A DNA stretch of 64,000 bases, taken from Periplaneta americana. Lineage: Eukaryota > Arthropoda > Insecta > Blattodea > Blattidae. A program made the translations under genes and the position numbers. The notes under the pieces were generated by a model that was given only the letters and a program-made list of their open reading frames with translations, was not told the DNA's origin and ran no database searches. Positions 1 through 64,000 of this stretch are shown piece by piece. Location: NCBI RefSeq assembly GCF_040183065.1, contig NC_091130.1:24803859-24867858 (forward strand), written 5' to 3'. Each line of letters opens with the position of its first letter. The first letter of the stretch is position 1.

Positions 1-688
1 TGCAAACTAAGTTCATTAGACGTTAAAATAAACATTTTTCAGATTTATTTTCAATAAAAAATACCAGACATTCGGAAAGTTATTTGCTTCCATAGCAATG
101 AAAGATACTCTCTCTCGAGCCAATACTGAAGAGAACCACGCATATAAATATCTACGCCACACCGCCATTAAATATATGAAAAAGACCCAACCCCACTTGA
201 TTAATAATTATAATAATATTTGATTTTGTATAATATACTATCTTATATACCTATATTTATTTATCTATGATATATATACTATATAGCCGCAACTCAGTAA
301 AATATTGAAATCAAAATCTAATTTAAGTTGTTCTCTATATCTACTTATATAACCCCAAAACGTTTCACTTTCATATCATCAATATAGCATTAATATGTAT
401 AATTAATTTAAAATAGTCACATCATGGCATTAAGTACAATAATATTTCATTTCTAATAGTAATAATGTCATCAAACCACCTCAAGTTTTGTAGTTTTTAA
501 TATCCAATACACAGCTGTACCCAGAAAATTACACACCACAGAATCGAACCTGTAAATTATTTTTAGTAAGTTAAGTTTTTAATAACCAATTTAATTTGAG
601 CTCTAAATATGTCAGCATTCTTGCAGATCATGGCCTTCGTGTAATATTGTTTACTGTAGTATGTGTTTTGTTTTATTCTGAAATGCAA
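1..688. other. AT-rich stretch without recognised feature
   Basis: AT-rich sequence with stop codons in all frames. I see no gene, RNA gene or clear repeat here. Confidence 0.6.
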
Positions 689-757
689 CACGGCCGACTT
701 GAAGCTCGCTTCGCTTCTCCTTTACAAAAAATCGAAGGGTATATCAAGTCGGCCGTG
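689..757. repeat. 14-bp inverted repeat around a GA/CT-rich loop
   Basis: Arms cacggccgacttga (689-702) and tcaagtcggccgtg (744-757) are perfect reverse complements separated by 41 bp. The core cggccgactt recurs loosely near 44260 (tggccgactttaag), so it may be a fragment of a dispersed repeat. Function unknown. Confidence 0.6.
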
Positions 758-1904
758 AACGCTATTAGCTAGTTCTCAAAACTGACGACAGATGGATTTT
801 GTAAAATAGGAAAATTATGTTTAAAAATTGACATTTCACTGAAAACTACTTTTTTCCGAAAAACTTTGAGTTCCAAGCTTCAAAATGAGGGGTCATTTAT
901 TAAAATCCGTCCAGCCGTTTTCCCGTAATTTCCATTACCAGTTCAAATTATATATATATATATATATAGATGTATTTTCAAAAAACAGTAGACTGTAGAA
1001 ATACATTTTATCTCCATGGAAACCTAGATAAGTCCCGATGTGATTTTTATGTTTCCTGGAAATAAAAACCAAGACAAAGGCTATCCTGATACAGCTACTC
1101 AAGAAAAACAAATAAGTTTATCAGAAGGGGAAAGTAGACTCAGGTTTCGTGATAAAACAAAAGAGCGAGGCAGGCTATAATAAATTATTGCTTATGCCTT
1201 CACGTAAAGGCACTCTGCATTCTAATTTCCACGGCAGAGTGATGAATGGTAATAAACATAAATGTTACGCATCCATATGCATGGAGGAGAGTGAGAGAAA
1301 AAAAACATCTCAAAGTGAATTAATCAGCTTGCAAGCACAGGTGAGAATTTATTGCAGGTCAAAAAGAAACGCTTGTAAACCAACACGAGTGTGTGTTGGT
1401 TGGATCACCTACGAGTATCAGACATTCCAGTCGACCTGTTCTCTTTTCCACTACCACTGCCTGCATCCCGTTTTCCTCCCCCTCTTCCTTAAAACCACCA
1501 CCCTCATATACCTACCGTTATAACATAAAATCTTGGATATAAATTTTGACATTAATGGCAATGCCAAGCTTTCCTAAATGGCGGAAAATTTTATTTATTA
1601 CTTAATTTTAAGTCTGTTCCTTTTTTTTTTTACATATACCGAGGCCATTAAAAACACTAGTTGAAGCATGTTTATCATTCTTGTACAAGACTGTACGGTA
1701 ATTATACATGAAATATAAAAATGGAGTCTTGGAAAAAACGTTCTTACAAAAAGATAAACTCACACGATCAACTTTCACGCACTAGCATCCGATTTTCTGT
1801 AAAACTTACTTTCTAAAATACAAAGTCACATGCAATTACATTTAGTTACTTGCATAACTTATCTTTTCAGCACAGAAAATAGCCTAAATGCATTATTATC
1901 ATTA
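758..1904. other. Unannotated stretch with a (TA)n run
   Basis: A (TA)n run lies at about 949-968, preceded by text of the kind found in dispersed insect repeats (ccgttttcccgtaatttcc). A 124-codon open frame at 1149-1523 has no recognisable domain and a composition like the surrounding sequence, so I do not call it a gene. Confidence 0.5.
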
Positions 1905-2117
1905 CTATTTATTTATTTATTCATTTGCTTATTAATTCATTCATTCATTCATTCACCCTACATATTTATTACTTTGTTCGATCGTCCGTCTGTTCGTTTC
2001 TTTATTTATTATTTATTTATTTATTTTATATTTATTCACCTGCCTATTTCTTATTCATTTTCTTATTTATTTATTTATTTATTTATTTTACTTATTAATT
2101 AATTTATTCATTATTTA
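1905..2117. repeat. (ATTT)n microsatellite, left part
   Basis: Imperfect ATTT/ATTC tetranucleotide repeat. It continues on the other side of the SINE at 2118-2457. The hydrophobic poly-Leu/Ile/Phe frames in it are translation artefacts. Confidence 0.9.
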
Positions 2118-2457
2118 TTTCCGCGCCGTGGCGTCGTGGTCTAAGGCATTCTGCCTAGGATTCGCGTTACGGAATGCACGCTGGTTCGAGTCCTCATGAG
2201 GGAAGAAATTTTCTCATGAAATTTCGGCCAGTGTATGGGACCGGTGCCCACCCAGCATCGTGATGCACTTGGGTAGCGACGATAGGTAGTGAAATCCTGT
2301 TACGCAAACCAGCTATAACGGTTGAGGGGATCATCGTGCTAACCACACGATACCTCCATTCTGGTTGGATGATCGTCCACCTCTGCGTCGGCATGTGGAC
2401 GTGAGGCCAACAGCCGGCTGGTCGCTTTTGGCCATTCGTGGGCTGTAGCGCCACTGA
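2118..2457 (+). mobile_element. tRNA-derived SINE (family C) with target-site duplication
   Basis: The 5' part is tRNA-like, with an A-box-like segment near 2128-2141 and a B box ggttcgagtcc at 2183-2193, the internal promoter of RNA polymerase III. About 260 bp of non-tRNA body follow. The element is flanked by an identical 14-bp copy of ttattcattattta (2104-2117 and 2458-2471), taken as the target-site duplication, although the surrounding ATTT repeat raises the chance of coincidence. It has no protein and would need a LINE to move. Body-wide ORFs are artefacts. Confidence 0.75.
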
Positions 2458-2650
2458 TTATTCATTATTTAATATTTATTTATTTATTTATTTATTTATT
2501 CATTTATTCACTTATTTATTTTTTATTTATCTATTTACTTATTTATTTATTTATTTATTTACTTATTTATTTATTTATTTATTTACTTATTTATTTATTT
2601 ATTTACTTATTTATTTATTTATTTATTTATTTACTTATTCATTTATCCAC

Positions 2651-2681
<31 letters not shown>

Positions 2682-2971
2682 CTTACTTATTTATTCATTC
2701 ATTCTTTTACTTATTTATTTATTGATTTACTTATTATTTATTCATTATTTATTTATTTACTTATTTATTTACATATTTATTTATTTATCTTTTTATTTAT
2801 TTATTTATTCATTCATTCATTATTCAATATTTACCTATTTATTCACTCATTATTTAGTATTTATTTATTTATTCATTCATTCACTCATTATTTAATATTT
2901 ATTGTTTATTGTTTACTATTCATTATTCTTTTTATTGATTCGTTTGTTTCTTTACTTCTGTATTTCCCTCT

Positions 2972-3006
<35 letters not shown>

Positions 3007-3036
3007 TTCATTCATTTATTTCATTGTTTCTCCATA
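2458..3036. repeat. (ATTT)n microsatellite, right part
   Basis: About 580 bp of imperfect TTTA/TTCA tetranucleotide repeat, interrupted by TTAC and TTGT variants. Together with 1905-2117 it forms a tract of roughly 0.8 kb split by the SINE. Confidence 0.9.
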
Positions 3037-3600
3037 AAAGCGTTAAAAACCATAAAACTTGTCAGAGAAAGAAAGAAAAAACAATTATAATTAAACAGAA
3101 AACAAAAATTAAAATAGATCATTAACACAATGTCAACTGATACGTATTTTATCTAAATTTTAGGGACAGAGGTTTGTTAAAACTCTTTTCATGTACCTTT
3201 GAAAACACCTCAAATCATTCATACTTTTATATAAAGACTAAAATAAATAAACTAGTACTTATAATGCAATAAAATATTAATTGACTTGCTAAAAAATGTA
3301 CTAAACTGTATTGGAAATGGATTATTGTACAATCCCATCATTACAAACATTCTGCTAGATGGCAGTAGTGTGTTATGATGAGCTGTTCTCTTGTTACCAG
3401 TTATGCCAACTATACAATCTTCATTGAAATCTATGGACGATTACTAGTCAAGAAGACTTTGTTGATTCAGTTTCATTTTTTTAAAAACAGTTGCATTCCA
3501 CTTCAATTATAAATATGTATTAAACAATCTCTGATACGTGACTATCCATAATGTCATACAGCAGAAGCTATAACATAATATGAATATGAATATTAATATA
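3037..3600. other. No recognised feature
   Basis: AT-rich sequence. I see no coding, RNA or repeat signature. Confidence 0.5.
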
Positions 3601-3700
3601 AATATGAAAAGCCTAAAATCCCATAAGGGCAACGGCCTCCTACAGAAGTGTAGGGTGAGCTGAAAGTCTACTACACTTGGGGAGCCAGTCCAAGACAGCT

Positions 3701-4160
3701 TACACTATACTTTCAAACTAAACACATAAATTATATAAGCTAAACACGAAAAACTATATAGAATAAACATATCAATTATACAAACTAAACATCCACAAAA
3801 AACTATACAAACTGAACATAAATTATAGTCTGAACACACAACTTCCACACGAAACACATAAAAATTTTACTATTATACAGTCTTAACTCACACACAAACT
3901 AACACACAAGACCTATACAAATTCAACACATAAATTATAGTCTTAGTACAGAAGAGCTATACAAACTGCACACACAAATTATACAGTCTAAACACACAAA
4001 CTATCTAACCTAAACACACAAAAACCATATAATTAAACACAAAAATTATACTAACTAAATACATGAACTATACCAACTAAACACGGACTCAAACTATCCA
4101 AACTAACACACACAAAAAGAACTATGTATAAACAATACAAAACTATACACAGTTTACATA
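3701..4160. repeat. Degenerate AAACAC/ACTATAC tandem repeat
   Basis: Short words such as aaactatacaaac and ctaaacacacaa recur every 20-30 bp throughout, with heavy divergence. The 100 bp on its left (3610-3700, ending in gtctactacacttgggg) looks like a dispersed repeat tail, but I cannot classify it. Confidence 0.65.
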
Positions 4161-4298
4161 GTGTTAAACAAGATAAGTGACAAAAAAAGTTTTAATTAAG
4201 GATAATGAAATAAACATGAATAATTTTAAAGGGTACAATTTATTGAAAGTAGAATGTTGGCATACAAAGAAACAAATGCTAGGGAAGTGAAGTGATAA
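4161..4298. other. Left flank of the SINE-A copy, with target-site duplication
   Basis: The word gtgaagtgataa at 4287-4298 is repeated exactly at 4550-4561 on the other side of the SINE-A copy. Confidence 0.7.
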
Positions 4299-4549
4299 TT
4301 TTAGTAGGTTATTTAAAGACGCTTTATCAACATCTAAGGTTATTTAGCGTCTGAATGTGATGAAGGTTATAATGCTGGTGAGATGAGTCCGGGGTCCAGC
4401 ACCGAAAGTTACCCAGCATTTGCTAATATTGGATTGAGGGAAAACCCCGGAAAAAACCTCAACCAGGCAACTTGCCCCGATCGGGAATCGAATCCGGGCC
4501 ACCTGGTTTCGCGGCCAGTAGCGCTGACCGTTACTCCACAGGTGTGGAC
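4299..4549 (-). mobile_element. tRNA-derived SINE (family A), full length
   Basis: On the minus strand the element starts gtccacacctgtggagtaac. It has a tRNA-like head with a B box (ggattcgattcc type), a conserved body (gaggttttttccggggtttt) and a tail ending near ctaaataacct. A 12-bp target-site duplication, gtgaagtgataa, flanks it at 4287-4298 and 4550-4561, showing a simple retrotransposition. Copies of the same family lie at 5794, 7693, 11892 and 19032. Translations of this family are common false genes in insect annotations. Confidence 0.85.
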
Positions 4550-4561
4550 GTGAAGTGATAA

Positions 4562-5379
4562 AAACAAACAAATGCCAGGGAGGTGATAAAAACCAAGTGA
4601 TAGGGAGGTGATAAATATTGTAGGATAAGCACCCATGATTGGTTGAAACGCATCGTTCTGTATCGTTTTATTGGTCAAAAGTAGTATGACGTAGAAAAAC
4701 TGTAATAGTCTAGGTAAAAATATCACATTAGTTTCAATAATCATTTAACACAAAGTTGTTCATTTAACAGAAGTATGAATAATTAGAAATAAACAAAGGT
4801 TAAATGAGTATAATCAAGATCTATATAAATAAAATATCTCTTATAGTCTAATGAGACTTCAGAATTAAACTCAGTGAATAGAGATAATTTTCACACTTTC
4901 AATATGATAACAAAATTTATCACTGGAAACTGACCGTGTGTGGGCCAGTGCGTGCCTGCTAATGCTATTATATGGACCACATTAATAATTGAAAACAGAG
5001 ATAGTCGTCGTGTAGATATCCGGTGCAAAAGAGCTCCTGTATTAATTTACTTCCTGTCACTTGAAACTCTCCTCTAATTAGAACCGGTTTCATTCTAGCG
5101 ACAATCTATACGTCAGCCGCGAGAGCTTTCCCTTGGAGAGTGTTTTGAATATTCGAGTCCATCTGATATCAAACGAGGGTTCATATTTTAAACCACGCTT
5201 CTGTCACGTTCATACAGTTAACTACATGTGGTTGCTAGGATACGAAGTTGTGCTAGTATTAAAACTGATATAAGACAATAACACTGTACCATTTATTACA
5301 CGTATATCGTTCATTACAACTAGACCTTACAGTAAGTGCTAAGTCACGTTAACGAAAACTATGGTACAGCTGGCGCCAG
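4562..5379. other. No recognised feature
   Basis: Moderately AT-rich, apparently unique sequence. No gene or RNA signature is visible. Confidence 0.5.
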
Positions 5380-5568
5380 CGTTTTTGGCGTGTGTCCTAG
5401 ATATATAGTGCCCAGTTTGTGAGCATGTTGCCAGTGCAGCTGAGAATGGTACCACTTCCTATACACGTCACATCAGCCATTTGCCAAACTCAGTTGTCAG
5501 ACTGACTGCGACAAATATAAAACACTCGCACTTAACGTTCCTATTACTTTTTTCACACGCCAAAAACG
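5380..5568. repeat. Inverted repeat, possible MITE
   Basis: cgtttttggcgtgtg (5380-5394) is perfectly complementary to cacacgccaaaaacg (5554-5568), giving 15-bp arms around 159 bp. I find no convincing target-site duplication, so the element status is uncertain. Confidence 0.45.
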
Positions 5569-5793
5569 GTGACGCGGACTGGCTTTGATAGAATAGGAGG
5601 TCATACTAATACTAAAACAGACACAAAGAAATTTGTTTATTTTTTAAGATAGAACTTTAAATTGCATTTTACGCACTCTTATCAGTGTGTAAAGTGAGCC
5701 TTTGAAATACCATTACGTAAAAAGTAAGCAATCGCTTTACCCACTGCTATTCATTTTAGGTACTGCCAAAGAAAACGCAATATTTAATGTACA

Positions 5794-5955
5794 ACAGGTT
5801 GAGGTTTTTTCCAGAGTTTTCCTTCAACTCAATATGAGCAAATGCTGGGTAACTATCGGTGCTGGACACCGGACTATTTCACCGGCATTATCACCATTTT
5901 ATTCAGACGCTAAATAACCTGAGGTGTTGAGGCAGCGTGGTAAAATAACATGACA
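5794..5955 (+). mobile_element. SINE-A, 5'-truncated fragment
   Basis: Matches the body and 3' part of the family-A SINE (caggttgaggttttttcc to about ggtaaaataac) but lacks the tRNA head. It carries several substitutions relative to the copies at 11892 and 19032, so it is an older copy. Confidence 0.75.
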
Positions 5956-6181
5956 TGAAACTTAGGGATTGTAACCTTAACATGTAAAAAGAAAGTATGA
6001 GCTAGTTTTAAATAAAATAAATTGACTTTTCGACCCCAAAATCGCATACATCCCCCAGTAAGTTAATGCCGTGTACTTTATTAAAATTATAAAAATTTTG
6101 AAACTTAGAGTAATTATTCTACATAACTAGTAATGACAATGAAGTTAGGTTAGTCAACTTTGCCACATCAAAAAATTTAAT

Positions 6182-6770
6182 AATATAACTGATACTCAGG
6201 AGGAAATTAAACACAGAATAAATATGGGAAATGCCTGTTATTATTCGATTGAGAAGCTTTTATCATCCAGTCTGCTGTCAAAAAATCTCAAAGTTAGAAT
6301 TTATAAAACAGTTATGATACCGGTTGTTCTTTATGGTTGTGAAACTTGGTCTCTCACTTTGAGAAACAGAGGTTAAGGGTGTTTGAGAATAAGGTGCTTA
6401 GGAAAATATTTGGGGCTAAGCGGGATGAAGTTACAGGAGAATGGAGAAAGTTACACAACACAGAACTGCACGCATTGTATTCTTCACCTGGCGTAATTAG
6501 GAACATTAAATCCAGACGTTTGAGATGGGCAGGGCATGTAGCACGTATAGACGAATCCAGAAATGCATATAGAGTGTTAGTTGGGAGGCCGGAGGGAAAA
6601 ATACCTTTGGGGAGACGTAGATGGGAAGATAATATTAAAATGGATTTGAGGGAAGTGGGATATGATGATAGAGAATGGATTAATCTTGCTCAGGATAGGG
6701 ACCAATGGCGGGCTTATGTGAGAGCGGCAAAGAACCTCCGGGTTCCTTAAAAGCCAGTAAGTAAGTAAGA
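6182..6770 (+). pseudogene. Non-LTR retrotransposon (LINE-1, local name) reverse transcriptase C-terminus, frameshifted
   Basis: Two frames join to give the C-terminal part of a LINE polyprotein. The first, from 6182, contains VVLYGCETWSLT, a motif typical of the region after the RT palm. The second, from about 6365 to the stop at 6748-6750, contains RLRWAGHVARI and GRPEGK...GRRRWEDNIKMDL, a signature found C-terminal to RT in many arthropod LINEs. A short deletion near 6360-6368 changes frame between them. The 3' end is followed directly by GTAA repeats (agtaagtaagtaa), the tail of this family. The copy is 5'-truncated: no endonuclease or RT catalytic core is present. A minus-strand relative is at 36474-36830. 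Confidence 0.85.
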
Positions 6771-6889
6771 GTAATTCTTCTTAATATGTTACATTAACAC
6801 AATTTGTATTCACTTCAGAGCGTTGCTAGAATGTGTTCTAATAAAAGTAGGGTTATGTAAGTAAATTGCGAGTAATTGATTAATGAGCG
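6771..6889. other. Spacer between LINE tail and CpG-rich block
   Basis: AT-rich spacer without visible features. Confidence 0.5.
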
Positions 6890-7095
6890 AATGATCAGAT
6901 TAAGGAATGTGTGTTGCGAGCAGCATTTCTCCTGGAAATCGGCAGCTTTATAGCGCGTGTAACCGCATCATCCCCGCAGTGAGTAATGCCCCGTCCGCCG
7001 TCCATTACTAGCGGTCCAGCACAGGAAACCCGCGTCGTGGCGCGGCGCGCCCATAACTCATAGCGGCCGCGGAAATGCGAAATAGTCATCCCTCC
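6890..7095. other. CpG-rich block
   Basis: About 200 bp dense in CpG (gtcgtggcgcggcgcgcc and agcggccgcggaaatgcg occur within 60 bp) inside otherwise AT-rich DNA. It has no tRNA-like boxes and no long conserved frame. It could be a decayed promoter or first exon, or part of an unrecognised repeat. Confidence 0.45.
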
Positions 7096-7221
7096 TTTTT
7101 ATACGGTCTCGAGCAAAGTAAGCACTTCACTATTGCTAGGTGCAGTGGCGGCTCCTGTCCCAGTCTTTAGGCGCCACAATTCATTTTATACACAAGTTTA
7201 CAGAATACACATGGTAGGAAC

Positions 7222-7302
7222 GTATGTATGTATGTATGTATGTATGTATGTATGTATGTATGTATGTATGTATGTATGTATGTATGTATGTATGTATGTA
7301 TG

Positions 7303-7333
<31 letters not shown>

Positions 7334-7384
7334 GTATGTAATGTACAGTATGTATGTATGTATGTATGTATGTATGTATGTATG

Positions 7385-7415
<31 letters not shown>

Positions 7416-7437
7416 TGTACAGTATGTATGTATGTAA
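7222..7437. repeat. (ATGT)n microsatellite
   Basis: Roughly 50 near-perfect copies of the tetranucleotide, with two aatgtacagtatg interruptions. It resumes at 7653-7692 and 7922-8095, being split by two SINEs. Poly-YVCM and YIHT frames are artefacts. Confidence 0.95.
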
Positions 7438-7652
7438 CATGTTATGTTTTATTTAACGACGCTCGCAACTGCAGAGGTTATATCAGCGTCGCCGGATGTG
7501 CCGGAATTTTGTCCCGCAGGAGTTCTTTTACATGCCAGTAAATCTACTGACATGAACGTGTCACTTAAATGCCATCGGCCTGGCCCGGGATCGAACCCGC
7601 AACCTTGGGCATAGAAGGCCAGCACTATACCAACTCGCCAATCAGGTCGACT
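7438..7652 (-). mobile_element. tRNA-derived SINE (family B)
   Basis: On the minus strand: gtcgacctgattggcgagtt, a tRNA-like head with an A-box-like tggcgagttggt and B box ggttcgatccc, followed by a body ending in gtcgttaaataaaacataac. It is inserted in the ATGT microsatellite, so any duplication is hidden. A degenerate relative lies at about 59311-59490. Confidence 0.8.
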
Positions 7653-7692
7653 GTATGTATTATGTATGCATGCATGCATGCATGTATGTATG

Positions 7693-7921
7693 TGTTACGA
7701 TGCTGTATCAACATCTAGGTTATTTAGCTTCTGAATGAAATGAAGGTGATAATGCCGGTGAAATGAGTCCGGGGTCCAGCACCGAAAGTTACCCTTCATT
7801 TGCTCGTATTGGGTTGAGGGAAAACCCCGGAAAAAACCTCAACTTGCCCCAACCGGGATTAGAACCCGGGCCACCTGGTTTCGCGGCCAGACGCGCTGAC
7901 CGTTACTCCACAGGTGTGGAC
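7693..7921 (-). mobile_element. SINE-A in an ATGT microsatellite
   Basis: Full-length family-A SINE on the minus strand, from gtccacacctgtggagtaac back to the gttgatacagcatcg tail. The segment between the tRNA head and the body is about 9 bp shorter than in the 11892 copy. It is the second SINE inserted in the same microsatellite. Confidence 0.85.
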
Positions 7922-8120
7922 CGTGTATGTATGTATGTATGTATGTATGTATGTATGTATGTATGTATGTATGTATGCATGTATGTACTATGTACAGTAT
8001 GCATGTATGTAATGTACAGTATGTATGTATGTAATGTATAGTATGTATGTATATATGTATGTATGTGTATGTACACTATGTATGTATTTATGTAAAGAAG
8101 GTATATATATATATATATAT
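7922..8120. repeat. (ATGT)n and (TA)n microsatellite
   Basis: Continuation of the ATGT tract with variant units, ending in a short (TA)n run at about 8103-8121. Confidence 0.9.
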
Positions 8121-8670
8121 ACAGAGTGATTCATGAAGATTGTTCCATAACAAGGATCTGATTTCTGACATAATTGTGCTGAAAAAAGTTCATATAAACA
8201 TAGGGGGAAACTTGTACCTTTAGCATAGTGTACCTTTGAACATTTTTTGTTTCTTAACTTTTGCTGCTAACTAGAAGACTCAAACTGAAGTAGATTGTAG
8301 AGTAAGCCGCTAAATAGCTCTGGTCGTAGTTCCGGTTTGATTTATTGCAAGGTGTGAGTTCTGTGGACAAAATATTTTTTAGTACCAAATGTAAATATTT
8401 CGTTCATTGATACATGTTTTCAAATACAAAATCAGATTGTATTTGTTACTATCTATCAAGTACGGTGTGTTCCCTATCATCTGGTGAGTAATAACATATT
8501 TTAATTTCCATGATTTATTCGAATCTCTAGTTTTGGGAGCCATATTTGTTTAAACGTGAACCCCCTTGTACCTCTGAACACAAAACATTTTGTGCTATGA
8601 GAAATGTTCCAAGGTATATGATACCACCGGTTTTTGTTTTTTTGTTTGTTTGTTTGTTTTTTTTAAGATC
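8121..8670. other. Unclassified sequence with poly-T tract
   Basis: The start (agagtgattcatgaagattg) resembles the edge of a dispersed element next to the (TA)n run, but I cannot name it. A (TTTG)n/poly-T run lies at about 8633-8664. Confidence 0.4.
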
Positions 8671-8857
8671 ATGCCACGAAGTAAATCTGGAGTTAAGAGA
8701 ACCACCAAATTATCCGGATGCCTTGAAGAAAGCTGTTGAAGCAGTTATTGCTCCTCCAGGAAATAAAATCTCAATCAGAGAACAGAAAACAGATTACCAG
8801 CGTAGAGATTATAGAGCACAACACGCTGCAGGATTAGTACATTCAATTTCTGATTAA
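8671..8857 (+). pseudogene. Pogo/Tigger-type transposase N-terminal relic (psq-like HTH)
   Basis: The ATG at 8671 opens MPRSKSGVKR. After a one-base frame change the sequence continues NYPDALKKAVEAVI and ISIRE. A basic start followed by ALKKAVEAV and SIRE is the pattern of the helix-turn-helix (psq) domain of pogo/Tigger/jerky transposases. The rest of the domain and the DDE catalytic region are absent. The fragment ends at the stop at 8855-8857. This is a pattern-based call; a chance match is possible. Confidence 0.45.
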
Positions 8858-8877
8858 TATAGTGAAGTGTGAGAGTA

Positions 8878-9247
8878 TCTTGAAAACATTATAACAAGAA
8901 TAACAACAAGAACAAGGACAACTGCTACTACAACTACAAAAGGAAAAAAGACAACTATCATTACTGTATATAGCTACCACAACGGTAACAACTACCATTA
9001 TTACGGCTACTACAATAATTATAACAATCACTATTACTGCAACTACAAGTAACGAAACTGCTGCCATTACTACAACTGACACAACTACAAGGAAAACAAC
9101 TACTAGAACTACAACTACTATAACTATTGCTACAACTATAACTGAAAAAGCACAATTACAAGAGCAAGGACAACTACAACTGCTATTACAACTACAACTA
9201 TACTAGAATTGCAACTACTACTACGGCTATAACAACAATCACTAGGC

Positions 9248-9278
<31 letters not shown>

Positions 9279-9520
9279 AAGTAGTGCAAATGCTGCTATT
9301 ATTACTGAACAACTACAAGAGAAAACAACTACTACTAAAACTACAACTACTGCAACTAATGCAACTGTAGCTACTGCTACTGCTACAACTATAACGGAAA
9401 AATACAATTACAAGAGCAAGGACAACTACAACTACTACTACAACTACAACTACACTGGAATTACAACTACTAGGGGTCTACTAGTAGTACAATTGCTACT
9501 ATCTACTGCTACTACATAAC
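8878..9520. repeat. CAA/CTA trinucleotide repeat tract
   Basis: About 640 bp of imperfect acaactact-type repeats. It reads as polythreonine-like on + and poly-Val/Ser/Cys on the minus strand, so open frames in it are not evidence for genes. Confidence 0.9.
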
Positions 9521-9592
9521 GTTCTTATGTCAAATGTGACACATTTGACTTCTTTTATATACTTAAAAGTACAGTCCTAGTTCATTTATGTA

Positions 9593-9978
9593 CAGTAGTG
9601 GCAACAAACCGGACCGACCCTTGTAGCTGATTTCAGAGCCTTATTCACTTCAGAGCACGATAGACTGATAACTAAGACTTTCGTGGTTCGAATCCTGCCT
9701 GGGAAGGAAACTTTTTTTGTTCCTTATTCAAATTTATTCACAATACTTTTCGATTGCTGGTAAAATCCATTTTCTGGGAATAATAAGTTAATTAAATAGT
9801 AAAATATCCCTGCAATCGAAAAGTATTGGGAATAAATTTTAATAAGGAACAAAAAAACAGTTTGCTTCCCAGACATGATTCGAACCACGAAAGTCTTAGT
9901 TACCAGTCTATATTGCTCTGGAGTGAACAAGGCTCTGAAATCAGCTACAAGGGTCGGTCCGGTTTTTTGCCACTACTG
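9593..9978. mobile_element. Long palindromic MITE carrying tRNA-like arms, TA flanks
   Basis: The ends cagtagtggcaacaaaccgg and (reverse-complemented) cagtagtggcaaaaaaccgg begin inverted arms of roughly 185 bp that run nearly to the centre. The dinucleotide TA flanks both sides (9591-9592 and 9979-9980), as for Tc1/mariner-type insertions. Each arm contains a polymerase-III B box, ggttcgaatcc (left) or its near-copy ggttcgaatca (right arm, minus strand), in a tRNA-like context (agactttcgtggttcgaatc). The element has no coding capacity. Confidence 0.8.
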
Positions 9979-10159
9979 TATATACATTTTTAACCACTTC
10001 CCTGATTGACCCGAGTTAACTCGGGTTGCTAACTTGTGTCAAAATTTATTAACCCGAGTTAACTCGTTTGAGTCCCATTTTCGCTGCTAAGGATTATATA
10101 TACGTTTCCATTCTTTCATTAACCTTTTCCTCACTAGATGGCTACAGAAGTTAGTGATA

Positions 10160-10402
10160 CCGTAAAGTGGGGATATTTCGGACGCAGGGGTAACATCAGA
10201 CGGTAATTCAATTTATCATATTTTATGTTGGTAACACCATTTCACCAATGTTTCTTTAAAAATGTGAAGAAACATACAAGCGATACGAACATAGTAAAAA
10301 TCGCGGAAAAGATGCTAAGAACTGGTGTTACCAACATAAAATATGATAAATTGAATTACTGTCTGATATTACCCCTGCGTCCGAAATATCCCCACTTTAC
10401 GG
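10160..10402. mobile_element. Palindromic MITE nested in piggyBac
   Basis: Arms of about 80 bp beginning ccgtaaagtggggatatttc are nearly perfect reverse complements, with a central unpaired segment of about 70 bp. TA lies on both sides (10158-10159 and 10403-10404). The core gacgcaggggtaa...tcagac resembles the arms of the MITE at 21344. Confidence 0.85.
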
Positions 10403-10551
10403 TATTGCTATATCTGGTGGTGTTTTTGTGCTTCTTCCTTGCGAGTGGAATTCTATGCTCATATAGCATTCACACACAGTAGTGAGTAGATGCTAGTTAG
10501 TTTTGGCGGTTTCTGTTTGTTTAGTGTTTTTTTGTGCTCTTTTGTGTAAAT

Positions 10552-11121
10552 ATGGATCAAGTTAGTGATTCCGAAACTTTTGATCAGGAATATATTCCTG
10601 TAGAACATTAGGAAATGAAACATCAGTATCAGAAGACGAAGTTATAGACCAACAAACAAATTCAGATCGGTTGATGTCGCGTCTTTTCGACAGTGGTTTG
10701 AATTGAAGACATCTGGCACCATTTCTTCTGCACCTCCGAGGTCCCCCTTCCCTGAAATGTTAACATTGTTTCTGATAACGATAACTCTCAATTTTTTAAT
10801 TATTCTTTAATAATGACCTCATCAACATTATATTCGATTCGGCATGCTAATAATTGTTCACAGAATGCTGAAAATAATTCGTGGCGGCCTACTACAGACT
10901 CTGAAATACGTGTACTTTTGGGCATAGTGATACTGCAGAACATTATTCACAAACCTGAAGAACAGATGTACTGGTACAAATATTCAATGACTGCTACACC
11001 ATTCTTCCCAAAACGCTCTCATATAGGAGAGCAGATACTACTGTCCGGAATGCAATGTGCCACTGTGCGTAATACCCTGCTTTCGAGTCTATCACACGAC
11101 AAGCAACATTTAACGCCTTGA
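10552..11121 (+). pseudogene. piggyBac transposase remnant
   Basis: The ATG at 10552 starts an acidic MDQVSDSETFDQEYIPVEH, typical of piggyBac N-termini, ended by a stop after 19 codons. Further frames follow. The open frame 10813-11121 holds the start of the DDE_Tnp_1_7 domain (WRPTTDSEIRVLLGIVI, then a MYW...TPFF motif) and then terminates. The catalytic aspartate region is missing. Family call is from motif memory; function is lost. Confidence 0.75.
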
Positions 11122-11431
11122 TAACAGCACTGGTATTGTACCTCATAAATTAATCCATAAAAAGTACATAAGTTGGTAAATAGTTCAGGAGAAAATCAAA
11201 GTGGGACAACTACCAGAGCTGGACTCAAGGTGCACGAGATAACTCGGGATAATAATTCAGGTATGAATGTATGTCTATTTCATAGTGATTTTTTAGACAT
11301 GTAAGAAAATTAGTGATGTACAGTGATTCTGCAATACTAAGTGACCTCTTTACGAAAATAAAAAAATATGAAACTTTTTTTCACAAAACTGGTAAAATAT
11401 ATAGTAAGGGAAGAGGTTAAAAACAGTTATA

Positions 11432-12801
11432 CAGGGACATCATTTTATTTTTACTTCAATTTTTATTGTACCTGAGTTTTTGAATGTACTTCACTCCCAC
11501 CCCCTCTACAGTAAACTTCCAACCGTTCTCCACACAGAACCGAGGCCGCGTATGCAATACTGAGTTAGTGAGTATAGTACGTTCCAGTAATATGTTCGCG
11601 TTTTCCAGTGACGAAAGAGCTTTCAATATTGAATCATATTTTCAAACAGGTACTGTCGTTCGTTTGCCTACGTCGCATCCCGGTTTCCCCCACCTGCTTC
11701 TGTTCGCCCTTCTGTAAAATCTAGTAGCTGGACTGTCTTAGCTCTTTTCTGAAAACATTAATTTCTGTTAGGAATTGGACATCTACGTACTATTATACAA
11801 CTGTTTAAAATAATTTAAATAAAAGGGCCTCGGTAAGTAATTAACTGTCACGTGACCCCCCCTTTTAAGACCCTGCGACAAAACCACTTGAGTCCACACC
11901 TGTGGAGTAACGGTCAGCGCGTCTGGCTGCGAAACCAGGTGGCCCGGGTTCGAATCCCGGTCGGGGCAAGTTACCTGGTTGAGGTTTTTTCCGGGGTTTT
12001 CCCTCAACCCAATACGAGCAAATGCTGGGTAACTTTCGGTGCTGGACCCCGGACTCATTTCAACGGCATTATCACCTTCATATCATTCAGACGCTAAATA
12101 ACCTAGATGTTGATACAGCGTCGTAAAATAACCCAATTAAAAAAAAACACTTGAACGGACAGTCTATAGCATTTCTGAGTAATTTTATCTTTTCGGATCG
12201 GGCAGAAGTGAAGATTAAATTTACAGTATGTAAGGTACTATTTATAGAGTAGGTATAGAATTATTTCAACATGAGTTACTCGTACGAAGGACGAAACTGG
12301 TAATTGGAATTAGGTACAATAGTTTATAGTGGGATAATATGCACAAAACAACTGAAGCCTGTATCGAAATGAACGGCCACCATTTTAAAAAATGTGTTTA
12401 AATATCCATATTATGATTATTTTTCAATTTAACTTCATTCTCTATATTGTACGCTAATGTGCTGTAACAGTACAATATACACTGCATAATTAATAAGTCC
12501 GAATGGATAGCTCAATTCTGAGTAAAAACACTAAGTGTTAATACAGTACGGTATTTTGATTAAACAAAAACCTAATGAAAATTATCAAATTCAAAATCGT
12601 GATATTTCCTAGTTTACATAAATGGATGAACTACTTTTCTTCCCTCCTATACCTAGTAAAGTGATTTGTATTTTACGCCAGTATCATCGAACTCCAGTCT
12701 TGGAAGGGGGAGCAAGCGGTGTTTCTGGTTCTAGACCTTTAATCCAAAGATATAGATAGGTTAATATTAAAAATGTTAGTAAAAATAAAATGATGTCCCT
12801 G
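11432..12801. mobile_element. TA-flanked DNA transposon, copy 1 (non-autonomous)
   Basis: A perfect 24-bp terminal inverted repeat begins cagggacatcattttatttt (11432) and ends with its complement at 12801. TA flanks both sides (11430-11431 and 12802-12803). Without the SINE it is about 1.1 kb and has no transposase. A second copy, missing its left end, is at about 18860-20041. The TA duplication suggests the Tc1/mariner group, but without a transposase the family is unproven. Confidence 0.8.
11892..12147 (+). mobile_element. SINE-A, full length, inside copy 1
   Basis: Best-preserved plus-strand family-A copy: gtccacacctgtggagtaac at the start, B box ggttcgaatcc, and tail gtcgtaaaataacccaatt plus an A run. 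The 7-bp word cacttga borders both sides (11885-11891 and 12148-12154). Copy 2 of the host element is uninterrupted at the equivalent point (near 19381-19390). Confidence 0.9.
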
Positions 12802-12803
12802 TA

Positions 12804-13924
12804 GAAAATAATCTATGTACTGTAAGATAATAGAACTGAACTGTAGAGAAACACGTGAAATGTATGTCAAATAATGTGTCATTTTTGTGATATTTATTTC
12901 TATATGTGCGAATAAACGTCTCTTCACCAATTCCCAAAACTCCAGCCTGATGAAACTGAAGATTTAAAGGAGAAAGGGGCCTAACAACAAGCCACTGCTG
13001 ACTAACACAGAGAAGGAAGAGCTTTGGTAAGAAAGGGGCTTCAAGTCCTCAGAGATTTTCCGCATTCTATTGCATCAAAGACACTTCTACTCTCCTCCGT
13101 TCCCCCTATATACATGTATTCCACATATATTCAGCAGTTGATACATGCATATTTTGTCACATCCCTCTCTTAAAATCCCAACCCCTTTCTACTAGACAAC
13201 AACTAAAAAAAAAAATCTTTTAAGTATTGCAAACAGCAAAGGAGTTCCAGAGCGCCTAGCGTACTGCACAGTTCTGAACTCCACCCCATCTCTCTCGACA
13301 GATTTTTTTACTTTTTTTTTTCCTGTCATTCTTTCTCCATTATCCACGTCGTCTCTCTTATGTATCCACCATCATCATCTTCTATTTCCTCTCCCTTGTA
13401 CGTGAGCCATGCCACCACTACCACCACCCCCTAAGGCAACCACCTAGTCCTAATGTGTTTTCCGTGTTCAGCTGGCAGCCGCAACATATGTATACACTGC
13501 GTCGAACAAGGACACCCCCTCCCCTTTCCAACCCCCACCCGGTGACGAAGACAGTTCTCCAAGGTAAATGGACCGTTGGGCGCGGATTCGGCGAGCTTTC
13601 CCCCCCCTCACGCCACTTCCTTTGTACTTGACGTAAGAGAACAAGACTTGCAACCGGGTTAAGGCTGTAGGGCACCTTCTTCTTCCTCGGATAAGCCTGT
13701 TATGTCAGACACCTGTCAAACTTGCCTGCATTTTATCCTTTCCTATCTGGCTAATGGGTAATTCTTTACCTCACATCGCTTTTCAGCTATAAAGTAGCAA
13801 CGGCAGTAGCTTATTTACAGGACGCGTCAGCAACTAAGCCTATTGGAGACAGTACTGAAAATATTTCACACCGTACAAGAAACGAAATCTTAAAATACAG
13901 AGTCGGACAAAAGTCGCTTGGGCG
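12804..13924. other. Unassigned sequence, partly pyrimidine-rich
   Basis: 13060-13450 is C/T-rich (ctctcctccgttccccctat and similar) and 13500-13640 is relatively GC-rich. Short open frames on the minus strand have low-complexity Gly/Arg composition. I do not see a supported gene. Confidence 0.5.
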
Positions 13925-13964
13925 AAATTGAAGAGGTGGATTCCAAAATCAACTAAGTCATTAC

Positions 13965-15267
13965 CAGGGAAAGGGATTTGGAGTATTATAAAGAATGGTG
14001 AAACGTAGTATAGATATTCGTAGCTCAGTGACTGTCAAGCGAGCTGCGTCACGGCGCATGGAAGAGTACAGTCCACTTCATACAAACTTACACGCAACGT
14101 CTGTAAATATATTTCAGAATAAACAAATGGAACAGTTTAATGACATATAGTGACCTACATACATAATCTGCATTTTTTAAACTACATGTGCTTTTCTTCG
14201 CAACGCACAAGATACCAATAAACAACATTACAAATATACATAATTAAATATGAACCTCTGCATCTTCGCGTGTCAGTGGACATATTGATGGTGATAGACA
14301 GTTGTCTTCTGTATGGAACTCGCCTCTGAATATGTAGATCCACACGAAATGGCATTTTCAATTAATGCTATGCCTTGTTATGCCTTGTTATAATAAATTG
14401 TAAATATTATTTTCAAATTTTCAAAATACAAATTTGCACTGTTGCAAGGAAGGAAATTTTGTAACATGGAAAAACTCCGCTCTCCATCTGCAGAGACAAT
14501 TAGAGAGTACTTGAAATAAGATACGTCAATTAAATTCACATGTTAAATGACGTCATTGGGACACGTCTTTGTTAGTACATCTGAAATCCGACTAAGAATA
14601 TCGTATCCATCATTCTTAATCAAAACTTTGTTCATTTTTTCACCAACACGTTTTCCTATTTCACCTTCTACTGCACTCAGTTTATTTACAATAGTCCTCA
14701 TAATATTTATTTGCTCAACTAGTTCCACTCCTGACTTTCCTAATTGAATAATGGCATCCGGTAAATATCCAAAATTTGACTTAATATCCGTGACTTCTTT
14801 CTCGATTGTTTCATCATTAAGCAGTTCCTGGCGTATTTCAATAGTAGCCGCGTCATCGGTATCGAAAGACTGGACCACTTTCTTCACAGATTGGAGGTGA
14901 CGTGCGTAATAATTGCAAGCTTCTAACCATGACCCCCATCTCGTAGGAACTGGACATGGGGGAAGCGACAATTTAGGGAATTGTTTCCTGAATTTTGATA
15001 TTTGATCTGGAGGTTTTACAAATATAGACTTTCAATGTTGTATTGTTAGTTGGTTTCACTTTCGGCATTGTACCTACACTTCACTACTCTGAACTGCAAA
15101 CCTGCACGTTGAAGTTCTTATGCGACAACTGTCCCGTTCACCTGTTGTTGACGTGTAGAGACCTGCGAGTATGTCATGGAGGGGAGGACTTGGTATAAAG
15201 GTTTGTAAACAAATGACTATGTAGATGCCAATACTAGCTTTTACTACTCCAAATTCCGTTCCCTAGT
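13965..15267 (-). mobile_element. hAT element copy 1, internally deleted, with 8-bp duplication
   Basis: The ends are cagggaaagggatttggagt and, from the other side, tagggaacggaatttggagt. An identical 8-bp target-site duplication, gtcattac, flanks it (13957-13964 and 15268-15275), diagnostic of the hAT superfamily together with the CAGGG-type ends. Its transposase relic runs on the minus strand (14378-15068). Copy 2 (16641-18087) is the same deletion derivative in the opposite orientation. Confidence 0.92.
14378..15068 (-). pseudogene. hAT (CGGBP1-like) transposase, internally deleted
   Basis: The minus strand begins MPKVKPTNNT at 15068, the usual start of CGGBP1-like hAT proteins, and jumps by internal deletion to the C-terminal region. 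The longest frame (14543-14971, 142 aa) has PTRWGSWLEACNYYA followed by a helical SVKKVVQSF...IKSNFGYLPDAI segment. After further disruption the last exon-like part contains DVERSFSM, the hAT dimerisation motif, ending at 14378-14380. The BED finger and most of the RNase-H-like core are missing. It cannot be an active transposase. Confidence 0.85.
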
Positions 15268-15275
15268 CATTACTA

Positions 15276-15481
15276 TTAAATACGATAAAAATTCGTACCG
15301 GCACCGGGAATCGAACCCAGGACCTCTCAGCTCTGTGCGCTGAGCGCTCTTACCAACTGAGCCATGCCGGGACACGATCCACGGCGCCGGCCGAACCCCT
15401 TTCGTAATGCTATTTTACGGCCTTACTACCTGCACTTGAGACGATACACGTCACATGTATGCAGGAGCGCATATTTTTATA
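15276..15481 (-). mobile_element. tRNA-SINE (family D), inverted copy
   Basis: On the minus strand it contains an A box tggctcagttgg (exact consensus), an acceptor-like ccggcat...gtgccgg pairing and a B box ggttcgattcc, followed by gtacgaattttt. Upstream on the same strand lies a conserved leader (gtgcaggtagtaaggccgta). The anticodon arm cannot form a normal 5-bp stem and 7-nt loop with U33, so it is not a functional tRNA. Confidence 0.8.
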
Positions 15482-15712
15482 TGTATCGTCTCAAGTGCAG
15501 GTAGTAAGAGCGCTCAGCGCGCAGAGCTGAAAGGTCCTGGGTTCGATTCCCGGCGCCGGTACGAATTTTTTTTCGTATTTAATAGTAGTAGGCTAATACA
15601 ATTCATATTAGTCGTGTAATATTCAATGAGGTGGGCGAGACCTAATACATATGAATATTTGATGTATTAAACCGTTAGCAGTTGTCATGAAACTGCTGTT
15701 GAATATGGCCAC
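15482..15712 (+). mobile_element. tRNA-SINE (family D), copy with head deletion
   Basis: The leader ends gtgcaggtagtaag and continues directly with agcgctcagcg of the tRNA part. Relative to the neighbouring copies, everything between two gtaag words is missing. The B box ggttcgattcc and the downstream body (cgtatttaatagtagtaggc ... ggtgggcgagacc) are present. The A box is lost. Confidence 0.8.
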
Positions 15713-16017
15713 AAAGTCATGTAAAAATATGCGCTCCTGCATATATATGACGTGTATCGTCTCAAGTGCAGGTAGTAAGGCCGTAAAATAGCATTACGAA
15801 AGGGGTTCGGCCGGCGCCGTGGATCGTGTCCCGGCGTGGCTCAGTTGGTAAGAGCGCTCAGCGCGCAGAGCTGTGAGGTCCTGGGTTCGATTCCCTGTGC
15901 CAGTACGAATTTTTCTCGTATTTAATAGTAATAATACAATAGACTAATTCATATTAGTGGTGTAATATTCAATGAGGTGGGCGAGACCTCATACATATGA
16001 ATATCTGATGTATCAAT
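15713..16017 (+). mobile_element. tRNA-SINE (family D), full copy
   Basis: Contains the complete leader, A box tggctcagttgg, B box ggttcgattcc and body up to gatgtatcaa. With the minus copy at 15276-15481 it forms an inverted repeat of about 200 bp per arm. The family relative at 52612-52705 shares the cgaatttttctc junction after the tRNA part. Confidence 0.8.
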
Positions 16018-16640
16018 TTTTGGTGATTTTTAGCTATGCTGCTTAGTGTGTTCTCCTATAAATGTTACACAATTCTAATAACAGAATATAAGCCAAATCC
16101 AACCATGTCGATTTTAAATGTCAAAATTGACGGTGTTTTCCAAATCTAACTAAGTCAACTGTTGTTTTATTCCAAACCCAATTAATTCGGTGCGCATGCG
16201 CACCGGGTATCGACACAGCTGACTTAGCAGTGTTTGGCGCGTTTTATTTCAGTCCTATTGTAGTTGCACGTTGCAGTTCGCTACTAATATTCCTGATGTA
16301 ACATTAAAAAATACCATTAGCTTTGAAAAAAAGGAATGACGTTCTTAAGCTGATGAAATACATACCCGAGGAAAATAGTAAAGCCAAACAATTTTATGAA
16401 CAGGCACTGAAGGAACCTGAAGGGGACAATGATAATACTGTTCGTATATATGACAAAGATAAATGAAAATAAAAAAAAATGAAACTAACATGTACATATT
16501 AAGTTCAATTAATGTAGTAATAAATAAGTTAGACTTCAATTTCAGTGAAAATAGAACATTGCAATATTCAATTCAACCATTTTCAATTTTTGTAAATGTA
16601 AAGTGTAAAATCTACATTACAACTAATGGTATGTAATAAG
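16018..16640. other. Sequence between SINE cluster and hAT copy 2
   Basis: Contains motif copies ttccaaatctaactaagtca (about 16138) and a gcgcatgcgcac palindrome near 16191, plus one short open frame described separately. Confidence 0.5.
16353..16466 (+). CDS. Small open frame of 37 codons, unknown
   Basis: Encodes a hydrophilic peptide starting MKYIPEENSKAKQFYEQALK, rich in Lys and Glu and ending in a stop at 16464-16466. The frame is open for 11 more codons upstream (…LKKRNDVLKL). It looks more protein-like than its surroundings, but I recognise no family. It may be a remnant exon of the older repeat that encloses it. Confidence 0.25.
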   Translation: MKYIPEENSKAKQFYEQALKEPEGDNDNTVRIYDKDK

Positions 16641-18087
16641 TAGGGAACGAAATTTGGAGTAGTAAAAGCTAGTATTGGCATCTACACAGTCATTTGTTTA
16701 CAACCCTTTATACCAAGTCCTCCCCTCCATGACATACTCGCAGCTCTCCGCACGTCAACATCAGGTGAACGGGACAGTTGTCGCATAAGAACTTCAACAT
16801 GCAGGTTTGCAGTTCAGAGTAGTGAAGTGCAGGTGCAATGCCGAAAGTGAAACCAACTAACAATACAAAATTGAAAGACTAGCCTGTATTTGTAAAAGCT
16901 CCAGATCGAGTATCAAAATTCAGGAAACAATTCCCTAAATTGTCGCTTCCCCCATGTCCAGTTCTTAAGAGCTAACGAAGCTTGCAATTATTACGCACAT
17001 CACCTCAAATCTGTGAAGAAAGTGGTCCAGTCTTTCGATCTCGATGACGCAGCTGCGATTCAAATACGCCAGGAACTGCTAAATGATAGAAAAATCGAGA
17101 AAGAAGCCATGGATATTAAGACAAATTTTGGATATTTACCGGATGCCATTATTCAATTAGGAAGGTCAGGAGTGGAAATAATTGAGCAAATAATTATGAT
17201 GAGGACTATTGTAAATAAACTGAGTGCAGTAGAAGGTGAAATAGGAAAACGTGTTGGTGAAAAAATGAACAGAGGTTTGATTAAAAATAATGGGTATGGT
17301 ATTCTTAGTCGGATTTCAGATGTACTAACAAGGATGTGTCCCAATGACATCATTCAACATGTGAATTTAATTGACGGATCTTGTTTCAAGTACTTTCCAA
17401 TTGTCTCTCCTAGATGTAGAGCGGAGTTTTTCCATGTTAAAAAATTTCCTTCCTTGCAACAGAGCAAAGTTGTATTTTGAAAATTTGGAAATAATATTTA
17501 CAATTTATTATAATAAGGCACTGCAGGAATAATTGTTTCATCAACAAAACATAGCATTAATTGAAAATGCCATTTCGTTTGGTTCTACATTTTGTTCAAC
17601 ATTTAATGATACTGTATTAGGCTATATTGTAAATATTGTAGTATATTGCAAATATTGTAAATACTGTAGTATACGGTGTATACATATTATATTTCATGAC
17701 ATTGTAAATAAAGGTTTTAATTTAACACGCTCCTGACAGAAAAACACACATATTCAGAGGCGAGTTCCATACAGAAGACAACTGTCTATCAGCCATCAAT
17801 ATGTCCACTGACAGGCGAAGATGCAGAGGTTGATATTTGTAATGTTGATTATTGCTGTCTTGTGCGTTGCCAAGAAAAGCACATATAGTTAAAAAAGGAA
17901 TGCAGATTATGTACACTATTCCATTTGTTTATTCTGAAATACGTTTATAGCACGTTGCGTGTAAGTTTGTATGAAGTGTACTGTACTCGTCCATGCTCTG
18001 TGACGCAGCTCGCTTGACAGTCGCTGAGCTACGAATATCTATACTACGTTTCACCATTCTTTATATTACTCCAAATCCCTTTCCCTG
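16641..18087 (+). mobile_element. hAT element copy 2, internally deleted, with 8-bp duplication
   Basis: Ends tagggaacgaaatttggagt and (reverse) cagggaaagggatttggagt match copy 1. The 8-bp target-site duplication gtaataag is exact (16633-16640 and 18088-18095). It is 1447 bp, about 140 bp longer than copy 1, mainly in the 3' noncoding part. Confidence 0.92.
16839..17532 (+). pseudogene. hAT (CGGBP1-like) transposase relic in copy 2
   Basis: Starts MPKVKPTNNT at 16839, meets a stop after 14 codons, then continues KFRKQFPKLSLPPCPV and stops again. A second frame (17013-17480) carries the helical C-terminal region. The hAT dimerisation motif DVERSFSMLKNFL lies in a third frame near 17410-17450, ending at the stop at 17530-17532. 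Both copies lack the same internal region, so the deletion predates their separation. Inactive. Confidence 0.85.
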
Positions 18088-18698
18088 GTAATAAGTTAAA
18101 GTATTTGTCATAATACCTACAGTGTAATATTTTTTTCAATTAACACAGAATTTGCAATTCAATTCTTTATTTCTGTGAATAGAAAATGTAATATTCCATG
18201 TTAAAACTAACACGTAAAACGTTTTACAATATTTAGTAATAAATATGTGCAAAATTTTCTTGAGTTAACATAGCATACTTGAATTAACCAGTATAGGGAA
18301 ATATTCTGAATTTTTTCCAAATAAAACTAAGTCATGATTTAGTGCAATTTTGAAAAAAAAAACACACACCTATAAATTGTAAGATATAAACGTAAATGCC
18401 ACAAATATTTCATAATGTCATATCTATGTTATGACGGATATGGTACATCATAAATTACTCAATCAGCTCCAAAATAATTATATAAGTTTTATTGCTCTCC
18501 TGAAAAAAGTAGTTTTCTGACTTAGTTGGTTTTGGAATCCACCTCTTCAATTTTAAAATGAATGTTCAGATTATATTACGCATGAGATATAATGTTTGTA
18601 GTAGGCTATGATTCGATCAAAATATGTTTTGTTAATAAGGCTCGGATTCATATGCACTATAAAGTACTTATTTTTATGTACTACCGTTAATTTTAGGT
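18088..18698. other. Right part of the older repeat region
   Basis: AT-rich. Carries the motif ttccaaataaaactaagtca at about 18312 and the inverted boundary copy at 18512-18547. No coding signal. Confidence 0.45.
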
Positions 18699-18850
18699 CT
18701 ATTTCGTTTTTATATCGGAGATGACGTGGCCAAGATAATTAAATTCTTCTTCTATATTATTTCTTTCCACTTTTGCTTTAATGTTTCTCAGATTTTCTCT
18801 CATATCTTCTGCTTTTGCAAGATAAATTTTCATATTGTAATACTTGACGA
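18699..18850 (-). pseudogene. LINE reverse transcriptase fragment
   Basis: On the minus strand YNMKIYLAKAEDM and, further on, EFNYLGHVIS match the stretch just after the RT catalytic core in arthropod LINEs (NMKIS..KTK and FNYLG). Only about 50 codons survive. The fragment abuts the truncated left edge of DNA transposon copy 2. Confidence 0.65.
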
Positions 18851-18859
18851 TATTGTTTA

Positions 18860-20041
18860 AACAGTACTGAGTAAGTATAGTACGTTCCGTTTGCTTACGT
18901 CGTATCCCAGTTTCCTCCACCCGCTTCTGCTCGCCCCTCTGTAAAGGCTACTGAGTAGGCTGTCTTAGCTCCATTCTGAAAACATTTGCTGTTAGGAATT
19001 GGTCGTCTACATAATATTATACAACTGTTTACTTATTTTTTTTAATTGGGTTATTTTACGACACTGTATCAACATCTAGGTTATTTAGCGTCTGAATGAT
19101 ATGAAGGTGATAATGCCGGTGAAATGAGTCCGGGGTCCAGCACCGAAAGTTACCCAGCATTTGCTCGTATTGGGTTGAGGGAAGACCCCGGAAAAAACCT
19201 CAACCAGGTAACTTGCCCCGACCGGGATTCGAACCCGGGCCACCTGGTTTCGCAGCCAGACGCGCTGACCGTTACTCCACAGGTGTGGACACAACTGTTT
19301 AAAGTAACTTAAATAAAAGGGAGTCATTAAGTAATTAATTGTGACGTGATTTCCCCCCTTTCTACGACCCTGCGACATAACCATTAGGTCGGACAGTAGA
19401 TGGCATGTCTGAGTAATTTTATCTTTTCGGACGGGGCAGAAGTGAAGATTGAATTTACAGTACGTAAGGTAATCTTTTACGGAGTAGGTACAGAAGTATT
19501 TCAACATGAATTACTGGTACGAAGGACGAAACTGAAAATTGGAATTAGGTATAATAGTCTATAATGCGACAATATGCACAAAAGAATTGAAGCCTGTATC
19601 GAAATGAACGGCCACCATTTTCAAAAATGTGTTTAAATATCCATATTATGATTATTTTTTTTTCAATTTAAATTCACTCTCTGTATTGTACGCTAATATG
19701 CTGTAGACAGTATAATATAGGCTACATTGCATAATGAATACGTCCGAATGGATAACTCAGTTTGTGAGTAAAAATACTTATTGTTAATACCGTACTGTAT
19801 TTTGATTAAACAAAAACCTAATAAAAATTATCAAACTCAAAATCGCGATATTTCGTAGTTTACGTAAATGGATCAACTACTTTTCTTCCCTCCTATACCT
19901 AGTAAAGTGATTTCTTTGTGTTTTACGCCAGTATCATCGAACTACAGTCGTGGAAGGGAGTAACAAACGGTGTTTCCGGTTCTCTAAAGGTATAGCCAGA
20001 TTAATATTAAAAATGTTAGTAAAAATAAAATGATGTCCCTG
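18860..20041. mobile_element. TA-flanked DNA transposon, copy 2, left end missing
   Basis: Collinear with copy 1 (from the actgag..agtatagtacgtt segment to the right terminus tgatgtccctg at 20041, followed by TA), with about 85-90% identity by eye. The first roughly 140 bp including the left inverted repeat are absent. A SINE-A sits at 19032-19290. The right end joins LINE-2 sequence at 20042, so it inserted into a LINE-2 3' region. Confidence 0.8.
19032..19290 (-). mobile_element. SINE-A inside copy 2
   Basis: Full-length minus-strand copy. The 11-bp word acaactgttta lies on both sides (19021-19031 and 19291-19301). Copy 1 is uninterrupted at the equivalent site (near 11798-11808), which confirms the insertion. 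Confidence 0.93.
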
Positions 20042-20411
20042 TACTAGTAGACTATATTGTAAATCTCATCTGTATATATATTTCATCTACAGTAGACTGT
20101 GACTATAAATTTTGGGTGGTATGCATAGACATTTCGCTAGCCCGCGCTACGAGCGTGCTAAACTAGCCCCGGTTATCGACCGGTTACTTGTACAGGATTC
20201 ACATCAATTCATATCGCTAACACTGGTTTATGAATACGAAAAACGTTAGGTCGCTGATCATCCACCGGAAGTCCGCGCTAAGAATGTCTATGAATATGGC
20301 CCTAAGACTTTATAATATTATTAAGTTTTTTGACTTGCTCCATATTCTAGCTGTAAAGCAATGTATGAATACCATGGAATGTTAATAAATACAATACAAT
20401 ACAATACAATT
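20042..20411 (+). mobile_element. LINE-2 3' UTR with (AATAC)n tail
   Basis: Matches the 3' region of the LINE at 37095-38012 from tactagtagactatattgta through ttctagctgtaaagcaatgt to a tail of aatacaatacaat. It has no coding part. A MITE-like insertion splits it at 20112-20303. Confidence 0.85.
20112..20303. mobile_element. MITE in LINE-2 (Harbinger-like ends, tentative)
   Basis: Absent from the sister LINE-2 copy at 37754-37762, where flanking sequence reads straight through. The ends gggtggtatgcatagacatt and, reverse-complemented, gggccatattcatagacatt are imperfect inverted repeats. GGG ends and a possible 3-bp duplication would fit PIF/Harbinger, but the left duplication is not clean. Confidence 0.65.
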
Positions 20412-21341
20412 AGAGATTTTCAACCTGACGCTGGTTATTGTTATGCCACTTTTAAGGCCTTATGTACAAATTTCCGTTTACTTTATTCCGGATCTAAAAA
20501 TTTTCCCTATTATTTGGTTTCTTATTTGAAACACTGTACCACTGATAGAAAGGAAAGGCTATATCAGGTGCATAACAAGCCCTTAAAATCGAAAGCAGAA
20601 TGTCTCGGAAGAAACCTACCTACAACTACTTTAACCCGTGCGATTTTCCTGGCGCAGAATTCCCGTACATTCACTTAGGAGCAAAGGGACGACAGATAAA
20701 GCTGGGAGCCCTTGCGAAGAACCAACCACGTGTCTGTATAGCGAATGAGGTTTTTTAAATTATCTAAAAGGGCAAAGGGCTAGGCACAGACAAGATTAAA
20801 AAGCACAACACAACAGAATTAAAATCTCTCAGCAGCAGCACACGAGGTACAATTAAACTCAGAAGGTTGAAGACACACACATATGTAAAAGCCTTCAGAG
20901 CAGACATAAAGCAATCAGCGCCATCGTTAGCGAAGGGGACTACGATGCCACACAGGAAAAGTTGCAGGAGAAAACAAAAAAATATAATATACCGTGTGAT
21001 ATATAAAAACAAAATGATGCCCCGGTCTGTATGCTGACATTCTGGAACCTAGAGGGAATATTCTGCAAGGTATTCAAAAGGAATTCATTTCCTTTATTCC
21101 CTCCACTAATGAGCACACTCGTGCTGGGATGATGATGATGAAACAGTTCCTAATGAGGTAAGATACGTGCCCTCGTGATGGATAAGAGAATCGGAGTGCA
21201 CTGCCTGCGACATGTTGATGCCCCACGGCGTACCAAATTTACATACTCAAACTCACATACTCCTCTGCTAAGCATCTTATACCGCATGTCCCAAGTGTTC
21301 CGAGACTTCAGTTACGTAAATAACCTACTACCACAGTTTAG
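20412..21341. other. No supported feature
   Basis: Contains a 105-codon plus-strand open frame (20361-20678) whose first part overlaps the LINE-2 tail and whose product shows no family I recognise. The remainder is ordinary sequence without RNA or repeat signals. Confidence 0.4.
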
Positions 21342-21343
21342 TA

Positions 21344-21557
21344 GGGGAGAGTCGGATAGTATCGGACATCGGGTAATATCGGACAGTGCGTTTCTTTCAT
21401 TTACCACCATATGGTAGTACCTGAATGACATTGTTACGTTTCTCTATGCGACATCACACAAATGTAACCATGTCAACCAGGTACTATCATCGTGTGGTAG
21501 ATGAAAGAAACTCACTGTCCGATATTACCCCATGTCCGATACTACCCGACTCTCTCC
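21344..21557. mobile_element. Palindromic MITE, TA flanks
   Basis: Inverted arms of about 70 bp beginning ggggagagtcggatagtatc, complementary to the sequence ending at 21557. TA on both sides (21342-21343 and 21558-21559). The arm core tccgatattacccc resembles that of the MITE at 10160. Confidence 0.85.
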
Positions 21558-21702
21558 TATATACAGTTGCGAAGCTTGGGATGATTTTTTTTTTGCATTT
21601 CTCGCGATAGTTGCTAGCCGCTTGGAGCGCTGTGAGTACTAGGAACAATAGACTGTGTCACTGCCATCGTGATCTAATACAGGCCGTAAGCCAGACCATG
21701 TA

Positions 21703-22463
21703 CAGTAAAACCCCGATTATCCGCCACCCTATTAACCGATTGGTGGATTATCCGACTGTCTTTCTCTCTCGTAGAAAAAAATATGAAGTACTGTACATTA
21801 AATTATCACGAATTTTTTCTACAGAGTGTGTTTTACAAACCTTTACCCTTACTCATTATGGTCTACTCTTTGAGTGGCCGTAACTTACTGTTTAACATCT
21901 TTGCAAAATGTCTTCTACAAGTGTCAGAAGAAAACATGTTTTACTACGGAAAAAAGTGCAAGTAGGTTTTTTTTAGTAGGCTACAAGTGCAAGTAATTGA
22001 AAGCTTTGGGAAAAGAGAAAATGTGGTTCATCTCACATCACAATACGAAATAGGAATTACAACTGTGCGTGATTTAGGGTAATGAGAAACAAAATATAAA
22101 GTGTATAAAATTTGTAAATCTACAACATGAGACCTCTACTATTCCTATCTTTCCACAGACAGTAGTCATATGGAGTTTCCTTGGACATTAAAAACCCGTC
22201 GTTGAAAACCAGACTTAAGTGCAATAAATAATGTTTTAATAACTGACTTACCGGAAAATCAAACTTGAATTGCTAAAAAAAAAGTTAAATTAGTGAACTT
22301 CTGATCCACTAGTTATCGTATTAAAAGAGATCATGGAGGAAATTACGAAACTATTATGTAGCTACTTAGTTTATGAAAACTTTTATGGTACGGATTATCC
22401 GATTTTTTCGATTAAACGTTCACTCCACCCCCTTCATTACCACGGATAATAGAGGTTCTACTG
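21703..22463 (+). mobile_element. Pogo/Tigger-type element, non-autonomous
   Basis: The ends cagtaaaaccccgattatcc (21703) and, reverse-complemented, cagtagaacctctattatcc (22463) are a classic Tigger/pogo terminal repeat, flanked by TA (21701-21702 and 22464-22465). It is 761 bp long and retains only the start of the transposase. Confidence 0.9.
21908..22100 (+). pseudogene. Tigger transposase N-terminal relic
   Basis: ATG at 21908 opens MSSTSVRRKHVLLRKKVQ, followed after a short local duplication by VIESFGKRENVVHLTSQYEI and GITTVRDLG. This is the psq helix-turn-helix that begins Tigger/jerky/CENP-B transposases. Repeated text (gtgcaagta twice within 30 bp) breaks the frame. The CENP-B-type second HTH and DDE domain are deleted. 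Confidence 0.75.
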
Positions 22464-22465
22464 TA

Positions 22466-22865
22466 ACTCGTTTAACCTGATCACGAAGGGCAGCGTTTCA
22501 ACCATATAAATTAGTTGGAATGCATAAAGAGTAACATGTATTTCTCTAAAATGTAGTGTAATTGCATTAATAAAATTTAAAACAATGATTATGAGACACT
22601 TCAGACATAAATCACTTGCGAGTTAAGATGAAATATTATTTTTGGTGTGAAAATTACGTTGTTCGTATGTGTAATACCTGCCTTTATTTCGATTAAATAT
22701 TGCGAAATTCTTGTACATTCATTTATGCACGATTCAATAATTCTAAGTTGCACCGCACGGATATTTAGATCGAAATTATAGGTTATGTTTACTGTCCCAG
22801 TTGCCCCTTTCTGTCTAATTTTAGTGGTCTCCAATGCCCTGCCATTCATATGGAAATATTATAGG
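22466..22865. other. No supported feature
   Basis: AT-rich sequence without recognisable elements. Confidence 0.5.
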
Positions 22866-23042
22866 TTATGTTTATTCATTCATTCATTCATTTTATTCCA
22901 TAGATCTTACATGAGCAATGAAGCTTTAAGATGTGGAACATGTCAACATTTTACAATATTACAATTACAATTTTTACAAATTTTTATAGTTTTACAATTT
23001 AGTAATTTTCTACAATTTCTACAATTTTGTACAATTTTTTTT
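22866..23042 (-). mobile_element. LINE 3' end with (AATG)n tail
   Basis: On the minus strand: gttccacatcttaaagcttc, then catgtaagatctatggaata, then an AATG repeat. This is the usual layout of an arthropod LINE 3' UTR plus simple tail. No coding sequence remains. Confidence 0.6.
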
Positions 23043-23044
23043 TT

Positions 23045-23325
23045 TTACATTTTGGCGAGGTGTAGTGAGATGAGATGAGGTCCGAGGATTCGCCAAAATA
23101 TTGCCCGGCATTTGCCTTTTCGGTGGAGGAAACCTCGGAAAAACCCAACCTGGTAATCAAATCAAAGGGGGTAATCAAATCAAAGGGGTTGATGCCAAGG
23201 ACTCGCCATAGACCATCCGGCTTCAGTCCCACGGCTGGGGAAAACCTCCGAAGAAACCAAAGTCCAAAGGGGGATCCAACCCAAGCCCGAACGCAGCTCC
23301 GGATCAGCAGCCCAGCGAGTACTAT
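23045..23325 (-). mobile_element. SINE-like repeat with decayed tRNA head
   Basis: On the minus strand a weak B box (ggttggatccc) precedes a body with ggttttccccagccgtggga and gaggtttcctccaccg, ending in ctcatctcatctcactacac. A 19-bp segment (ggtaatcaaatcaaagggg) is tandemly duplicated near 23152-23190. I recall similar text as a dispersed repeat of blattodean genomes; that is memory, not shown here. Confidence 0.55.
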
Positions 23326-23329
23326 ATCT

Positions 23330-24480
23330 TATATTCCTAAATTCGCAATTATACATTATAATTAAGCATAATGTCATGTATGATACTCCGCACATTCAAT
23401 TTTTCTGCATTTTAATACTACAATTGAGTATTGAATTATTGTATTTATCTACTACCTAAGAGACGAAGTAACTAACTAATTTCATAGGAGTGGTAGGCCT
23501 ATGATAAATTTTCTGTCTTTATTAAGGAAGGTAGATGTGCTATATTAAATCACAATATAAATACATCGGTCGTTGCGATTATGCCTTCTTTTTTATTAAA
23601 CCTCAAAATAGCTTCCATTCTAAACTTAAAATGTTGATGCGAAAAGATTATGTTAACATGTAAAATTCTCTTCACATTAAAATAACACAGTTTTGTAATT
23701 ATTTCTGCAACATAGGCTATTATGCAACAAGAAGTAAGGGAACTTATGGACACATTACACTAAATAAAACTTAGCTATGATACGCAATAAAGTTATAATA
23801 TAATAATTCACTGAGCTCCATACACTGATATAGAAAACCCGAACATATATTACGGCCTGGTCTAGATCGAAAAGGCATTGACTGTGCCTTATTTCGCATT
23901 GTTGTGAAAAGTTGTGTAAACTATGATATGTTCGTTATCGGTTGTAATAACTGTAAATGGCTAAAATACAATAATTTGAATAATAATATGGGACAAGGAG
24001 ACGTTTGTAACACTATAAATTATAAGAAAAAAAGGTCAGAGTTATCCTTCTTCCGAAAGATCCAGGAAGGTGAGTTTATAAAATATAATATATACTTTAT
24101 GAAAATAATATATAAACCTTATGTATTTCGTATTTCAATAGTGGAAGGAAGGTGTTAATTTTTCAAAAGAACACAATATCAAAAGTACAATACATTTTAT
24201 CGTCTGCTAGGGAAAGAGTCTGTGATGAGGCGATAGTAGCGATCCTGGTGGCTAGCAACTATCTATGGGTGCATATTTCAACTGTCTATGTTTGCATATT
24301 TAGTAAGTATTGAGCTTCGCAACTGTATATACTAAACTGTGCTACTACGTACAGATATTTAGATCATCTCTGAAATTCTTCTGTACTAATATTGAAAAAA
24401 GGCGTGTGGGGATAAAAAGAGAAACCAAGAGTCAGGAAGTAATAGGGAAGAAAGTAACGAAAAGATTAAGGGTGCGAGTG
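23330..24480. other. No supported feature
   Basis: AT-rich; scattered short frames only. Confidence 0.5.
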
Positions 24481-25240
24481 TAAGTGGAAATCTAGGATGT
24501 GAAAGTGAAAGCGTGGGGGAAAAATAAAAGAGGAATAGAAGAAGAAATAAATAGAAAGAAAGACAGAGATAGAAATAAAGCAGAGACGAACAGTAAAGAA
24601 AGGTCAGAACCTGCGACAGCTGGGGATATAGCAGAGGTATTAGATATGATTAAAAAATGTTGGGATGTGATCAAAAAGTTTAAAATAAAGTGAAACTGAA
24701 AAAGATCGAGAAGTATAGGGGAGAGAGGAAGTGTATAAGCAGATGTGTAAAATAAAATATAAGTATTTATAGGAAGTGAGAATAGTGAGAAAGGATTACG
24801 TGTAAGCAGAATAGTGAGAAAGTGAAAGTGAGCGCAAATAGGAATGAGTGAAAATAGTGAGAAAGGGTTAAGAGAAGTGAACAAGTGACAGCATAAAATT
24901 AGTACTAACATTTGAACGTTGGAACAGTAAATGAATATAAGAGAAAGATAGGAGAAAAGGTCAAAGAACAAATAGGACAAATAATTCAATATGTTAATTT
25001 ATAGAGAAAAAGTGAAATTGAGAATTTAGTGAATAGCAGTTAGAGGAAAAAGGGGGTTTGAAAGGCGTATATAATATTAGATATATTACGATTAATGATC
25101 AAAAAGAGAATAGCAAATGAAATGTAGGAGAAATACTGAAGAGGAGATTGACCAAGTAATAAAAAAGGTACATAGTGTAATTGGGAGTATTGTGTAGACG
25201 TGTACTGCAAATAATGTATCACTGTAATATGTTAATGGTG
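24481..25240. repeat. Purine-rich degenerate repeats
   Basis: GA-rich on the plus strand with recurring gtgagaaag, aagtgaaag and agaaagaaag words. The 165-codon minus-strand frame here is Leu/Phe/Ser low complexity and not supported as a gene. Confidence 0.6.
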
Positions 25241-25309
25241 GCACCGGATACAGAAATGTGAGGTTCACCATTACATGTAAAGAAGAGCTGTGACGAAATA
25301 TATATCATA

Positions 25310-26014
25310 TCTTCTATACTAATAATAAATCTGTAGCCAAATTTTTTCTGGTAATTTTCGATTTTCCAAAAATAATTTATGTTAACATGTACAATTAACC
25401 ATCCTGAAACCGAAAATCGCTTTTTTGAAATTTTTGTTTGTATGTGTGTATGTCTTTCTGTCTGTCTGTCTGGATGTTTGTTACCTTTTCACGCGATAAT
25501 GGCTGAGCCGATTTATATGAAAATTGAAATATAAATTAAGTTCCTTGTAACTTAGATTTTAGGCTATATGGCATTCCAAATAAGGGAGGTTATAACGGGG
25601 CTTGAATTAAATAAATCGAAATATCTCCCTTATTAATTTTTGTGAAAAATGTTGCATAACAAAAGTTTCTTTAAAAATGATTTCTGATACGTTTCATTCC
25701 AACCAAAATTTTGATGGTACCAAATTGCACCAAAAACGGATGTTCACTGAACCAAATGATCATATTTTAATTATTTGCATGCAATAACAATTAAGAAATA
25801 TGTTAAAGGAATTACCATTGCACTAAATGAGTGGTCTCTGCACCAAAATGATCGTATTTTAATTATTTAAATGCAATTTAAATTAAGTGACATATTAAGC
25901 GATTTATCCTTCTATCAAACACGAATGTTCCCTGGACCAGATCTTCTATTTTAATTATGTAATTACTTTATATTTATTTCTAACAAGTGCAGCGGAGCGC
26001 ACGGGTACAGCTAA
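25310..26014 (+). mobile_element. Non-autonomous Helitron, both ends intact
   Basis: Starts TCTTCTATACTAATAATAAA, a 5'-TC terminus of a type common in insect Helitrons, and ends in CTAA at 26011-26014. A 4-bp-stem hairpin (GTGC...GCAC, 25987-26002) lies 8 nt before the 3' end. The flanking bases are A (25309) and T (26015), the expected AT host site with no duplication. The interior has a ctgt microsatellite near 25460 and no Rep/helicase coding, so it depends on another copy's rolling-circle enzyme. Confidence 0.85.
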
Positions 26015-26015
26015 T

Positions 26016-26754
26016 CATATCATAATATTAAAAAGCAGTATATTTGTTTCTTTGATTATTTACTTATTGGTTCATTTTTGTGTATTTTATTTAATACGTT
26101 CTCATTGTTTCATCTGCTTCACAAACAACTACTATTTATAACATCTCTATAGATATTTAATGCTAAAATCAAGATACGACACGATTTATTTTATTCTTTA
26201 CTCATTTCATTCTTCATTCTCTTATTTCATATTTTTTTTCTTCTCCCCTTACCTTCCACAAATATATTACTTTATAACTCATATGACAAATTCCAATAAT
26301 TCTCTCGGATCGAATTTCGGTGAGCATTTTTCACAAGCGACTTGAAATTTGTTTTCAGATGGATGAAATTACATTTTCACCCGCAAATTTATATTTTAAT
26401 TTAAATCAACTATGAAGGCTGCCAAAAGGAAATATGAGATGGTATATGAAGTTTGACTATTCCCAGTAAAATACACGCGCAAAGACTAACACAGAAGTCA
26501 CTTACACCGCATGTCCCAAATATTCAGCAAATTCAGTTTTATAGATGACTTTATAAAACACAGAGCGCAGCTCGCATTTCAGAAGTATTGTATTTATCTT
26601 CAGGTATGGAGCTTCATTTGTTTTCTTCCAAATGTTTTTTTCGTATTCCACGGTTTCTCAAATCTCTCCGATCTTCCAAAAGGGAACAGTATCTTCCGCC
26701 AGTTTGTTTTATTTACTAGACAGAAAACCTGTCGCGAAACATAGTTGATGACAT
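26016..26754. other. No supported feature
   Basis: AT-rich, with a pyrimidine-rich stretch around 26180-26260. No gene seen. Confidence 0.5.
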
Positions 26755-27120
26755 ACATTGCTGCTTATGGAAATCTATGAGTTGTTTACAATCCATAGCA
26801 ACTAACATATATAAAGGTTGGGTTATAAATTATGGCAACTATAGGCCTATACTTCTTTTTGTTTAGTTAAGCGATGGTATCACGAGATAACCTCTGTCCA
26901 CAGTATATGGTCGCATCGATACATGGCAGTGTGATTTATGGTTAACGCACAGAGAGCAATGTGAATTCAGTTGTGAATCGACAACCGTGCCGTCCAACCA
27001 TAGTACGGGTACTGTCATCCTCTGAGGAGTTTAGTGCTGAGAGGAATGCGGTTCCGACTAGTCTATCGCGGTACTGGAGTGGGAGGGAACAGTGACAGCG
27101 GCAGGAAGTACAATCATACT
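26755..27120 (+). repeat. Unclassified repeat family X, copy 1
   Basis: Shares with 27830-28197 the run gttaagcgatggtatcacga, gataacctctgtc and several further blocks. Its right end carries gtcatcctctgaggagttta, the reverse complement of sequence at the left of copy 2, suggesting a family with inverted ends of which each copy keeps a different side. No protein family recognised. Confidence 0.6.
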
Positions 27121-27244
27121 GAAAACATTCGCCCAATTCACGAGAGCAGTATGCCTATAAGTTTTCTAACGTACTTTTGGCGAGATAGATATACAACCAT
27201 TCGTAATTACGTGTTCAGAGAAGGAAAGTATTGTAGAAAATTTT

Positions 27245-27480
27245 ATTTACTTATTTATTATTTATTTTGATGAAGTTAAGGCCATCATACCACCAGAAAT
27301 ACAAATACAATAAAATAAATAAAAAGAAGAATCATAATATAACTACAATAATATAAATGAAAAGAAGAATCATACTATAAAATTTAGTGATTAGTAGAAT
27401 TGAATTAAATTTGTAAAGTAATCAATTTAAATATACTGTACTGCTGAACTCACTTGAGAAGTAAAACTACTTGATCTTGT
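27245..27480 (-). mobile_element. LINE 3' UTR with (AAAT)n-type tail
   Basis: On the minus strand: tggtatgatggccttaactt followed by catcaaaataaataataaat. This resembles the ends of the LINEs at 46.5 and 47.6 kb (gaaggccgtatggtcttaac) with a different tail. Confidence 0.5.
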
Positions 27481-27829
27481 ATTTTTAACTTATCACCAAC
27501 AAATGATTTTCGCATGACAATATAGGAATCTGTTTTTCACGATACCAACCACACATATTCTAAAATTCCAATATAATAAAACCAAAAATTTTCCACAGCA
27601 TGTTTCCTTAAAAATGACTTGTAACGGTGAAATATTTAATGAGTATTTCATGTAATATTAACATAGCTAACATCAGGGAGAAGACTGAAGACTGCATATT
27701 TTTGGACGATTAATACTTCCCACTCCGCTCGGCTCGGCTTGGCTGTAGCAACAAAAGAATCTACCTGCAACCTCCCCGCACCGATGGCAAGAATACCTCA
27801 GGTCCCAGCACTAAACTCGTCGGAGGAAG
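27481..27829. other. No supported feature
   Basis: AT-rich; the last 100 bp lead into repeat family X. Confidence 0.4.
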
Positions 27830-27910
27830 ACAGTATCCAGATCTATGAGTTGCTTAGAATCCATCACAACTACCATATACAAAGTTTGGACATAAGTCAT
27901 AGCAACTATA

Positions 27911-27967
<57 letters not shown>

Positions 27968-28197
27968 TTATATTAAGTTAAGCGATGGTATCACGAGATA
28001 ACCTCTGTCGTATGGCATCTACAGTATATGGTCGCATCAATAGACGGCAGTGTGATTTATGGTTAACACACAGAGAGCAATGTGAATTCAGTTGTGAGTC
28101 GACAACCGTGCCATCCAACCATAGTACGGATATGTGGTCGCATCGCTATAGGGAAGGCAGTGTGATATGGTTATCGCACAGAGAGCGATTTTACGGG
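27830..28197 (+). repeat. Unclassified repeat family X, copy 2
   Basis: Left part contains agcactaaactcgtcggagg, complementary to the right part of copy 1. A (TA)n run interrupts it at about 27915-27953, and a palindromic MITE ends the recognisable part at 28198. Confidence 0.6.
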
Positions 28198-28200
28198 TAA

Positions 28201-28397
28201 AGGCTGATTCACAATAAACCGGGAACGGAAACGGCAACGAGAACGAGAACGGAAATATTGTTAAAATAAATGTATTTAAATGTGAGGATTCACAATTAAC
28301 TATTGTGAACGCTCACATTTAAATACATTTATTTTAACATTATTTCCGTTCTCGTTCTCGTTGCCGTTTCCGTTTTCGGTTTATTGTGAATCAGCCT
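28201..28397. mobile_element. Palindromic MITE with TAA duplication
   Basis: Almost the whole element is a hairpin: about 87-bp arms starting aggctgattcacaataaacc and its complement, separated by roughly 25 bp. TAA lies on both sides (28198-28200 and 28398-28400), consistent with the TWA target of PIF/Harbinger elements. No coding capacity. Confidence 0.85.
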
Positions 28398-28400
28398 TAA

Positions 28401-29279
28401 TGCTTAATGCAGTTGTGAGTAGATCTCCGTGCAGAATGGATATGAAAGATGGGTTATTAGGATGAGTATGTGTGCTGTAATGCCATACCAACTACCGTAA
28501 TAAATACAAGAAGCATGATGCTGTGTCGTTCATGGATGTCTGATCGCTACCCTACCCCATTCTACCCTGCTAATACTATAATTCCCTTTCCTAGCACATA
28601 CACCTACCCTCCCCTTTCAAGTAGCATGATGATGTGTTATTTGTGGGTGCTTCATTTATACCCTACTAATATACATATCTTGTCCATTCATTTGCATTTA
28701 ATGTAAAAAATTCGTCTTTAGTTGAGAAAAATTACATAGACAACTTAAAATTTGTTAGGGACAAAATCTTTATATTTGGTAAAAATTAATCTGATGTTAA
28801 AAGGGCAGAAGGTTACGAACGCATACAAAAATTATGGTAAAACAAGCAGTAACACTTTTGACAGTATCTACCATAAGATTTAAGATAGTCGTACAGAAAT
28901 TTTACTACTGAATCTAGAAAGAATGTTGAATTGAATGACTTGTAGTTCACTTAATTTAGATTATTCATTTGTCCTTTACAGTTTATTAATTGTTGCAACA
29001 AATCGAAAATATACTTAAACATAAGATCACATAGGTACAAATTCCTGTTAAACTAAAGATCTCATTGGTCCCAAATTTTTACCAGATCTTACATATTGTG
29101 TTATGATAGTGAAACTCAGTTTTTATTTTTATAACTTGGAAATTAAATTAGTTCAAAATTTGACACTGAACCAATGAACTACATATTTCCATAGAAATGA
29201 AAATTATTATGCTACAAAATAGTTAAATACATTTCCATAGCAACCATTTTTTAATTTCATATTGGAAGTACTTGTTACC
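28401..29279. other. No supported feature
   Basis: AT-rich sequence with no clear gene or repeat. Confidence 0.5.
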
Positions 29280-29510
29280 CAAAAATGAACAAAATATTCG
29301 AGGACAAAATATTAAGTTGGCACAGAAACTAGTGGATAAAGTAAAATTGGTAAAACAATTATGGACACAATAATTCTTGATCGAAATATTAATGGACAAA
29401 TTCTTTGGTGGACGAAATGTTTGCTGCACTAATTTCCTAAGGCAAAATAGCTGTGGACGTGAGATAGCGGACAAATTGTCTGATGGACGTATTGATGTGG
29501 ACGTATCGTC
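29280..29510. repeat. Degenerate GGAC(A/G)AA repeats
   Basis: The word ggacaaa/ggacgaa/ggacgta, usually followed by at(a/t)tt, recurs about ten times at irregular 15-35-bp spacing (for example aggacaaaatatt, tggacaaattctt, tggacgaaatgtt, tggacgtatcgtc). Confidence 0.55.
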
Positions 29511-30177
29511 CTTGAAGCTATCGGTAACTGGTCCACGAGTCTACCGAAAGAATGCTATGATCACTGACAGATGCAAAGTAGTCATATACTTTTGGAAACA
29601 ACTTTAAGAGGTGAGTTTTCACATGCTTCTTTGATTTTCAGGGCAATACATAAACATTTGGGGGCTTAGACATTTTCTTCTTCACGATGGCAATGGAGAT
29701 ACGAGACTTAAATGAGTATCAAGCAATTATTTTGAAAAATCATATCTCGAAGGCTAGGCCTTCTCCAGATATAGAAATTTTTAAGATTATTTCTTATTTC
29801 AAATGGAACATACGGGGAGGGGGGGAATTATGAAACTATATTACACTGAACAACAAATGTTTACTTTCTGTCTTGCTCCGAATTAAAAATCGGTGAATAT
29901 TACTAATATGTGTGCCCTAAATCTGAATTTAAAATCCAAATTGCCCCATCACGTACCATTTTCCGAGGAAAATGAATTGAATTTTTTTATGACAAAACTT
30001 ACTTGTTTTTAATTTTTCTCTGCTATTGATAAGATTACAACACACTAGGGATTCAAAATTCCTCATAATACTTGAAAAATGTGTACTGGATACAAAAATG
30101 ATGTTACATAGTTTAAAACAGAACAACAAAATATTTCATGCGTATAACGAGAAAAATCCCGGAATTTCAACTTGCAT
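29511..30177. other. Mostly unassigned; one dispersed-repeat segment
   Basis: 29725-29810 (gaaaaatcatatctcgaagg ... ttatttcaaatggaac) is similar to the minus strand of about 41872-41965, marking an unnamed dispersed repeat. Confidence 0.45.
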
Positions 30178-30710
30178 TTAAAATAATTTTCTGGGTGACT
30201 TCTGTTTACAACTAGACCCGGGACTGTATTTTAGAAGGAACCAACAATAGTCTGCAAGCATGCTGGATGATGATCTTCCTTTATATCTTCTTTCCATTTC
30301 AGATATTTCTTGATGAAATCTTTCCCCATGCTCGTCGCTTACCGCTCCTAAGTTAGGAGGAAAGAAATCCAAATGAGAGTGTAAAAAATTTTTTTCAGAG
30401 ACATATTACACTCCATTTTGTCATATGCACTTAACATGGTTTCCACAACAAGTTCTATGTAGTTGTCTGCCCTAGAATCGCTAAGGAAATTTGAGTAAAA
30501 GTCTTTGAAAGCGCGCCATGCCATTCTTTTTGTAACAGAAAGTTTTCCCTCAAACAAAGGGTCAGCCATAACTTTGTGAATTTGTGGACCGATGAAAATG
30601 CCCTCTTTTAATTTGCCTTCACTCAAACTGGAAAAATTTTCCTTTAAATACTGAAAACCACACCCTTGTTTGTTCACTGCATAGACCTCACTTGTTATGA
30701 AATTTACTTA
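30178..30710 (-). pseudogene. Arthropod multicopy protein of unknown function, one frameshift
   Basis: Two adjacent minus-strand frames (30348-30677 and 30178-30372) together give about 165 residues of a widely repeated arthropod protein that I recognise by signature: KLKEGIFIGPQI in the first part, NYIELVVETMLSAY in the middle, and NLGAVSDEHGERFHQEI plus SMLADYCW in the second. They are separated by a single frame change at an A/T homopolymer near 30385-30400, so a sequencing error is possible. The N-terminal part of the family is missing. Its biochemical function is unknown to me; its high copy number suggests TE association. Confidence 0.7.
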
Positions 30711-31014
30711 AAAGAAGGGACCAGTATCTGCTTATTTATTAGAAGTGCAAGAAACCGGAAATAAGTTATAAACTCGTAAAATTCTTCAGCTTTTGTTTTG
30801 ATTTATATCCCCAATCCTAGCCAGATGTTTCCTGGGGGAGTGCTTACCGAAAATTAAATCATAGTATATCTTAAAAACCTTACGTGATACGAAGAAAATA
30901 AGTGCATTTTCGGATTCAGCGCACATCAAACCGTAAGGGACACGTTGTTTTAAGTCGGAACAAAATTCTTGTTAACTTAGAAAGCATGATGGAAATATTC
31001 AGATTGTCAATTAA
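30711..31014. other. No supported feature
   Basis: Spacer before the large foldback; nothing recognised. Confidence 0.5.
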
Positions 31015-31290
31015 TATAGATAAACACAATATAATATTTGTTACTCAGTCAAATGACAAATCAATGTAAAATAATGACTTATATTATATGGTCATTAAGT
31101 TTTATATACATGAATTACAAATTGCAAACGTTTTCGCCCATTCAGGCATCTTCAGGCACAATTATACAATATCTCAATATCAAACTGTGTAGCCATTACA
31201 TTTGTGGTAGATAAACTGTTTAAGATTAATGATGTACAAAACATCTCCATAATTAAAATGTAATATTACAAGTCATGAAATTGAAATAAT

Positions 31291-34272
31291 GTTAAAAACC
31301 ACGTAGTGTTGTAATTAAACTTCATAATATTCTGTGGAACTCTTGTTCAGTAGAGTCCAATGAGTGATGAATTATGTCTGAAATATATAAATAAATACGA
31401 AATACAAATAGGAAATTATCAAATGTGAAAGTGTAATCGGATTGGATAATTGACAGTACTCACGTCGTTTGAACGTGGCAACTGTATAGATCACTATAAA
31501 ACAATATGTTAAAAACCACGTAGTGTTGTAATTAAACTTCATAATATTCTGTGGAACTCTTGTTCAGTAGAGTCCAATGAGTGATGAATTATGTCTGAAA
31601 TATATAAATAAATACGAAATAGAAATAGGAAATTATCAAATGTGAAAGTGTAATCGGATTGGATAATTGACAGTACTCACGTCGTTTGAACGTGGCAACT
31701 GTATAGATCACTATAAAACAATGTTAAAAACCACGTAGTGTTGTAATTAAACTTCATAATATTCTGTGGAACTCTTGTTCAGTAGAGTCCAATGAGTGAT
31801 GAATTATGTCTGAAATATATAAATAAATACGAAATACAAATAGGAAATTATCAAATGTGAAAGTGTAATCGGATTGTATAATTGAAAGTACTCACGTCGT
31901 TGGAACGTGGCAACTGTATAGATCACTATAAAACAATGTTAAAAACCACGTAGTGTTGTAATTAAACTTCATAATATTCTGTGGAACTCTTGTTCAGTAG
32001 AGTCCAATGAGTGATGAATTATGTCTGAAATATATAAATAAATACGAAATACAAATAGGAAATTATCAAATGTGAAAGTGTAATCGGATTGTATAATTGA
32101 AAGTACTCACGTCGTTGGAACGTGGCAACTGTATAGATCACTATAAAACAATGTTAAAAACCACGTAGTGTTGTAATTAAACTTCATAATATTCTGTGGA
32201 ACTCTTGTTCAGTAGAGTCCAATGAGTGATGAATTATGTCTGAAATATATAAATAAATACGAAATACAAATAGGAAATTATCAAATGTGAAAGTGTAATC
32301 GGATTGGATAATTGACAGTACTCACGTCGTTTGAACGTGGCAACTGTATAGATCACTATAAAACAATGTTAAAAACCACGTAGTGTTATAATTAAACTTC
32401 ATAATATTCTGTGGAACTCTTGTTCAGTAGAGTCCAATGAGTGATGAATTATGTCTGAAATATATAAATAAATACGAAATACAAATAGGAAATTATCAAA
32501 TGTGAAAGTGTAATCGGATTGGATAATTGACAGTACTCACGTCGTTTGAACGTGGCAACTGTATAGATCACTATAAAACAATGTTAAAAACCACGTAGTG
32601 TTGTAATTAAACTTCATAATATTCTGTGGAACTCTTGTTCAGTAGAGTCCAATGAGTGATGAATTATGTCTGAAATATATAAATAAATACGAAATACAAA
32701 TAGGAAATTATCAAATGTGAAAGTGTAATCGGATTGGATAATTGACAGTACTCACGTCGTTTGAACGTGGCAACTGTATAGATCACTATAAAACAATGTT
32801 AAAAACCACGTAGTGTTATAATTAAACTTCATAATATTCTGTGGAACTCTTGTTCAGTAGAGTCCAATGAGTGATGAATTATGTCTGAAATATATAAATA
32901 AATACGAAATACAAATAGGAAATTATCAAATGTGAAAGTGTAATCGGATTGGATAATTGACAGTACTCACGTCGTTTGAACGTGGCAACTGTATAGATCA
33001 CTATAAAACAATGTTAAAAACCACGTAGTGTTGTAATTAAACTTCATAATATTCTGTGGAACTCTTGTTCAGTAGAGTCCAATGAGTGATGAATTATGTC
33101 TGAAATATATAAATAAATACGAAATACAAATAGGAAATTATCAAATGTGAAAGTGTAATCGGATTGGATAATTGACAGTACTCACGTCGTTTGAACGTGG
33201 CAACTGTATAGATCACTATAAAACAATGTTAAAAACCACGTAGTGTTGTAATTAAACTTCATAATATTCTGTGGAACTCTTGTTCAGTAGAGTCCAATGA
33301 GTGATGAATTATGTCTGAAATATATAAATAAATACGAAATACAAATAGGAAATTATCGAATGTGAAAGTGTAATCGGATTGGATAACTGAAAGTACTCAC
33401 GTCGTTTGAACGTGGCAACTGTATAGATCACTATAAAACAATGTTAAAAACCACGTAGTGTTGTAATTAAACTTCATAATATTCTGTGGAACTCTTGTTC
33501 AGTAGAGTCCAATGAGTGATGAATTATGTCTGAAATATATAAATAAATACGAAATACAAATAGGAAATTATCAAGTGTGATAGTGTAATCGGATTGGATA
33601 ATTGACAGTACTCACGTCGTTTGAACGTGGCAACTGTATAGATCACTATAAAACAATGTTAAAAACCACGTAGTGTTGTAATTAAACTTCATAATATTCT
33701 GTGGAACTCTTGTTCAGTAGAGTCCAATGAGTGATGAATTATGTCTGAAATATATAAATAAATACGAAATACAAATAGGAAATTATCGAATGTGAAAGTG
33801 TAATCGGATTGGATAACTGAAAGTACTCACGTCGTTTGAACGTGGCAACTGTATAGATCACTATAAAACAATGTTAAAAACCACGTAGTGTTGTAATTAA
33901 ACTTCATAATATTCTGTGGAACTCTTGTTCAGTAGAGTCCAATGAGTGATGAATTATGTCTGAAATATATAAATAAATACGAAATACAAATAGGAAATTA
34001 TCAAATGTGAAAGTGTAATCGGATTGGATAATTGACAGTACTCACGTCGTTTGAACGTGGCAACTGTATAGATCACTATAAAACAATGTTAAAAACCACG
34101 TAGTGTTGTAATTAAACTTCATAATATTCTGTGGAACTCTTGTTCAGTAGAGTCCAATGAGTGATGAATTATGTCTGAAATATATAAATAAATACGAAAT
34201 AGAAATAGGAAATTATCAAATGTGAAAGTGTAATCGGATTGGATAATTGACAGTACTCACGTCGTTTGAACG
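31291..34272 (-). repeat. Left tandem array, 215-bp module x 14
   Basis: Modules begin (gttaaaaaccacg) at 31291, 31508, 31723, 31938, 32153, 32368, 32583, 32798, 33013, 33228, 33443, 33658, 33873 and 34088: 217 bp once, then exactly 215 bp each, the last one incomplete. Identity between modules is above 95% by eye. Shared variants recur at 430-bp spacing. Oriented outward (minus strand), each module contains gac|gtgagtact and tatatatttcag|acat. Confidence 0.95.
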
Positions 34273-34463
34273 AACAACGCGTTAGTTGTTTACACGAACA
34301 CACACTTTCCCCGCGTCATACTAGCTACAGTTCAAACAGCAGCAGGTCGTCTCACGTCTACGTAAGTACGTCCATAATTTAGTCTTCCAATTAGTTTTTA
34401 AAATTCTTCAAAATTTTGATTTATTTATTATTTTCATTACAGATAACTACTTCAAACATAGGA
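34273..34463. other. Unique centre of the foldback; candidate divergent promoter or first exon
   Basis: 191 bp of single-copy sequence between the two arrays, GC-richer on the left (cacactttccccgcgtcata). On + it contains gtaagt at 34362 and tattttcattacag ending at 34442, which would bound an 81-bp intron. Promoter function is inferred only from position and this signal. Confidence 0.4.
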
Positions 34464-35510
34464 TGTTTTATAGTGATCTATACAGCTGCCACGTTCAAAC
34501 GACGTGAGTACTTTTAATTATCCAATCCGATTACACTTTCACATTTGATAATTTCCTATTTCTATTTCGTATTTATTTATATATTTCAGACCTAATTCAT
34601 CACTCATTGGACTCTACTGAACAAGAGTTCCACAGAATATTATGAAGTTTAATTACAACACTACGTGGTTTTTAACATTGTTTTATAGTGATCTATACAG
34701 TTGACGTGAGTACTGTCAATTATCCAATCCGATTACACTATCACATTTGATAATTTCCTATTTGTATTTCGTATTTATTTATATATTTCAGACATAATTC
34801 ATCACTCATTGGACTCTACTGAACAAGAGTTCCACAGAATATTATGAAGTTTAATTACAACACTACGTGGTTTTTAACATTGTTTTATAGTGATCTATAC
34901 AGTTGCCACGTTCAAACGACGTGAGTACTGTCAATTATCCAATCCGATTACACTATCACATTTGATAATTTCCTATTTGTATTTCGTATTTATTTATATA
35001 TTTCAGACATAATTCATCACTCATTGGACTCTACTGAACAAGAGTTCCACAGAATATTATGAAGTTTAATTACAACACTACGTGGTTTTTAACATTGTTT
35101 TATAGTGATCTATACAGTTGCCACGTTCAAACGACGTGAGTACTGTCAATTATCCAATCCGATTACACTATCACATTTGATAATTTCCTATTTGTATTTC
35201 GTATTTATTTATATATTTCAGACATAATTCATCACTCATTGGACTCTACTGAACAAGAGTTCCACAGAATATTATGAAGTTTAATTACAACACTACGTGG
35301 TTTTTAACATTGTTTTATAGTGATCTATACAGTTGACGTGAGTACTGTCAATTATCCAATCCGATTACACTATCACATTTGATAATTTCCTATTTGTATT
35401 TCGTATTTATTTATATATTTCAGACATAATTCATCACTCATTGGACTCTACTGAACAAGAGTTCCACAGAATATTATGAAGTTTAATTACAACACTACGT
35501 GGTTTTTAAC
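34464..35510 (+). repeat. Right tandem array, inverted 215/202-bp modules x 5
   Basis: Module ends (gtggtttttaac) fall at 34676, 34878, 35093, 35308 and 35510, giving periods of 202, 215, 215 and 202 bp. The 202-bp type lacks 13 bp around ccacgttcaaacg. Donor-like gtgagt occurs at 34504, 34706, 34921, 35136 and 35338. Acceptor-like tttcag ends at 34589, 34791, 35006, 35221 and 35423. Each pair encloses exactly 86 bp. Confidence 0.95.
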
Positions 35511-35781
35511 ATTAGTTTAATTTTATGACTTGTAATATTACATTTTAATTATGGAGATGTTCTGTACACCATTAATCTTAAACAGTTTATCTACCACCAA
35601 TGTATTGGCTACACAGTTTGATATTGAGATATTGTATAATTGTGCCTGAAGATGCCTGAATGGGCGAAAACTTTTGCAATTTGTAATTCATGTATATAAA
35701 ACTTAATGACCATATAAGTCATTATTTTACATTGATTTGTCATTTGACTGAGTAACAAATATTATATTGTGTTTATCTATA

Positions 35782-36473
35782 AAATTCTTGTTGTTCAGTG
35801 TTATCATTTGGTGAGTTTTCCTTGTCATGTGCAAAATCCCAGATAAAAAAATATTTTAGATACTACATGTACTGAATATGAACAAAATTCCATCTGAGTT
35901 TAACAGAACTCACCGCACACTTATGCACACACACACACACACACACACGTCCGTGCGTGCGCCACAGGTCCAAAAACACTTTTCCCGGTACAGGTGTCGG
36001 AGAAGCTAACATAGCGTTTTGCCGCGACATTCTCGAAATCGATTTTCTGCAGTATCGCAAAAACTTTTTGGTTAGAGTAAGTAAAGAATATAGCCTACTT
36101 CTTCTAAAACTAGGACTTTTTTTTGCTTCAATAACAACAAGACAGCATTAAAAAAAAAACAAATAAATGACTAATGAAGTAATGAAGAACGATCTGCCAG
36201 AAGTCACTGTATGTGTTATGTGACCACGCCCTCCATATTAGCATGGACCAAGATTAATGAGGGGCAGATGTGACGTAATGGCACCTTACATGTGTACTCG
36301 AGTTATGTACAACATATATAAACGTCATTTCCTTTCCTCTCTTATTTAATTACTTAACTTATATTGCAGCTTAGCCAACGGCGATGTTGAATTTGTGAGA
36401 ACGACTGGTTGGACTTGAAATGACGCCCATGCATAACATCGCCATTTTTTTTTTTTTTTGTCAAGAATAATGC
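35782..36473. other. Unassigned, with a (CA)n run
   Basis: A dinucleotide CA microsatellite at about 35928-35948. A 64-codon open frame after it (35957-36151) has no recognised family. Confidence 0.5.
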
Positions 36474-36830
36474 ATCTTACTTACTAATTTTCAAATAGCA
36501 TTTAGAGAATCCGGAGGTTCATTGCCGCCCTCACATAAGCTCGCGATCAGTTCTTATCCTAAGCAAGATTAATCCAGTCCCTACCATCATATCCACCTCC
36601 CTTAAATCCACTTTAATATTATCCTCACATATACGTCTCGCCCTCCCAAAAGGTCTTTTTCCCTTTCGGTCTCCCAACTAACACTCTAAGTTATATGCAT
36701 TTCTGGATTCACCCATACGTGCTACACGCCCTGCCCATCTCAAAAGTCTGGATTTAACGTTCTTAATTATGTTAGGTGAATAATATAATGCGTGCAGTTC
36801 TGCGTTGTGTAATTTTCTCCATTTCTTTTT
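36474..36830 (-). pseudogene. LINE-1 3' fragment
   Basis: Minus-strand relative of 6182-6770. WRKLHNAELHALYYSPNI and LLRWAGRVARMGESRNAY are readable. A frameshift follows, then the GRPKGK-type and REVDMMVGTGLIL region, ending at a GTAA repeat tail (minus strand agtaagtaagatgc). It is 5'-truncated, so no RT catalytic residues are present. Confidence 0.8.
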
Positions 36831-37090
36831 CATATGAATTTTATATGTATTGTAGCATAGATAGAAGGCAGTGGCTTTCATTATAACTCTAGAACAGTTA
36901 TTTGTAATTTTCAACATACTTATCTAGGTTGGCAACTCTGAATTCAGAAAATCAACTTCCAATCGTGGCAGCCGTTTGATGCAACGACAAGAAAATACAC
37001 TATCGTGCAAAAAGGTTTCTTTAATATCCTCTACTCTTAGAAATATATTAATACATAATAAATATAAATTTAAAACTGCTCTCAGAAAGT
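36831..37090. other. Spacer between LINE fragments
   Basis: No feature recognised. The open frame that enters LINE-2 begins here but its first 35 or so codons do not match the sister copy at 53.8 kb. Confidence 0.4.
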
Positions 37091-37670
37091 ATCATATCAA
37101 TCATATTAAAGAAATTACCCCCAAACTAAATTCAGCTTGTTTTGCTATTAGATCTATGCAAAAGATAGTAAATATCAATATCTTAAAAACAATATACTTT
37201 GCATACTTCTACTCAGTAATGAATTTTGGAATAATATTCTGGGGAAATTCCACAGATAGTAACAGTATATTTCTATTACAAAAAAGACTAATTAGAATAA
37301 TAGCAGGTGTCAAATCTAGGGAATCGTGTAGGATTATTTTAAAAAAACTACAAATAATGCCCATGGCTTGTCAGTATACCTTTTCAATAATAATCTTCCA
37401 CGTATGTAATCGTGAAAACTTTGTAACTAATTCAACAGTTCATAGCATAACTACACGTCAAAAAATGACTTTCATACTCCATCGGCAAGTCTATCGTGCT
37501 ATCAAAAAGGAATGCGTTACATGGCAGCAAAAATTTTTAATAGCCTCCCTATCGATATAAAAAATGAAACTCAAAACATAAGATTATTTAGGGCCAAATT
37601 AAAGAAGTACGTAATTTCTCAAGCCTTCTATTCTGTAGGTGAATGCATGACTTTCAATAACACTTCATGA
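37091..37670 (+). pseudogene. LINE-2 polyprotein C-terminus (post-RT)
   Basis: NHIKEITPKLNSACFAIRSM is the segment just after the RT domain of jockey-clade elements. FGIIFWGNSTDSN and QKRLIRIIAGVKSRESCR follow, all characteristic of this region. The frame breaks near 37465 (RQKMTFI against an expected Asn-Asp-Phe-type continuation) and again later. The RT YADD box lies upstream and is absent. Confidence 0.8.
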
Positions 37671-37771
37671 AATTGACACTAAAACTGTGTGTTGTACTAG
37701 TAGACTATATTGTAAATCTCGTCTGTATATATTTCATCTAGACTGTGACTATAAATTAAGACTTTATAATA

Positions 37772-37914
37772 CATTTTGAATCTTGCGTACACTACTTTTA
37801 ACACTTGAATATAATTAATTGATTCACTAGCGGACTTACTCTTTTTAATTATGTAAGCCGCACAAATCTTACATAATTAACACGAGTAAGTCCGCTAGTG
37901 AATCAATTAATTAT
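37772..37914. mobile_element. 143-bp insertion with 11-bp duplication and inner hairpin
   Basis: actttataata occurs on both sides (37761-37771 and 37915-37925) but once in the LINE-2 copies at 20042 and 52938. The insertion contains a strong inverted repeat (aattgattcactagcggact and its complement, about 30-bp arms) with a second, inner pair (taattatgtaag / cttacataatta), but its left 40 bp are not part of the hairpin. Confidence 0.75.
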
Positions 37915-38012
37915 ACTTTATAATAGTATTAAGTTTTTTTACTTGTTCCATATTCTAGCTGTAAAGCAATGTATGAATACATGGAATATTAATAAATACA
38001 ATACAATACAAT

Positions 38013-38763
38013 CTATGTCCATATGTTTGATGTAAATTATGGTCCAGAAAATACACCATAAACAGTAATACCATTCTCAACTTGATAAAAGAAGTGATTT
38101 ATTAGCAAACACCCTAAAATGTATAATAAAAATATGTCTCATCTTGTATAAATTTATTTTTGGATGTCTTGCCTGAATACACAATTATATTTTAATTTAA
38201 ATAGGCCTATAATCAAATTACTATTTTTGTACTTAAAACTAAAGCGTAATTTATCTTCAAAATAGACTCAATATGTGCCTACAAAATTCGAAGTAAGTTG
38301 TAATTCCTTACTTCAAAAAACACAAAGAGAAGCGTAGTGTACACAATGCCTTACTATCTAAAATCACGTCTAAGAAAATAGAGCGTTATTCTCTTTTGTT
38401 TTAATTACAGTGTAGGAAACTTAACCTGGTATCCATGACAACAGCGTAACGATCTACATCATTATGCTAATGTGGGCTTGAGCTTGTCAATCAAAGCAGA
38501 ACGTCCAACGTCTTGAATTCAAAGAATAAATGCCCCGTCAACTTGATTTCCATGCTAGTGTGAGCCAAAGTAAATATTTTAAAGTGTAAAATTAACATTA
38601 ATATTTGATACAATAGGCAGGCTTACGATCATTAAGCTGTTAAAACGAAGGCAATAGTAAAATTTATCTGAGATACAAATTCAATTTTATACCTCTAAGT
38701 GGTTAATATTTTATATGTGTGAAAACCACTTCTCTGGTTTAATAAAATTACTATTTCATATTT
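38013..38763. other. No supported feature
   Basis: AT-rich sequence without recognised elements. Confidence 0.5.
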
Positions 38764-39010
38764 GAAGAGTCCACTGCAAGAATGATGGATGTCACTTTCT
38801 TGTCGAAAATGAACCAAGACTGTCAATGCATAGCTTAAGACATATAGAATGTGCATAGAGAGTTATATGGCATTAACACTGATAGTCATAGTCCAGTAAT
38901 GATCGGAAAATCACAATTAAGCTTTGAGCGCTAAGCATTTCAAACTTTCAATTGCTTCTCCTGCAAAATGTATTCCAAATGACATCCATCATTCTTGCAG
39001 TGGATCCTTC
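38764..39010 (+). mobile_element. 247-bp MITE family Y, copy 1
   Basis: Terminal inverted repeats of about 30 bp starting gaagagtccactgcaagaat (right end has gaaggatccactgcaagaat). The same 247-bp element lies inverted at 53410-53656. Flanking tetramers are attt and tttt, not a clean duplication. No coding sequence. Confidence 0.85.
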
Positions 39011-39219
39011 TTTTGGTTCTGAGTTAAAAACAAAATTGTATTACTTACACCACGTAACATGATAAAAAAAAATGTACTGTTAGCAACTGGTTTGGATTAG
39101 GTCTACTTATAAGACTTAATTTTGAAGGAATTATTTCTCTTATTACTAACAGACTGCAATTTTTGGAGGACTATATATTATAGGCCTAGTCACGTTATTT
39201 TTGTGAAATACTTCATCTC
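39011..39219. other. Spacer
   Basis: No feature recognised. Confidence 0.4.
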
Positions 39220-40440
39220 GTAATTATTAGTGTCTAAATTTATTTCCTGAAGTATTTTTTTTTAACTTGAGGCATAATAATAATATTAATTCATTCCTGC
39301 TCTTCATTAACTTAATGATTGGTTAGGATATAGTTGAAAATTAATTAATGTGGATACCTCTTACCTCTTAGTTTCATCGCCGAAAAAAATTTTTTGAATT
39401 TCAAGGATAATTTTGAATATACTAATTCAATTCTTACACAAAAGTAAATTATCATTCTTCTTCTACATTAACATGATTGGTTACGATAACTTTGCAAATT
39501 AATTCTTGAAGGCATCCTTTACCTCTAAATTTGTCCGAAAAAGTTAGCCTATATATTTAAATTTCAGGTATAATTCTGGAGATATTAATTCAAATTTCTT
39601 CGAAAAATGAATCATCATTCTTGTCCTATAATATCACATTGTTTCGTAACAATAGCTTTCCAAATCAATTCATGTGGATATTTTCTAGTCCTAATTTCTA
39701 TTCCGGAAAATTACTTTAAATATCAGACACAATTCTAGGGATGCTAACGCAATTTCTACAGAAACCTAATTTCTCGTTCTTGGTCTGTATAAACATAATC
39801 ATTATCTAAAATAACTTCACAAAGTAATTCATGTGGATACATTTTAGTCTTAAATTTGTATTGAGAAAATTTACTTTAAATATCAGGCACAATTCTGTAG
39901 ATACTAATTCAAGTTTCTTCCTAAAAACGAATTAATTATAATTTTTGTCCTATATCATGTTTAGTGAGGATAACTTTGCAAATCAATTTATGTGAATAAT
40001 TTCTAGTCCTAAATTTATATTCCGGAAAATTACTTTAAATATCAGAAACAATTCTGAAGACACTAACTCAATTTTTACACAAAAATAAATTCTTGTTCTT
40101 GGTCTGCAAAAACATAATCATTGTCTAAGATAATTTCGCAAATTAATTCATATGGATACATTTTAGTCCTAAATTTGTATTCAGAAAATTTACTTTAAAT
40201 ATCAGGAACAATTCTGTAGATACTAATTCAAGTTTCTTCGTAGAAATGAATTATCATTCTTGTCCTATAATATCATATAGTTTCATAAAGATAACTTTGC
40301 AAATCAATTCTTGTGGATATTTTCTAGTCCTAAGTTTCTATTCCGGAAAATTACTTTAAATATCAGACGCGATTCTGTAGATACTAATTCAAGTTTCTTC
40401 GTAAAAATGAATTATCATTCTTGTCCTATAATATCATATA

Positions 40441-41020
40441 CAGACGTGGACAAATTATTAGACAAAATTAATTATATCTGCAATAAAGTTGTATTTATCG
40501 GCAGAAATAATGAACAAAAATGTATTTTACACATAAATAATGAACAGAAAATTGAGTCTTGAGGTTACTAATATTTTGTGAACATTCCCTTATTCTTTAT
40601 TAACACGTTGATTTTGTCAGGGATGCTGGAAACCAAAGTTCGACACTTTCTTTGAATATCAGCATCATGTAGCCAGATATCAGACAGTGCTTAAATGAGT
40701 CTATGTTTTGTTGTAAGTCTATTTTTGTTCACTTTCTTCTTCAGTATAGATCACAGATTTTCAATTTCGTTCATGTCCGGTCTTCTTGCAGGCCATGGGA
40801 GAACAGACTGTTAAATATCTTCTGCAGTATACAATTAAAACACCAGTAGTACCGATACAGCCTGACAAAATATACTTAACCATTTGAAAAATATAACAGA
40901 AGATGTAAACAATCATCTTTACAACAATAGAGACTCTGTGAATTGTACTGACAGTTGATATGACGAATTATATTATGTTTCCAAGAAAAACGTTTTAGTT
41001 TAATAATTTGTCCACGTCTG
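40441..41020 (-). mobile_element. Tc1-like element, internally deleted
   Basis: Ends cagacgtggacaaattatta and its complement taataatttgtccacgtctg at 41001-41020, with TA on both sides (40439-40440 and 41021-41022). The unit at 40275 shows the empty target, atatcatatagtttcataaa. It is 580 bp against 1.3-1.6 kb for complete relatives. Confidence 0.92.
40568..40800 (-). pseudogene. Tc1-like transposase C-terminus
   Basis: On the minus strand PWPARRPDMNEIENL matches the conserved block around the third catalytic acidic residue of Tc1 transposases (WPxxSPDLNPIENLW). It is followed by ILKKKV and, later, KCRTLVSSIPDKI, the usual C-terminal end. Two in-frame stops (after IENL and after HRLI) interrupt it; the terminator is at 40568-40570. 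The N-terminal paired-like DNA-binding domain and first catalytic Asp are missing. Confidence 0.85.
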
Positions 41021-41760
41021 TAGTTTCATAAAGATAACTTTGCAAATCAATTCTTGTGGATATTTTCTAGTCCTAAGTTTCTACTCCGAAAAATTACTTT
41101 AAATATCAGACGCAATTCTGTATATACTAATTCAAGTTTCTTCTTAAAAATGAAATATCATTCTTGTCCTATAATATCATAACGTTTTGTAAAGATAACT
41201 TTGCAAATCAATTCTTGTGGATATTTTCTAGTCCTAAGTTTCTACTCCGAAAAATTACTTTAAATATCAGACGCAATTCTGTATATACTAATTCAAGTTT
41301 CTTCTTAAAAATGAAATATCATTCTTGTCCTATAATATCATAACGTTTTGTAAAGATAACTTCGCAAATTAATTCATGTGGATACATTTTAGTCCTAAAT
41401 TTGTATTCAGAAAATTTACTTTAAATATCACGCACAATTCTGTAGATGCTAATTCAAGTTTCTTGGTAAAACCGAATTATCATTCTTGTCCTATAATATC
41501 ATAATGTTTCGTAAAGATAACTTTGCAAATCAATTCATGTGGATATTTTATAGTCCTAAATTTATATTCCGGAAAACTACTTTAAATATCAGGGACAATT
41601 CTGAAGACACTAACTCAATTTTTACAGAAAAATAAATTCTCATTCTTGCTATGTATAAACATAACCATTGTCTAAGATAATTTTGCATATTAATTCACGT
41701 AGCTACATTTTACCTCTATATATTTTGCCCGAAAAGCTTATTTGAATTTCAGGCATATTT

Positions 41761-43620
41761 TTTTTGAAGAAAGAAAAAACAGACTATCTTGTTTCACATT
41801 CAGGTCATGATTATTACTAACAAGGAAGGCTCACTAGGCGATAATGGATTTTCACAACGATTGATCACTCATTTGTTCCATTTGAAATTAAAAACCTCCC
41901 TATAAATTTCTACATACGGAAAGGGCCTAATTTTCGAGATATGATTTTTTTTCAAATACATCAGTCCCGAGCTATAACAACTAATACAAACAGTGCTATG
42001 TGCTAAACTTATCAGGTAATAAATATCATCTAGCTGCATACCGTACTGTCAAAATCTCCTGAAATAATATAAGTTATGGAAATTACAAATCAGATATAGC
42101 CTAATATCGTATAATTTTCATGAAAGTGGCTATAGAATAGTCTATGAAGAAATGATAAGGTAATGTAAGTATACCTGAAATTACCCATTGTACTGATCAC
42201 AGTAGTGGAAGTTGTTGTAAAAATGCTCAAAACATAGTGGAACTTTTCACCACGAACACTTAAGAAAATGTTTCTCACAATCAGCTTTAGAGCAGTTCTG
42301 TACATCAAAGTGAAAACAGAATTCTATAGGAGTGACGAATTTATCAGGTTTGTTGTCAAGGTACCCGGCTTTATGACAGCCATAAATTGTTTAAACATAT
42401 TCATATATCCAGGAGATGAAAACTTATTATGTGTTAAGGACTGCAATTTTATCACATTATGTACGAAAGGCAGTAACAATATCATGGCTACATTATTTAA
42501 TTTACTTTTCAACTTATTTCATAAACAAAATTTGTAAGAAAGAGGTACCGTACATTAGAATCGATTTCAAGTGAATCACCATTCAATGTTATTTTTTAAC
42601 TGAAACCCACCAATTGCTTAGTAAAAATTGTTATATTTTATGTTCTCTATTCTTTGGTTGACTGTCACAGATTCTGAGTAATAAAAAATTCTTCGAATAG
42701 TTTAGAAGAAATTGCTTTACATAGGGAGCATACCCTTATCAGTTTTTCGGAGTTACGGAAGCTAAAAACTTGTAGCCTACATAAAAAATCTCTAGATATA
42801 TATTTTTGCAGTAACACAAGGCTTCCTCTTTTCAATACTTATGATTATGAAGCGAAATTAAGAAATTTAATTTTAAAATGTGTGAAACGAGACAAGCTTT
42901 CTAATTCTTTATAATTCATAAACAAGATACAGAAGTAGAGTAAATACATCAAATGTGACATTTCGAAGATCAGTTAAAAGTTGTATAACAAAAATACGGA
43001 AATAGTAATCGAAAAATCAGTGAGGACTTGGAAATATTTGCAATAACCTACAATAGAAACACATACCTACGTACTTAGAAAGATCATCTTAAAGAAGGAA
43101 CTAAAAATAATCAAACCAAATTTTACACTATGAGTGAAGCGAATAAAAATGTAAGCAATGTTGATACTGCTATTTTTTAAGTAAATAGACCTACTTGCAT
43201 TCTAGTGTCGAATATTTCACTATGCACTTCTATTTATTAGTAAGTACTGCAAAGTTAAGGAAGTACTAGTATAATTAGTACTTACTGAGTTTAATCATTA
43301 CCGTTACTTACTTAAGAATAAATTTGAATAAAAGTAATTATTTATTTGTTTACGCCAGTAAGTACTATGAAATTTTCAAGTACGATACAGACCATGCTTA
43401 TGTTTTAAAGTATTTGTAATATATCATTGATGATTAGAGCTTTTATGAGAGTAAGAAGGCATAAAGTGTACAGAGAGCTAATCAGGATTCGATGAGAAGA
43501 TTACTACAAACAACCTAAAATAAAAAGTAGAGTAGAATTAACTAACCTTAAAAAATAGAAGGAAAATATTCTTATTCTACTAAAAATACAATAAGGTGTA
43601 ATCAGTAACACAATAATAAT
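41761..43620. other. Mostly unassigned
   Basis: 41872-41965 on the minus strand resembles 29725-29810 (unnamed dispersed repeat). The remainder, including short frames around 42100-42540, shows no recognisable gene. Confidence 0.5.
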
Positions 43621-43621
43621 T

Positions 43622-43670
<49 letters not shown>

Positions 43671-43672
43671 GG
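43621..43672. repeat. (AAT)n microsatellite
   Basis: About 16 trinucleotide copies. Confidence 0.9.
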
Positions 43673-44279
43673 CCTAAATGAAATTCTTCACTACAAAATT
43701 TAATTCTTTCAAATTAGCCAATAAATAATACGGTAACAATTTGTCAATAAATTAAATTAACAAACCGATACGTGCCTACAGATAAAATTTCTATAACTAA
43801 TACAAATTCTTTAAAATTATGGAACAAAAAAACGAATAAAATGAAGGAAAATAATCAGGCCTATTCTTATTTCTAATTCTTTGGTTACATTCACGAAGAA
43901 AAATGTGAATTGGTTTACATCTTAGGCTACTTCTTCGAAGAAAGTAATTTAACACGAAGAAGTGCCTTAACAAAGAAACAGAACACACAGAAATTTCTGT
44001 TAGATTTTTAGTGATCGTAGCTATCAAATTGTTGTTGCTAAAGATAAACCTTATTGGTGTTCACCGCAAAACAAAATGAAATTCGAAATTGAGTATGATT
44101 CTCTTTACTTACATATTTCCTAAGTCAGAACTCACACTGAATAACTAAAGTTAATTAAATTAGCACTCAAAATAATTCAATTCTTTTTTTAGTTCTTTAA
44201 ATTAAAACTGAGGTTATATACATTGCATAAACACTGTTGACGGTTTTAAAAAAACATGGCCGACTTTAAGTAATAAATA
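43673..44279. other. No supported feature
   Basis: AT-rich sequence with no recognised element. Confidence 0.5.
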
Positions 44280-44504
44280 GAGTGAAGGTTGGTAATATTG
44301 TGATACTACTGTAATAATATTATGATAATTCTTTTTGAGAATAATTTACAAATCAATTTTTTGCCTCAACGTATTAAGGGAATGTTCGTGGACAAGTTTC
44401 TACACAAAACCGGTTCTTCTCTCGCTCAGTAACATTGCAAAAAATTCTCAAAAAATACTATCATAACATTATTATTAGTATCACAACATTATCAACCTTT
44501 ACCC
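44280..44504. mobile_element. Palindromic MITE, TA flanks
   Basis: Arms of about 65 bp, gagtgaaggttggtaatatt at the left and, reverse-complemented, gggtaaaggttgataatgtt at the right, roughly 85% alike. TA at 44278-44279 and 44505-44506. The centre includes acacaaaaccggttcttctc. No coding. Confidence 0.75.
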
Positions 44505-44506
44505 TA

Positions 44507-45016
44507 TTTGTAAAAATCATAGTCCATCACATGTAGTTTGCACAACTGAATAGAAAGTAGTTACTGGAGTTTATCCAGTACTGACTTACAAGAACTAGTA
44601 AAAGATTATTCAGACAAAATTTAGAAAAAACTATGCCATTAAGTTGTAAGTATCATCTAGCAGTAATTACTAGTACTAGTAGTAATACTTAATACTACTA
44701 GTACTTATCTACATAATTTTTATTCTTAACATATAAAACCGGAGAACATGACAGAACTATGAAACAAGTTGTTAAGTAAAAACAGATCCAAGAAACTAAC
44801 TTACTGTTATGACAAGTGTTGTATTGCATGTTTCTACGTATTCACTACATTTTTTGTAGTCTAGTGATATTTATTATATTTTATCTGTTTTTGTTTTTAT
44901 TATATTTCCCGATAATGGTATGTCTATCATGTGATAATTTGAGCTACTTATAATCGTAATTTTCTTTGTTGTGTGTACCTACTAAATATTGTGTTAATTG
45001 TATGCTTTGTACTTTA
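44507..45016. other. No supported feature
   Basis: AT-rich sequence with a cluster of ctagtactagtagt near 44672-44700 (short palindromes). Confidence 0.45.
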
Positions 45017-45017
45017 T

Positions 45018-45058
<41 letters not shown>

Positions 45059-45081
45059 CATCATCATCATCATCACGTAAA
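45017..45081. repeat. (ATT)n-(ATC)n microsatellite
   Basis: Trinucleotide repeat changing from TTA to TCA units. Confidence 0.9.
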
Positions 45082-46466
45082 ACAACCTCCCAAAAATTTA
45101 ATTATTCTCTTAATAATGTCATAATTACTAGAAAAGATAGAATTACAGATCTTGGTGTCTTTCTTGAACTCAGGGATATAGAAGTCATCGGATTAATGGT
45201 GGGCGCTAGAGGGACCATAACAAAACAATTTGTGTCATTCTGTCATAAATTTGGAGTCCCAAAAACAAAAATTAAGGAAATTTCTATGATAGCTTTGAAG
45301 GGTTCTCTGCAGATTTTACGGCGACACTTGTACTTCAATTCAAATTACAGTTGAATTTTCTCAGTCAATTTTTTTATCTGTATTTTTATAAATTTTCATT
45401 ATGTGAAATATTATCTACTGCAGATTTTAGTTTCTTGTAAACAAATTTCTTGTAAGACATTTTTAATGTCACTTTAAATGTTACTGTTTAACATTCTTTG
45501 TCTTAGGCAACCTCACCAAGTTGAGGAAGATTTATTTATTTATTTATTTAAATTATATTTCCATGATCATGTGCAATATATTTATACCCATTCATTAAGA
45601 ACGCTTGGTCTAATTAGATCTATAACTTATTCTTTTTCTACTCCTATGTGTCTATTAATTTTATGTAATATATAGGTCAGATCAAAGCTTGAATATGCAT
45701 CTGTTGTATGAAACTCCATTACTTCCACTGCCTCGTCTAAATTGGAGAATATTCAAAGACAATTTATTTCATTTTGTTCTTATAGATTTTTACCTAATTC
45801 TGATGATTACGAGGTTAACTGTAAATAGTTTAATTGCTGTAGTTTATTTGCCAGACGTCAGGATCTTGATTATTTATTTTTTTGTAAAGTCCTTAAGGGT
45901 GATATTGATTGTGAATCTTTCCTAAGCAATATCAGTCTTCGTATTCCTGCTAAGGGTTTAAGATTTCATAAATTGATTTACAACAGAAATTCTAAATCTC
46001 TCTCTCCGGTCTGCAGGTGTATAAAATATACTAATATTTACATGACTATAACTTGGATCCATTTAATGAGTAGTTATACTTTGGGAGTTTTATATCCGTT
46101 TAATTTATGTATTTTGTTTAAATATGTAATATAACATTATTCTCGTTATCTTTTATATTATTTTGTGGTTTATTCATTTATATGATTCCATCTTTTCATT
46201 TTCAATTACAATTACTTTTGTCATTATTTTATGTATTTTAGTCATCCATTTTATTCTGTCCATTCGATGTCATTATTGTCGTTAATTATAATTATTGTCT
46301 TTATGTATAATAATTATTTTATGCACTTTTATTGTGATTTTTGTCATTATTAATTTTGTCATATTGTAATTATGCTTTGTGCTGAACTGTTATTGGCCTC
46401 TGGTTGTTGTACAGCACAATAAATAATAGTAAATAAATAAATAAATACATAAATAAATAAGTAAAT
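45082..46466 (+). pseudogene. Jockey-like LINE C-terminus, interrupted, with AAAT tail
   Basis: The first piece (45082-45167) reads NNVIITRKDRITDLGVFL, the post-RT segment of jockey elements. The second (from about 45546) reads FHDHVQYIYTHSLRTLGLIR and SKLEYASVV, with stops and frame changes by about 45830. A 3' UTR ends in a gtacagcacaataaataata segment and an AAAT tail at 46432-46466. The two pieces are separated by another retroelement end (45168-45545). Confidence 0.75.
45168..45545 (+). mobile_element. 3' end of a second retroelement nested in the jockey fragment
   Basis: Contains IEVIGLMVGARGTITKQF and a KGSLQILRRHLY segment, a C-terminal signature I recognise from arthropod RT-containing ORFs, with a stop at 45352-45354. 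A 3' UTR and a TTTA tail follow (45528-45550), after which the jockey frame resumes. The layout shows insertion of one retroelement into another. Confidence 0.65.
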
Positions 46467-46748
46467 CATAATTATTGTTATTATTATTATTATCATTATT
46501 ATTATTATTGTCTCTTAATTTTATACTTTGTAAGTCTTATTTATTTTGAACTTACTTTTCACATTTTATTATCCCTTTTTCCTTTCTTTCTATATGTTAT
46601 ATATTGTAACTCATTTTTACTGACTTGTTGTCTACATTTATTATGATTATCTAGTTCAGTTTTTTGTGCGGTATTTTGTAAATTTGTAGAGTTTTACTCC
46701 TGGTTCGGTGTTAGAGAAGGCCGTATGAGTCTGTCAGATTAAATATAC

Positions 46749-46800
<52 letters not shown>

Positions 46801-46884
46801 GTCTCATATTTTTATACTTGGTATGTCTCATTTATTTTGAACTTAGTGTTCATATTATTAATTAATATTATGTTCAATTTTATT
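46467..46884 (+). mobile_element. LINE-3 3' UTR with ATT tail, first copy
   Basis: Shares ctgacttgttgtctacat, ttttgtgcggtattttgtaa and gaaggccgtatg with the copy at 47585-47862. A TTA/ATT tail follows at about 46749-46803. A short stretch after the tail (gtctcatatttttatacttg) repeats the sequence before the UTR, a local duplication. Confidence 0.7.
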
Positions 46885-47805
46885 ACACAGAAGATTAATA
46901 AAAATTTGTCTGGCCAAAAGTATGGATTACCCACCAAATTTAATTCATACAGTTTTTAAAGTATTAACTATTGAAGAAATTTATAAATATAGTTTACTAA
47001 CTTACTACAACAGACATCAAATAAAACATAGGCTAAATCTAATCGACATGAATATCGTACTCGAAGGCAAAAGTCTACTTTCCCATTAATTAAGCCTAAA
47101 TGTCATACAAGTGCAGCTCTTAAACATGGTGCTAGTTTCGGCCCAAGACTTTATAATAAAATTGCAAATCATTTTCCAAATTTGAAATATTTAAAAATTG
47201 AAGCTTTTAAAAAATAAATGTATAAAATTATTCATGATGCATAATATTAACAAATGTTTTCCTTTACCTTTTATTTCTGTCGACTATATTCATATTTTTA
47301 TTGAATATCACTGGCTTCTGTCTGATTGTCAATTTACTTATATTAAATATGTTTTTTCTGTCTCTTTCTCTTCCTTATTATTTTTTTTTTGCTCTCGTGT
47401 GTTATTTATTGATTTGAATTAAGTTACTTGCTATATTTAGTAATCTTCCTTGTAAATTTCATGTTATATTATTGACTAAGACCACACCGCACACGAGTCT
47501 GGTTCTTACGGTAGTGGCTAAAAACATTTCGTTTTATAAATTTAATTTGTACTCACTAGCTAGCTAGCTAGTTAAAATAAATAAAATGAAATACTTTATT
47601 ATGTCTCTTCCTTTCTTTCTGTGTTATAGGCTAATATTATTACTCATTTCTGCTGACTTGTTGTCTACATTGTATTATGGTTATCTAATTCAGTTTTTTT
47701 TGTGCGGTATTTTGTAAATTTGTAGAGATTTTTGTATTGCAGTTTTACTCCTAGTTGAGTGTTAAAGAAGGCCGTATGGTCTTAACTCTGTCAGGTTAAA
47801 TAAAC

Positions 47806-47862
<57 letters not shown>
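46885..47862 (+). pseudogene. LINE-3 C-terminus and 3' UTR with ATT tail
   Basis: CLAKSMDYPPNLIHTVFKVL then, in another frame, a block with SAALKHGASFGPRLYNKI: the pattern of LINE post-RT regions (an RT-proximal QKR-type helix, then FGPRLYN near the C-terminus). The frame changes near 47055. The 3' UTR ends aactctgtcaggttaaataa followed by (ATT)n at 47805-47862. It is 5'-truncated and inactive. Confidence 0.75.
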
Positions 47863-49050
47863 ACGAATAACGATATGATGTCTACACTTGCAAAAAACAA
47901 TTAAGTTTATTAGGCCTAAAATATGACAGCATTTCATCGTAACTTTACAAGATGTAACTCTAGGTTCAAGTTGGTAATAAAACCACTGATCAAAAATCAA
48001 GTCAATATATCAGACGGTATCCAGTCCCACGTAGACAGATGCGGAGACAGGTGGAAGAGCCAGCTTTTTATATTCACTAATGAGAGAAACTGAAGTCGAT
48101 GATACAACTCCATAAGAACCGCAACCTTAAAACATGTCATTACCAATCTGTGACAAAATTACAGTAATTCAGAATTTATTATGCAAGCTGGAAGCTGTTT
48201 ATATAACAGATAACATTCAAAGCACTCATAATTTTATGTCAAGCCTATTACGCCTATAGGCCTAACGGTATGATATTCATTAACTCTTGTCATTTTTTTG
48301 CCTTCAAAAGATACAACACACTAATACATTCAATTGAATACTCTGAAACAAATTGGTTAGAGTTTCGTATATTTTAATTAGTAATTACCCACCCTTGGAG
48401 ACGTTTGTTGTTTATATTTATTTTACACACGTTCACATAAAAATTCACCTAAACAGTTTGCAGAAACTGACGGTAGATGTCAGTAGAAGACGGGAAAAAG
48501 TGATAAGGGGGTTACCAAGTGGGTGGAAGGGGAGGGAAGTGTATGGGTGGGGGAAGGAAGAGGGAGGATATATTTAAAGTATTGGGGGTGGAGTCACCTG
48601 TGAGACACCTCAGAGTGGGAGAGGCTTGACTGACAGGTATATATATCTACAGTAAATATGTAATTACCAGCTTGCTGCCTTGTAATAAACTGAGCATTAG
48701 CCTTGTAGTGTGTGTCTCCGGCCATCGACATAAAAACCCATGTAGCACTCAGTCTACCCCTTTCTCGACTCTCCCATCCCTTTAATATCCCTCCAAGGTG
48801 ATGATATGGTAGCACCACGCCTTCACGGGAACAAGAAATGTAGGGGTCATAGCCTTTACTCTAATCTTGACTTGCAAGTGTATCAGCGAATGGTTGTCTT
48901 CCGCTGTAGCTGACTTGACTTAAGGATTTATTGACTGAAAATACTTCCTTCCACAGTCCTGCTTGTGTAAAAGTTATCGATTAGGTTAGGAGTTCGGTAA
49001 ACGTGGTCCGCATTGTGTTCGTGGCCCGATATTTTCTTACACGCACCATA
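47863..49050. other. Unassigned, with a G-rich stretch
   Basis: 48490-48600 is purine/G-rich on + (gggtggaaggggagggaagt, gtgggggaaggaagagggag). No gene or named repeat is seen. Confidence 0.5.
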
Positions 49051-50731
49051 AGGGGAGAGGATGGTATTTTTTTTTTTTAACTTTTTTCCTATTTGGTGTA
49101 ATAGTAATATACGTTACAAGAGCGGTATGTTGACGTTTTCATGGTCGAGGAAAAGATTGAAAAAGCGAAACGTAGTTGAGCTTTTTTAATTTCCGAGAAC
49201 ATGAAAACAAACATACCGCTCGTATATTGTACATTATTTTGTGCGAAGATCGTTTATTACATACCTGAAAGACGAATTTCTAATTAGTTGCAATGAAATC
49301 TCCATCTTGGTTTCTGTTTAATGACGCCAACTTCGGAACACCAAAATATCTTTCTTTAACATTGTTGCTGTAAAATGATTTCTGTGTTTACTATACTCCA
49401 GCAGGCCGTGATATACGTCTGTCTTTTTTTTTCCTCCAGTCTATAAATGCGAACTTAAAACAAACGGTAAGCTTACGTAATGATTTATTTTTCATTTCAA
49501 TATTTTAACAATATTATTTATATAACATATTGCAGTAATAACATCGGCATCTGGAATCTCGTTGATTTTTTCACGACTTCCTTAATGTTACTTGTATCAG
49601 AAATGCAATAAGTTTCGTGGAGTAGTAGATTTTACTTAATTTTTGCAAATATTTAAAAACAATAATTAACATTGCAATTTAGGTGAAATTGCAGTGATAA
49701 GTTTCCAATTTATAATTATTACTATGTTAAACGTCTCTAAAAATAATATGTTAAAAGCCTAAAGCAGTAAAGTGAATGTCGCGCTTAAGCGGTAAGAAGA
49801 GGGAAATTGTTATGTGTGTTACGTTGGGAATACTGAATGTGGTATTTCACACTTACCGCGTATTGGTTCTGTGCGGAAAACAAGCAAATACGCACGATCT
49901 CGCACAAAATTAATTTTTTGTATGTTGAGAGCTCATAGCTGTGGAAACTCAACCAAATAACAATATTTTGAAAAAAAAAAAATTATTTGGGGGCCCAAGT
50001 TTGAAAAAAATATACCCAATGCAGGATTGTACTAAACCCGTTTTTAAAGATAGATTCAAACAGTTTTTTGCAATGTATTTGCAAAAGCATGTTCTACAAA
50101 CTGTCTGTAACAGAATTTTGATATTAGTCCCTACGTTTGTAAAATAAACAATTAAAATTTAATAACAATTTTCTGATTTCCTTTCTTGCAAACAAACGGA
50201 CGTATTTCTTAAATTAAATCAATTAACAAAATTCTGTTATAAAGAAAAGTTTCCTAATAGTCTAAAGAATATGTGTTCTAAATTTCATGCACGTATCTTT
50301 AATAGTTCAGAAATTATATCCATTTTTGTTCGGCAATGTAGCAAAAAAAATGACGTTACTGGAAACCGATAAAAGCGGGAGTGTGATTTAAAAATCCATA
50401 GCGCAGGAAGTTTAAAAATGACGTCTCAACATCCGATAAGGGCACAAATATCCACAAAATGTTAACTTATGCAATGCATTCCACACGTCTCAAAGGGTTA
50501 TTTTAAAGAAAGAATTTTTTTTAATCTAATTTACCGGAAACAACAATAAAAGTGGGCGAGTGATTTAAAAATCCATAACGCAGGAAGTTTAAAAATTGCG
50601 ACTCAACATCCGATAAGGGCACAAATACCCTCAAAATGTTATGCTATGCATTCCACACATATCACAGAGTATTTTAAATATTTTTTTTTTAATTTACTCA
50701 TTTTTCACCAAAAAATACCATCCTCTCCCCT
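49051..50731. mobile_element. 1.68-kb TA-flanked element, family uncertain
   Basis: A 22-bp inverted repeat, aggggagaggatggtatttt plus tt, begins at 49051 and its complement ends at 50731. TA lies on both sides (49049-49050 and 50732-50733). No transposase is recognised. The longest internal frame (49941-50147, 68 aa) has no family. A strong hairpin is at 49120-49221. About 175-180 bp are tandemly duplicated near 50361 and 50536 (shared ccataacgcaggaagtttaa-type text). The ends resemble those of the MITE at 21344 (ggggagag). Confidence 0.75.
49120..49221. repeat. Hairpin with inner hairpin
   Basis: gagcggtatgtt...gttttcatg (49120-49143) pairs with catgaaaacaaacataccgc (49200 on). Between them attgaaaaagc pairs with gcttttttaat. 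Together this is a near-continuous 100-bp stem-loop inside the 49051 element. Confidence 0.75.
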
Positions 50732-50733
50732 TA

Positions 50734-51810
50734 AAATCTTCAATGAAAGTGAAGCTTATAATCAACAAATAAGTTTTACTTTCTCATTATATGAAGTATA
50801 TAATAAAATACTGTGATTCAACAAAATAATTCACTTAAGAGACATCTCGTGGAATTAGACATTTTCAGCATACCTGAGGCGGACAAAATAATTTTGGTCG
50901 TGTTTTTCTGCCGAAGTCTCTAGGAACTTCTACTTCTGACAAAGCTCTTTAGGAAATTCCAGTTTTCACTTTCGTAATACAGTTAGGCCTACATCTAGAA
51001 ATAACTATGGTTCTTTAGGAAATTCTAGTTTTAACTAATATAGCCTAATTAAGTTAGATTTAGAAATAACTGATTGTCATTAGTAAAAACCCGTTGTAAC
51101 GATTTCAAGTAAGATGCAACTCATCCTCCAGTTGGTATAGGACAGTCATGTCTAAAAATCCCATAGGTGCAAGCGCGCGCTTTAGAGCTCAGGAGAGCCT
51201 GAGAGCTTTACAGCGGAAAGGAGACAGGCGAGAGAGGTGGTATATGCCGCTTCTGTCGAGGTATGAACAGAGATGGACAGCATTGATGCAATGGCTAAAG
51301 GGAAGAGAACTTATTAATACTGTATCCATGTTAATTTTTAGATTTGTGTGAGAAGTAAAAGTCCATTATAAGAATATAAGTTTTAATTGTAATGCTCATT
51401 TTTCATAAGCGTACTTTATTATTTAAAAAAAAATATTTCCTCAACTTTTTTACTGAAAAGTGAAATTTTCAGACAAGTATGTTTATTTAGAGCCTTACAG
51501 ATACTGCAACAGTGTTTTCGTAAGTCTAATATATTGTAAACACGTATTACTGAAGATAGTGTATTACAAATTTTGAAAATATTCGCATACAAATCAATTA
51601 ACAAAGCAACTACTGTTACATCATAAACAATATATGTGTGTCCACATTGTATAAACGTCAGCTCTACAGCTTCAACAGATTTCGAGAAAGTAATTTAATA
51701 TTCTGATGATAGGAAGTTACGCACCAATATCACCTTAAAAGCATAATAAGATAAGAGTTGACCTAAGTTGATGGTCGCACAACACATATATACCGATTTC
51801 TCCTAAACTA
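50734..51810. other. Unassigned, with a short duplication and a GC-rich hairpin
   Basis: ctctttaggaaattccagtt (about 50943) and ttctttaggaaattctagtt (about 51010) head a diverged local duplication. 51165-51300 is GC-richer, with ctcagg/cctgag pairing near 51190-51205, and contains a 67-codon open frame of no known family. Confidence 0.45.
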
Positions 51811-51959
51811 CGAGGATCATTTCATAAATAATGCACAGGTTGGCAGAACTCTGAAGTGGATGACGCAACACCAATGAAAATTACGTCAGTTATAGTTGAA
51901 GGATTGAGGAAGAAGCACGTATGTTCATTTTGTCCATGGCATGCTCTGTGTTTAGGTAA

Positions 51960-52190
51960 CGAGAGCTAGAAATGGAGCCTACATGTGTCTCGGGTACTAT
52001 GACAATTGAAGACTAAAGATCAAATCTCTCTCCCACAGAAATCCACACTTCCGCAGTACTTTGAGTGGAGTTTGTGGTGAACTTACAGTGGACCATAATA
52101 CAGTTTCTTAATGTGCTACTCGTTTTGGTGATGGTCCTGTCAGCAAGTTTGCAATGTCTAGGCGTTTCTGCTTCCGTTCAGCAGTCAAGC
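51960..52190 (+). pseudogene. Mariner transposase N-terminal relic, plus strand
   Basis: Readable pieces include SGVCGELTVDHNTVS and a following TRFGDGPVS in one frame (52053-52145), parallel to the minus-strand copy. Stops and deletions are frequent; the DD34D catalytic region is missing. Confidence 0.65.
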
Positions 52191-52546
52191 AATGAGGGAC
52201 CCATCGTGCAGAAATGTTTCTCTTCTTTCTTTGTCAAAATAAGGAATACTAAATTTGGTGAAATACTCGTAGCTTCTGAAAGCACCTTACACGTCACTCG
52301 ACGATCTTCTTGAAGAGCATCCGCCACTAGTTTCACACTTTGTTCATGTGTTGACGTTTTCGGCCTTCCTGGTCTTGCATCATCGTCTAAACTGACACGA
52401 AAACGAGTAGCCCATCGGGAAACTCCACTACGGTCCACTGTAAGCTCACCACAAACTCCGCTCCGCTGTGGATTTCTGTAAGATTTTGTCACATAAAGAT
52501 TCCAACTTTGGTCTTCAATCGTCAAAGTACCCGAGACATATCCCAT
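52178..52546 (-). pseudogene. Mariner transposase N-terminal region, minus strand
   Basis: A 122-codon frame containing GVSRWATRFRVSLDDDARPG, RPKTSTHEQSVKLVADALQE and DRRVTCKVLSEATSIS, the linker and second helix-turn-helix of irritans-type mariner transposases, where RVSLDD.PRPGRPKTS is typical. After LVFLILTKK the homology weakens (expected KRKISARWVP-like block is shifted) and the frame stops. No catalytic aspartates are present. The upstream first HTH is only partly readable. Confidence 0.8.
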
Positions 52547-52560
52547 TTCTAGCTCTAGGC

Positions 52561-52937
52561 TACGTAGATATTAATTTTGGTCCTACAGAATTTATCTGTT
52601 ACGGTAACAATGGTAATTACAGGAGAAAAATTCGCTCCGGCGCCGGGATTGAACCCGGGTCCTTGCTTACGTACCAAGCGCTCTACCCAGTGAGCTACGC
52701 CGAAGTTCAATCCAAATCATAGGATCGAATCTCCCTTCTCTAGTGTTTTTCCCTTTGTGGCCTTACTCCATGTTCGACATAACTTATGTGTTGACATATA
52801 TTAAGTTAACTGCCATTATACAAGGAGCGCACTCAATTGAGTGACTTGGTGGCGGAGATTTCACAGTAATATGCACTGCTGGGCGAAGAATCTACTTACA
52901 GAATAATTTTTGGTCCTACAGAATATATCTGTTGAAT
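52561..52937 (-). mobile_element. tRNA-SINE (family D relative) between 29-bp direct repeats
   Basis: On the minus strand (52705 down to 52612): an A-box-like tagctcactgggtagag, B box ggttcaatccc, then gccggagcgaatttttctcc, matching the junction of the 15.3-kb SINEs. The region 52601-52903 is bracketed by aattttggtcctacagaatt/a-type direct repeats (52572-52600 and 52904-52933), a possible long target duplication. No functional tRNA: the anticodon arm does not form a standard stem and loop. Confidence 0.65.
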
Positions 52938-53134
52938 ATGAATATGGAACATGTCAAACAATTTTAATAGTACTACAAAGTCTTAATTCATAGTCACAGT
53001 CTAGTTGAAATATATGCAGAAGAATTTTACAATATATAGTACAACACAAGAGGTTAGTATCGATGTTGAATGCCATAAATTTCCTGCAGAATAGAAGGTG
53101 TGAGAAATTGGGTACGCCTACTTCTTTAAATTGG

Positions 53135-53945
53135 CCCTAAATAATCTTATGTTTTGACTTTCATTTTTTATATCCACAGGGAGGTAATTAAAAATTTTTA
53201 CTGCCATATAAAGCACTCCTTTTTGATAGCACGATAGATTTGCCGATAGAGTATGAAAGTCATTTCTGGCAAGTATTTATGCTTTTCACGATTACATACG
53301 AAGAAGTTCATTAGTGAAAGAATACACTGACAAGCCATGGACATTATTTTTAGTTTTTAAAATGTTCCTACACGATTTCCTAGATTTAGCACCTACTACT
53401 ATTCTAATTGAAGAGTCCACTGCAAGAATGATGGATGTCATTTGGAATACATTTTTCAAGAGAAGCAATTGAAAGTTTGAAATGCTTAGCGTTCAAAGCT
53501 TAACTGTGATTTTCCGATCATTACTGGACAAAGACTATCAGTGCCAATGCCATATAAGTTTCTATGTACATTCTATATGACTTAAGCTATGCATTGACAG
53601 TCTTGGTTCATTTTCGACAAGAAAGTGACATCCATCATTCTTGCAGTGGACTCTTCAATTATTCTTTCTTGTAGTAGAAATATACTGTTACTATCTGTAG
53701 AATTTCCCCAGAATATTATTCAAAACTCATTATCGAGCGGAAGTACGCAAAGTAGGCCTATATTTTTTCTCTTGCATGCATATAGTAGCAAAACATGCTG
53801 AATTTAGTTTGGGGGTAATTTCTTTAATATGATTTTTCCAATTTAACACATTATCGATTTGCAAGTCAAGAAATTTGGTTGTTATTGTTGTTGTTTCTGT
53901 TAGGAATCTGTTGTTAATTATTGCGCTTGAAATTTTCGACATGTG
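53135..53945 (-). pseudogene. LINE-2 polyprotein C-terminus
   Basis: The minus-strand frame at 53730-53942 begins MSKISSAIINNRFLTETTT and continues KFLDLQIDNVLNWKNHIKEI and TPKLNSACFA, the segment after the RT domain (FLGLxID..L.WK.HI is a jockey landmark). The rest (FGNNILGKFY-type text, then the region corresponding to 37300-37670) lies across the MITE in other frames. Truncated upstream: RT catalytic box absent. Confidence 0.75.
53410..53656 (-). mobile_element. 247-bp MITE family Y, copy 2, AATT duplication
   Basis: Inverted relative to copy 1 (38764-39010) and the same length. AATT occurs on both sides (53406-53409 and 53657-53660), while the LINE-2 copy at 37290 has the single site ctaattag. 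This identifies both the ends and a 4-bp target duplication. Confidence 0.9.
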
Positions 53946-54735
53946 ATGAGATAGGATCCTAAACAGATGAACTCATAGACTGACCTTTTGGGGTCCTGTG
54001 ATTGGCCAAAGAAAAGAAACACATCAGAAAGTCCGATAGTTAGAGGAACTGATATCTTGCACAGCAGATGGAGTACAATAGTAAAGCAGAAGAAAAATTT
54101 GAGAACATCACTGAACGTTTCTGAGTAACAGCTTGCTTCACATTCCTTTCACACAAAAGAATTCCTTTGCTCATGTGGGATATCTTCGGGCTAATTCTAA
54201 TATCTCACCCAGACTTGCATGTTGCACAGCAAGTATATAGGTAGCACTGTTATTTATTGAAAACAATCACAGGGAGAAAGAGAGAGATAATGTTATTCAT
54301 TCCCTTTCAAAGTCATGCTTTTATACTGGCAAGTGAAAGCATATGATTCTCGTAATTATTTTACTTTCGTCACTTGTTCGCATTTGTACGTAGTTGGTTT
54401 ACACCCGCTGCTACCGCTGTCGCCAAGAATTGAGCCGTACACCTTGCACAGTCATTAGAATTGAACTAGCCGCGGAAAGTATATGTAGTTAAAAAGACTT
54501 AACTTGCAGTTTAATTTTACAGTTAAGACGACTTGGGATGCAGGGCAGAACGCAAGCTGTTTCCGTCCGTATAGGCGGTGTTCAATCCTGGGAACTACAA
54601 GCTGATTCAAAATTAAGCTCTTTCATTAAAATTGTCATTAATATTCTCCTTTTTTGACGTAGAACCTCGTCTTTCTCTTCACTAGATATGCGGGGAAGAT
54701 AACTTGAGAACTGATTGTCACATAAGAAGGCAAAA
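53946..54735. other. No supported feature
   Basis: Ordinary sequence without recognised repeats or genes. Confidence 0.5.
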
Positions 54736-54940
54736 TCCCCTTTGTTCATCTGATCTTCCCCTTGTTCTCCTTGTCTCCCCATTATCATTCTATTCCCCTT
54801 GTTCTCTCTCTCCTCCCGTGTTCTCCTTATCTTCCAATTACTCTCCCTGTATTCTCCTTGTTCTCTTTATATTCCCCTTGTTCTCAGTGTCTTTCTTTTG
54901 TTCTACTCGTCTTCTCCCTGTCTTATCCCATGTTTATCCC
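54736..54940. repeat. Pyrimidine-rich (CCCCTTGTTCTCC) degenerate repeat
   Basis: ccccttgttctc and variants recur about every 15-25 bp. It is pyrimidine-rich on +, opposite in polarity to the large purine tract that begins 250 bp downstream. Confidence 0.7.
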
Positions 54941-55189
54941 ATGCCTGTTAAATTTGTTCAGGTCTGCTATTTTTTTTCTGTTTTTTTTTTCTTTGGTCAG
55001 ATGTGATGTCATTTTAGCGCAACAGTCTTTCTTTAGAAGGTGATAGTGAAGAAGGTGTTGAAAAATATTTGAGAGGAAAGCATAAGAAATACAGGCACTA
55101 AAATAAATTCCCTCTCTGTGCAATTGTCTTAGTCATGTGTTATCTGTGACTTGTAAGAAGGCAAAGCAATGAGAACATACACTGAGCGA

Positions 55190-57240
55190 GAAAAACTTAA
55201 ATGCGTGACAAGGAAAGAGAGGGTAAGAGACAAAAATGGAAAAAGAAAAATGAAGTCTATTTATGCACGATAGAAAGAAAACAGAAATGGAAAGGAAAGA
55301 AGGAACAGGAAAGTGAAAGAAAGAAAATTGAAGGGCAATGTTAGGTAACAGATAGAAAATGAAGAAAAGAAAAGAGAATTGAAGAAAAGAGAAGATAATT
55401 GAAGAAAAGGGTAGGAGAATATTGAAGAAAAGTGAAAATAATTTAAGAAAATGAAAGGCGAACTTAACAAAAGGGGAAAATATTTGAAGGAAAAGGAAAG
55501 AGAATTGAAGAAAAGAAAAAGAGAAATGATGAACAAGAAAGAATAATTCAAAATTATTAGAAGAGAAATTAAAAAGGTAGAAGAACTGAAGGAAATGGAA
55601 AGAGAAATCAAGAGAAAGGAAGGTGAATTGAAAGGGGTCAAAAAATAAAAAAAGGGAAGGAGACTATCGAAGGAAAGGAAAGGAAAATTTAAAAGGGTAA
55701 AGGGAAGCGAAGTGAGAACTGAAGAACATTTAAGGACAATTGAAGAAAAGGGGAGAAGTGAAGAAAATTTAAGGAGAACTTAAGAAAAGGAAGGAGAATT
55801 GAAGAAAAGAGAAATAGAAATAGAGAAAAAGAAGTACATATGAGCAAAAAGGAAGGAGAATAAAAATGGAAGACGAATATTAAAGAAAAGGGAATAGAAA
55901 TTAAAAAATAGGAAACGAAATTAATGAAAAGGGAAAGAGTAAGAACTGAAAAAGTGAGTATTGAAGAAAATGTATAATAATTGATGAAAAGAGAAGAATG
56001 ACTGAATAAAATGTAAGGGAATTGAAGAAAAGGGAAGAGAGTTGAAGGAAAGGGAAGGAGAATTAAAAGAAAAAGGAAGGAGAATTGAAGGACAGGAAAG
56101 GGAAACTGAAGGACAGGGTAGAAGAATTAAAGAAATGGAAAGGAAAATTGAAGTAAAAAAGGAAAATTGAAGAAAAGAGAGGAATAACTGTAGAAAATGG
56201 AAAGAGAAGTGGCGGAAAAGGAAGGAGAACTGGCGGAAAAGGAAGGAGAACTGGCGGAAAAGGAAGGAGAACTGGCGGAAAAGGAAGGAGAACTGGCGGA
56301 AAAGGAAGGAGAACTGGCGGAAAAGGAAGGAGAACTGAAGGAAAAGGAAGGAGAACTGAAGGAAAAGGAAGGATAACTGAAGGACAGGAAAGGGAAACTG
56401 AAGGACAGGGTAGAAGAATTAAAGGAATGGAAAGGAAAATTGAAGTAAAAAAAGGAAAATTGAAGAAAAGAGAGGAATAACTGTAGAAAATGGAAAGAGA
56501 ACTGGCGGAAAAGGAACGAGAAGTGGCGGAAAAGGAAGGAGAACTGGCGGAAAAGGAAGGAGAACTGGCGGAAAAGGAAGGAGAACTGGCGGAAAAGGAA
56601 GGAGAACTGGCGGAAAAGGAAGGAGAACTGGCGGAAAAGGAAGGAGAACTGAAGGAAAAGGAAGGAGAACTGAAGGAAAAGGAAGGAGAACTGAAGGAAT
56701 AGGAAGGAGAACTGAAGGAAAAGGAAGGAGAACTGAAGGAAAAGGAAGGAGAACTGAAGGAAAAGGAAGGAGAACTGAAGGAAGGAGAAAAATTGAAGGA
56801 AAGGAAAGGGTAATGATGGAAAGCGAAAGAGAATTGAAGGAAAGGAGAAAAGGAAAATTGTGAGATAAATCAATAAATGGGAGAAGAATGAAAAGAGAAA
56901 TAGAAGAAGAAAAGAGAATGAAAAGAAGAAGTGAAAAGTGAAGGAAGGAAAATTGAGATGAAAGAGGAAAGGGAGAAAATGGGCGTAAGTAAGGAAAAAT
57001 AAAGTAAAATAAAAAAATGAAGAGAAAGAAGAGTTGTAAAAAGAAAGAATAAGGGTAACTGAGAAAAGGATAGATGAAAATTTAAAACGCAGAAATGAAG
57101 AGAGTGAAGAAGAATATAGTTGATCGGATAAAAGAAATAAACAAAAGAATTGAAAAATTAATTGTAAAAAACATGTGGATGTAAATGAAGACAGAGAAAG
57201 ACAAGATGAGAGATAAAGAAAATAAAAGAGAAGAATAAGA
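55190..57240. repeat. Purine-rich minisatellite domain, first block
   Basis: About 2 kb in which the plus strand is almost only A and G, with words gaagaaaag, ggaaaggaga and aattgaagg repeating. Long minus-strand frames (Phe/Leu/Ser) and plus-strand Glu/Lys frames are consequences of this composition. A 292-bp block is tandemly duplicated (starts near 56111 and 56403). Confidence 0.9.
56205..56790 (+). repeat. 21-bp tandem repeats (heptad-encoding)
   Basis: Unit gcggaaaaggaaggagaact plus g, 21 bp, in two runs (about 56205-56345 and 56500-56790), later changing to a gaaggaaaaggaaggagaac type. On + it reads EGELAEK repeated. Frames are broken between the runs (stops near 56370 and 56701), so I treat it as a minisatellite and not a gene. 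Confidence 0.85.
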
Positions 57241-58190
57241 ATAACGAAAAATTCCGTGTCGCACGAACAACATCAACACTCTTTGTGGCCTACAGTACAT
57301 TTTTCTTAGCCTAAGAAATAGCCCAGAGTACACTAAAGTGGATAAAAATACATCCAAAAAGTGTGCAAAATATTTAGAGTTGTACAATTCTTGTGGCTAC
57401 AATATCTAAAATACAATTTTCTTGCCGAAATCATAATTTTGAACACATTGTAGGGAAAACAATGGATCTAGAAACAGAGGTAATAAGGGCATTAATGTCC
57501 CCGCGTGATTTAGCGCTCAATCCACCCCCAACCCTCTGACGCTAATTAAAAACGGAACGACACCCGCTCGCGCTCTCGCTTTAACAAGAGGCATAGCTAT
57601 TACATTTCATTATTAAGTGAACTCGAGGATATAAAAAGCAAGATTTCTTTGGAATCTTTGTGTTTTAATTTACCGACTTTGTAAGTCGCACTTTGTAGCT
57701 GTGCTGGATATAATGGCCGCTTAGAAAATTTAATTCTCTGCGCTCTTTAATAATGTTCCAACCCCCGCACCCGCACCCCGCGTGCCCAAAGTTTTACTGG
57801 CGGAATCAGACATTTATGTGTTAATGCTTCTTTTAAAATACTCTTTATTCCCACCACAGATACTGCACACCCCCAATTTCAGTGTTACTATATAAACTGC
57901 ACTTCACTGTGTTACAGTGCGAAAAAGTTATAATGAATCTGAGACGACAGTTGTGGTGCTGAAAAAAGTCTAACAACTCATATTCATACAGAAACTTAGG
58001 CATTTCACTACGTTTCAATAATTTATTGTTATTAGGAAGGAGGTATTTAATGAATACGTAGGCTACACAGTTACATACAAAAGTTTAGGCCTACACAAAA
58101 ATTTGAGATGATAAGATAAAGCGCATAATGCGGAAGGAAACGAAGTCAGGAAGGTGGCTAAAATTCAGGTACTGTACATGAGAGATTATG
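57241..58190. other. Non-repetitive island between purine blocks
   Basis: About 0.95 kb of ordinary composition, including a GC-richer part (57490-57800) with tgacgctaattaaaaacgga, cccgctcgcgctctcgcttt and cccccgcacccgcaccccgc. No coding frame. Could be a conserved regulatory block or simply spacer. Confidence 0.4.
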
Positions 58191-59310
58191 AGGAAAGAGA
58201 GGAAGCACGTAAGAAAGAATATGAGAGAGGAAGTAACCAAGAATATCAGGGAGAACACGAAGTATATGAGGAAGAGCCTAAGAAAAACAGGGAAAATATG
58301 AGGAAAATGACAAAAATGTAAAGAAGAAGTTGATGGAAAATTTTATGAGGATGATGATGTGATGATAAAAGAATGTGGGAGATAAAGAACCTGAGGAAGA
58401 ATATGAAAAAGAATTTAAGGAAAAATATGACAAAGTATTTGAGGAAAAAGATCATGAAGAATCTGAAGAAGGCGAGAAAAAATCGAATGAAGAAGATGAC
58501 GAAGTATCTGACGAAAAAGATGAAGAATCTCAAGAAGAAGAAGAAGAATCTTAGGAAGAAGAAAGCGAAGACTCTTAGGAAGAGCAGGACAAAGAATGTC
58601 AGGGGAAAACAATAATAAGAACCTGATGAAGGAGAGAACGAAGAATTTGAGAGACAAGCTAAGGAAGAATTCGAGAAAAAGGATTACGAAAATTCGAGAA
58701 AAAGGATTACGAAAATTCGAGAAAACAGATTACGAAGAATTCGAGCAACAAGATTACGAAGAATTGAAGGAAGATAACATAGAATATGAGGAAGAAGGTG
58801 GCAAATCTTCGAGAAAGAAAGTGACAAAGAATTTAAAAAAGAAAGTGACAAAGAGTTTGAAAAAAGAAATTGACAAAGAATTTGAGGAGAAGACGGGAAA
58901 GAATTTAAGGAAGAAGACAAAAGTTCGATGAAGATGACAAAAAATTATAAAGAAATTGACGAAAGTGACAAAGAATTTAAGGAATAATATAAAAGAGATT
59001 GAGGAGGTACAAGATGGCGAACAATCTGAGAGAGAATGTGGCGAAAAATCTGGAGAAGATAGCGAACAATCGGGAGAACAAGATGGCAAATAATCTGGAA
59101 AAGATGATGGCGCACAATCTGGAGAAGAAGATGGTGAACAATCTGGAGAAGATTATGGCGAACAATCTGGAGAAGAACATGGGGAAGAATTTGACAAAGT
59201 AAATGAAGAAAACTTTGAGAAGAAAAGTATCAAAGAATTTGAAGAAGAATATAATGATAATGATGATGATGAATGTGAGAAAAAAGTGACGAAGAATTTG
59301 ATGAAACAGT
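58191..59310. repeat. Purine-rich minisatellite domain, second block
   Basis: GAA/GAG-rich on +, with local tandem structure: 27-bp units near 58660-58760 (attcgagaaaaaggattacg) and 24-30-bp units near 59012-59195 (gcgaacaatctggagaagat). Glu/Lys/Asn frames on + and Phe/Leu/Ser frames on - are compositional. Confidence 0.85.
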
Positions 59311-59490
59311 GGTAATAGTAGCATTTCATTTAACGTCTTCAACTGCAGAGATTTATCAGCGGCAAAATTCAAGGTAAGTAAGAACGTACCGACCAATTTT
59401 GTCTGGAGCTCTCTATTATGGAGAGAATTCTTTTACGTGGCTTAAATCTTCCAACACAGAACCCAGAGATTTACTTCCCTTCCGGAGGAA
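59311..59490 (-). mobile_element. Degenerate SINE-B relative
   Basis: gcatttcatttaacgtcttc, aactgcagagatttatcagc and gagaattcttttacgtggc parallel the body of SINE-B at 7438-7652 (ttttatttaacgacgctcgc, aactgcagaggttatatcag, caggagttcttttacatgcc). The tRNA head is not recognisable. It sits inside the purine domain. Confidence 0.6.
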
Positions 59491-59690
59491 TCGATGGTAA
59501 GGATTATGTAGGCCTTTAAAACACACACAGTGCAAACTTTGTATCCAACGATCGGCATGGTGACCTAGGGACCACCAAGGACGATAACTTGAAGACGAAA
59601 AATATGTGAAAAAAACAAGTGAAAAATGTGAAAAATAATGTAAGGACGTATGACGAAGAGTGTTAGGAAAACACCACATATAATGTGAGA
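59491..59690. other. Spacer inside purine domain
   Basis: Ordinary sequence grading into the 27-bp repeats. Confidence 0.4.
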
Positions 59691-61090
59691 AAGAATATGG
59701 TGACGAATAACGAGGAAGAATAATACGAAGAATAATGTCGGGAAGATTACTATGACGAAGAAGAATGTGAGAAGATTATTACGACAAATAAAGCGAAGAA
59801 GAATATTACGAAGAAGAATGTGAGGAAGATTTCTATGACAAAGGATGTGAAGACCTAACTACGAAATATAAGAAGGAAGATTACTACGAGGAAGGAAATG
59901 AAGAAGAATACTACGAAGAATACTATGAAAAAGATTACTATGACGAAGAATATGAGGATAAATACTACAAAGAAGAATGTGAGGCAAATTACTGTGACAA
60001 AGGACGTATGGAAGAATACTATGATGAATGTGAGGCAGATTACTATGACGAAGAATGTGAGGAAGATTACTACGACGAATAAAGTGAGGAAGAATACTAC
60101 GAAGAAGAATGTGAGGAAGGTTACTATGAAGAAGAATGTAAGAACGAATACTACGAAGAAGAATGTGAGGCAGATTACTATGACGATGTATGTGAGGAAG
60201 AATACTATGATGAAGGATGTGAGGAAGATTACTACGACGAAGTATGTGAGGAAGAATACTACGAAGAAGAATGTGAGGCAGATTACTATGACGAAGTATG
60301 TGAGGAAGAATACTATGATGAAGGATGTGAGGAAGATTACTACGACGAAGTATGTGAGGAAGAATACTACGAAGAAGAATGTGAGGCAGATTACTATGAC
60401 GAAGTATGTGAGGAAGAATACTATGATGAAGGATGTAAGGAAGATTACTACGAGGAATAAAGTGAGGAAGAATACTACGAAGAAGAATGTGAGGAAGATT
60501 ACTATTAAGAATGTGAGGAATATTACTATGACGAAGAAAGTGAGGCAAATTACTGTGACAAAAAGTGTGAGGAAGAATACTATCATGAAGAATGTGAGGA
60601 AGATTACTACGACGAATAAAGTGAGGCAGGTTATTATGACGAATAATCTGAGGAAGAATAGCTACTACGAAGAATGTGAGGAAGGTTACTATGCCTAAGA
60701 ATGTGAGAAAGAATAAGTTATACGAAGAAGAATGTGAGTAAGGTTACTATGACGAAGAATGTGAGGCAGATTACTATAACGAAGAATGTGAGAAATACTA
60801 TGATAAGAAAGTGAGGAAGAATATTATGATGAAAGTGAGGAAGAATAGTACGAAGAAGAATCTGAGGAAGAATACTGTGACGAAGAATACGAGAAAGAAT
60901 AATTACTACGGAGAAGAATGTGAAGAAGATTATGGCGAAGAATATGAGGAAGAATGTTACGAAGATTGTGACGAAAAAGATGAAATATGCGAGAAAGACG
61001 ATGACAAAGAATCTGAGAAAAAAATGACGAATGCATGAGCGAAGAGGACAACTAAAGGATACGCTGAAGAAAATGAGGAATGTGAAGAAG
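59691..61090 (+). repeat. 27-bp minisatellite with 108-bp higher-order repeat
   Basis: Units such as gaagaatgtgaggaagatta plus ctacgac. Between about 60161 and 60484 four different 27-bp units form a 108-bp block repeated three times (starts 60161, 60269, 60377). On + one frame reads acidic EECEEDYYD-type 9-residue repeats. Other frames, including a 266-codon one, are open merely because the unit lacks stops. No promoter, splice or start context supports a gene. Confidence 0.9.
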
Positions 61091-61110
61091 ATGGCAAAAG
61101 GATACATCGA

Positions 61111-61790
61111 ACAATATATTATGATGATGTACAGTACGTGTAGCATATTGCGGAGATACTGGAAGTTGTCTATCAGGTACGAAACAACTTTTCAATAATA
61201 CCAATCAACTGCATGCCTTCGGGGATATAGGCATATAGCTACACAAATAAATTACACGTCTGCTTATTGAATGAATAGCGATGTGGAATTTATAGGCAGT
61301 TGTGTGAACAGTATGCGCAGGTGAACCGGAGAGGAGGTGGATCATTTTATTACACAAAGATCTTATAATAGATCAGGATAACAGTACTTCATACAGAGCC
61401 CCTTTTGTATTCATAAAATATAATGTAGCCCGGGGTAAAACTGACATAATATTATATTTCAATACGCTATTTAGAGCACATGTTTTACATAAATAATAGA
61501 GCGTTCATGACAAAGCAAAATATAATAATATAGCATGCAAATGTGAACAGTAAATACGCATATGTATAATTTACGAAAACACGTAAGAAAACCAAAGAGG
61601 ACAACCTGAAATACTTCGCCTAACACCCTAATTGTCGAAAATCTGATAATCATCTTGCAACAAAATTTTCATAGAAATTTCTACGTAGCCTATAAACAGT
61701 AGGTCTAATTGTCAAAAATTGTTATACAAGGGTTGTTTGAAATGTTCATAGTCTGACAAAGAAATTAAACTAGGATTATCCTGAAAAAAG
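61111..61790. other. No supported feature
   Basis: AT-rich sequence, no gene or repeat recognised. Confidence 0.5.
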
Positions 61791-62004
61791 TATTTATTTA
61801 TTTGTGTATTTATTTATATATGTGTTTATTTATTTATTTATTTACATATTTGTGTATATATTTATTTACCGTATATAATTATTTATATAGGCCTATATTT
61901 ACTTACCGTATACACTTATTTATTTATACATTTATTTATTCATTCATTCATTTATTCATTCATTATCTCAAAAATAAATAAATAAATAAATAAATAAATG
62001 GACA
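61791..62004. repeat. (ATTT)n / (AAAT)n microsatellite
   Basis: TTTA units (61791-61965) followed by AAAT units (61974-61999), that is, an inversion of the repeat strand at about 61970. Confidence 0.9.
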
Positions 62005-62006
62005 AT

Positions 62007-62124
62007 TCATATTACTTTAGGGTTAAAATTTTTAAATATTAACCCTAAAGTAATATGATGGACAATTCATATTACTTTAGGGTTAATATTTAAAAATTTT
62101 AACCCTAAAGTAATATGAATTTTC
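62007..62124. repeat. Double hairpin (nested palindrome)
   Basis: Two successive hairpins, each with arms catattactttagggtta and its complement. They are themselves inverted copies of each other, so the whole 118 bp is almost one palindrome centred on gatggacaattc. Confidence 0.85.
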
Positions 62125-62125
62125 C

Positions 62126-62642
62126 ATCTATGCTATGCTATAAAAGGATGTGTGTAAATTATAAATTTACTTGTGTATGAAATATTTGTTTGTATGATTA
62201 TGTCTGTATATTCCACATTGCTGTAGTATGTATCATAATATTTGTTGACTTTGGACGCTATATGTATTATTTCATGTCAAATTCTATGTTATTGTTATTC
62301 AATTATGTTTTGTATTTACAGATATTTTTTATGTATTTCGTATATTTAAGCGCTTTCTTTTATGATTGATGTAGACTTCTCATGTGTTTGTGTTGATAGT
62401 TGTAACTGTCGTAAAATTAAGTTTACATTTCTCTTATTCATAACATCGACAGAAAAAAAATGTTAAAAATGTATTTATATTATATTATCTCAAGTAAATA
62501 GAAAACTTTAACCCTAATATACTCAGGCAAAATAGGGTTTTTATGTGGAGAATAAAAAAAATAAAATAAAAAATAAATAAATAAAAAACTTTCGTGTCAT
62601 AACATCTCACTGACAAATAATGGCCAATTTTAGACACTTAGA
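62126..62642. other. Unassigned, ends in an A/T-rich AAAT-like tail
   Basis: The stretch 62545-62590 (aaaaaaataaaataaaaaat) looks like a retroelement tail, but no coding part precedes it. Confidence 0.4.
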
Positions 62643-62710
62643 ACAGCGTTTCTCAAACTATGGTCCGCGGACTACCTGTGGTCCTCGAGGTGTGCCCTTG
62701 TGGTTCTTAA
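62643..62710 (+). mobile_element. hAT terminal sequence, solitary end
   Basis: cagcgtttctcaaactatgg followed by tccgcggact matches the terminal-inverted-repeat style of animal hAT elements (cagcg.ttctcaaac.gtggtccgcgg). No matching right end is found before the mariner at 62927, so it is a fragment. Confidence 0.6.
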
Positions 62711-62926
62711 AAAAAGACAGAAGAAAAAAATAAAATTCAAACGAATTGCGTATCACACTATAGCTCATCTGGCACCTGTAACCCAGCCAGGGACCACCCG
62801 AATTCATAACAGAAGACCAAAGTACCGAACCTTTTCATGTCTTTATGATTTTCTTAATAGTTTTTCCGACACCCAGTCTGCACATTGAAATGGTCACGTA
62901 CTGTACGTCGTACACCAATAATACTA
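62711..62926. other. Probable remainder of hAT fragment
   Basis: No coding signal; next to the solitary hAT end. Confidence 0.3.
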
Positions 62927-64000
62927 CTGGGTTCAAAAAGTTCCCGGAATTTTACTATAATTTTTCGTATTAATATATAACAAGGGATATTATACATTTG
63001 TTTTGTTGGTAACATTCATGATGTCATTTCCTTAAAGTTTTTTGATAATAGCGATTGTTGATTTTGAGTTGTAGGCAATTGTTTATCATAGTGTTTTGTT
63101 TGTTCGTCGCATTTTGTGATTATGTCCACAGAGCAACGTACAAACATCAAGTTCTGTGTTTTGTTATACAAAACTCCTGCAGAGACATTAAGATTGTTGG
63201 AAGAAGCATATGGCGAAGCAGCAATGAAAAAAACTCAAGTGTATGCCTGGCATAAACGCTTTTCTGGTGGCCGCGATACGTACGCAGCGGCCGACCAACA
63301 ACTGCAACAAATGAAGCAATCGCTCAGCGTGTGCGTAATGTTGTGAGGGACGACCGACGTAAAACCATAAAAGAGATAGCAGCAGAGGTCGGAATATCAG
63401 TCGGAAGTGTACACAATGTTCTTCACAAGCATCTCAACATGCATTACGTGTCTCACAAGTTAGTTCCGAAAATGTTGTCGGCAGAACAGAAAGAAACAAG
63501 AATGACTCTTGCTGGGGACATGATCAGTATGGCTGATGAAGATGGTGATTTCTTAAACAAAATTATTGCTGGTGATGAAACTTGGTGCTACTTGTACGAC
63601 CCAGTCCCTAAACGACTGTCATCTGAGTGGAAATCGAAAACATCTCCTCGGAAGCAAAAATTTCCTAGGGACACTTCCAAAGGCAAAGTTATGTTGGAAG
63701 TTTTCTTCGACTCTCAGGGTCTCATCCACCATGAGTTCATTCCAGAAGTCGTACTGTAACTAAAGAATTGCACGTAGAAATCCTCCGTCGCCTCCGGGAC
63801 GCAGTGAGAAGGAAACGTCCAGAAAAGTGGGTAGAAAACAACTGATTCCTTATGCATGACAATGCACCTGCTCATCGCGCAATTATTGTAAAGAATTTTC
63901 TTGCCAGGCACAACATAACTGCTTTGGATCACCCACCATACTCTCCTGATCTCTCACCACCTGATTACTTCCTGTTTCCCCGTCTGAAAAGTCATCTGAA
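62927..64000 (+). mobile_element. Mariner-family element, runs off right edge
   Basis: The left terminus ctgggttcaaaaagttcccg follows a TA (62925-62926). About 190 bp of leader precede the transposase. The right terminus lies beyond the window. Confidence 0.8.
63122..64000 (+). pseudogene. Mariner transposase, decayed, 3' end outside window
   Basis: Starts MSTEQRTNIKFCVLLYKTPA at 63122. Frames must be joined near 63285 (after WHKRFSGGRD) and near 63750 (after the HHEFIPE block, one base short). An in-frame stop replaces a Trp just before FLMHDNAPAHR. Catalytic motifs are visible: first Asp in AGDETWCYLYDP, second in HDNAPAH, third in SPPDYF. There are exactly 34 residues between the second and third, which is the mariner DD34D signature. 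Two helix-turn-helix regions (about residues 1-60 and EIAAEVGISVGSVHNVLH) are recognisable. At least three lesions make it inactive. Confidence 0.9.

Follow-up and report, generated by a model that had tools for sequence, protein, structure and literature searches.

A probable Penelope-like element insertion in Periplaneta americana with tandem arrays of putative spliceosomal introns

We analyzed a window of Periplaneta americana DNA (NC_091130.1), meaning the whole stretch of 64,000 nucleotides studied here, in which short segments bounded by splice-site-like signals recur on both strands. We conclude, with a probability of about 0.88, that the window holds a nonautonomous insertion of a Penelope-like element (PLE) with two head-to-head pLTRs and that its arrays consist of genuine spliceosomal introns and their exons. 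The segments are read as introns because they are precisely missing from many other copies in the same genome, as happens if spliced RNA is reverse-transcribed into DNA. The assignment to the PLEs is made because of the reverse transcriptase (RT), the endonuclease-like remnants, the pLTR order, the tail, and the target-site duplication (TSD).

Results

Anatomy of the insertion

The whole feature runs from 30974 to 35780, beyond the part (34273 to 35510) that an earlier note on this DNA had described. Judged by its sequence, it is a single PLE insertion whose arms are two inverted pLTRs. The parts, with putative introns and exons named according to this reading, are as follows.

30962 to 30973, no strand: left copy of the 12-bp TSD, AAAATTCTTGTT; the exact string occurs at 30962 and 35781 only
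30974 to 31019, minus strand: PLE "tail" of 46 bp, with which the left arm ends on its 3' side; the same extension is found on one arm of other insertions
31020 to 31283, minus strand: 3' part of the left pLTR, counterpart of 35518 to 35776 (arm comparison)
31284 to 34272, minus strand: left pLTR array of about 14 modules; a module is about 215 bp long and combines an 86-bp intron with an exon (TRF and intron coordinates)
31378-31463, 31595-31680, 31810-31895, 32025-32110, 32240-32325, 32455-32540, and 32670-32755, minus strand: first seven left-array introns by coordinate, 86 bp
32885-32970, 33100-33185, 33315-33400, 33530-33615, 33745-33830, 33960-34045, and 34175-34260, minus strand: last seven left-array introns by coordinate, 86 bp
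34278 to 34361, plus strand: exon 1 of the right pLTR; its 5' limit is the start of the part common to other copies, not a mapped start site
34362 to 34442, plus strand: intron 1, gtaagt to cag, 81 bp (joined and retained junction counts genome-wide)
34443 to 34503, plus strand: exon 2 (sequence comparison of the arms)
34504 to 34589, plus strand: intron 2, the intron of the first module, 86 bp (joined exons of the module intron genome-wide)
34590 to 35423, plus strand: right array, with module exons of 116 or 129 bp (signature scan)
34706-34791, 34921-35006, 35136-35221, and 35338-35423, plus strand: right-array introns, 86 bp (signature scan)
35424 to 35780, plus strand: last exon and 3' part of the right pLTR, without a tail (arm comparison)
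35781 to 35792, no strand: right copy of the 12-bp TSD (exact string match)

Outside the arrays, both arms run on as an inverted repeat that ends in GTTTATCTAT. Past this end, one arm is prolonged by about 45 bp, and the other is not; in the window, the prolonged arm is the left one. The first 4 bases of the tail, CTAT, are also present on the plain arm. An inverted pair with one tailed and one plain end was found in 35 of the 43 sequences compared (42 fetched loci and the window part). In 32 of the 35 testable loci, the two flanks shared a repeat of 8 bp or more, which was exactly 12 bp long in 23; the remaining 3 of the 35 had no TSD of at least 8 bp. When end pairs were mismatched as a control, a repeat of at least 8 bp appeared in 6 of 1,190. 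The pLTRs are in inverted order in the window and in 34 other paired loci and in direct order in locus L025.

The earlier note had missed the mobile-element insertion with its TSD, as well as the dispersal of the family over the genome, and had proposed that the center of the two arrays drives two divergent RNAs. We found no support for such RNAs, because the left arm is truncated; its sequence starts within the 3' end of an exon, and exon 1 and intron 1 are present in the right arm only. To all appearances, two retroelement arms meet head to head at the center, as has been described for PLE insertions (PMC3846280).

Intron-like segments in the window

We scanned the 64-kb window for the signature of the segments and found five gtgagt..ttcag segments of exactly 86 bp on the plus strand and fourteen on the minus strand, with no further occurrence in the window outside these 19. 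The earlier note had given 86 bp for all of the donor-acceptor segments on the plus strand; this was exact for the five, and the first one, from gtaagt at 34362 to cag at 34442, is 81 bp long. Its statement that the left array mirrors the right on the minus strand was borne out by the fourteen segments there and not by the leader, given the missing exon 1 and intron 1. The exon-like spacers of the right array measure 116, 129, 129, and 116 bp, and the 129-nucleotide unit has stops in 3 of 3 frames, both as had been described. The longest ATG frame in a virtual spliced right arm is 35 amino acids, in agreement with the proposal of a noncoding transcript built from repeated exons.

The 19 modules are tandem copies (TRF gives 13.9 copies for the left array). 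Because of this, they are not 19 independent observations, and by themselves they are weak evidence.

The window also holds a degenerate tandem repeat with a unit of about 160 bp in two blocks (39556 to 41648), long purine-rich tandem repeats with open low-complexity frames (55133 to 60983), a mariner-like transposase fragment (63256 to 63759; Transposase_1, 5e-6), and a fragment matching DDE_Tnp_1_7 (10756 to 11121; 4.4e-5). Two similar open frames without a Pfam match lie in opposite orientations at 14543 to 15031 (minus) and 16896 to 17480 (plus), and between them are tRNA-Cys-like sequences at 15295 and 15830.

Exact absence of the segments from other copies

We searched the genome of 3,231,669,367 bases in 91 sequences; the assembly is given as 3.23 Gb with 17 chromosomes and 91 scaffolds in the portion of PMC12774602 that describes it. 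Junctions were counted as places with up to 3 mismatches, a count in which arrays enter more than once and which does not give numbers of insertions. By this count, the exon-exon junction left by the module intron, TTCAAACGAC|ACATAATTCATCACT, occurs at 299 places genome-wide (reversed control, 4), and the unspliced acceptor of the module intron occurs at 437 (control, 5). All 100 of the 299 junction places that were listed are exact. For intron 1, the joined form occurs at 83 places, 27 of them exact, and the unspliced donor occurs at 213 (control, 0 for each). A single array, at C8:159564268-159568418, gives at least 31 of the 299 places; judged from pattern places only, these junctions are exact, lie mostly 131 bp from one another, and follow a joined exon 1-exon 2. 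Thus, as the earlier note had supposed from their signals alone, the segments look like introns, a reading that is upheld by their exact GT-AG absence in many other copies.

Among the matches listed, we found loss of intron 1 at 37 loci, loss of the module intron at 39, and loss of both at 24, the overlap of the two lists covering C1 to C9:49 Mb and only exact matches for the module intron. Also among the matches listed, 17 same-strand arms at 16 loci lack both introns at one fixed spacing that is set by exon 2. We regard these arms as spliced leaders.

Some modules of L018 and L029 are missing precisely the GT-to-AG segment. The junction of the module intron, CGAC|ACAT, keeps both AC pairs; therefore, it did not arise by an AC/AC microhomology deletion, which would leave one. 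When we tried 29 cut offsets per intron in the fetched loci, a set that includes L045, L047, L048, L049, L063, and L064, fetched because the junction was present, only offsets within mismatch reach of GT-AG matched. One shifted junction, displaced by 8 bases on the exon side and by 9 on the acceptor side and thus not equivalent to an exact 86-bp deletion, had 0 places genome-wide. The donor is GTGAGT in 130 of 139 strings that fit the flanking pattern; the remaining nine comprise an exon joint, which is no donor, and eight donors that differ from GTGAGT. Changed splice sites include ATGAGT and GCGAGT, and L009 has two GCGAGT donors outside the flanking pattern of the tally. All told, the 86-bp and 81-bp segments appear to behave as spliceosomal introns.

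Relationship to Penelope-like elements

The arms are dispersed on many chromosomes; the genome search gave 831 candidates, and the 40 that were scored yielded 69 matches. RT or endonuclease stretches lie beside the same arms in 16 of the 42 fetched loci; the window part from 28001 to 38000 contains neither. In L009, single-module arms flank RT and GIY-YIG-like remnants in two inverted halves. L025 carries, on one strand and in direct order, part of a pLTR, a tail, an N-terminal region, the RT, an endonuclease-like stretch, and a pLTR. The Pfam domain RVT_1 was matched in L025 at 1.5e-7 (31.8 bits, cut-off 29.6) and in L009 at 2.2e-6 (28.0 bits, under the cut-off). The two halves of L009 matched PF01541 (GIY-YIG) at E values of 0.0038 and 0.0031 (17.9 and 18.2 bits, under the Pfam gathering cut-off of 22.6). 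The endonuclease pieces of L025 matched no Pfam family at an E value up to 1, and further fetched loci have stretches similar to the endonuclease piece of L009. A search with the RT against PDB returned weak matches only, telomerase among them.

We also looked for a hammerhead ribozyme in the pLTR. The string CTGAAGA..GAAA at 35645 to 35672 of the window is what we take to be hammerhead-core-like. Rfam gave no hammerhead match at an E value up to 5, its only two matches being sub-threshold ones to RAGATH-30, and folding of the hammerhead-core-like stretch gave a z of -1.23.

Probable splicing variants and spliced copies

We found spliced joints in nine fetched loci, eight of them by module classification and the ninth being L048. 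The fuzzy classifier sorted 184 modules into 150 unspliced, 33 spliced, and 1 other; it misjudges at least one module (the first of L047) and misses L048. Six of the loci with spliced joints (L018, L029, L045, L047, L063, and L064) could be tested for TSDs, and all have TSDs of 12 to 13 bp; L042, L048, and L049 gave no end pair for this test. Since TSD-flanked copies contain exactly joined exons, spliced sense RNA apparently served, at least sometimes, as the template for a PLE.

Some loci mix spliced and unspliced modules. One arm of L018 contains modules of both kinds and its other arm an unspliced one, and L018, L029, and L042 share a pattern of two unspliced modules followed by spliced ones. 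This pattern may reflect common descent, partial splicing, or template switching.

Other copies have the form of alternative splicing products. At one place, exon 1 is joined directly to exon 3, with exon 2 skipped. In L048 (1140 to 2100), seven copies of exon 2, joined precisely at the exon boundaries, lie between exons 1 and 3. In both arms of L063, the junction retains ATTTCAG, which fits the product expected from the use of an upstream AG. The corresponding variant, TTTATAG|ATTTCAG, is still unspliced in two modules of L032, and these are the only 2 of 132 unspliced modules tallied that have an AG at such a short distance upstream. At up to 2 mismatches, the L063 product is found nowhere else in the genome and therefore represents one insertion.

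We considered whether the tree of copies calls for multiple independent intron losses. The tree has 8 label changes (7 to 8 in bootstraps), of which only 2 are forced by well-supported branches; shuffles gave a mean of 9.4, with 53 to 61 of 500 as low, and the tree is nearly a star. The case for multiple losses from the tree is therefore weak.

Divergence and origin of the arrays

A module begins about 40 bases before the end of exon 2, takes in the whole of intron 2, and stops about 96 bases into exon 3. The joint between modules lies inside exons, at the same place within 2 bases in the arrays mapped, and one ancestral duplication is therefore likely. The fetched arms hold from 1 to 33 unspliced modules, with 33 in L012.

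Among 150 modules picked by the same fuzzy rule, likeness was 96.5% within an arm, 95.5% between the arms of one insertion, and 88.3% between insertions. The modules of the window are 97.8% alike between arms and 89.0% alike to those of other insertions. Among 144 modules from multi-module insertions, 64 had their nearest relative only within their own arm and 61 only in a different insertion; local amplification is therefore not the whole story.

Mean pairwise substitution was 6.1% in X1, 3.1% in i1, 4.3% in X2, 3.3% in i2, 1.4% in the last exon, and 2.7% in the outer part. Greater conservation of exons than of introns thus fails except for the last exon, and the introns are not clearly faster evolving. 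Trans-splicing as the source of the arrays was likewise rejected, the module joint lying in exons (from the exon 3 part to mid exon 2) and not at splice sites. L048, with its exon-end joints, is an exception to this rejection, and a 2-bp AC slip can also explain it.

Discussion

We weighed other explanations for these observations. If the segments were not introns, the intron-less copies would have to stem from DNA deletion, by replication slippage or microhomology, in tandem repeats. Indels are common in tandem arrays, and the spliced modules of L018 and L029 sit in arrays of 5 and 13, in which one event may have multiplied. Against this, two unrelated segments are gone exactly at GT..AG, both of them at fixed spacing in 17 arms among the matches listed; junctions at other offsets were not found in the fetched loci or, for one shifted junction, genome-wide; microhomology between the AC pairs would leave one AC, not two; and skipping of an exon and use of an upstream AG are both results of splicing. 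We consider deletion highly improbable. We give just as little credence to an ancestral intron-less element that gained its introns later by introner-like insertion. Tree counts cannot separate gain from loss, but two different introns would need to be gained, both of them are in both arms of L009 together with RT remnants and single-module arms, and the upstream-AG product and the exon-2 skip arise by splicing of existing introns.

It is very unlikely that the window instead contains a host locus with two divergent spliced noncoding RNAs that function in piRNA or double-stranded RNA pathways. The right arm is noncoding, and inverted arms could form double-stranded RNA, yet the locus belongs to a dispersed family, is inserted between TSD copies, and has exon 1 in one arm only. 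A foldback-type DNA transposon with long inverted terminal tandem repeats would account for inverted, tandemly repeated arms and a TSD. It would not account for the RVT_1 domain and endonuclease remnants that relatives carry beside the arms, in one case in direct-repeat order, or for the asymmetric tail, and exact intron loss requires an RNA stage; we regard such a transposon as exceedingly improbable.

For the PLE insertion that we favor, the pLTR would be the untranslated leader of the element, running through exon 1, intron 1, exon 2, intron 2, and exon 3 to the start of the ORF. A segment reaching from late exon 2 through intron 2 into early exon 3 would have been tandemly amplified, so that each arm would hold many copies of a genuine spliceosomal intron. 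We infer that the array grew from one ancestral duplication, via DNA-level unequal exchange or reverse-transcription slippage, and that the two arms in the window were copied from one array. Sense RNA from such arms would sometimes be spliced and sometimes not, and both forms would be copied into the genome by PLE enzymes. Several findings count against this reading, namely the missing RT and endonuclease stretches in the window part from 28001 to 38000, the low or absent Pfam scores of the endonuclease pieces, the changed splice sites of some introns, introns that do not clearly evolve faster than exons, the lack of an Rfam hammerhead match at an E value up to 5, the weak tree, and the 3 of 35 loci that had no TSD of at least 8 bp.

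A bolder and rather doubtful extension is that the family is a genomic archive of the splicing outcomes of its RNA, with the number of modules open to change by jumps along the RNA template during reverse transcription. If this is true, unspliced, partly spliced, fully spliced, exon-skipped, and alternative-acceptor sense transcripts would all have been copied by the PLE machinery. Template jumping in each round would mean that intron arrays are made during retrotransposition and not by DNA recombination.

Although they are retroelements, PLEs are known to retain introns. Arkhipova et al. reportedly described in 2003 that the intron in the 5' leader of Drosophila virilis Penelope is retained in genomic copies. 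The cockroach family resembles that element in retaining a leader intron. It differs in having the intron up to 33 times in one fetched arm (L012) and in that retained and exactly removed forms are both abundant. Among titles from the part of the PLE literature that we covered, none reported exact intron loss among PLE copies.

In the relevant part of PMC3846280, endonuclease-containing PLEs of Adineta vaga are described with direct and inverted head-to-head pLTRs, an optional 31-bp tail, TSDs of 8, 9, and 10 bp, a pLTR that runs into the ORF start, and intron retention. The cockroach family is like them in its pLTR orders, tail, TSD, pLTR that runs into the ORF start, and retained introns (PMC3846280); unlike the elements as described there, it bears intron-exon units in tandem within the pLTR. 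Poseidon PAc of Anolis carolinensis also consists of pLTR-ORF units, and its reverse transcription starts inside the template RNA, a feature linked to the genomic tail in the section of PMC11167929 on this element. The cockroach family shares the pLTR-ORF units and the tail (PMC11167929). According to the same section, Poseidon PAc has a hammerhead motif, in contrast to the cockroach family with its lack of an Rfam match at an E value up to 5 (PMC11167929).

The Adineta vaga work argued in 2013 that an antisense template suits intron retention and left an unspliced sense template open, in its passage on this point (PMC3846280). The spliced cockroach copies point to sense RNA, where that passage left the choice between sense and antisense open (PMC3846280), and they thus bear on the open question of the template strand for PLEs. 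Hundreds of retained and hundreds of joined junctions in one genome, some of them in TSD-flanked insertions, suggest that spliced sense RNA can act as a template. The cockroach family would be a ready test system, with a natural series of leaders that contain from 1 to more than 30 tandem introns.
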